DNA of 34,453 bases from Gammaproteobacteria bacterium (GTDB lineage Bacteria; Gemmatimonadota; Gemmatimonadetes; Longimicrobiales; Gaopeijiaceae): NCBI GenBank assembly GCA_009840525.1, contig VXNP01000139.1, positions 1-34,453 of the forward strand, in the 5' to 3' direction. The position numbers and the translations under genes are program-made. The notes below the pieces were generated by a model. The model made no database searches and was not told where the DNA came from. It was given only the letters and a program-made list of their open reading frames with translations. Shown here piece by piece: positions 1-34,453 of the stretch (its first letter is position 1; every line of letters begins with the position of its first letter).

Positions 1-2
1 GC

Positions 3-1394
3 TCAGGGCGTCCGCGCCTTCAGGCGCTCGTCGATGAGGCGGATCGGCTTCTGCCGGCGCTCGACCTGGGTCATCGTCGCGGTGGCGCCGGCCGCAACGA
101 GCTCGATGCGCACCTCGATGCCGAGCTTGGCCTTGAGCAGTCGCTGCATGCGTTTCGCAAGGGCACCGTCGCCGGGCCGCGCTTCGGCGGTAACCGCCAT
201 GGCTCCATCGGGCGTCACCCGACAGACGAACTCGCCAAGGAACTCGGGAACCTCGGAGAGGAGAGGCCCGATCGCATGCGGGAACACGTTGATGCCCTTG
301 ATCTTGACCATGTTGTCGCTGCGTCCGAGGAACCCTGCGATGCGGCGAAGACCGTAACCGGCGCCCGATGGGTCGCTACGCTCGCGGCTGACGTCGTGCG
401 TATTGAAACGCAGGATCGGGTAGATGTCGTCCTTGAAGATACACGTACAGACCATGTCGCCGGGCTCGCCGGGCTGGACGGGGGCGCCGCTGTCGACGTC
501 GAGGAGTTCGAGGACGTGGGCGTCTTCCATGACGTACAAACCGTCCCGGTCGGGGCCCTCGGCGGCGACGATGCCGGTGTCGCCGACGCCGTACCAGTCG
601 TAGCAGGCGGGCTCGCCCCAGAGGCGCGCCAAGGCGGCCTTGTCCTCGGCCCCCATGTGCCCGCTGATCATGCGAATGCGGATGTCCTCGCCGATGGTGA
701 TGCCTTCTTCGGCGGCCACCTCGGCGAGCCGCTTCAGGTAGTCGGCGAAGCCGACGAGGACCGTGGTCCCGAACTCGCGCATGAGCCCGACCTGGCGGAC
801 CGAGGGGGTCTCCACGCCGGTTCCGGCCGACACGAAGAGGGCGTTGGTCCAGTGCAGCACGGCCTCGCGAACGTAGTGGCCGCCGTTGACCGTTCCGTGC
901 CCGTAGCATGAGTGCACGACATCGTCCGCGCGCATCCCCTGCCAGCGATAGACGCGCGCGAGCAGCAGGCTCTGGACCTCCCGGGACTTGGGTCCGAAAA
1001 GCAGTGCCTGCGGGCGTCCGGTGGTCCCGCTCGTGGTGTGAAAAACGACGGGCGGCCGCGTGGGATCGTCGCGTTCGAAGCCGCCGAAGTCTCCGAACGG
1101 CGGGTGTGCCTCGATACTGTGCATCAGGTCCGACTTGTCGAAGACGGGCAGCCGCGTCAAGTCCTCGAGCCCCCGGATGTCGCCGGGCTCGATACCGGCC
1201 GCGCCCCACAGCCGCCGGTAGAAGCCCGTCTCCCAGGCGCGCGCGACGCAGCGCCGGAACAGGCGGTCCTGCCGGGCGAACAGCTCGTCCCGACCGATCC
1301 GCCGGGCGAAGGTCACGAAGGCGTCGCCGATGGGATGGTCCTGCAGGAGGCGCTCCAGGTCCGCGGCGCGGTGGTATGGGTGGAACGCGCTCAC
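3..1394 (-). CDS. Phenylacetate-CoA-ligase-like acyl-CoA synthetase
   Basis: This 463-residue adenylate-forming enzyme probably activates a carboxylic acid with ATP and CoA in the cytoplasm. The AMP-binding P-loop HTTSGTTGRP lies near residues 119-128. A C-terminal adenylation segment with GRSDNMVKIKG and INVFP follows the PaaK layout, and the length is close to PaaK (about 430-440). The usual acidic motif region reads FNTHDVSR, somewhat divergent. I start it at the GTG at 1394, which overlaps the stop of the upstream MmgE/PrpD gene in a GTGA, because the open frame further upstream only shadows that gene. It is the last visible gene of the minus operon beginning at 7870; its stop is two bases from the window edge, so the operon may continue. 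The acid substrate cannot be read from sequence; phenylacetate is not implied. Confidence 0.85.
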   Translation of the reverse strand: MSAFHPYHRAADLERLLQDHPIGDAFVTFARRIGRDELFARQDRLFRRCVARAWETGFYRRLWGAAGIEPGDIRGLEDLTRLPVFDKSDLMHSIEAHPPFGDFGGFERDDPTRPPVVFHTTSGTTGRPQALLFGPKSREVQSLLLARVYRWQGMRADDVVHSCYGHGTVNGGHYVREAVLHWTNALFVSAGTGVETPSVRQVGLMREFGTTVLVGFADYLKRLAEVAAEEGITIGEDIRIRMISGHMGAEDKAALARLWGEPACYDWYGVGDTGIVAAEGPDRDGLYVMEDAHVLELLDVDSGAPVQPGEPGDMVCTCIFKDDIYPILRFNTHDVSRERSDPSGAGYGLRRIAGFLGRSDNMVKIKGINVFPHAIGPLLSEVPEFLGEFVCRVTPDGAMAVTAEARPGDGALAKRMQRLLKAKLGIEVRIELVAAGATATMTQVERRQKPIRLIDERLKARTP

Positions 1395-2770
1395 GGTCTG
1401 GCCCGGGCGGTGTCCGTGATCGGGTCGAGCAGCGCCCGGGCGTCCGGCAGTTCTGGCAGCGCCTGCACGGTGTCGATGAGGCGGCGAGTCCGGTCGTCGT
1501 CGCCGTACACCGGCGGCAGGCACGACCGCACCTTGGCTTCGCGTTCTTCCCGCGACAGCGGTCGGTCGGGAGAACCGCGAAGCGCGTCGATGCGCACGGA
1601 CCGACGAGTGCCGTCGCGCAGCCGCGCCGTGAGCGTTTGCGGCACGAACGCCGCCGGATCCGATGTGTCGTTGACTCTCGCCGCGAAACGCCCCGCGAGC
1701 GCCAGCCTTGCCGGCCTCCGCAACTCGGCTTCGGTGAAATGCTCGATGCCGACGCGACCGCACTCCAGGGCTGCGGCGCCCGTGTAGGCGAAACACAGCC
1801 GGGCGTAGTTCGCGTCCATGTCCGTCCGTGCGGGACGGATCACGAGCTGGTGGATCAGGGGGGGTGCGGCCAGCGTCATGTCAACCAGGTTGTCCGGGTG
1901 GACGCCACGGCCGCGCAGGCTGAGCACGCCGTCGATCCCGCCGTGGGTCGCCCGGCCGCTCGGGTAGGGCTTGTGGCTGAGTTCGGTCACGCGCCAGGCG
2001 CCGCCGACGGTGCGCGCGACGGCGGCGGCATCGAAACGCGTCTCGAACAGGGCGAAGTAGCCGTGGCGCCCCTCGAGGGCGTGGTCCGGAGCGGGCACCC
2101 CGGCTCCTGCCAGGTCTGCGGCGACGATGCCGGCCCGCGCGGCGGCTCCGAGCTGCAGCGGCAGGGAGGGCTTGCCTTCCTCGTGGGCCTGCATGGTGCC
2201 TGCGACCTGCCCGAGCGCGTGGCCGAAGCAACGGCGGATGGCGTCGCTGCCGAAACTCCTGACCACCCCGACTGCGACCGCGGCGCCGAAGACGCCGACG
2301 GTTGCGGGACGGAAAAAGCGGAGCGGGCCGTCTGCCGCAATGCCCAGGGCGGCCGCGACCTCGACCCCGAGCGCGAGCGCCAGCACGAGGCGCCGCCCGT
2401 CGATGGCACCCCCGGGGGCGCGTTCGGACTCGGCGAGGGCGGCGGCCGTCACTGCGGTCATGACGTGCGCCACGGCCCCTTCGTGGACGCAGTCGAACTC
2501 GAGGCAGTGCATCTGGTACGCGTTGACGAAGGCGGCTGTCGTTGGCGGTGCGGCGATGCCGTCGCCGAGAATGCGGCAGGCGCCGCCGGCGCCCCAGGAG
2601 AGCGCGGCGCGCAGGGTCTCGTCGCGCCAGGGACCTGTGCGTCCGGCAACCCCGACCGCGAGCGTGTCGAGCAGAAAGGTCTGGGTCGCACGCACCGCCG
2701 GCGCGGGCAGGTCGGCATAGGCGGTCTCGACAGAGAGGGCCGCGAGCCGTTCGAGGAGGTCGCCCGCCAT
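1391..2770 (-). CDS. MmgE/PrpD family protein
   Basis: This 459-residue protein has the helical N-terminal MmgE/PrpD layout: TFLLDTLAVGVAG near residues 31-43, then AFVNAYQMHCLEFD and the FGHALGQVAGTMQAHEEGK stretch. The family includes 2-methylcitrate dehydratase, cis-aconitate decarboxylase and iminodisuccinate epimerase. These act on tricarboxylates or branched dicarboxylates, so a hydro-lyase or decarboxylase on a polycarboxylate is plausible, but the substrate is unknown. Its neighbours are a class III CoA-transferase 41 bases upstream and a CoA ligase overlapping by 4 bases downstream, so it belongs to an acyl-CoA catabolic operon rather than a methylcitrate cycle; no prpB or prpC is visible. 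Length and ends look complete. Confidence 0.85.
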   Translation of the reverse strand: MAGDLLERLAALSVETAYADLPAPAVRATQTFLLDTLAVGVAGRTGPWRDETLRAALSWGAGGACRILGDGIAAPPTTAAFVNAYQMHCLEFDCVHEGAVAHVMTAVTAAALAESERAPGGAIDGRRLVLALALGVEVAAALGIAADGPLRFFRPATVGVFGAAVAVGVVRSFGSDAIRRCFGHALGQVAGTMQAHEEGKPSLPLQLGAAARAGIVAADLAGAGVPAPDHALEGRHGYFALFETRFDAAAVARTVGGAWRVTELSHKPYPSGRATHGGIDGVLSLRGRGVHPDNLVDMTLAAPPLIHQLVIRPARTDMDANYARLCFAYTGAAALECGRVGIEHFTEAELRRPARLALAGRFAARVNDTSDPAAFVPQTLTARLRDGTRRSVRIDALRGSPDRPLSREEREAKVRSCLPPVYGDDDRTRRLIDTVQALPELPDARALLDPITDTARARP

Positions 2771-2811
2771 GCGCTGGTAAGCCCGCTAGCCGCCGCTGCT
2801 TCGGGCGCGCA

Positions 2812-3981
2812 TCAGATGGTCCCCCGAGCGCGCAACGCCGCGAGGTCGGCTGAAGCGAGGCCGACAGACTCCCCGAGTTCCGCCGAGTGCTGGCCGTAGG
2901 CGGGGAGTTCCAGCCGCGGCCGGGCCGGTTCCTTCGCGAACTTGATGGGAACGCCGATGTGGCGGTGCCCCGTGGCATCGCGCAACAACATCTCGCGCTG
3001 GATGGTGTGGGGATCGTCGAAGGCGTCCTTCAGCGAGCGCACGAACGCCCAGCAGCAGTCCACGGGCTCGAGGAAGCGCTCCCAGTGGGCGCGGGGCCGC
3101 GACCGGAAACGTTCGCGGAAGAACGCCCGCAGCGGCTCCTGCACCGGGCCCGGTTCCAGCTCCGCGAACGGCAGCAGGTCCAGACGCTCGAACGCGGCGA
3201 GCAGGTTGCGCGCGAACTTGACTTCCGAGCCGCCGAGCACGAGGAACTCCCCGTCCGACGTCTCGTAGATGCGGTACATGGCCGAGCCGCCGAACGATCG
3301 CATGTTGGCCGGCTCCGGGTGCGCATCCTCCGCGAATACCGGGCCGGTGACGTTCGGCGTCCAGGCGAGCAGGGCGTCGTACATGGCGATGTCGATGTAC
3401 TCGCCCCGGCCGGTGCGCTCCCGGCGCAACAGCGCCATGAGGATCGCGGACAGGGCCGTGAGCGAGGAGATCGCGTCGGCGGCCGGGATGTTCGGGGCGG
3501 CGGGCTTGCCGTCCTCGAGGCCCCGGTTCAGGGCCGCGACCCCCGCGAGGGCCTGCACCGTCAGGTCGTGGGCGGGCTTGTCGCGGAGCGGCCCGTTCTG
3601 GCCGAACGCCGAGATCGAGCAGTACACGAGACGCGGGTTCGTGGCGGCTAGTGTCTCGTAGTCGACGCCGAGGCGCGCGGCCACGCCCGGCCGGAAGGAC
3701 TCGACGACGACATCGGCGCCCTCGGCCAGACGGTGGAAGAAACGCCGCCCCTCCGCATCCTTGAGGTTGACCCTGAGGCTCCGCTTGCCGCGCGCGATGT
3801 TGCGGAACCAGACGGAGACATCGTCCGAGTCGCGATAGCCCACGGCCCGGGTGGGCTCGCCGACGCCATTGGCCGGTTCGACCATGATGACGTCGGCGCC
3901 GTGGTCGGAAAGCGTCATCGTCAGGTGTGGGCCGGGCAGGAACGCCGACAGGTCCAGGACGCGCACCCCCTCGAGTTTCAT
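2812..3981 (-). CDS. Class III (CaiB/BaiF) CoA-transferase
   Basis: This 389-residue protein should move CoA between acyl-CoA and a free acid through an enzyme-bound anhydride. The N-terminus (LEGVRVLDLSAFLPGPHLTM), the GADVIMVEP strand, NIARGKRSLRVNLKD and ESFRPG are standard family landmarks. The likely catalytic aspartate is D169 in IPAADAISSLTA, aligned with Asp169 of formyl-CoA transferase. It is the second of two adjacent, non-identical CoA-transferases in the 7870-3 operon, 51 bases after the first. They could form a hetero-oligomer or handle successive acids. Substrate specificity is not predictable from sequence. The start is the ATG at 3981. Confidence 0.9.
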   Translation of the reverse strand: MKLEGVRVLDLSAFLPGPHLTMTLSDHGADVIMVEPANGVGEPTRAVGYRDSDDVSVWFRNIARGKRSLRVNLKDAEGRRFFHRLAEGADVVVESFRPGVAARLGVDYETLAATNPRLVYCSISAFGQNGPLRDKPAHDLTVQALAGVAALNRGLEDGKPAAPNIPAADAISSLTALSAILMALLRRERTGRGEYIDIAMYDALLAWTPNVTGPVFAEDAHPEPANMRSFGGSAMYRIYETSDGEFLVLGGSEVKFARNLLAAFERLDLLPFAELEPGPVQEPLRAFFRERFRSRPRAHWERFLEPVDCCWAFVRSLKDAFDDPHTIQREMLLRDATGHRHIGVPIKFAKEPARPRLELPAYGQHSAELGESVGLASADLAALRARGTI

Positions 3982-4032
3982 GTAGCCGGCCTTGCGCCGC
4001 TCGGCCGGGACCCGCTTCCGGCATGGGAGGCG

Positions 4033-5166
4033 TCAGGGAAGTTCTTCATCGTGCTCTCCAAGGAGGGGCGCGCGCCGGTTCGGTCCCCTGCGGCCGTTCA
4101 CGCGGAGGGGGCTCGACAGCATGGTCAGCCCCGCGTCGGCCGCGGGATGCTCGACCGCGTTCAGCATCCCCACCTCGCGCGCGAACGGGTTGGAGAGGGC
4201 GCCGGCGATGTCGTGGACGGGGGCGACCGGCACCGCGCCCGCCAGGACGGCCAGCCAGTGCTCCGTCGTGTCCCTGCGCAGGATCGCGTCGATCTCGTCC
4301 TGGAGGGCGCGCCGGTGGGCGAGCCGCCCGGGGGCGTCCAGGAAGCGGGGATCCTCGAGGAGCTGCTCCCGGCCGACGGCCCCGCAGAAGGCTTCCCAGA
4401 ATCGGGGTGTCTGGCACATGAGGAACAGCCAGCCGTCGGAGGTCCGGAACAGCTGGCTCGGCACGATGCTCGGGTGCGACGAGCGCGACATGCGCCGCGT
4501 CTCGTGACCCTCGTTCAGGTACCAGACCGCCGGATAGGAAAGCTGATGCAGCGCCGTGTCGTAGAGCGCGGTGTCGACATCGCAGCCCTCGCCCGTCTCC
4601 CGCGCGCGCAGGACCGCCGCCAGCAGGCCGCAGGCGAGCAGCGCCCCGGTCATGTAGTCCACGATCGAGAGCCCGAAGCGGGCCGGCGGCGCGCCCGGCT
4701 CGCCCGTGACGTCCAGGAAGCCGCACTCCGCCTGCATCAGGTAGTCGTAGCCGGGCCAGCGCTCGCGGGAGTTGCGACGGCCGTAGGCGGACAGGTGCGC
4801 GCAGACGATGGACGGATTCACGGGCGCAAGGTCCTCGTAGCGGATGCGCAGTTTCTCCGGCTGGTCGCCCCGGAGGTTGTTGGCCACGGCGTCGGCGTCC
4901 GCGACCAGCCGCTCGAAGCGCCCCCGCCCGTCCGGTGCGGTGAGATCGAGCAGGATGCTGCGCTTGCCGCGATTGAAGGTCTGGTAGAAGAGGCTGTCGC
5001 CGTCGCCGAGGTGGTACGGGCCGATCGAACGGGAGATGTCGCCTCCGCCGGCCGGATTCTCGACCTTGATCACATCCGCCCCGAGATCCGCCAGCAACTG
5101 CGTGCCGTAGGGCCCGGCGCCGTAGTGCTCGACGGCCAGGACGCGGACGCCGCTCAGCGGCTCCAT
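4033..5166 (-). CDS. Class III (CaiB/BaiF) CoA-transferase
   Basis: This 377-residue CaiB/BaiF protein opens with LSGVRVLAVEHYGAGPYGTQ, followed by GADVIKVENP and NRGKRSILLDL. D170 in LSIVDYMTG is the probable catalytic aspartate. The tail carries the HPAADAGLTMLSSPLRVNG stretch common to the family. The ATG at 5166 shares one base with the TGA of the acyl-CoA dehydrogenase (TGATG), so translation is probably coupled. A longer upstream open frame in this phase is only a shadow of that dehydrogenase. Known family roles are CoA transfer to dicarboxylates, carnitine, oxalate or bile acids. Here the partner is presumably the acid later oxidised by the adjacent dehydrogenase (inference). Confidence 0.9.
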   Translation of the reverse strand: MEPLSGVRVLAVEHYGAGPYGTQLLADLGADVIKVENPAGGGDISRSIGPYHLGDGDSLFYQTFNRGKRSILLDLTAPDGRGRFERLVADADAVANNLRGDQPEKLRIRYEDLAPVNPSIVCAHLSAYGRRNSRERWPGYDYLMQAECGFLDVTGEPGAPPARFGLSIVDYMTGALLACGLLAAVLRARETGEGCDVDTALYDTALHQLSYPAVWYLNEGHETRRMSRSSHPSIVPSQLFRTSDGWLFLMCQTPRFWEAFCGAVGREQLLEDPRFLDAPGRLAHRRALQDEIDAILRRDTTEHWLAVLAGAVPVAPVHDIAGALSNPFAREVGMLNAVEHPAADAGLTMLSSPLRVNGRRGPNRRAPLLGEHDEELP

Positions 5167-6386
5167 CAGACCGGGTTCCGCTCGATGAGCTGACGGGCGA
5201 TCACGATACGCTGCATCTCGTTCGTGCCTTCGCCGATGCACATGAGCGGCGCCTCGCGGTAGAGGCGTTCGACCGGGTACTCCCGCGAGTAGCCGTAACC
5301 GCCATGGACGCGCATCGCTTCCATGGCGTTGGCCACGGCGCTCTCCGACGCGAAGTACTTGGCCATGCCGGCCTCCATGTCGCAGCGCTCGCCGGCGTCG
5401 TAGGCGCGCGCGGCGTCTTCGGTCAGGAGTTCCGCGGCCCGCGTGCGGGTGGCCATCTCGCCGAGCTTGAGCTGGATGGCCTGGTGCTCGGCGATGGGCT
5501 TGCCGAACGTCTTGCGCGTCTGCGCGTAGGCAGCCGCTTCGTCGAGGGCGCGGCGCGCGATGCCGACGGAACGGGCGGCCACGTTGATGCGTCCGAGTTC
5601 GAGGCCGCCGACCGCCATGTAGAAACCCCGCCCCGGCTGGCCGCCGACGAGGTGGCGCCGGGTGTCGAGCGTGTAGTCCTCGAAAGTCAGTTCGGCGGAG
5701 TCGATGCCGTGGTAGCCGAGCTTCTCGAGCCGGCGGCCGGTCCGGAACCCGGGGTGGCGGCGGCCGGTGTCCGGGTCGACTTTCGGGGCGATGAACATCG
5801 ACATGCCGCGCCGGGGTGGCGTCGCGTCGAGATCCGTCTTGACCAAGAGCGCCACGGCGCCGCCTTCGATCCCGTTGCTGATCCAGGTCTTGGTACCGTC
5901 GATCCGGTAGGAGTCGCCGTCGGCGGTCGCGCGCGTGCGAATGCCCTGCAGGTCCGTTCCCGCATCGGGTTCCGTAAGCGCGAGCCCGCCGCGGATCTCC
6001 CCGGTCACGAACCTGGGCAGCCAGTACTCGCGCTGCTCTTCGGTACCGTGCTTCTCGACGATTGCCGCCATCATCAGGTGCGAGTTGAAGATGCCGGTGA
6101 GCGACATCCACTGTTCCGAGATCAGAGCGACGATGCGCGCGTAGGTGCTCGCCCGCAGGCCGAGCCCGCCGTAGCGTTGCGACACGGTCGCGCCAAACAG
6201 GCCGAACTCCTTCATCTGCTCGACCAGCTCGTGGGGATAGACGTCGTCGTGCTCCATCTGCATGACCCGCGGTGCTACCTCGCGCTCGAGCCAGCGTGAG
6301 ATGACATCGAGAATGGCGCACTCGTCCGTCGCGGTGTAGTCGGCGTCGCCGCGGTCCCGGGCCGCCGGGGTCGTGTCAGGGGCCAT
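5166..6386 (-). CDS. Acyl-CoA dehydrogenase
   Basis: This 406-residue FAD flavoprotein should introduce an alpha,beta double bond into an acyl-CoA and pass electrons to ETF. Family marks are SQRYGGLGL near residues 69-77, LTEPDAGTDLQGI (FAD/substrate signature), GTKTWISNG, RKTFGKPIAEHQAIQ, and GGYGYSREYPVERLYREA near the C-terminus. The catalytic base position is E386 in GEGTNEMQR. The gene lies 10 bases after the MaoC hydratase gene and is coupled to a CoA-transferase by a TGATG junction. Dehydrogenation followed by MaoC hydration gives a beta-oxidation-like pair. Short/branched-chain or glutaryl-type substrates are possible but not resolved. The start is the ATG at 6386. Confidence 0.93.
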   Translation of the reverse strand: MAPDTTPAARDRGDADYTATDECAILDVISRWLEREVAPRVMQMEHDDVYPHELVEQMKEFGLFGATVSQRYGGLGLRASTYARIVALISEQWMSLTGIFNSHLMMAAIVEKHGTEEQREYWLPRFVTGEIRGGLALTEPDAGTDLQGIRTRATADGDSYRIDGTKTWISNGIEGGAVALLVKTDLDATPPRRGMSMFIAPKVDPDTGRRHPGFRTGRRLEKLGYHGIDSAELTFEDYTLDTRRHLVGGQPGRGFYMAVGGLELGRINVAARSVGIARRALDEAAAYAQTRKTFGKPIAEHQAIQLKLGEMATRTRAAELLTEDAARAYDAGERCDMEAGMAKYFASESAVANAMEAMRVHGGYGYSREYPVERLYREAPLMCIGEGTNEMQRIVIARQLIERNPV

Positions 6387-6396
6387 GGATCAGTCC

Positions 6397-6918
6397 TCAG
6401 TAGTGGTCGATACGGTCCTCGGTGGCATGGCCCCGGGCGGGGACCAGCACATTGCGCAGGAAGCTCGCGACCTCGCCCCCGTCCTGGTTCACGCCCACCG
6501 TGCGCACGGTGACGATGCCCTGGCCCGGGCGGGACCGCGACGCCCGCTTGCCGAGCACTTCGGAGTGCGCGTAGAGCGTGTCCCCGGCGAAGACGGGCGC
6601 TGTGAACTTCACCTCGTCCATGCCCAGGTTGGCGATCGCCTTCTGGCTCACGTCGGTGACGCTCATGCCGATCAGGAGTGCGAGCGTGTAGGGGCTCACG
6701 ACGAGATTGCGGCCGAACTCCGTCGCCTTGCCGTACTCGCGGTCGAAGTGCACGGGATGGGTGTTGAGGGTGAGCAGCGTGAACATGTGGTTGTCGTATT
6801 CGGTCACGGTCTTGCCGGGCCGGTGCTCGTACACGTCGCCGACCTCGAAGTCGTCGAGGTAGCGGCCGAAGGATTCCCGGTAGCGCTGGGGTCCGACCTG
6901 CTTGAAGTGCTGTGTCAT
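6397..6918 (-). CDS. MaoC-family enoyl-CoA hydratase/dehydratase
   Basis: This 173-residue hot-dog-fold protein has the motif TVTEYDNHMFTLLTLNTHPVHFD at residues 38-59. It resembles the mesaconyl-CoA hydratase / beta-methylmalyl-CoA dehydratase branch more than classical R-specific hydratases. The histidine equivalent to the catalytic one is H57. The usual catalytic aspartate position appears as N52, which I recall as common in this branch, so activity on a branched or dicarboxylic enoyl-CoA is plausible. A GAGGA about nine bases upstream of the ATG at 6918 supports the start. It follows the deacetylase-like gene by 46 bases and precedes the acyl-CoA dehydrogenase, consistent with successive steps on one CoA thioester. 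Confidence 0.88.
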   Translation of the reverse strand: MTQHFKQVGPQRYRESFGRYLDDFEVGDVYEHRPGKTVTEYDNHMFTLLTLNTHPVHFDREYGKATEFGRNLVVSPYTLALLIGMSVTDVSQKAIANLGMDEVKFTAPVFAGDTLYAHSEVLGKRASRSRPGQGIVTVRTVGVNQDGGEVASFLRNVLVPARGHATEDRIDHY

Positions 6919-6964
6919 CGGGGCTGTCCTCGTCTCGCGCCTGCGCGCGGGTGCCGCGGGCCGG

Positions 6965-7870
6965 CTACGCCCCCAAGGGCGGTACTGCCGCGGCCCAGGC
7001 GGCCGCGATGTCCCTCCGCGTGGCCACCCAGACGTCGTCGCGTCCGTTCACGTGGTCGAGTACGCGGCGCAGCGCGCCGGCGCGTCCGGGACGTCCCACG
7101 ATGCGCAGGTGCAGTCCCAGGGACATCATCCGGGCGCCCTCGCGGTCGGCCTCCTCGAGGAGCCAGTCGAAAGTATCGATGGCGTAGCGCGCCCAGTTGG
7201 CCGGGGTGAGGGATGGCGCGGTCCACATCTTCATATCGTTCGAGTCGAGCGCGTATGGCAGGACGAGCATCGGCCGGCTTTCTCCGTCGGCACACTCGAC
7301 GCGCTCCCAGAAGGGCAGGTCTCCCGAGTAGTCGTCCATGTGGTAGGTGAAGCCCTCCTCCGCCAGCAGCCGCCTCGTGTCGTCCGTGTGCAGGAGCCGC
7401 GAGAGCCACCCGACGGGGGCGACGCCGACAGTCGCCGCGATGCTGTCGCGCGCGCGGCGGATGAAGTTGCGCTCCTCCGCCTCTTCCATGCGGTACTGGT
7501 ACACCCACCGGTAGCCGTGGGCGGCGGTCTCGTGCCCGCCGGCAACGAGCCGGGCAGCCACGTCGGGGGCGCGTTCGAGCGCCAGGGCCGCAGCCGTCGC
7601 CGTCACTGGGAGACCGCGTTCGTCGAGCAGCCGGAAGATCCTGTGCGCACCGGACCCTATGCCGTAGCGGTAGTTCGATTCGTTGCCGTGCACGCGCACC
7701 TGCCGCCGCGGGACGGCGCCGAGTTCGTCGACCGGTTCGGGGCGCGGGTCCCCGTCCAGGACGTTCATCTCGGCACCTTCCTCGACGTTCACCACGATCG
7801 ATAGCGCGAGACGCGCACCGTTGGGCCACGTGAAGTCGCGTGGAGCGCTGCGGCCCGGCTCAACGGACAA
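6965..7870 (-). CDS. PuuE/imidase-like polysaccharide deacetylase family hydrolase
   Basis: This 301-residue NodB-fold protein belongs to the cytoplasmic branch that includes PuuE allantoinase and bacterial cyclic-imide hydrolases, not to cell-wall deacetylases; no signal peptide is present. It has the strand VVNVEEGAEMN (residues 26-36) and the histidine pair H113/H118 in GHETAAHGYRW, so its metal-site histidines look intact, unlike the two paralogues at 27985 and 28920. The start is the TTG at 7870, chosen because a perfect AAGGAG (7878-7883) lies seven bases upstream and no better codon exists. It is the first gene of the long minus operon and lies 35 bases from the shared operator at 7906. 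Likely reaction: hydrolytic opening of a cyclic imide, ureide or amide (inference). Confidence 0.85.
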   Translation of the reverse strand: MSVEPGRSAPRDFTWPNGARLALSIVVNVEEGAEMNVLDGDPRPEPVDELGAVPRRQVRVHGNESNYRYGIGSGAHRIFRLLDERGLPVTATAAALALERAPDVAARLVAGGHETAAHGYRWVYQYRMEEAEERNFIRRARDSIAATVGVAPVGWLSRLLHTDDTRRLLAEEGFTYHMDDYSGDLPFWERVECADGESRPMLVLPYALDSNDMKMWTAPSLTPANWARYAIDTFDWLLEEADREGARMMSLGLHLRIVGRPGRAGALRRVLDHVNGRDDVWVATRRDIAAAWAAAVPPLGA

Positions 7871-7905
7871 ACGGTCGCTCCTTCAAGCCTGCGGTTCCAT
7901 TACAC

Positions 7906-7923
7906 ATATTGATATGATAATAC
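7906..7923. promoter_or_regulatory. Operator-like site A in divergent promoter
   Basis: The plus strand reads ATATTGATATGATAATAC in an AT-rich island within GC-rich DNA, between the deacetylase operon (minus) and the methyltransferase operon (plus). It matches sites at 13071, 19846 and 27211; common positions are TAwTGAT and a distal A. It is the most degenerate copy. TATTAT on the minus strand and GATAAT on the plus strand could be -10 elements inside it, so binding would be expected to block both promoters. Confidence 0.6.
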
Positions 7924-7963
7924 GTCTTTTGCGGCTGTCGGCAATATCTGACGGTCCCCGGGT

Positions 7964-7978
7964 GGTACGCTCCGTACC
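7964..7978. other. Small inverted repeat upstream of methyltransferase gene
   Basis: GGTACG and CGTACC form a 6-bp stem around a 3-base loop, extendable by CCCGG/GGG with a bulge. It lies 18 bases before the GTG at 7996. It could be a 5'-leader hairpin or a second protein-binding site. No homologue of it was seen at the other promoters, so its significance is uncertain. Confidence 0.25.
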
Positions 7979-7995
7979 GGGATCATGCTTCGGCG

Positions 7996-9237
7996 GTGCG
8001 GCAGGTGGAGACAGGACCGGGAACGGTGGAAGTAGCGAAACAGGCCGTATACGACGGCCCGCCAGACTACAGGTCGGTGGGTCGGCACGCGATGTTGCCC
8101 GAAACGACCCACGATCAGGCGGAACGCTATAATTTCCTGTCGCACCTGAACCGGCATCTCGCGGCGCGCGTGCTGCCTGGCGTTGAACGGGCCTACCGCA
8201 ACGAGGTCGCGCCGCGATTCCAGGCGCGACGTGGACGGGAGCCCGCCGATCGCCACGAGGCACGGCGCGCCCTCGAGGGTCATTCCCTGTACCGGACGTG
8301 GAGCGCGTTGCGCCGCAACACCATGGAGATGCGCCAACAGGCGGGACTTTCGGTGGTGTTGCCGCAGTTGCCGGCGCTCGTCGAAAGGGCGCGGCGCACG
8401 GTACCGGCCGGGAAGCTGCAGCTGAACGACGCGGTGCGGACGCCGCGCTATCTCACGGCAGTGGATCACCACTGCATGCCCGGGAGCTACTACGCCGAGC
8501 GGGTCGCGCGGGACGTATCCGGCGCGGCGAACTACGACTCCGGGCTGTTCGTGACCACGGGAGGCCTGCTCGGCCGGTTCGCGGACGGCGGCGGACATGG
8601 CATGGTGGCTTTCGTCCGGAAGCTCCGTCCCGGATTCGCCCCGCGACGCATTCTCGACCTCGGCTGCGGGCTGGGACACAACGTCCTGCCGGTCGCCGCC
8701 GCCTTTCCGGACGCGCGCGTCACTGCGGTGGACGTGGCGGCGCCCATGCTGCGCTATGGGGCCGCGCGGGCGGCGAGCCTGGGCGTCGGCAACGTGGAGT
8801 TCGTCCAGGCCGATGCGACGGACCTCGGTCAGTTCGAGGACGCCAGCTTCGACTGGGTGCAGAGCATCATGTTCCTGCACGAGACCTCGCTTGCCGCCCT
8901 GAGGCGCATCATGGGGGAGAGCCGTCGCCTGGTCGCTCCGGGAGGGCTCGTCACGCACGTCGAGCAGCCGCGCTACGGCGTGGCGATGCCCTTCTTCGAG
9001 CAGGCGATGCGGGACTGGGACGCCTTGTACAACAACGAGCCGTTCTGGACGAAGCTGCACGAGATAGACCTCGACGGACTGCTCGTTGCCGCCGGGTTCG
9101 ACCGGGAGTGCCTCATCCATGCCGGTGTCTACGCGATCGCGGACAACGGCGGCTTCCCGGACGCCGAGAGCGAGGATGTCGAGGACTACGGCCGCAAACC
9201 GGCGTGGCGCATCAGCGGTGCGCAGGTGCCCGCCTGA
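7996..9237 (+). CDS. Class I SAM-dependent methyltransferase with long N-terminal domain
   Basis: The C-terminal half is a Rossmann methyltransferase: motif I ILDLGCGLGHN at residues 219-229, the acidic end of strand 2 in VTAVDVAAPML, FVQADATDL, and FDWVQSIMFLHE at motif IV. The first 200 residues are a mostly helical region with no family I recognise. The start could be the GTG at 7996 or the in-frame GTG at 8026; neither has a strong ribosome-binding site. It is the first gene of a four-gene plus operon (small protein, double VOC protein, MDR oxidoreductase) opposite the deacetylase operon. A small-molecule methyl acceptor is likely, but nothing identifies it. The family also includes proteins that use the fold for other carbon chemistry. 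Confidence 0.8.
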   Translation: MRQVETGPGTVEVAKQAVYDGPPDYRSVGRHAMLPETTHDQAERYNFLSHLNRHLAARVLPGVERAYRNEVAPRFQARRGREPADRHEARRALEGHSLYRTWSALRRNTMEMRQQAGLSVVLPQLPALVERARRTVPAGKLQLNDAVRTPRYLTAVDHHCMPGSYYAERVARDVSGAANYDSGLFVTTGGLLGRFADGGGHGMVAFVRKLRPGFAPRRILDLGCGLGHNVLPVAAAFPDARVTAVDVAAPMLRYGAARAASLGVGNVEFVQADATDLGQFEDASFDWVQSIMFLHETSLAALRRIMGESRRLVAPGGLVTHVEQPRYGVAMPFFEQAMRDWDALYNNEPFWTKLHEIDLDGLLVAAGFDRECLIHAGVYAIADNGGFPDAESEDVEDYGRKPAWRISGAQVPA

Positions 9238-9254
9238 CGCGCGGGGCGACGCGG

Positions 9255-9641
9255 ATGAGCGAGGACCGCACATCGGAGGCACAGGAGCCCCTCGATGTCC
9301 TGCGACTTACCGGCGCGAAGGCGCGCGGCAAACGACCCTACTTCTTCGACGACCCGGACGTGGAACGCGTGCTCGCCATCACCATGGCGGTGGCCGGTGA
9401 ACTCGCCGTCCTGCGCCAGCGCCTCGACACGATCGAGGAGCTGCTGGAGACGCGCGGCGCCGTGACGCGGGCGGACATCGAGGCATTCGAGCCGGACCCG
9501 GCTCACGCCGAGCGGCGTGGCCGGTGGTACCAGGAGTACCTCGCGCGGATCCTGCGGATTGTCCAGCAGGAATCCGAGGCGCTCGACCGCGGCGACGAGC
9601 CCACCTCGGAAGAGGCGGGCGCGCGGCTGGGCAAGGAATGA
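9255..9641 (+). CDS. Uncharacterised 128-residue helical protein
   Basis: I recognise no domain. It is a soluble, charged protein without signal peptide. Residues roughly 24-60 (PYFFDDPDVERVLAITMAVA, then an ELAVLRQRLDTIEELLE heptad-like run) look like an amphipathic helix or short coiled coil, followed by an acidic linker and a second helix (YQEYLARILRIVQQESEAL). It starts 17 bases after the methyltransferase and ends in a 4-base ATGA overlap with the VOC gene, so it is co-translated with both. A subunit or adaptor for one of those proteins is the simplest reading. The ATG at 9255 has only a weak GGGGCGA upstream. Confidence 0.75.
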   Translation: MSEDRTSEAQEPLDVLRLTGAKARGKRPYFFDDPDVERVLAITMAVAGELAVLRQRLDTIEELLETRGAVTRADIEAFEPDPAHAERRGRWYQEYLARILRIVQQESEALDRGDEPTSEEAGARLGKE

Positions 9642-10534
9642 GCGACGCGACGCCGCTACGCGCCGGCACGGTCTGCGTCGCCGATCTGGCCCGCAGCCGC
9701 GAGGCGTACGAGGACACGATCGCGTACCGCACGGTCGAGACCGGAACGGTTTCGGGATCGCTGGCCGAGTCCTGGCACGCGCCCGAGGCCGTCGGCGCCG
9801 CGTACGCCTTGCTCCAGCCGTCCTCCGGCGCCGAGACCTGGCTGCGCCTTGTCGAGACCTCTCCGGTGGAAGGGTTCGAGCCGGTCGTGAGCCACGGCTG
9901 GACGGCCCTCGAGTTCTGCGTATGGGACGTGGCGGCCGTGGCGGCGCGTCTCGCCGACTCGCCGTTCGAAATCGTCGGCCCGCCCCGCCGGCTGGACGGC
10001 ATGGACGCCCTCTGCGCGATGCAGGCGCGGGGCGCGGACGGCGAAATCCTCTACTTCACGCAGATAGACGATGACCCGCCGGGGTTCTCGCTGCCGCGCG
10101 CGCGCTGTTTCGTCGATCGCCTGTTCATGCACGTGCTCGGCGCCAGCGACCTGGCAGCGACGCAGCGGTGGATCGTGCGCCATCTCGGATGCGCGGTCGG
10201 GGTGGAGCGGATGGAGATAGTCTACACTTTGCTCGCGCGGGCGTTCGGCGTGCCCCTGCACACGCGGTTCACCATCTCGACCGTGACCCTTGGCTCCGAG
10301 GTTTTCCTGCAGGTGGACCAGATGCCCCCCGGGGCTAGACGGCGTCCCGCGCGCCCGGGCATGCTGCCTCCCGGGATCGCCATGACGACCTTGTCGGTTC
10401 CGGACCTCGACGCGGCGGCGCACGGCCGCGTCAAGTCGCCGACGTTCCATGACGGAGCGGTGTACGCGGGCCGCAGGAGCGTCACCCTGTCCGGACCCGA
10501 CGGGACGCTGTTCGAACTCGTGGAGGAAGCGTGA
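9638..10534 (+). CDS. Tandem-domain VOC (glyoxalase/dioxygenase fold) protein
   Basis: This 298-residue protein has two vicinal-oxygen-chelate modules. The first (about residues 8-140) starts RAGTVCVADLARSREAYED and lacks the usual first-strand metal histidine. The second (about 150-298) has RLFMHVLGASDLAATQRW with a histidine at the right strand and ends PDGTLFELVEE with the expected glutamate. One metal site at most is therefore evident. Family reactions include extradiol cleavage, isomerisation and epimerisation; many members only bind ligands. It is coupled by ATGA to the upstream small gene and by GTGA to the downstream oxidoreductase. The exact reaction is unknown. Confidence 0.82.
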   Translation: MSDATPLRAGTVCVADLARSREAYEDTIAYRTVETGTVSGSLAESWHAPEAVGAAYALLQPSSGAETWLRLVETSPVEGFEPVVSHGWTALEFCVWDVAAVAARLADSPFEIVGPPRRLDGMDALCAMQARGADGEILYFTQIDDDPPGFSLPRARCFVDRLFMHVLGASDLAATQRWIVRHLGCAVGVERMEIVYTLLARAFGVPLHTRFTISTVTLGSEVFLQVDQMPPGARRRPARPGMLPPGIAMTTLSVPDLDAAAHGRVKSPTFHDGAVYAGRRSVTLSGPDGTLFELVEEA

Positions 10535-11565
10535 AGGATTCTCTTGGCAACAGGTGCGTGGTCGTCGCGCGGCGGCCTAGGGGCGTGCCCACCGTGGAGG
10601 ACTTCGAACTGCGCCCGGCGCCGCCGCCGGGTGCCGGGGTATCGGCGGACGTGCTTTACGTGTCTGTCGATCCCTATCTGCGGGGCCGCCTGAGCGGCAG
10701 GCACGTCAGCGGCCCGATCGCCCCTGGAGATCCCATGGACAGTGAACTGGTCGTGCGAACCACGCAGGACTCGGTGGTGGGCCCGGCGGGCACCGTGGCA
10801 CGGGCGTTCGGCCCCTGGCAGGAGCGCGTGCATCTGCCCGATGCGGCCCTGGTACCCGTTGCGGCCGACCTCGACCCGCCGTCGCTGGCGCTCGGCGTGG
10901 TCGGCATGCCGGGGCTTACGGCCTACGCGGGCGTGCAGCGCATCCTGCACCCGGTGCCGGGGGAGACCGCCGTGGTGTCAGCCGCCGCGGGCCCCGTCGG
11001 GGCGACGGTGGGACAGCTTTGCAAAGCCGCCGGTGCCAGGGTCATCGGCATAGCGGGCAGCGCGGAGAAGCGCGCGTGGTTGGTCGACGAGGCGGGTTTC
11101 GACGGCTGCATCGACCGCCACGGATCCGTTCGCGACGGACTGGGCGCGCTCTGTCCAGACGGCGTCGACATGTATTTCGACAACGTTGGCGGGGCGGTTC
11201 TCCATGCCGTCATGGAGCGGCTGGCGCCGAACGCGCGGGTGGCATTGTGCGGACTCATGGAACAGTACAACCAGGAGGCCGCGCCGCCCGGTCCGAACCC
11301 CGGCCTGATCATCCGGGCCCGTGCGACGGTGAAGGGACTCGTCGTGTACGACCACGAGGACCTGCGGCCGGCTATGGAGGAGGATATCGGCGGCCGCGTG
11401 CGGCAAGGCGCGCTGGCGTTCCGCGAAGAGGTTTTCGAGGGGCTCGTACAAGCGCCCGACGCCTTCTGCCGGCTGATGGCGGGCCAGACCTTCGGCAAGA
11501 CAGTCGTTCGCATTGCCCACAAGCGGACGGAACGTACTGCTCGTAGCGACGTGGTCGAAGTGTGA
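10531..11565 (+). CDS. MDR-family NADP-dependent oxidoreductase (PTGR/CurA type)
   Basis: This 344-residue, zinc-independent medium-chain reductase resembles leukotriene B4 12-hydroxydehydrogenase / prostaglandin reductase / curcumin reductase. Landmarks are YVSVDPYLRGRL near residues 42-53, GMPGLTAYAG, the nucleotide-binding AAAGPVGATVGQL, GSAEKRAWL, and the hallmark YFDNVGG. It probably reduces the activated C=C bond of an enone or enal with NADPH. The GTG at 10531 overlaps the VOC stop (GTGA). It ends the plus operon; 85 bases of convergent spacer with no strong terminator separate it from the aldehyde dehydrogenase. Confidence 0.9.
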   Translation: MKDSLGNRCVVVARRPRGVPTVEDFELRPAPPPGAGVSADVLYVSVDPYLRGRLSGRHVSGPIAPGDPMDSELVVRTTQDSVVGPAGTVARAFGPWQERVHLPDAALVPVAADLDPPSLALGVVGMPGLTAYAGVQRILHPVPGETAVVSAAAGPVGATVGQLCKAAGARVIGIAGSAEKRAWLVDEAGFDGCIDRHGSVRDGLGALCPDGVDMYFDNVGGAVLHAVMERLAPNARVALCGLMEQYNQEAAPPGPNPGLIIRARATVKGLVVYDHEDLRPAMEEDIGGRVRQGALAFREEVFEGLVQAPDAFCRLMAGQTFGKTVVRIAHKRTERTARSDVVEV

Positions 11566-11650
11566 ACTGCTGAACGCAAAGCCCTGCAACAGTCGTCGAC
11601 GCCTTTGATCCGTTCGAGGACCGTTCGTCCGCAAGGGCAGCGGGAGGAAT

Positions 11651-13072
11651 TTACCGCGGCACTTCCCGAAACGCGTCCAGCGGGGCCGGCGGCGCCGTCT
11701 GGACCAGCAGCGCCTGGCGGCGCAGGAAGCGGAGCAGGCCGCTCGCTCCCATGCGTGAACGTCCGACGCCCGACACCCCGAACGAGTCCTTCTCCACGTC
11801 GCCGACCTGCGCGGTGAGTCCGGCGTCGTTGATGCTGACGGCGCCGGCGCGCAGACGGCCCGCGACGCGCACGGCGTGTTCCGCTTTGCCGAGCACTGCG
11901 GCGGAAAGCCCGAAATCCGAGTCGTTGGCGAGACGCACCGCCTCATCGTCGTTGGCGAACGCGATCACGGGCACGATGGGACCGAACGTCTCCTCGCGAT
12001 AGAGCAGCATCCCGTGGTGCACGTCGGTGAGTACGACGGGCGCGCACCAGACGCCGCCGTTGCGCCGCCGTGGCCCGCCGCAGTGTAGCGTCGCGCCCCT
12101 GGCGACGGCGTCGGCAAGCTGCGCCTCGACGCGGTCGGCCTGGCGCGGATCGATGAAGGGCCCGAGATGTCCGCGGTCGATCCGCTCCATGTTGAGGGTG
12201 GCCGCCGATGCCGCCGCGACCAGTCGCTCGACGAACGCCTCGTAGATGGCCTCATGCACGTAGACGCGCTCGATCGACTGGCAGGCCTGTCCGGTGGCAA
12301 CCACCGACCCGCGAAGGGCCGTCGCGGCAGCCGTTTCGATGTCGGCATCGGCCAGCACCACGAGCGGGTCCTTGCCGCCTAGCTCAAGGAACGCCGGCAC
12401 CAACCGCTCCCCGGCGCGGGCGCCGACCAAGCGCCCGGTGGCGACGCTTCCGGTGAAGCAGACGGCGTCCACCGCGTCCACCACGGCGCTGCCGGTATCG
12501 GGCCCGCCGCGCACGCAGTCGAACACGGCCGCGACTTCAGGCACTGTCCGCACCGCGTCCATGAGGGGCTCGACGAATCGGGGCGTGTGCTCGCTGGGCT
12601 TGCAGAGCACGGCGCAACCTGCCGCCAGGGCTGGCACCGCGTCGATCAGCATCAGCAGCAGCGGGAAGTTCCAGGGGGAGACGACGCCAACGAGCCCGAG
12701 TGGAACCGCACGATGCTCGAACCGCACGCTCGCCACGGATTCGGACACGCCCGCCGAGCGCTCCGCAAGAAGCTCCGGGGCCTTCCTGCCCCAATGGTCG
12801 ATGCGGCGCAGGGCGCCGTCGATCTCGGCCTCCGACAGGAGCCGGCGGCCCGTGTCGTTCGCCAGGGCCGCGACGATCTCCTCGCGGCGGTCGCGCAAAG
12901 CGAGGCACCATCGTTCGAGCAACGCCATGCGTTCCCCAGCGGAAAGGACGGCCCACTCGGCCTGCGCTCCCCGGAGACGCCCCGCCGCGGCGGTAACTTC
13001 CTCCTCGTTGGCGGCACGGAAGCGGAAGCCTTCGCCGCCCCGGGGGTTCGCGGCCAGCAGAAAATTAGACAT
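11651..13072 (-). CDS. Aldehyde dehydrogenase (ALDH superfamily)
   Basis: This 473-residue NAD(P)-dependent dehydrogenase oxidises an aldehyde to an acid. SPWNFP carries the transition-state asparagine N135, FTGSVATG is the nucleotide loop, FLELGGKDP holds the general-base E230, and GQACQS holds the nucleophile C264. ETFGPIVPV and the C-terminal GVSGVGRSRMG are also typical. It resembles the succinate-semialdehyde/coniferyl-aldehyde branches. It is a single-gene minus unit divergent from the LeuCD-type genes. The ATG at 13072 lies inside operator site B and has no Shine-Dalgarno sequence; a TATAAT (13084-13089) ends 11 bases before it, so the mRNA may be leaderless or nearly so. Confidence 0.92.
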   Translation of the reverse strand: MSNFLLAANPRGGEGFRFRAANEEEVTAAAGRLRGAQAEWAVLSAGERMALLERWCLALRDRREEIVAALANDTGRRLLSEAEIDGALRRIDHWGRKAPELLAERSAGVSESVASVRFEHRAVPLGLVGVVSPWNFPLLLMLIDAVPALAAGCAVLCKPSEHTPRFVEPLMDAVRTVPEVAAVFDCVRGGPDTGSAVVDAVDAVCFTGSVATGRLVGARAGERLVPAFLELGGKDPLVVLADADIETAAATALRGSVVATGQACQSIERVYVHEAIYEAFVERLVAAASAATLNMERIDRGHLGPFIDPRQADRVEAQLADAVARGATLHCGGPRRRNGGVWCAPVVLTDVHHGMLLYREETFGPIVPVIAFANDDEAVRLANDSDFGLSAAVLGKAEHAVRVAGRLRAGAVSINDAGLTAQVGDVEKDSFGVSGVGRSRMGASGLLRFLRRQALLVQTAPPAPLDAFREVPR

Positions 13073-13088
13073 AATGACAGATCATTAT
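13071..13088. promoter_or_regulatory. Operator-like site B in divergent promoter
   Basis: The minus strand reads ATAATGATCTGTCATTAT, a palindrome with 7-bp arms (ATAATGA/TCATTAT) and a 4-base centre. It matches 14 of 18 positions of the idealised CTAATGATATATCATTAG. It covers the start codon of the aldehyde dehydrogenase gene and lies 16 bases before the GTG of the LeuC-like gene, so one bound protein could shut both. Confidence 0.72.
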
Positions 13089-13089
13089 A
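13084..13089 (-). promoter_or_regulatory. Putative -10 element TATAAT for aldehyde dehydrogenase
   Basis: A perfect TATAAT on the minus strand ends 11 bases upstream of the ATG at 13072 and overlaps operator site B. No good -35 hexamer was found 16-18 bases upstream, so it may need an activator or an extended -10 contact. Confidence 0.45.
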
Positions 13090-13104
13090 GCCAATGGGAC
13101 AGCC

Positions 13105-14466
13105 GTGCCCTCGAGCCTGTTCGACAAACTGTGGGACAGTCACTGCGTCGAGACCGACGATGACGGGGTGAGCCTGCTGTACGTGGACCGGGTGGTCATG
13201 CACGAGCGCACGGGCAGCGTTGCCCTAGACACGCTGTTGCGCCGTGGACGGCCCGTGCGGCGCCCCGAGCACGTCTTCTGCGTCGTGGACCACGTGGTGG
13301 ATACCCGACCCGGACGCGGTGACGAGACGCAGGCGCCGGGGGGCAGGGACTTCATCGTGGCCCTCCGCCAGGGCGCCGCCGCATTCGGGTTGCGGATGTT
13401 CGACGTCGACGACCAGGATCAGGGCATCACCCACCTAGTGAGCGCCGAACAGGGCATCGCGCTGCCCGGACTCAGCATTGTCTGTCCGGACTCGCACACC
13501 TGCACGCTCGGCGCACTGGGTACGCTGGCGTTCGGTATCGGTACCAGCGAACTCCAGCATGTGCTCGCGACCTCGACCCTGCGCATGGCGAAGCCGGACA
13601 CGATGCGTGTGGTCATCGATGGCCGACTTGGCGCGCACGCGACCGCCAAGGATCTCGCGCTGTACCTTATCGGTGCGTACGGCACCGGGGGTGCCGGCGG
13701 CGCGGCCGTCGAGTTCGCCGGCGAGGCGGTCGCACGCATGGACACCGAGGCGCGCATGACCCTCTGCAACATGGCCGCGGAGTTCGGCGCTGCGACGGCG
13801 GTGATCGCCCCGGACGAAGCGGTGCTGAAGAGCGTCGTGGCAGCCCCGCTGGCGCCGGCCCGTGTCGGGGACTGGAGCGCCCTCAGGTCGGACTGCGGGG
13901 CGCGTTTCGACCGCGAGGTGGACCTGGATGCCGCCGCCATCGGACCCCAGGTCACCTGGGGGACGTCGCCGGAACAGTGTGCGCCCGTGCGGGCGCGAGT
14001 GCCTGCCGCCACCACGACGGCGGCGCGCCGGTCCCTCGCGTACATGGGGCTCGAGCCGGGGACGCCACTCGACTCGGTGCCGATCGATGCTGCGTTTGTC
14101 GGGTCCTGCACCAATGCCAGGATCGGCGATCTGCGCGCGGCGGCACGCGTGCTCGAGGGGCGCCCCGGGGCGCCCGGGGTGGCGGCCGTCTGCGTGCCGG
14201 GCTCGCGGCGCGTGAAGCGCGCGGCGGAAGCCGAGGGCCTCGACCGCGTGTTCGTCGAGGCGGGGTTCGAATGGCGGGAACCGGGTTGCTCGATGTGTTT
14301 CTTTGCCGGCGGCGAGACGTTCGGCGCTGGCAAACGCGTCATCTCCACCACGAACCGTAACTTCGAGGAGCGGCAGGGTCCCGGGGTGCGTTCCCATCTC
14401 GCGAGCCCCGGGGTGGTCGCGGCGTCCGCGGTGTGCGGTCGCATCGCGGCGCCCGATGCGTTGTAG
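13105..14466 (+). CDS. LeuC-type hydro-lyase large subunit (aconitase superfamily)
   Basis: This 453-residue large subunit carries the [4Fe-4S] ligands C335 (FVGSCTNARIGDLR), C395 and C398 (PGCSMC). It also has the LeuC-like start SLFDKLWDSH, CPDSHTCTLGALG, VTWGTSPEQ and NRNFEERQGPGVRSHL. It forms an enzyme with the adjacent LeuD-like gene that adds or removes water on a hydroxy-di/tricarboxylate. The family includes isopropylmalate isomerase, maleate hydratase and dimethylmaleate hydratase. No leuA or leuB is nearby, and it shares an operator with catabolic operons, so a catabolic hydratase is more likely than leucine synthesis. The GTG at 13105 matches the family N-terminus. Confidence 0.9.
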   Translation: MPSSLFDKLWDSHCVETDDDGVSLLYVDRVVMHERTGSVALDTLLRRGRPVRRPEHVFCVVDHVVDTRPGRGDETQAPGGRDFIVALRQGAAAFGLRMFDVDDQDQGITHLVSAEQGIALPGLSIVCPDSHTCTLGALGTLAFGIGTSELQHVLATSTLRMAKPDTMRVVIDGRLGAHATAKDLALYLIGAYGTGGAGGAAVEFAGEAVARMDTEARMTLCNMAAEFGAATAVIAPDEAVLKSVVAAPLAPARVGDWSALRSDCGARFDREVDLDAAAIGPQVTWGTSPEQCAPVRARVPAATTTAARRSLAYMGLEPGTPLDSVPIDAAFVGSCTNARIGDLRAAARVLEGRPGAPGVAAVCVPGSRRVKRAAEAEGLDRVFVEAGFEWREPGCSMCFFAGGETFGAGKRVISTTNRNFEERQGPGVRSHLASPGVVAASAVCGRIAAPDAL

Positions 14467-14471
14467 CGCGC

Positions 14472-15107
14472 GTGCAACCCCTGACGGTCCACGCGGGTGT
14501 CGTAGCACCGTTGCTTCGCGCCAACATCGATACGGACGCCATCATCCCGTCGCGCGAGATGCGCCGCGTCTCGAGGCAGGGGCTGGGCGAGGGCCTGTTC
14601 GCCAACTGGCGCTACCTGGATCCGGAGCTCCGCCGCCCGAACCCGGACTTCGTCCTGAACCGCCCGGAGCGGGCCGGCGCGAGCATCCTGCTCGGCGGCC
14701 CCAACTTCGGCTGTGGCTCGTCCCGGGAGTACGCCGTGTGGGCGCTCGACGAGTTCGGCATTCGCGTGATCCTCGCGCCCGATTTCAATCCCATCTTCCA
14801 CAAGAACTGCGTCGCGAACGGCCTGCTGCCGGCGCGGTTGCCGTTCCCGGCGATCCGAGAACTGGCGGCGTGGACGGATCGGGATCCGCAGGGCAACCGG
14901 CTGGTGGTGGATCTGCGTACCAGCCGGATCGAGGGGGGCGGTACGCCGGTGGCCTTCGACGTTTCCGGAGCCGATCGGATCCGGCTGCTGCGCGGCCTGG
15001 ACGACATCGCTCTGACCGATACGCGTGCCGCCGTCATCGAGGCCTTCGAGCGCAACCGTTTCGCGGCGCATCCATGGGTGCGCCTGCCGGAAGGAGCTGA
15101 CCGGTAG
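14472..15107 (+). CDS. LeuD-type hydro-lyase small subunit
   Basis: This 211-residue swivelling domain partners the large subunit encoded 5 bases upstream. It begins QPLTVHAGVVAPLLRANIDT like LeuD and has DAIIPSRE, GEGLFANWRYLD, PNPDFVLNRPE and the active-site loop FGCGSSREYAVWAL. Isopropylmalate isomerases normally read GSSREH at the last motif; here it is GSSREY, hinting at altered substrate choice. I use the GTG at 14472 because it gives the canonical N-terminus; an in-frame GTG at 14433 lies inside the large-subunit gene. The expected product is a heterodimeric cytoplasmic hydratase. Confidence 0.9.
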   Translation: MQPLTVHAGVVAPLLRANIDTDAIIPSREMRRVSRQGLGEGLFANWRYLDPELRRPNPDFVLNRPERAGASILLGGPNFGCGSSREYAVWALDEFGIRVILAPDFNPIFHKNCVANGLLPARLPFPAIRELAAWTDRDPQGNRLVVDLRTSRIEGGGTPVAFDVSGADRIRLLRGLDDIALTDTRAAVIEAFERNRFAAHPWVRLPEGADR

Positions 15108-15120
15108 CGTCGGGAGCCGT

Positions 15121-15278
15121 CTAGGAATCCTCTGAACAAGGCCATCCTTGGCCTTGTCCAGGTCGCACGCCAAAAGCGCGGTTTCGGCCTGCTCCACAAA
15201 TGCAATGGCTTACGCCATCGAATTTGGCGGCACATCCCTGTGCCGCAATAGGGAGGCTCCTAATCAGAGCCTCCCTAG
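15121..15278. mobile_element. MITE-like element with CTAG ends
   Basis: About 158 bp between two CTAG tetramers (15121-15124 and 15275-15278) and non-coding except for the SOUL gene tail. Inward-read ends are CTAGGAATCCTCTGAACAAG and CTAGGGAGGCTCTGATTAGG, matching at 14 of 20 positions and sharing CTCTGA. The interior has four perfect hairpins: ACAAGGCC/GGCCTTGT (15136-15157), ATGGC/GCCAT (15205-15218), GCGGCACA/TGTGCCGC (15227-15246) and the right-end stem (15249-15277). CTAG resembles the target duplication of IS5-type transposases, but no transposase is present. Confidence 0.55.
15249..15277. terminator. Strong hairpin between convergent genes
   Basis: TAGGGAGGCTC and GAGCCTCCCTA form an 11-bp perfect stem with a 7-base loop (CTAATCA). 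It lies between the LeuD-like gene (plus) and the SOUL gene (minus), and overlaps the SOUL stop codon. It has no U-run on either side, so it may act as a weak or bidirectional terminator, or only as the terminal inverted structure of the MITE-like element. Confidence 0.45.
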
Positions 15279-15896
15279 TCGTTCGCAGCGGCGGGCTGTG
15301 GCGGGGCAACGCGTATCAGGACTTCGTTGCGACGCAAGAAAGGGCAGCGTCCAGGGACCGTTATAGACGGCGGAGACGGGGTCGTCGACCGTGTCGATAC
15401 CGTCGCGTTCGAGCGCCGCGCGAAGCAGTTCGACGTGCCGCTCGAAGCGCGCCTCGGTGATGCGCCCGCGGTAGCGCACCACGGCGAAGGGCCCTCCGGG
15501 GACTTCCGCGATGGTGACGCTGTCATCGTCGGGCAGGGGCAGCGACTCAAGCTCATACGCTCGTTCCATCACGAATCGGTACACCGCGGATTCGCCGTCC
15601 GCGTCGCTCTCGCGATGTCGCGTGACGGGGACGGTCATGTTCATGCGCACCGGCTCCGCTGGCCCGGCGTCGCCCGGACTCCTGTTGGCGCCGAAGATGT
15701 AGCCGGCGAGCCGCCGGAACGCGACGTTGCCCGTGCGGTCGAAGCCACCGACCACGCTGGTCTCCGCCACGAGGTAGGGCTCGTAGTGGCGGATCTCGTA
15801 GCGATCGGTCTGCCGGATGGTCTCGTAGGTGGGCTCTTCGTAGGCTAGCGCCGCCGGCGTCATGAGCAGGAAGGGTAGGAGTCGCCAGCGTTTCAT
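15264..15896 (-). CDS. SOUL heme-binding family protein, C-terminal frameshift
   Basis: From the ATG at 15896 the protein has a signal-peptide-like start (MKRWRLLPFLLMTPAALAYE), then the SOUL domain: YETIRQTDRYEIRHYEPYLVAET, RRLAGYIFGAN, PVRMNMTVPVT and RYRGRITEARFERHVELL. SOUL proteins bind heme or related tetrapyrroles; this one should be periplasmic. The normal ending PFLRRNEVLIRV is present but in another phase. Around 15336-15346 (homopolymer runs) the frame slips by one base, so the encoded tail is PFLASQRSPDTRC and runs into the MITE-like element, stopping at 15264. Removing one base would end the protein at the TAG at 15277-15275, the MITE border, giving about 206 residues. It follows the MFS gene by 40 bases and may end operon C. 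Confidence 0.8.
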   Translation of the reverse strand: MKRWRLLPFLLMTPAALAYEEPTYETIRQTDRYEIRHYEPYLVAETSVVGGFDRTGNVAFRRLAGYIFGANRSPGDAGPAEPVRMNMTVPVTRHRESDADGESAVYRFVMERAYELESLPLPDDDSVTIAEVPGGPFAVVRYRGRITEARFERHVELLRAALERDGIDTVDDPVSAVYNGPWTLPFLASQRSPDTRCPATARRCERLGRL

Positions 15897-15936
15897 CCGT
15901 TGTGCGCCGTTGGCTACGGTCCTGTTGGTCCCGTAC

Positions 15937-17301
15937 TCACGGAGTTGCACTGAGCGTCTCGCCGATGTCCTCATCGAGGGCCTGGCGGTAGAGGCGCAGC
16001 GTCACCGGAGCGAGCGCGAGCACCGGCCCTCCGAACAGCACCGGCAGGAGGGCGACACTGTAGCGAACGCCTTCCACGCCGAACACCATGTCGTTCAGGG
16101 CGCCTACGAGGGTTGGTCCGAGCATGAGCCCGGCGAGGCTGATCGCCATGTAGTACAGCGCGACGACCTGCGCCCGGATGCGCGGCGGTGCGATGGGAAG
16201 CAGCGCCGTCACCGACGTGGCGGTGACGAAGGCGAGGCCGACGTTGCCGAGGGTGAGCAGGCCGAAAGCCGCCCAGGCGTTGTCGAGGAGCGGACCGATC
16301 ACGCACGGTGGTATGGCGAGCGCGAGCCCGAACAGGGCGATGCGCATGGGTGCGTCCCGGTAGCCGCGGGACGTGTAGCGGTCCGACAGCGCTCCGGCAA
16401 GGTTCACGGACAGCGGGCCGACGATGAGCAGCGTCACTCCGTTGGCGAAGGCGTAGTCCTCGACGGGCCAGCCGTAGGTGCGGGCGAACGTCACCGCCAG
16501 CCAGCCGTGGCTGTAGGCGATGATGGTCATGACGCAGAACACCGAGAGGAAGGTCGCGAAGACGGCGCCGTGCCGGCCGACAAAGGCGAACATGTGGCCG
16601 AGGTGACCTCCGGCGGTGGCCACGATGCGCCGCGGTTCCTGTACGAACAGGAACAGCACTCCGAGTACGACGCCGGGCAGCCCGACGATCAGGAACGCCG
16701 TCTGCCAGCCCGCGAGCGGACCGAGCAGGGGCCAGTCCGTCGTGTTGCCGCTGCCGACCCAGGCGAGCACGGCAGCGCCGAGCAGCGCCGCCAGCCCGCT
16801 GCCGAGCGAGATGGCACTCGAGTAGAAGGCGATCGGCTTGCCGCGACGCTCTTCCGGGTACGAGTCCGAGATCAGCGACATGGCGCAGGGACTCAGCGTC
16901 GCCTCGCCGACACCGACGGACATCCGGGCGACGAAGAGCTGCCCGAAGTTGCGGGCCAACCCGGACAGCGCGGTCGCGGCGGACCAGAGCGTTATGCCCG
17001 CGGCGACGATCCACGTTCGCCGGCTGCGATCCGCAAGGTAGCCGAGGGGCAGACCCATCGTGGCATAGAAGATCGCGAACGCAGGTCCGAGCAGCAATCC
17101 GATCTGGAAGTCGGACAGTCCAAGGTCGGCCTTGATCGGGTCGATCAGTAGGCCAAGGATGCTGCGGTCCACGAAAGACACGACGTACGCGACCGTCAGC
17201 AGCGAAACTATGTACCAGGCGCGGCGGGCGTCCGGGTAGGCTGCCGGGCGTGCCTCGGGGGTTTGGACCGCGGCGCCCCCGGCCTGCGTGGCTTCGCTCA
17301 T
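15937..17301 (-). CDS. MFS transporter (12 TM, spinster-like)
   Basis: This 454-residue membrane protein has a short cytoplasmic N-terminus, then a first helix with SFVDRSILGLL, the loop 2-3 signature GYLADRSRRTW near residues 88-98, and the helix 4-5 motif RMSVGVGEATLSPCAMSLISDSYPEERRGK. About twelve hydrophobic segments are visible. Proteins of this type import organic acids or amphipathic compounds in many proteobacteria. Its ATG overlaps the stop of the VOC gene at 17298 (ATGA), tying it to operon C, so uptake of the pathway substrate across the inner membrane is the natural guess; the direction is not provable. Confidence 0.9.
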   Translation of the reverse strand: MSEATQAGGAAVQTPEARPAAYPDARRAWYIVSLLTVAYVVSFVDRSILGLLIDPIKADLGLSDFQIGLLLGPAFAIFYATMGLPLGYLADRSRRTWIVAAGITLWSAATALSGLARNFGQLFVARMSVGVGEATLSPCAMSLISDSYPEERRGKPIAFYSSAISLGSGLAALLGAAVLAWVGSGNTTDWPLLGPLAGWQTAFLIVGLPGVVLGVLFLFVQEPRRIVATAGGHLGHMFAFVGRHGAVFATFLSVFCVMTIIAYSHGWLAVTFARTYGWPVEDYAFANGVTLLIVGPLSVNLAGALSDRYTSRGYRDAPMRIALFGLALAIPPCVIGPLLDNAWAAFGLLTLGNVGLAFVTATSVTALLPIAPPRIRAQVVALYYMAISLAGLMLGPTLVGALNDMVFGVEGVRYSVALLPVLFGGPVLALAPVTLRLYRQALDEDIGETLSATP

Positions 17302-17738
17302 CGGGGGGCCTGCCGGTCGATGTGGTAGATGACCGTGAGGTTCCCGTCGCCGTCCAGGAGGCCCACCTCGCGGCCGATCCTGCCGTCGTGGGTCACCAGG
17401 CGCTCCTCGGGGAACACCGTGAAGCCGCGCGCCTCGGCACGGCCGACGACGCCGTCGACATCCTCGACCTCGATGACGATCGCGCTACGCCGCGGCTCCG
17501 CCTGGGCGGCGAGCCCGCCGACCTCGGTAAGTGCCATGACCCGCTCCTGGTCCGGCGTACTAAGGGTCGCGAATCCCACGGGCCGGCTGGTGTCGAGGCC
17601 GAACACCCGGTGGGAGTAGCTCGTCTCGCGGGGCTCCTTCGTGAAGGCCACGCTGAACCCCAGTACGTCCCGGTAGAAGGGAAGGGCGTCCGCGATGCTG
17701 CTGACGACGAAGTTGGCGCGCTGGAAACGCAGGCTCAT
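17298..17738 (-). CDS. VOC family protein
   Basis: This 146-residue single-domain glyoxalase/dioxygenase-fold protein has paired beta-alpha-beta-beta-beta modules, for example FVVSSIADALPFYRDVLGF at the start and AIVIEVEDVDGVVGRAEARGF in the second half. The positions usually holding the metal histidine (first strand) and glutamate (GDGNLTVIYHID) are not conserved. It may therefore be metal-free, or use other ligands. It overlaps the neighbouring VOC gene and the MFS gene by 4 bases each (ATGA). It may heterodimerise with the VOC protein encoded at 17735 (inference). Start: ATG at 17738. Confidence 0.82.
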   Translation of the reverse strand: MSLRFQRANFVVSSIADALPFYRDVLGFSVAFTKEPRETSYSHRVFGLDTSRPVGFATLSTPDQERVMALTEVGGLAAQAEPRRSAIVIEVEDVDGVVGRAEARGFTVFPEERLVTHDGRIGREVGLLDGDGNLTVIYHIDRQAPR

Positions 17739-18232
17739 TGGGAGTCCTCCGGCTCGTCGATGGCGGTGACCTGGTTGCACTCGAAGAAGTGGCCGTCGGG
17801 GTCGAACACCGACACGCCGATGAAGTGGCGCAGCTCGCCCCGGGCGCCGCGCGTCGACCAGACCCGGGGCGGACAGTGCACGCGCGTCCCGAGTTCTTCC
17901 GCGCGCTGCGCGACCAGCGCGGCGTCGGCGCTCTCCACCACGAACACCGGCATGCCGTAGCCGACCTCGGTGGGCGGCGGGGGGGCCGACCGCGGCGGTT
18001 CGAGCCATTGCAGCAGCCCGATCATGCCGAGCCGGTCGTGCTCGCCGCGCATGATGACCAGATGGGTGCGGTCCCCGGCGCTGCCCGCCGCGAGCCCGGC
18101 CCCGCTCAGCACGAACTCCGTATCCATCCACACCTGCATGCCGAGCACGTATTCGTACCAGCGCCTGCTCACCGCCATGTCCCGTACGAGCAGGGTGGTG
18201 CGCTTGACCATGTTGGGGAAGGCCTCGGTCAC
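17735..18232 (-). CDS. VOC family protein
   Basis: This 165-residue VOC-fold protein starts MTEAFPNMVKRTTLLVRDMA and has SRRWYEYVLGMQV, VVESADAALVAQRAEELG and the terminal SVFDPDGHFFECNQ strand, which keeps a glutamate at the metal position. The first-strand histidine is replaced by threonine. The GTG at 18232 overlaps the DUF1330 stop in a GTGA, and its own stop overlaps the next VOC gene. The back-to-back VOC pair looks like an old duplication followed by divergence. Function is unassigned; cleavage, isomerisation or binding of a small oxygenated compound are options. Confidence 0.83.
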   Translation of the reverse strand: MTEAFPNMVKRTTLLVRDMAVSRRWYEYVLGMQVWMDTEFVLSGAGLAAGSAGDRTHLVIMRGEHDRLGMIGLLQWLEPPRSAPPPPTEVGYGMPVFVVESADAALVAQRAEELGTRVHCPPRVWSTRGARGELRHFIGVSVFDPDGHFFECNQVTAIDEPEDSQ

Positions 18233-18525
18233 AACGTGGGCTCTTCCACGATCACGACCTGACAGTCGGCGATGCCCTCCCGGAGCGCCCGGGCGCGGAC
18301 GTACTCCGGCGAGTTCCAGAAGGCGAGGGCGGCTGCCCGGTCGGGCCAGCGCGACACGACGACGGACCCGCCCGGATGCTCGCCCTCGAGCACCTCGGCG
18401 CCCGCTGCGCGCAGCACGTACTCGCCGCCGAAGCGTTCCGTCAACGCGGCGGCCGCGGGGGCGTAGCCGGCCAGGAACCGCTTCCGGTCGTGGAGCTGGG
18501 CCGTCACGATGAGGTATGCCGTCAT
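18229..18525 (-). CDS. DUF1330 family protein
   Basis: This 98-residue protein has the dimeric alpha/beta ferredoxin-like DUF1330 pattern: MTAYLIVTAQLHDRKRFLAG, YVLRAAGAEVLEG, VVVSRWPDRAAALAFWNSPEY and the end QVVIVEE. Such proteins occur in many degradation operons as small isomerase- or cyclase-like proteins, but no defined reaction is established. It follows the CoA-transferase gene by 29 bases and overlaps the VOC gene by 4. It is hidden inside a much longer artefactual open frame on the same strand. The start is the ATG at 18525. Confidence 0.85.
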   Translation of the reverse strand: MTAYLIVTAQLHDRKRFLAGYAPAAAALTERFGGEYVLRAAGAEVLEGEHPGGSVVVSRWPDRAAALAFWNSPEYVRARALREGIADCQVVIVEEPTL

Positions 18526-18554
18526 GTGTGCACTCCCTATCGGGCGCGTAGCGC

Positions 18555-19817
18555 TCAGGTCTCCAGGATGACGCCGTCCGCGATCAGTGCATCGATCTCG
18601 TCGGTGCCGCGGCCGGCGCCCCGGGCGGCCTGGCGGGAATGCTCGCCGACGTGCGGCAGGTGGCGCCGCACTTCGAACCGCCGTCCGGCCATCTCGAGGG
18701 GCAGCTTCGGGAGCCTCGTCGTGTCTCCGGCGTGTTCGCCGTCGGCGAGGCGTACCTCCGCGAGGCCGGCGTGTGCCAGGTGGGGATCCTCGAACAGGTC
18801 GGAGGGCCTGTTGATCTCGGCGAACGGCATGCCGGCACGGGCGAGCTGGGCGCCAGCCTCGGCCCGGTTCAGTCCCTCGAAGAGTTCCCGCAGCATTGGC
18901 AGGAAGCGGTCCCGGTGCGCGACCCTGCCGGCGTTGTCCGCTAGCACCGGGTCCGCAGCCAGCGCATCCAGCCCAAAGTCCTTGCAGAACGTGCGCCACT
19001 GAGTATCGCTGACGACGGCGACGAAGAGCTGGCCGTCGGCGCAATCGAAGAGGTCGTAGACGCCCCAGGCGGCGCGCCGTACGGACATTGGTGCGGGCTC
19101 CTCGCCTAGCACCGCCTGCTGGGCCATGTGCTGCCCGACGAGGAACGCCGTGGTCTCGAACAGCGCGCTGGTGACCCGCTGCCCGCAGCCGGTGGCGTTG
19201 CGTTCGGCGAGTGCGGCGAGAATAGCGATCACGCCGAACATGCCGCCGGTGATGTCGACGATGGACGATCCCGCGCGCATCGGCCGGCCCGGAAGCCCCG
19301 TCATGTACGCGAGGCCGCCCATCATCTGCGTGACCTCGTCGAGGGCCACGCGCTCGGCGTACGGGCCGTGGAGGAATCCCTTCAGGCTGCAATAGACGAG
19401 CCGGGGGTTGCGTGCGGACAGTTCCGGGTAGCCAAAGCCGAGGCGGTCCATCGCGCCGGGCCGGAAGTTCTCGAGCACGACATCGGCCGTGTCGAGGATG
19501 CCATGGACCAGTTCGCGGCCCCGCGATTCCTTGAGGTCGGCGCAGAGGCTGCGTTTGTTGCGGTTGTACATGGCGAAGTAGCCGCCGCCGGATCCCGTCA
19601 GGCGACGGGTGTTGTCGCCTCCGGGCGGTTCGACCTTGAGGACATCGGCGCCTAGGTCCGCGAGAATCATCCCCGTCGCCGGTCCCATCACCATGTGCGA
19701 GAACTCGACGACGCGCAGGCCTTCGAGCGGCAGCGTGTCCGGCGTGGGTCCTTCGGCCGGACCGTGCGGAGCACCGGCCGTCTCTCCGACCGCCGTGTCG
19801 GGACCGTCGCGAACCAT
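18555..19817 (-). CDS. Class III (CaiB/BaiF) CoA-transferase
   Basis: This 420-residue protein is longer than the other two CoA-transferases owing to a proline-rich 30-residue N-terminal extension before LEGLRVVEFSHMVMGPATG. GADVLKVEPPGGD, NRNKRSLCADLK, ENFRPGAMDRLG and the probable catalytic D188 in SSIVDITGG are clear. It is the first gene of the minus operon C, divergent from the HMG-CoA-lyase-like gene with site C between them. A CoA-transferase paired with this lyase family usually means that the transferase makes the CoA ester that the lyase cleaves. The acid could be a branched hydroxy-dicarboxylate (inference). The ATG at 19817 has only a modest GAGG upstream. Confidence 0.9.
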   Translation of the reverse strand: MVRDGPDTAVGETAGAPHGPAEGPTPDTLPLEGLRVVEFSHMVMGPATGMILADLGADVLKVEPPGGDNTRRLTGSGGGYFAMYNRNKRSLCADLKESRGRELVHGILDTADVVLENFRPGAMDRLGFGYPELSARNPRLVYCSLKGFLHGPYAERVALDEVTQMMGGLAYMTGLPGRPMRAGSSIVDITGGMFGVIAILAALAERNATGCGQRVTSALFETTAFLVGQHMAQQAVLGEEPAPMSVRRAAWGVYDLFDCADGQLFVAVVSDTQWRTFCKDFGLDALAADPVLADNAGRVAHRDRFLPMLRELFEGLNRAEAGAQLARAGMPFAEINRPSDLFEDPHLAHAGLAEVRLADGEHAGDTTRLPKLPLEMAGRRFEVRRHLPHVGEHSRQAARGAGRGTDEIDALIADGVILET

Positions 19818-19845
19818 GGGTGGCCTCGTCTGCGGAGATAATGCC

Positions 19846-19863
19846 CCTATGATATATCATTAG
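19846..19863. promoter_or_regulatory. Operator-like site C in divergent promoter
   Basis: The minus strand reads CTAATGATATATCATAGG; the core ATGATATATCAT is a perfect 12-bp palindrome. It matches 16 of 18 positions of the idealised CTAATGATATATCATTAG. It lies 28 bases before the CoA-transferase ATG and 22 bases before the lyase ATG. TATGAT within it could serve as a -10 element, again placing the site over a promoter. Confidence 0.74.
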
Positions 19864-19885
19864 GACTTTTGGGAGAGACGGTTGG

Positions 19886-20842
19886 ATGGCTACGGGGGGC
19901 GCGACGAGAGACGTGTACGTGAGCGAGGTGGGCACCAGGGACGGCCTGCAGAACGTCGACACGGTCATGCCCACCGACGCGAAGAAGGCTTGGATCGCCG
20001 CCGAGGCCGCCGCCGGCGTGCCCGAGATCGAGGTGGGTTCGTTCGTGCCGGCGCGCCTCCTGCCCCAACTTGCGGACACCGCCGACCTCGTCTCCTTCGC
20101 CCGGGCACTTCCCGACCTAAGCGTCGCGGTGCTCGCGCCCAACCTGCACGGCGTGCGGGCCGCGCTCGAGAGCGGCGCGCACCGGATCTCGGTACCCCTG
20201 TCGGTCAGCGAGACGCACAGTCTCGCGAACGTGAAGAAGACGCACGCCGAGATGTTCGAAGAGATCGCGGCAATGGTGGCCGCCATCGCGGAGCGTCCGT
20301 CGCAGGGGCGGCCGGCGTTGGAAGTCTCCCTCTCGACGGCGTTCGGCTGCACTCTCGAAGGGCCCGTCCCGGAGGATCGCGTCGTGGCCATGGCGGAGCG
20401 CGTGATCGAACTCGGAGCGGACGACGTCGGGCTGTCGGACACGACCGGGTACGGCAACCCCGCGCAGGTACGGCGGCTCACGCGGCGTGTTCACGCGGCC
20501 GTCGGCGCCGACCGGATGACCGGCATTCACCTGCATAACACTCGTGGGCAGGGTCTGGCCAACGTCATGGCGGCCCTGGACGAGGGCCTTGCCACCATCG
20601 ACAGCTCGCTAGGGGGGCTGGGCGGTTGCCCGTTCGCGCCCGGCGCGAGCGGCAACATCGTTACCGAGGACCTGGTCTTCCTGCTCGAGTCGATGGGGTT
20701 GTATACGGGCATCGACATCGAGCAACTGCTCGCGGTGCGAGACGGTGTGCAGGCGGCGCTCCCGCACGAGACGCTCTACGGTTTCGTCGCGGACGCCGGC
20801 CTGCCCAAGGGGTTCGAGTACGCCCGGGCCGCGCTCGACTAG
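19886..20842 (+). CDS. HMG-CoA-lyase family enzyme
   Basis: This 318-residue TIM-barrel lyase has the catalytic signature EVGTRDGLQN (R18, D19), the metal-binding HLHNTRGQG (H215, H217), and the flexible-loop cysteine C248 in GLGGCPFAPGASGN. All residues needed for retro-Claisen/aldol cleavage of a 3-hydroxy-3-carboxyl acyl-CoA are present. True HMG-CoA lyases usually read VGPRDGLQNE, so this may be a relative acting on a different substrate such as a citramalyl-CoA or alkyl-malyl-CoA. It heads the plus side of operon C, opposite a CoA-transferase, and is followed after 36 bases by the nitrilase-fold gene. GGGAGAG about 8-14 bases upstream supports the ATG at 19886. Confidence 0.9.
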   Translation: MATGGATRDVYVSEVGTRDGLQNVDTVMPTDAKKAWIAAEAAAGVPEIEVGSFVPARLLPQLADTADLVSFARALPDLSVAVLAPNLHGVRAALESGAHRISVPLSVSETHSLANVKKTHAEMFEEIAAMVAAIAERPSQGRPALEVSLSTAFGCTLEGPVPEDRVVAMAERVIELGADDVGLSDTTGYGNPAQVRRLTRRVHAAVGADRMTGIHLHNTRGQGLANVMAALDEGLATIDSSLGGLGGCPFAPGASGNIVTEDLVFLLESMGLYTGIDIEQLLAVRDGVQAALPHETLYGFVADAGLPKGFEYARAALD

Positions 20843-20878
20843 ACTGCGCCGTTCGCAATACCGGAGCAGGAGGCGGCT

Positions 20879-21913
20879 ATGGCAGGTTACACGGCCCTCG
20901 CCCTGCAGACGCGGGTGGAAGCGGTGTCCGGTCTCCCGGATGTTGCGTCGTGCCGGGACAGCATCGCCCGCTCCCTGGAACGGGTGGCGGGGCAGGTGGC
21001 CGCGAGCAGGGCCTTCATCGGTCCGCACGTGGCCCTCGTCGTGCTGCCGGAGTACTTCCTCACCGGTTATCCGATGGGTGAGTCCGCGGAGTCGTGGCGC
21101 GCGCGCGGCTGTTTGGAGCCCGCCGGGCGGGAGTACGACGCGCTCGGGGCGATCGCCGCGTCGAACGGCGTGTTCCTGTCCGGCAACCTGTACGAGACGG
21201 ATGCGCACTTCCCGGAGCTCTACTTCCAGACCAGCTTCATCGCGAACGACGCTGGCGACATCGTGCTCCGCTATCGACGCCTCATCTCGCAGTTCGGGCC
21301 GACGCCGTACGAGGTGCTGGACCGCTACCTCGACGTCTATGGCGCCGACAGCCTGTTCCCGGTGGTGGAGACGGAGCTGGGACGACTGGCCGCTGTCGCA
21401 TCCGAAGAGATCGTCTTCCCGGAGATCGCCAGGGCGCTGGCGCTGCGCGGCGCCGAGGTGCTCTGTCACTCGTCCTCCGAGGTCGCGAGTCCCGTCCTGA
21501 CGCCAAAGAACGTCGCCAAGCGGGCGCGCGCCTACGAGAATCACGTCTATGTGGTCTCGGCGAACACGGCGGGTGTCAGCGGCATCGACCTGCCCAACGA
21601 GTCGGTGGACGGCGCCTCACAGATCGTCGACTACGAGGGACGCGTGCTCGTCGAGGCCGCCGGGGGAGAGTCCATGGCCGCCCACACGGACATCGACGTG
21701 GACGCGCTACGCGCCTACCGGCGCAGGCCGGGGATGTTCAACGTGTTCTCGCGCCAGCGGCTCGCGCTGTTCCGTGTCTATGCCGACAGCGAGGTATGCG
21801 CTCCCAACAGCCTGCTCGACGATGGGGGCGTCGTCGCCCCGGCGCGGGACCACTTCCTCTCGATGCAGCGCCAGGCGATCGCGCAACTGCTGGAGCGCGG
21901 GATTCTGGTTTAG
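20879..21913 (+). CDS. Nitrilase-superfamily protein with altered catalytic triad
   Basis: This 344-residue carbon-nitrogen hydrolase fold protein has LPEYFLTGYP with the catalytic-glutamate position E58. The lysine motif reads LRYRRL, so the position of the catalytic lysine is R134. The nucleophile elbow reads AAVASEEIVFPEIARALALRGAEV, with S175 (TCC) where the family has cysteine. Only Glu of the Glu-Lys-Cys triad is conserved. AGG/GGAGG about 9 bases upstream supports the ATG at 20879. It is co-directional with the lyase gene. It might be a binding or regulatory pseudoenzyme, a serine variant, or affected by a sequencing error at one base. An intact homologue would hydrolyse an amide or nitrile. 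Confidence 0.85.
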   Translation: MAGYTALALQTRVEAVSGLPDVASCRDSIARSLERVAGQVAASRAFIGPHVALVVLPEYFLTGYPMGESAESWRARGCLEPAGREYDALGAIAASNGVFLSGNLYETDAHFPELYFQTSFIANDAGDIVLRYRRLISQFGPTPYEVLDRYLDVYGADSLFPVVETELGRLAAVASEEIVFPEIARALALRGAEVLCHSSSEVASPVLTPKNVAKRARAYENHVYVVSANTAGVSGIDLPNESVDGASQIVDYEGRVLVEAAGGESMAAHTDIDVDALRAYRRRPGMFNVFSRQRLALFRVYADSEVCAPNSLLDDGGVVAPARDHFLSMQRQAIAQLLERGILV

Positions 21914-21930
21914 CGAGGGTATGCCGCCGC

Positions 21931-21951
21931 GTCGGCACGCCGGCGTCCGAC
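21931..21951. terminator. Possible hairpin between convergent nitrilase-like and nhaA genes
   Basis: GTCGG and CCGAC flank the palindrome ACGCCGGCGT, allowing a bulged stem-loop between two converging genes. There is no T-run, so intrinsic termination is uncertain. Confidence 0.3.
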
Positions 21952-21978
21952 CGTGACCACACGCAGGAACGCGGGGTC

Positions 21979-23187
21979 TCATCGCGGCCCGTCGTCGGGA
22001 CTCCGCGGCAAGGCGAAGGAGAGCACTGCGAACCCCACCACCGCCGATGCCGCCGAGCCCAGGAGGATGCCGAGCTTGTCGGCTGCCCAGAATGAACCGT
22101 CGGCGTGCTCGAAGGCGAGGCTGGCGATGAACAGGCTCATGGTGAAGCCGATGCCACACGCGAACGCCGTGCCGGTGAGCTGCCCCCAGGTGACGCCCTC
22201 GGGCAGCGACACCCAGCGCAGCTTCGAGGCGATAAACACCAGCCCCAGGATGCCCACGGGGTTGCCGAGGAACAGCCCGAAGGCGATGCCGAGGGTCACC
22301 GGGTCAGCGAGATCGGCGATGCCGATGCCGGCGAACGAAACGCCGGCGTTGGCGAACGCGAACACCGGCAGCACGGCCAGCGCCACCGGGGCGTGCAGGT
22401 CCCGCTCCATCTCCTCGACCGGGGAGCGCCCGTCTGCGGCGCGCATCGGGATGCAGAGCGCGACCAGGACACCGGCCAGGGTTGCGTGGACCCCGGATTT
22501 CAGCATCGCCGTCCACAGCACCAGCCCGACCAGCACGTAAGGCGCGACGGTGGTGACGCGACGGCGGTTCAGTGCCGCGGCGGCGACTAGTGCGACGGCG
22601 GCGGTCGCCAGCATGACGGGCGATAAGTCCTTAGCGTAGAACACGGCGATGATGGCGATCGCCGCCAGGTCGTCGAAGATCGCGAGCGCCAGCAGGAATG
22701 CCTTCAACGCAACAGGGACGCGCGCGCCGAACGCGCCGAGGAGCGCCAGGGCGAAGGCGATGTCGGTTGCCACCGGGATCGCCCAGCCGTCCATGGCGCC
22801 GGGGACGCGCCAGTTGAAGGCCGCATAGACGCACGCCGGGGCGAGGATGCCGCCGAGTGCGCCGACCGCCGGCAGCGCGATCCGTTCCGGGGACGCCAGT
22901 TCGCCTTCCAGGGCCTCGCGCTTGACCTCGAGCCCGATCAGGAAGAAGAAGATCGCCATCAGCCCGTCGTTGATCCACAGCAACAGCGGCTTGTCGATCC
23001 CCACGCCGCCCACCGTGACCACAAGGGGCACATCGAGAAGCAGGCCGTAGAGGGCCGAGAGGGGCGTGTTGGCGGCGACCATGGCCAGCGTGGTGGCCAG
23101 CAGGATCATGGCTCCGCCGGAGGACTCAAGACGGATGAAACCGAGGATGGCGGCAGAGAAAGATGATCTGTCCGGTGTGCTGGTCAT
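21979..23187 (-). CDS. nhaA: Na+/H+ antiporter NhaA
   Basis: This 402-residue inner-membrane antiporter exchanges sodium for protons in pH and salt homeostasis. Helix IV has VATDIAFALALL with the aspartate equivalent to D133; helix V has FDDLAAI with the paired aspartates equivalent to D163/D164. GLEVKREALEGEL and the C-terminal FTMSLFIASLAF are also typical. It is read in the same direction as the GntR gene 74 bases upstream, but its function is housekeeping and it is flanked by catabolic operons. It may have its own promoter in that gap, though I see no convincing one. The start is the ATG at 23187. Confidence 0.95.
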   Translation of the reverse strand: MTSTPDRSSFSAAILGFIRLESSGGAMILLATTLAMVAANTPLSALYGLLLDVPLVVTVGGVGIDKPLLLWINDGLMAIFFFLIGLEVKREALEGELASPERIALPAVGALGGILAPACVYAAFNWRVPGAMDGWAIPVATDIAFALALLGAFGARVPVALKAFLLALAIFDDLAAIAIIAVFYAKDLSPVMLATAAVALVAAAALNRRRVTTVAPYVLVGLVLWTAMLKSGVHATLAGVLVALCIPMRAADGRSPVEEMERDLHAPVALAVLPVFAFANAGVSFAGIGIADLADPVTLGIAFGLFLGNPVGILGLVFIASKLRWVSLPEGVTWGQLTGTAFACGIGFTMSLFIASLAFEHADGSFWAADKLGILLGSAASAVVGFAVLSFALPRSPDDGPR

Positions 23188-23261
23188 GGCTCGCCGACCC
23201 GGCTATGGGCCTATCCGGGGCCGATTGCCGACGGGCGACCGTGCCAGGCTAAGTGTGCCCC

Positions 23262-24044
23262 TTACCGCGTGTAATCCTCCATGCTGAGGTTCATGCGGTA
23301 GTGGAAGTGGCCGGTGTGATATTGGCATTGCAGCAGGTCGACCAGGTCTCCCTCGGTGTCGAAGGAGTAGCGTACGAGCGTGAGCACCGGATCGCCGGGT
23401 ACGAGCCTGAGTTGCTCGGCGACCGGCGCCGCCGTGGCCGCGGCGCTCAGATGCTGTTCGATGCGGGCGATCCGGTGGCCGTTCTCCGCCATGATGTCGA
23501 ACCGCAGCCGGCGCTCGATCGCGTCGGCGTCGAAACCGTGCTTGATCCCGCGGGTCCAGCTCTCGTAATAGGCGAACGGCGTGTGGTCTTCGCGATAGCG
23601 GACCCGGACCACGTAGTGCACTGGTTCGTCCGCCGGAATCCCGAGTTCCTCCACCAGATTCGCCGGCGGCGGGCGCCGGTCGATGTGCAGTACGCGCACC
23701 AGCGTGCTGCGAGACATCTGCGCGAGCTTCTCGAGCATGCCGACCAGCGGCGCCTCGACATCGGACGCCGGGGCCTGGAACACGACGTGGCTGCCCCTGC
23801 CGCGCTTGCGCTGTATGAGTTCGTTGGCGACCAGCAGGTCCATGGCGCGCTTGGCCGTCACGCGGGAGACGCCGAAGCCCTCCGCGAGCTGGGCCTCGGT
23901 CGGGAGCTTCGCGCCGAAGCCCGGTTCGCCCCCGAGGATGCGTTGCTTCAGGAGCTGGTAGAGCTGGTGATACAGCGGAACGGGACTGTCCGCACGCAGC
24001 GAGTCCAATTCCATGGGGGTGAACAGACGCTGCAGTTCGTCCAC
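23262..24044 (-). CDS. GntR/HutC-family transcriptional regulator
   Basis: This 260-residue repressor-type protein has an N-terminal winged helix (about residues 22-88: PLYHQLYQLLKQRI, LPTEAQLAEGFGVSRVTAKRAM, NELIQRKRGRGSHV) and a C-terminal UTRA ligand-binding domain (about 110-258, with LRLVPGDPVLTLVRYSFDTEG). HutC-type regulators bind short palindromes as dimers and release them when a pathway metabolite binds UTRA. The GTG at 24044 has GGAGG eight bases upstream. It is the third gene of the minus operon that starts beside site D, so autoregulation is likely. It is the only DNA-binding regulator in the window and the best candidate for sites A-D (inference). Confidence 0.93.
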   Translation of the reverse strand: MDELQRLFTPMELDSLRADSPVPLYHQLYQLLKQRILGGEPGFGAKLPTEAQLAEGFGVSRVTAKRAMDLLVANELIQRKRGRGSHVVFQAPASDVEAPLVGMLEKLAQMSRSTLVRVLHIDRRPPPANLVEELGIPADEPVHYVVRVRYREDHTPFAYYESWTRGIKHGFDADAIERRLRFDIMAENGHRIARIEQHLSAAATAAPVAEQLRLVPGDPVLTLVRYSFDTEGDLVDLLQCQYHTGHFHYRMNLSMEDYTR

Positions 24045-24088
24045 GGCGGCCCTCCGTAGAGCGCGCTCCGGAATCGTCGTGCACTCGA

Positions 24089-25558
24089 TTATGACCGAAA
24101 CATCGGGCCGGCACCGGTACGGAGCACGCCCGCGAGGATGGTATGCGCCTCTCGTGCGTCAATGAGGTCGAGAAGCATGCGGGTCAGGCGAGCGGGTTCC
24201 GGCGGCACCTGGTCGCGTTCCAGGGACTGCTCACGGAGCCAGTGCCAGCCGCGAAACAGGTGCGCGCCCGAGGTCTCCGGGGCGAGATCCGGAGGCGGCC
24301 CGGAGTAACCGGGCAGGTCGAGGGACACATGCACGAGTCTCGGATCGGCGACCGCGGCCGTCCGGGCGACGCCGTCGGACGCGCCGACACCGGCGACCTC
24401 GAGGTGATGGGCGCCCAGCGCGTCGGTCACGCGGCGCACGGCCTCGACGCAGTGGACCAGGCCGAGCGCGTCCGGCAGGGCCGAGCCGGCGTGTCCCGGC
24501 AGGTCGAGTAGCGCGTCGCCGCTGGCCAGGATGGGCTCGACGGTTGTTGTGGACGCCCCCAGCGGTGGTATGACGAGGCGGGTCACCGGTTCTTTGCGGC
24601 CGGGTCGGTAGCAGATCTGGCCGAAGCTCGCGTCCACGTGCCGCGTACGGCCTGTGTCGAGGCAAAGCTCCGCGGCGTCGACGAATCGCTCGGGCAGGAT
24701 GTGGCCGAGGTGCTTGTCGAGGCTCGCCCAGCGCTCCTCCGAGGACGGCCCGCAGTGCGCCATCGTCACGTTGGGGCCCCAGTCACAGGCGTCGAGGCGT
24801 CCCGTCCACCTTGTGAGGATGCTGCCCTGCCAGCGCAGCATCACGAGAGGGATCGCAATGGGCCGCAGGTTCTCCACCCGTTCGTTGCGGAAGGCTGCAC
24901 GATAGACTGCCTCGTAGCGCGGTCCTGCCCGCAGGTAGCCGCGTGCGGTGACGTGCATCGCCTCGGGGGCGCCGAGCGCCGGAGAGATGCGGTTTTCCGC
25001 TGCGGGGTACTGCCACGGGAAGAACAGCGTGGCGTCGTGGGCGGCATGCCAGGCGCGGGCGAGGTGGCTGCCGTCGGCGCTCGCGGTAACGTCTGGCAGG
25101 TAACCGGCCGTGATGCGTTCCCGGTCGGCGTCGTCGAAGGCCGCGGCGTTGTCGAGCATCACGCCACACACGGCACGGGGTTCCGCTTTCGCCCATTCGA
25201 CGGCGATCTGGGCTCCGGTTGCGGAACCGTACACGGCCACGCGATCGAGTCCGAGGGCGTCGCGCAAGGCCGACATCGCCCGTACGCAGGGGGCAAGGTC
25301 GTGCACGGGCCCGGGGAGAGGATCCGAGTCGCCGAATCCGGGCGTGTCCGGCGCGATGACCGTCACTCGATCCGCGAGTCGTGTCATGAGCGGCGAGAGG
25401 AAGCCGGAGTCGAGCGGGGAGGGGTGCAGGAGGAACAGCGGCGGCCCGTTCCCGGTCACACGGTAGTGCAGGTCCAACTCCGCGCCGTCCACGTCCACGC
25501 GGGCGGTCGCCCGGCGTATCGCGGCGTCCGACGGGACTCCAGAGGACGCGACGGTCAC
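24089..25558 (-). CDS. Tandem alpha/beta-hydrolase-fold protein
   Basis: This 489-residue protein appears to have two alpha/beta-hydrolase units. The first (about 28-300) has LFLLHPSPLDSG, VIAPDTPGFGDSDPL and the nucleophile elbow VYGSATGAQIA, where the nucleophile position of G-x-Nuc-x-G is A113. The second (about 325-489) repeats the pattern: LVIPPLGASTT, LLDLPGHAGSALPD, VRRVTDALGAHHLEVAG and an elbow VGASDG without a clear nucleophile. Some alpha/beta-hydrolases lack a serine and act as lyases, cofactor-free oxygenases or binding proteins. The GTG at 25558 overlaps the FAD-oxidase stop (GTGA). It lies between that gene and the regulator, and could sense or process the same metabolite. Confidence 0.78.
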   Translation of the reverse strand: MTVASSGVPSDAAIRRATARVDVDGAELDLHYRVTGNGPPLFLLHPSPLDSGFLSPLMTRLADRVTVIAPDTPGFGDSDPLPGPVHDLAPCVRAMSALRDALGLDRVAVYGSATGAQIAVEWAKAEPRAVCGVMLDNAAAFDDADRERITAGYLPDVTASADGSHLARAWHAAHDATLFFPWQYPAAENRISPALGAPEAMHVTARGYLRAGPRYEAVYRAAFRNERVENLRPIAIPLVMLRWQGSILTRWTGRLDACDWGPNVTMAHCGPSSEERWASLDKHLGHILPERFVDAAELCLDTGRTRHVDASFGQICYRPGRKEPVTRLVIPPLGASTTTVEPILASGDALLDLPGHAGSALPDALGLVHCVEAVRRVTDALGAHHLEVAGVGASDGVARTAAVADPRLVHVSLDLPGYSGPPPDLAPETSGAHLFRGWHWLREQSLERDQVPPEPARLTRMLLDLIDAREAHTILAGVLRTGAGPMFRS

Positions 25559-27138
25559 AGTCCGAGCGCGCCCGGGTTCACGCGGTCTTCGGGATCGATC
25601 TCGCGCTTCAGCGCCTGCAGCAGCGTGCGCGGCGGCTCCGCCAGGTCTCGGGCGAAGGGGTACAGGCGGCCGATCTGCAGGTGCACGGCGCCGTGCGCAT
25701 GCAGCGTCTCGATGACTTCGTCACGTAGCCACAGGACTTCAGCACGGGCCGCCGGATTGTCGGGAAAGTCGTTGGTCTTGCGCAGCACCTGGGCCTCGAC
25801 GGTACACCGGTGGAGCGCGGTCAGCCGGTCGGGCCAGTAGAAGACGGGTTCGATCACGAAGCAGTCCGTGTCCGCGTAGGTGAAGAGTGCCCCGTGCACG
25901 ATGCCGTGCTCCGCACATGCTGCGCCGTTGCGCTCGAACAGCGTGAGGATGGCGTCGTAGGCGGCGATGGCCCGCGAATGCGGTACGAGTCCGTGAACCG
26001 GCAGCCAGCGTTCCCCGGAGGGACCGATCATGGAGTTGAGCGGGCCGAAGGGGTGGGCGCGGGTGACCGTCGGGATGGTGTTCTCCACTTCGTCGCCGCC
26101 CGCGTCCCGTCCGATGCGGCGGATGCGCTCGGCGGCGTCCGCAGCCGCCGCGCGGGTGCGTTCCTCGATCATGAAATGCGCGGAGTAGCGCTCCTCCGGC
26201 AGGAACCGCCGGCCGGCGGCGGCGACGCGGGCGCCGGTCCTCAACTTGTCGAGGACGCCGCCCTGGGCGACGACCGTCTGGCCCAGGGTCTTGACGTCCC
26301 GCGCCAGCGACTCGCGTTTCATGCGCTGCGCCTGCAGGGTGGGGTCGAATCCGAAGCAGGCCTCCGCGAGGCCTTGCCGGGACACCTCCGACATCGCGCG
26401 GAACAGCCCGCCGTGGTCGGCGAAGGTCATGCTGACCCCGATGCGCGCCTCGGCCACTGGCACGAGCTTGAGCGTCGCCGTCGCCTTGATGCCGAACGCG
26501 CCGGCGTCGCAGGTGAACAATCCCGTAAGGTCCGGCCCGTAGTGGCGGAAGAACGGCGTTGCCCCGGTGCGCGCGGCGGCGCCGGTCCGCAGCACGCGGC
26601 CGTCCGCCAGCACGATCTCGAACCCGACGACGGAGTCGGCCGCGCAGCCGTGGCGTCCACTGCCCCAGAAGAGCGCGTTCTGCGACAGGGAACCGCCTAC
26701 CGTCGCGTGGAGGCCGGAGAGGGTGCCCCAGAACGGCGTGCGCACCCCCAAGGGTTCGAGTGCCTCGTGCAACGCCTTCCAGGTACAGCCGGCCTGCACC
26801 GTGACGTACATGTCCTCTGTGTTGACCTCGAGTACCTCGGCCATGGCCGCCATGTCCAGGCACAGGGTGCGCTCCCGTTGGCAGACGTAGCCGCCGCTGT
26901 AGGACATGCCGCCGCCGCGCGGGACCAGGACGAACTCGTGCGCAGCCGCGAACAAGACCGTCTCGACGAGATCCGCGATCCCGGACGGGCGCACCACCGC
27001 GGTCACCGTATTGGCGTCGCCGGAGATGTCCTGGCCGTACAATGCCCGGGACGCCTCGTCGACCAGTACGCTGTCGGTCCCGATGCTCTCCGCCAACGAT
27101 GCCAGGACGTTCCCGGCCATAGGTTGGGATGCGGCCAT
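25555..27138 (-). CDS. FAD-linked oxidase (VAO/PCMH family)
   Basis: This 527-residue flavoprotein of the vanillyl-alcohol oxidase / p-cresol methylhydroxylase superfamily has the FAD pyrophosphate loop PRGGGMSYSGG at about residues 73-83 and a second FAD segment from LSGLHATVGGSLSQNALFWG to CAADSVVGFEIVLADG. The C-terminal cap ends DPEDRVNPGALGL, as in the family. The reaction may be oxidation of an alcohol, hydroxy acid, amine or phenol; the electron acceptor is unknown. I start at the ATG at 27138, where GGAGG sits eight bases upstream; the earlier in-frame ATG at 27204 lacks a ribosome-binding site. It is the first gene of the minus operon opposite the amidohydrolase operon, across site D. 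Confidence 0.87.
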   Translation of the reverse strand: MAASQPMAGNVLASLAESIGTDSVLVDEASRALYGQDISGDANTVTAVVRPSGIADLVETVLFAAAHEFVLVPRGGGMSYSGGYVCQRERTLCLDMAAMAEVLEVNTEDMYVTVQAGCTWKALHEALEPLGVRTPFWGTLSGLHATVGGSLSQNALFWGSGRHGCAADSVVGFEIVLADGRVLRTGAAARTGATPFFRHYGPDLTGLFTCDAGAFGIKATATLKLVPVAEARIGVSMTFADHGGLFRAMSEVSRQGLAEACFGFDPTLQAQRMKRESLARDVKTLGQTVVAQGGVLDKLRTGARVAAAGRRFLPEERYSAHFMIEERTRAAAADAAERIRRIGRDAGGDEVENTIPTVTRAHPFGPLNSMIGPSGERWLPVHGLVPHSRAIAAYDAILTLFERNGAACAEHGIVHGALFTYADTDCFVIEPVFYWPDRLTALHRCTVEAQVLRKTNDFPDNPAARAEVLWLRDEVIETLHAHGAVHLQIGRLYPFARDLAEPPRTLLQALKREIDPEDRVNPGALGL

Positions 27139-27210
27139 CGCAAGCCCTCCTCGATACCGCCGGCCGCAGGCGAAGGCCCTGCGGGCGCGCGGCGTTGACT
27201 CCATTGAATC

Positions 27211-27228
27211 CTAATGATAAGACAATAG
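27211..27228. promoter_or_regulatory. Operator-like site D in divergent promoter
   Basis: The plus strand reads CTAATGATAAGACAATAG, matching 14 of 18 positions of the idealised CTAATGATATATCATTAG and sharing the ten-base CTAATGATAA/T block with site C. It lies 72 bases before the FAD-oxidase ATG and 31 bases before the amidohydrolase ATG. The GntR gene is third in the adjacent minus operon, a standard autoregulatory arrangement. Confidence 0.72.
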
Positions 27229-27259
27229 GTGTTTTAGTGTCGCGATCAGGGTGTCCCGC

Positions 27260-27973
27260 ATGCCGGACATGCAGAGTTCGGACCTGACCCCCCGGCAGTA
27301 CTGGGCGGAGGTCAAGTCGAATCCCCGCCGCGCCCGGTTCGGCTTCGGAGAGAAGGCGGCCCTCATCAACATCGACCTGCAGCGGGCGTACACGGACGTC
27401 GACAGCTTCGCGACCGCGTACCGCACCGACCCCAACCAGATTCCCTATATCAACCGCCTCGCGCAACTCGCGCGGCTCAGGAACATGCCGGTGATCTGGA
27501 CGTACGTGGCGTACATGCGCAATGCGGACGACGCCGGGGTGTGGGGGACGCGCACGAACACCGAGGACTCGCTGCAGAACATCGCGGAAAACGGCGAACG
27601 GGCCGAACTCGACCCGCGCCTTGACGTGGACCTTGACCGCGACGCCGTCGTCAACAAGCGCATGGCGAGCGTGTTCCACGACAACCCGATCCCGTCGCTG
27701 CTCGTCTGGCACAAGGTGGACACGGTGATCCTCACGGGCGGCAGCACCTCGGGTTGCGTGCGCGCGTCGGCGGTGGGGGCGCTCTCGCATGGATACCGCA
27801 CGATCGTTCCCGAGGAGTGCGTCGCCGACAAGCACGAGATCCCGCACTTCGCGAACCTCTGCGACATCATGCTGAAGTACGGGGACGTGGAGCCTTTCGC
27901 GGCGGTCGAGGCGTGGCTCGCCGACCATGCGGGTTGTCCGCCCATCCGCGCCGCGCGCGGCGTGCCGTTCTGA
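27260..27973 (+). CDS. Isochorismatase-family amidohydrolase
   Basis: This 237-residue cysteine hydrolase has the family triad: D39 in LINIDLQ, K133 in VVNKRMASVF and C166 in TGGSTSGCVRASA. All three are intact, which suits N-carbamoylsarcosine, maleamate or related half-amide hydrolysis better than isochorismate (no enterobactin context). I prefer the ATG at 27260, with AGGG eight bases upstream, over the GTG at 27251. It is the first gene of plus operon D, followed 11 bases later by two deacetylase-like genes. A ring-opening imidase followed by a half-amide hydrolase would release ammonia and a dicarboxylic acid (inference). Confidence 0.9.
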   Translation: MPDMQSSDLTPRQYWAEVKSNPRRARFGFGEKAALINIDLQRAYTDVDSFATAYRTDPNQIPYINRLAQLARLRNMPVIWTYVAYMRNADDAGVWGTRTNTEDSLQNIAENGERAELDPRLDVDLDRDAVVNKRMASVFHDNPIPSLLVWHKVDTVILTGGSTSGCVRASAVGALSHGYRTIVPEECVADKHEIPHFANLCDIMLKYGDVEPFAAVEAWLADHAGCPPIRAARGVPF

Positions 27974-27984
27974 GCGCGCCCGCG

Positions 27985-28923
27985 ATGCGCGCGGATCTCG
28001 ACCTTTACCGCTACCGGGCCTGGGACGAACGGCTGCCGATCCGCTGGCCGGGCGGCGCGCGGCTCGCGTTCTGGGTCGCTCCCAACATCGAGTTCTACGA
28101 ACTCGAGCCCCCGGCGAATCCCGCGCGCCGCGCCTGGCCGCGACCCGTGCCGGACGTGCAGGGCTACGCCACCCGCGACTACGGCAACCGGGTGGGTCAC
28201 ATGCGCATGATGGACTTGCTCGACCGCTACGGCGTGCGCGGCTCGGTGAGCCTGTCGGCGGCGATGTGCGACCACCATCCGGAGATCATCGAGCTCTGCG
28301 CCTCGCGCGGCTGGGAGTTCTTCAGCCACGGCATCTACAACACGCGCTACGCCTACGGCATGGACGAGGCGCAGGAACGTGCAATGATCGAAGACTCCGT
28401 GGACGCGATCGCGCGCCACACGGGACAGCGTTGCGCGGGGTATCTCGCGCCCGCGCTCACGCACACGGAACGGACCCTCGACCTGTTCGCGGAGGCGGGC
28501 GGCATCTATACCTGCGACCTGTTCCACGACGACCAGCCGACGCCGGTGCGGGTGCGCTCGGGCAAGCCGTTCGTGTCCGTCCCCTACTCGCTCGAGCTCA
28601 ACGACACGATCGCCTACGTGGTCAACCGGATCGAGCCGCGCCGCTACGGCGAGATGATCAGGCAGGCGTTCGACCGGCTGTATCGCGAGGGCGAGCACGG
28701 GGGGACGGTGATGTGCGTGCCGCTGCACGCATACCAGGTCGCCCACCCGCACCGGATCCGGGCGTTCGAGGAGGCGCTGGCCTACGTGGTCGGTCACGAA
28801 AACATATGGCTCGCCACGGGTCGGGAGATCGCCGAGCACTACATCGCGCACTACCATGACCTCGACACGGCACCCGCCGGCGGGATCGGCGACGGAGACG
28901 CCGGCGAGGGAGGTACGCCGTGA
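27985..28923 (+). CDS. PuuE-like polysaccharide deacetylase family protein, first metal histidine missing
   Basis: This 312-residue NodB-fold protein begins RLPIRWPGGARLAFWVAPNI and has RDYGNRVGHMRMMDLLDRYGVRGSVSLS, as in a widespread uncharacterised branch. The H-x4-H motif reads GWEFFSHGIYN: W110 replaces the first histidine and H115 remains. The C-terminal VPLHAYQVAHPHR could supply another ligand. No signal peptide, so it is cytoplasmic. It overlaps the next paralogue by 4 bases (GTGA), and the pair may form a hetero-oligomer. Role: imidase/amidase-like hydrolysis or ligand binding; which one cannot be decided here. Confidence 0.83.
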   Translation: MRADLDLYRYRAWDERLPIRWPGGARLAFWVAPNIEFYELEPPANPARRAWPRPVPDVQGYATRDYGNRVGHMRMMDLLDRYGVRGSVSLSAAMCDHHPEIIELCASRGWEFFSHGIYNTRYAYGMDEAQERAMIEDSVDAIARHTGQRCAGYLAPALTHTERTLDLFAEAGGIYTCDLFHDDQPTPVRVRSGKPFVSVPYSLELNDTIAYVVNRIEPRRYGEMIRQAFDRLYREGEHGGTVMCVPLHAYQVAHPHRIRAFEEALAYVVGHENIWLATGREIAEHYIAHYHDLDTAPAGGIGDGDAGEGGTP

Positions 28924-29858
28924 CGCTCGACGCGGACCACCTCCGGTATCCGAACCGCCGCCAGGGCATGGACCACGACCGCTACGACTGGTCGATGCTC
29001 GCCGCGCGGGCCCCGATCGCGTGGCCCGGCGGGGCCCACGTGGCACTGTGGGTGAACGTGGCGGTGCAGTTCTTCCCGCTCGACCAGGCCGGCAAGCCGT
29101 TCCCGCCGCCCGGCGGTATGAGCACGCCCTATCCGGACCTGCGCCACTTCACGCTGCGGGACTACGGCAACCGCGTAGGCATCGTGCGCTGCCTGGAGGC
29201 GCTCGACGCGTTCGGCATCCGCCCGACGTTCGCCGTGAACGGAGCCGTTGCGGGGCGCTGTCCGACCCTCATCGAGCGGCTCGTTGCGCGCGGCGACGAG
29301 ATCCTGGCGAGTTCCTGGCACATGGACACGGTGCACCACGGCGATATGGACGCCGTCGCAGAGCGGGAGCTCGTCGATCGCACGCTGACGACGCTGCGCG
29401 AGCGCACTGGACAGCCCGTGGAGGGCTGGGTGAGCCCAGCCGGTTCGCAGAGCCACCGCACGCCGGACATCCTGGTGGAGCATGGCGTCCGCTACATGGG
29501 CGACTGGATCAACGACGAACTGCCGTACGCGTTCCGCACGGACGCCGGGGAGGCCGGGGAGATCGTCGCCCTGCCCCTGTCCCTCGAACTCGACGACCAA
29601 TTCCTCATTGGCGCCAGCCTGCACTCCGAGTGGGAGTACGCGACCCAGGTGAAGGACGCCTGCGACTATCTCGTGGCGGAAGCTGCGGCGACCGGCCGGG
29701 GGCGACTGCTGGCGCTGTCGGTACACCCGTGGCTGCTCGGGCAGCCGCACCGCATCGGCGCGTTCGAGTCGGTGCTCGAGCACCTTGCCGCGACCCGCGG
29801 TGTCTGGTCCGCCTCGGCTTCGGAAATCGTCGCTGCGTGGCGTGACCAGCAGGACTGA
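28920..29858 (+). CDS. PuuE-like polysaccharide deacetylase family protein, metal histidines missing
   Basis: This 312-residue paralogue of the previous gene shares the start pattern (APIAWPGGAHVALWVNVAVQFF) and RDYGNRVGIVRCLEALDAFGIRPTFAV. The region of the H-x4-H motif reads GDEILASSWHMD, with D126 and S131 in place of the two histidines. The nearby WHMDTVHH stretch and a C-terminal SVHPWLLGQPHR could supply ligands, but the canonical site is gone. The GTG at 28920 has GGAGG eight bases upstream. Equal lengths and the coupled overlap suggest a stable complex with the 27985 product, possibly an inactive partner subunit (inference). Confidence 0.83.
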   Translation: MTLDADHLRYPNRRQGMDHDRYDWSMLAARAPIAWPGGAHVALWVNVAVQFFPLDQAGKPFPPPGGMSTPYPDLRHFTLRDYGNRVGIVRCLEALDAFGIRPTFAVNGAVAGRCPTLIERLVARGDEILASSWHMDTVHHGDMDAVAERELVDRTLTTLRERTGQPVEGWVSPAGSQSHRTPDILVEHGVRYMGDWINDELPYAFRTDAGEAGEIVALPLSLELDDQFLIGASLHSEWEYATQVKDACDYLVAEAAATGRGRLLALSVHPWLLGQPHRIGAFESVLEHLAATRGVWSASASEIVAAWRDQQD

Positions 29859-30654
29859 AGCCGCCCTGGCGCTTGCGGGCGCCCTGGCGCTGCTGATCGG
29901 CGCGTCGCCGTCCCTTGCCAGCCCCGCGGAACTGGTGGAACTGCTCGCGGGCGAATACGACAACAACGAGCAGGTCTGGCAGCAGAGTGTTGACGGCGAG
30001 CCGCAGGACCCCCGAAGGCACTGGCTTTTCCGCCGTCATGGACCGAGCGGCCTCGAATTGGCGGTGGGCCGGGGGCAGGCGGCGCCCGATTCGCCGGCGT
30101 GGACGCTCTCCTTCTCCCAACGCGCTGGCGGCATCGTCTCCGAGGTCCTCGGCGCCGCCGTGTGCCGCTATCGCTGGCGCGAGCGGCACGGTGGCTACGA
30201 GGGGCGCGCCGCGGAGGATTGTCCCGGCTTGCCCGCCGAATTCCGCGTGGATCCGGAGTGGCTAACCGCCTCGTGGCGGGGGGAGTCGGGGGAGAGGGTG
30301 GAGCGGGCGCGAAGGGCGCGGCACTACAACGGCTGGGTGGCGCTGCAGCGCCAACGCCTCGATCCCTCCGCCGTTCCGGACGACTACGTGTTCCTGCGTG
30401 CGGTGCGCTGGCACGACGAGGGTTTCGTGCTCCCGGTCCTGGACGGGGACCGGCCGACGGGCTACGCGATCGAACTCGCCCGGCTCACCTACCAGAACAC
30501 GCGCACTGCCGTGCTCAAGCTCGGCGTGGTGGACCTCGCCACGGGCGAGACGCTGGCCTACTCGTGGGCAGAGCCCGGCGCCAGCCGCATCGGCATCAAC
30601 CTGCGCTGGATCCAGGCCGGGCTGACGCGGGAGGCGAGCGGCGCGGCGCGCTGA
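29842..30654 (+). CDS. Exported protein, CpcT/CpeT-like
   Basis: This 270-residue protein has a Sec-type signal (MTSRTEAALALAGALALLIG, cleavage near SLASPA) and begins its mature part with LVELLAGEYDNNEQVWQQ, which resembles the first helix and turn of CpcT/CpeT chromophore-lyase-like proteins. A CRYRW and CPGLPAEFRVDPEWLTASW segment follows, with the conserved cysteines expected for that fold, then a beta-rich C-terminus. In cyanobacteria CpcT/CpeT attach bilins to phycobiliproteins; the proteobacterial relatives have no known role. The GTG at 29842 overlaps the deacetylase stop by 17 bases. Assignment to the family rests on pattern only. Confidence 0.6.
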   Translation: MTSRTEAALALAGALALLIGASPSLASPAELVELLAGEYDNNEQVWQQSVDGEPQDPRRHWLFRRHGPSGLELAVGRGQAAPDSPAWTLSFSQRAGGIVSEVLGAAVCRYRWRERHGGYEGRAAEDCPGLPAEFRVDPEWLTASWRGESGERVERARRARHYNGWVALQRQRLDPSAVPDDYVFLRAVRWHDEGFVLPVLDGDRPTGYAIELARLTYQNTRTAVLKLGVVDLATGETLAYSWAEPGASRIGINLRWIQAGLTREASGAAR

Positions 30655-30678
30655 CGGCCCCGCTTGCTCCCCGGCGCC

Positions 30679-31578
30679 TTACCGGGCCCCGCGTTCAGGT
30701 GCCTGCTCGACACCCTCGCTCACGCGACGATAGTAGATCCAGCTGGTGACGTTAGGCCGGGCGTCGTCGAGGGGCGGCGGTTCCGCGTAGTCGGGATAGT
30801 GGGCGGCGATCTCCTCCTTCATGCTGTCGGGCAGCGCGTCCCACGAGGAAAGCCGGAGCCCGGACGTGTGCATGTAGACAGCGCCCTCGCGGCCGCCCAT
30901 CTTCATCCAGGGCAGCCAGTCGGACATGCGCGCCCAGCCGACGTGGCTCGCCGCACGGGGCAGGTCCCCATCGAGCAGTTCCGCGGCGTCGCCGAAGAAG
31001 TTGAACATCTCGGTCGCATGGTACGTGCCGCCCACCTCGGACTGGAAACCTCCGCCGAGGGGATTCGGATAGAATAGCGGAACGGTGTTGGTCTGCCGCC
31101 ACAGGCCGCCTTCGACGTGCCCGCTCCAGCGCATCGGCGCGCCCCGGGGGCCGGTCTCGTACATGCCGAAGTTGACCGGGTCGTTGGCGACATGCAGCAC
31201 CTCGACGGTCTCGCCGGTCCAGGGGTTGTCCCAGGTAGCCAGCGCCTCGCCGGTCGCGGGGTCCCGGTAAATGAGGAGTTCCCGAGAGACCATGCGGAAT
31301 CCGTTTCCGCGCTCGGGGTGTGTGTCCGCCACGCAGGCGCGCGCGTTCATTCCCTCGACGTCGAACAGGTGCCGGTCCCGCTCGCCCTGGCGGCGCGAGA
31401 ACGCCCGCCCTTCCCACCAGAACGTCGTAGCTTCGCCATCGACCGTAGAGCACATGATCTTGCGCGACACTGTCAGGGCGTCCTGGGGGTGGTTCGGGTC
31501 CAGTTCGCGCGCGGCTGCAGGGGACAGCAAGCCGAGGGCGAGGAGCGCCAGGGAGATCCGGATGAAGTGCTGGTTCAT
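30679..31578 (-). CDS. DUF1838 family exported protein
   Basis: This 299-residue protein has a signal peptide (MNQHFIRISLALLALGLLSP, cleavage after AAA). The mature part has DUF1838 marks: RKIMCSTVDGEATTFWWEGRAFSRRQGE, HLFDVEGMNARACV, ELLIYRDPATGEALATWDNPWTGE and a C-terminal YPDYAEPPPLDDARPNVTSWIYYRR. The domain is found in periplasmic proteins of proteobacteria, often with TonB receptors and oxidoreductases; its function is unknown. AAGGAAA eight bases upstream supports the ATG at 31578. It is last in the operon receptor / flavin oxidase / DUF1838 and converges with the CpcT-like gene, 24 bases away. Confidence 0.85.
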   Translation of the reverse strand: MNQHFIRISLALLALGLLSPAAARELDPNHPQDALTVSRKIMCSTVDGEATTFWWEGRAFSRRQGERDRHLFDVEGMNARACVADTHPERGNGFRMVSRELLIYRDPATGEALATWDNPWTGETVEVLHVANDPVNFGMYETGPRGAPMRWSGHVEGGLWRQTNTVPLFYPNPLGGGFQSEVGGTYHATEMFNFFGDAAELLDGDLPRAASHVGWARMSDWLPWMKMGGREGAVYMHTSGLRLSSWDALPDSMKEEIAAHYPDYAEPPPLDDARPNVTSWIYYRRVSEGVEQAPERGAR

Positions 31579-31615
31579 GGTCGTGTTTCCTTGCCTAAGG
31601 TGACGGTCGCGGCCA

Positions 31616-33037
31616 TCACGACGGAGCTTCGAGTATGGCCGATGCGGCCCGCTCGCCTGAGCGAATCGCGCCTTCGATGCCTGGAGCGTCGGCGACATGC
31701 TCGCCGGCGAAGCGCAACCGTCCCGCGGGCCGTGCCAGTGCGGCGCGGCTCTCGGCGACGCGGCCCGGTGGCCAGGCCGCGTAGGCGCCGCCGGCAAACG
31801 GGTCCGCGCCCCACGAATGCCGGGCCAGGTAGCGCACCCGGCCGGCCGCGGCCGGTCGGATGCGCGTGAACGTGACCAGCGCGAGATCCTCGAACGCGGC
31901 CTCGTCGAGGCGGTCGAGGGCCAGGCTGCCGGCCCCGTTGACGAATGCCTTGAAACCGATGCACTCGCCCGTCGCGGGATGCAGCCGGGGAAAGAGACGC
32001 TCGAGGGACGTGTCCGTCCACATGGTGAGCGGCAGTCCGTCCTCTTCCCAGAAGGGCTCCGCGTCGAACAGGGCCACGGTCACCGGCGTGTAGGCCGCCG
32101 TGTCGATGGCGCTGCGCAGGGCGGGCTGGAACGGCAGCCGCAGGCCGACGTTGCGCAGTGCCGGCAGGGGCAGCGTGCAGATGCAGTGTTGCGCCCGATG
32201 CTCGGTGCCGTCGGCGAGCAGTACGCTCACAAGGTCACCGGTTTCGGCGATGTCCGTGACGACACTGGCATAGCGCACGGAACCCTTGAGTCGCTCGGCG
32301 AGGCATGTGGCCAGGGCGCCGGCGCCGCCTTCGAACTGTCCCGCCCGGGTGTCCTCGCGGTGCGCGAGTGCCCCGCGCCACCACCCGAGCACGCTCACGT
32401 CGTCGCTGTGGATGTGGTTGCCGGCCACGTTGACCAGGCGCAGCGCCTCCTCCGAGATGCCGCGCTCCCGAAGCACCGCGGTGATTGCGCGGTCGTGGGC
32501 GCGCACCGCCGGGGTATCCCAGTCGGCCGCGCGATCGAAGGGAATCGGCCGCCCCAGATAGTGCGCCTCGAGCCGGGGTGGCAATACCCGGCGCTCTGGC
32601 CCGGTCAGCGGGTTGACGGCCGAATCGGGCCAGTCGCGGGCGCGCAGCGTCTGTCCGCCGACATGCAGCGTCAGCGCGGACGCGCCAGGCGGTGGCGCAG
32701 GCCGGATGTCCAGGCCGCAGGCACGGGCGAGGGCATGCACGCGGGTGTAGGAGTCGCCGACCTCGACCGCGCCGAACTCCGGGCGGTCAGGCAGGTCGAA
32801 GCGGGTGTAGACGCGACCCCCGGGACGGTCCCGGGCCTCGAGCACCACAGGGCGCATGCCGGCCGCGGACAGGCGTCGCGCGGCGGCAAGGCCGGCGAGG
32901 CCGGCACCCAGGACCAGGACGTCGGCGGGGGCTGCCGCCCGTCCGGCGGCACGACCGCCGCCCGCCAGGGCGAGCGTCGACAGGGCAAGAGCACGGAGGG
33001 CCCCTCGCCGGCCGATTGCGCCGTCGGCCCCGGACAT
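31616..33037 (-). CDS. Flavin-containing amine oxidase family protein, Tat-like signal
   Basis: This 473-residue FAD enzyme has an N-terminal twin-arginine-like leader (GRRGALRALALSTLALAGG), then the dinucleotide motif VLVLGAGLAGLAAARRL and the ribose-binding LEARDRPGGRVYT. The C-terminal FAD site reads RLRFAGEHVADAPGIEGAIRSGERAA. This layout is that of monoamine oxidases and related desaturases or carotenoid-type oxidases. A periplasmic location is suggested but the RR motif is weak. I start at the ATG at 33037, with AAAGG six bases upstream, rather than the in-frame GTG at 33064. It follows the receptor gene by 48 bases and precedes DUF1838 by 37. Confidence 0.86.
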   Translation of the reverse strand: MSGADGAIGRRGALRALALSTLALAGGGRAAGRAAAPADVLVLGAGLAGLAAARRLSAAGMRPVVLEARDRPGGRVYTRFDLPDRPEFGAVEVGDSYTRVHALARACGLDIRPAPPPGASALTLHVGGQTLRARDWPDSAVNPLTGPERRVLPPRLEAHYLGRPIPFDRAADWDTPAVRAHDRAITAVLRERGISEEALRLVNVAGNHIHSDDVSVLGWWRGALAHREDTRAGQFEGGAGALATCLAERLKGSVRYASVVTDIAETGDLVSVLLADGTEHRAQHCICTLPLPALRNVGLRLPFQPALRSAIDTAAYTPVTVALFDAEPFWEEDGLPLTMWTDTSLERLFPRLHPATGECIGFKAFVNGAGSLALDRLDEAAFEDLALVTFTRIRPAAAGRVRYLARHSWGADPFAGGAYAAWPPGRVAESRAALARPAGRLRFAGEHVADAPGIEGAIRSGERAASAILEAPS

Positions 33038-33085
33038 GTCAGGCCTTTGCGCGGCCGCCCTCACCGAGGAAGCGGGGGCGCCAGC

Positions 33086-34453
33086 CTACCAGTGCACTGC
33101 CAGCGTGACGCCGAAGTGCGTGTCGCGGCGCGGGGCCACGATGAAGTTGCGCCGGAACGCCTCGGGTTCGGCGTACCGGATGACGTTGTAGGCGCTGTCC
33201 TCGCCGGTGAGGTTGCGGCCCCAGACGCGGATCGAGTAGCGATCGCTGACGAAGCCGAAGCGGGCATTGACGAGCGAGGTGTCGCCGGTCTCGGCCTCGT
33301 TGTGCACCTGCGCGAACTTGCTCGACTCGAAGATGTAGCTCACGCCGCCGTACCACTCCCAGCCGCCGGCCAGCGGCCGTCGGACCTCGATGTCGGCAAA
33401 CACCTGGTGTTCTGCGGTCCGTGGCACCTGCTTCCCGGAGATCGAACCGTAGCGGGAGGTACAGCCGTCGATCTGCGGGAACTGGTCGCCCGTCGAGCAG
33501 TTGATCATGCGGTCGTCGAGCACGTCGAGCAGCACGCCGTGGTTCTGGTCGGCCCCGGCGGTGTACTCGGCATCGGTCCACGCATAGTTAAGCCGCAGCG
33601 TGACCCCTTCCATGGCGGCCGGCGCAAACGCGAGTTCGGCCTCCAGCCCGTTGATGTCGGCGTCGCCGGCGTTGACGGTCGCGGAGGTGGTGTTCTGCCC
33701 GGAGCGGGCGTTCTGGGTGAGCTGGTAGCCGGTGAGTTCGTTGGTGAAGATCGCGACGTTGGCGAGCAGACGCCCGTCCGCGAGGATGCTCTTCACGCCG
33801 GCTTCGAAGCTGCGGGCGTCTTCCTCCTCGTACGTCGGCAGTCCGGCCTCGATCGCCACGGTGCTGTTGAAGCCGCCCGGCTTGGTGCCCTCCGCGTACG
33901 CCGCGTAGAACAGGTGGTTGTCGGTGGGCCGCCAGTCGAGGGTAAGACGCGGCAGGAACCCGTCGAAGCCGGCGGAGGCGACGACGGGTGGATCGGCCGG
34001 TGCGCCCAGATCCTGCACGATGGCGCGCTGGTCGATGCTCTCGTCCTGGTAGCGTCCCTCGACCGTCAGGCGAACGTTGTCGCTGACGTCGAAGGACACC
34101 ATCGCGAATGCCGCCGTGTTCTCGATCTCGAGGTCGTTGACATCGCGGGGGACGACGATCGTCGAGCCGAAGAAGGGCGCCATGGACTCGCACAGGAAGT
34201 TCGCCGCGCACACGCCCTGCATCCGCAGGAACTCGGCGAACCAGTTCGCCGCGGCCATGCCCTGCTGCGCGGCGGACACCGCGCGGATGTCCCGGCTCGT
34301 GCTCTCCTGGCTGAAGTAGTAGGCGCCCAGCAGGCCCCGCACGCGCCCGGAATCGAAGGCGAGCTGCAGTTCGTGCGAGAAGTCGTCCGTGGTCGTGTCG
34401 TTCGCGAACGTGAAGTCGGTCATGCTGCCCACGTACCCGTACAGAAACTGTCT
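33086..34453 (-). CDS. TonB-dependent receptor, 5'-truncated by window edge
   Basis: The visible 455 residues are the C-terminal beta-barrel of an outer-membrane TonB-dependent receptor; the frame remains open to the window edge, so plug domain and TonB box lie outside. Barrel marks are DDFSHELQLAFDSGRVRGLLGAYYFSQE, LTVEGRYQDES, YAAYAEGTKPGGFNS, ARSFEAGVKSILADGRLLANVAIF and the terminal IRVWGRNLTGEDSAYNV followed by a last strand VTLAVHW ending in tryptophan. Cysteine pairs in predicted outer loops (CAANFLC and INCSTGDQFPQIDGC) may form disulfides. Such sphingomonad-type receptors take up bulky organic compounds; the ligand is unknown. It heads the minus operon. Confidence 0.92.
   Translation of the reverse strand, partial: RQFLYGYVGSMTDFTFANDTTTDDFSHELQLAFDSGRVRGLLGAYYFSQESTSRDIRAVSAAQQGMAAANWFAEFLRMQGVCAANFLCESMAPFFGSTIVVPRDVNDLEIENTAAFAMVSFDVSDNVRLTVEGRYQDESIDQRAIVQDLGAPADPPVVASAGFDGFLPRLTLDWRPTDNHLFYAAYAEGTKPGGFNSTVAIEAGLPTYEEEDARSFEAGVKSILADGRLLANVAIFTNELTGYQLTQNARSGQNTTSATVNAGDADINGLEAELAFAPAAMEGVTLRLNYAWTDAEYTAGADQNHGVLLDVLDDRMINCSTGDQFPQIDGCTSRYGSISGKQVPRTAEHQVFADIEVRRPLAGGWEWYGGVSYIFESSKFAQVHNEAETGDTSLVNARFGFVSDRYSIRVWGRNLTGEDSAYNVIRYAEPEAFRRNFIVAPRRDTHFGVTLAVHW

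Follow-up and report, generated by a model that had tools for sequence, protein, structure and literature searches.

What does a nitrilase-fold protein do once two of its three catalytic residues have been exchanged? In textbooks, the nitrilase superfamily is recognised by its Glu-Lys-Cys triad. The window analysed here, meaning the whole stretch of 34,453 nucleotides, encodes a protein of this fold in which only the Glu of the triad is found. A preliminary description had placed Ser at the Cys site and Arg at the Lys site; when we re-read the open reading frame (ORF), Glu58, Arg134, Ser175 and their coordinates were all exact and needed no correction, and the serine codon is indeed TCC, one base from TGC. 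The positions of interest are listed here, with counts from the 82-protein alignment and the tree described below.

20879-21913 (+), nitrilase-fold protein of the Glu-Arg-Ser clade, ORF of 344 aa
21050-21052 (+), Glu58 codon GAG, the triad Glu, kept; 82/82
21227-21229 (+), Gln117 codon; Gln in 82/82 of the clade, Asn in 41/47 rows outside it
21278-21280 (+), Arg134 codon CGC, Lys site; Arg in 82/82 of the clade, Lys in 47/47 outside
21401-21403 (+), Ser175 codon TCC, nucleophile site; Ser in 82/82
21404-21409 (+), Glu176-Glu177 codons, giving the SEE signature; both 82/82
21467-21469 (+), His197 codon; 81/82, and His too in the nearest Cys-type sisters
21479-21481 (+), Glu201 codon; 82/82

A nitrilase fold with a different active site

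The sole Pfam match of the ORF is CN_hydrolase (PF00795, E = 2e-28), with 99.8 bits against a gathering cut-off of 23.2. In an alignment to solved amidases, R134 falls in the Lys column and S175 in the Cys column. By its fold the protein belongs to the nitrilase superfamily, yet it departs from the catalytic definition at two of the three residues, Lys and Cys, and retains the Glu (Glu58, 82/82). The preliminary description of a nitrilase fold lacking its catalytic Cys and Lys is borne out by the Pfam match, the structural model and the 82-protein alignment.

Matches to families of defined function are weak. The best NCBIfam matches are the equivalogs for formamidase AmiF (69.9 bits, cut-off 406) and aliphatic amidase AmiE (58.4 bits, cut-off 427), both far under cut-off, and the N-carbamoylputrescine amidase AguB equivalog scores 53 against 410. 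A sequence search of the PDB returned canonical amidases and nitrilases throughout and no solved structure from the Ser/Arg clade. The AlphaFold2 model, built from 80 input sequences, has a pLDDT of 95.7 and a pTM of 0.94, and matches aliphatic amidase 2uxy at VIA Z 33.8 (2.6 Å over 288 residues). In the model, S175 starts the helix that follows strand 168-174, which is the usual nucleophile elbow, E58 ends strand 51-58 and R134 comes directly after strand 128-133. Both the nitrilase fold and the nucleophile elbow therefore appear intact in the prediction.

Conservation and origin of the Ser/Arg clade

A scan of 84,980 genomes yielded 264 relatives, of which the best 80 were kept (50-86% identity). 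The scan patterns correspond to residues 59-66 and 103-110; conservation within these segments is search-biased. Because the patterns contain neither residue 134 nor residue 175, the Ser175/Arg134 result is not a product of the search. Across the 82 aligned proteins (best 80 of 264 kept), E58, R134, S175, E176, E177 and E201 are invariant, and each position of the full clade signature (E58, Q117, R134, S175-E176-E177, H197, E201 and K210, all present in the query) is found in 81 or 82 of 82. Ser175 is never Thr, Ala or Gly in these sequences, and few positions of the protein are better conserved than its active-site residues. The 82 proteins come from Pseudomonadota, Bacteroidota, Acidobacteriota, Actinomycetota, Cyanobacteriota, Bacillota and Chloroflexota. 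A tblastn search of plasmids found a Nonomuraea protein, 51% identical, with the same Ser and Arg. About 89 distinct rows with the E/R/S combination were counted.

Pairwise dN/dS between the window gene and its six nearest relatives is 0.13-0.25, showing that the gene is under purifying selection; together with the Ser/Arg conservation, these values rule out a recent pseudogene. We found no close orthologue in 10 congeners and none in 394 genomes of the class at E <= 1e-15; the gene is therefore patchily distributed. Independent profile searches, which also gave many relatives of other types, identified the Ser clade by residue in 7 of 337 genomes of one class and 3 of 296 of one phylum, centre genomes included. 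No phage match was found that would indicate a phage origin of the gene.

We built a tree of 78 rows with the two catalytic columns left out. The 31 Ser/Arg rows all group in a single clade (SH-aLRT 100, stem 0.99), nested in a branch otherwise made up mostly of Cys/Lys proteins. Whether Ser and Arg define a clade, a point raised by the preliminary description, is answered in the affirmative. Support is only 83-92 at the deeper forks, and the placement of the long branches L211 and L036 is unsure. Arg134 is found only together with Ser175, and Lys is present in 47/47 non-clade rows, even in those whose Cys site holds Ala, Gly, Leu, Val, Thr or, in two canonical-looking rows, Ser; accordingly, the changes from Cys to Ser and from Lys to Arg go together. 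Three more positions have co-changed in the Ser clade: Asn117 to Gln, residue 176 from aromatic or small to Glu, and Trp210 to Lys. These changes amount to a concerted re-modelling of the active site, with Glu58 kept, that was followed by strict conservation; the site has not been eroded or lost.

Other active-site types occur among the remaining nitrilase-fold proteins. Ala-type proteins that keep Glu and Lys are found in Haladaptatus, Natrinema, Tsukamurella and Flammeovirga (L035, L038, L039, L040), and the Tsukamurella gene (L039) sits among cyclase-family, salicylyl-CoA 5-hydroxylase and indolepyruvate oxidoreductase genes. A Gly-type protein from Novosphingobium (L036) combines Glu to Gln with Cys to Gly (Q/K/G) and is a candidate true pseudoenzyme. 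Two otherwise canonical nitrilases from relatives of the window's genome, L012 and L010, carry Ser in place of the Cys but still have the Lys (ISYDRHFPE and LSYDVQFPE). Finally, another nitrilase-fold protein from the branch that contains the Ser clade is encoded near the Ser gene in three loci (L106:176-1528 (+), L071:4618-5991 (+) and L072:3769-5073 (+)) and about 27 kb from the Ser gene of Parahaliea (L164); these second proteins keep Glu and Lys, but their nucleophile site holds Leu, Val or Thr.

A catabolic neighbourhood and a partner aldehyde dehydrogenase

We compared the gene neighbourhoods of 82 loci, most of about 15 kb, with those of 20 control nitrilases. The loci are not independent, many being from related bacteria, and the controls are drawn from the window's relatives, so the p-values serve as an indication only; the spread over phyla is the stronger argument for association. 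Nine neighbour families are each absent from the 20 controls: FAD_binding_4 oxidase (28 of 82 loci), DUF1330 (27), DUF3598 (23), LeuC-like (20), CaiB (20), DUF1838 (19), HMGL (17), PuuE-like (15) and isochorismatase (15). Almost the whole conserved set lies within the 34 kb of the window:

2812-3981, CaiB
5166-6386, acyl-CoA dehydrogenase
6397-6918, MaoC/mesaconyl-CoA-hydratase-like
6965-7870 (-), PuuE-like polysaccharide-deacetylase-fold gene, scoring under the PuuE cut-off
7996-9237, methyltransferase
10531-11565, MDR oxidoreductase
11651-13072 (-), aldehyde dehydrogenase (ALDH), apparent orthologue of the gene directly after the Ser gene in other phyla
13105-15107 (+), LeuC/LeuD-like aconitase-family hydratase subunits (13105-14466 and 14433-15107)
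18229-18519 (-), DUF1330 protein; 27/82 loci, directly upstream in 15
18555-19817 (-), CoA-transferase family III (CaiB); 20/82
19886-20842 (+), HMG-CoA-lyase-like gene, 36 bp upstream of the Ser gene; 17/82 loci, directly upstream in 13
23262-24044 (-), GntR/UTRA regulator; 29/82
24089-25558 (-), alpha/beta hydrolase; 15/82
25555-27204 (-), FAD_binding_4 oxidase; 28/82
27251-27973 (+), isochorismatase-like amidohydrolase; 15/82
27754-29858 (+), two polysaccharide-deacetylase/PuuE-like genes (27754-28923 and 28920-29858); 27754 is a mechanical start that falls within the isochorismatase ORF
30679-31797 (-), DUF1838 protein; 19/82

The window also carries glyoxalases, an amine oxidase and a TonB receptor, and as a whole it reads as a catabolic gene cluster.

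The closest association is with an ALDH, which is present in 47 of the 82 loci. In 26 loci from seven phyla it lies directly downstream of the Ser gene on the same strand, often within 20 bp. The ALDH of the window is 51% identical to the partner ALDH of locus L050, whereas the runner-up in the genome reaches 32%. ALDHs are also found near 5 of the 20 control nitrilases, where they represent unrelated subfamilies, sharing 26-35% identity with that of the window; those of L099 and L103, two of the 47 loci, are likewise distant. The Ser clade is genetically tied to one distinct ALDH subfamily and to a set of catabolic genes.

Other neighbours were noted. A SOUL heme-binding protein is encoded inside the cluster (15264-15974 (-)); since SOUL and NhaA are found near the Ser gene in this window only among the 82 loci, they fall outside the conserved set, and a heme theme based on the SOUL protein was rejected. 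A conserved neighbour family of about 240 aa (MTHKTIRGTITYYSHKPERMG...; L054:4477-5196 (+) and 17 further loci) has no Pfam or NCBIfam match. Members of CpeT/CpcT, a phycobilin-lyase family, and short proteins with a weak resemblance to them are repeatedly encoded next to the Ser gene in heterotrophs, Bacteroidota among them (L085:9436-10440 (-) and L104:6303-6941 (+)); CpeT/CpcT-like neighbours occur in 12 + 10 loci.

Possible functions and comparison with known amidases

We infer that the Ser/Arg protein is an active catabolic enzyme, because the changed active site is invariant and the enzyme-gene partner is conserved. In MtCPA, Glu48 accepts a proton, Lys121 donates one and contributes to the oxyanion hole, and Cys158 is the nucleophile; the C158S mutation strongly diminishes reactivity (PMC4812014). 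The Ser/Arg clade must therefore work differently.

To the reading we prefer, a Glu-Arg-Ser acyl hydrolase with a serine nucleophile and Arg134 at the oxyanion, we give a probability of roughly 0.4. Ser175 would attack an acyl group more reactive than usual, and Arg134 would hold the oxyanion. Several points count against it. In a canonical setting the exchange of Cys for Ser greatly lowers reactivity, as in MtCPA C158S. Arginine is a poor proton donor, and close branches with Ala, Leu, Val or Thr at the Cys site persist without a nucleophile while keeping Glu and Lys.

These same branches speak for an active enzyme that forms no covalent intermediate, which we consider somewhat improbable. 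Here Arg134 would hold the substrate by a carboxylate or an enolate, Ser175 would merely donate or accept a hydrogen bond, and Glu58, with Glu176, Glu177 and His197, could act in acid-base chemistry on a bound water or a C-H bond, as in hydration, tautomerisation or ring opening. Arginine typically binds carboxylates and is not a usual member of acyl-transfer triads, and both His197 and the additional invariant acidic residues are close to the site along the chain. Nonetheless, the absence of Thr, Ala and Gly at position 175 is stricter than a mere hydrogen bond would predict, and the elbow appears intact in the model.

It is unlikely that the protein has given up catalysis and serves as a ligand-binding sensor, carrier or regulatory subunit for the ALDH or another enzyme of the cluster. 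Such a role would suit the loss of the canonical Cys and Lys, the tight gene order with the ALDH and the loci (L106, L071, L072) with a second nitrilase-fold protein lacking the nucleophile, but not the exchange of active-site residues for specific new ones that then became invariant, nor the retention of Glu58 throughout the clade.

The use of another cysteine as nucleophile, which the preliminary description had allowed for, is highly improbable: Cys196 adjoins His197 in the query, but 50 of the 82 proteins have Leu, Val or Ile in its place, and no column has Cys in at least 90% of the clade, the maximum being 71% (column 13). A base error at 21402, also suggested there, or a recent inactivation in this genome, either of which would fit with TCC being one base from TGC, is refuted to the point of negligible probability by relatives down to about 50% identity that all have Ser and Arg, by the use of both codon families for Ser175 (TCN in 76 and AGY in 5 of 81 relatives) and by the low dN/dS.

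As for the acyl hydrolase and its pathway, the neighbouring genes suggest a tentative scheme. The Ser protein might open or cleave a ring-derived C-N or C-O acyl bond to give a semialdehyde, which the partner ALDH might then oxidise. The PuuE-like and isochorismatase-like hydrolases, the LeuCD-like hydratase, the CaiB CoA-transferase and the HMGL-like lyase could take a branched dicarboxylate to central metabolism. Going by family names, the order may be imide, half-amide, branched dicarboxylate, hydration, CoA transfer and lyase. The CpeT-like and DUF3598 (23 loci) neighbours faintly hint at tetrapyrrole-derived maleimides as a candidate substrate class. Taken together, we tentatively propose, at slightly less than even odds, a natural Glu-Arg-Ser centre, either with a serine nucleophile or newly non-covalent, that arose once from Cys/Lys ancestors, extends over at least seven phyla and acts with its own ALDH in an undescribed catabolic step, possibly the breakdown of a cyclic imide or lactam (for example one derived from tetrapyrroles).

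The well-known nitrilase fold thus seems to have been re-tooled for different chemistry. Searches of an open library for Ser-type nitrilases, DUF1838/DUF3598/CpeT clusters and imide catabolism did not find the Ser/Arg clade, nor any description of it, although databases such as CDD may list it as an uncharacterised subgroup; we also found no assay or structure for any member. Automatic annotation calls such proteins carbon-nitrogen hydrolases from the fold alone, a naming that the uniform Glu-Arg-Ser clade makes unsafe. The clade is also a natural test of serine use by the nitrilase fold, and its tight link to one ALDH subfamily, as well as to genes resembling those of imidases, amidases, hydratases and lyases, points to a catabolic pathway amenable to genetics. 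Culturable hosts include Brevundimonas, Phenylobacterium and Sporosarcina.

Among known systems, AmiE (2uxy, 2plq) and AmiF (2e2k, 5g3o) share with the Ser protein the fold (267-290 residues, Z about 33), the triad Glu and the elbow position. They differ in having Cys and Lys where it has Ser and Arg, in overall sequence (about 20% identity) and in helix 143-154 between the Lys and Cys sites, a feature of the Ser protein's own branch. The Cys/Lys sisters (L206, L207, L208, L209 and L210), known here from genome sequence alone, are of the same branch and share the TTP-type helix and the HPTSE/HLTSE motif with His197 and Glu201, and three of the five also have RYRK; unlike the Ser clade, they keep Lys, Cys, Asn117 and Trp210. 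The Ala-, Gly- and Leu/Val/Thr-type relatives have in common with the clade the branch, the extended helix and an elbow without Cys, but they keep Lys, have a residue other than Ser at the Cys site and form separate tree groups. Engineered C-to-S mutants of the nitrilase superfamily, such as MtCPA C158S (5h8k, 5h8l), likewise carry Ser where this fold places its nucleophile. MtCPA C158S is a laboratory mutant with Lys kept, constructed for its strongly lowered reactivity (PMC4812014), whereas the Ser clade is natural and has Arg as well.
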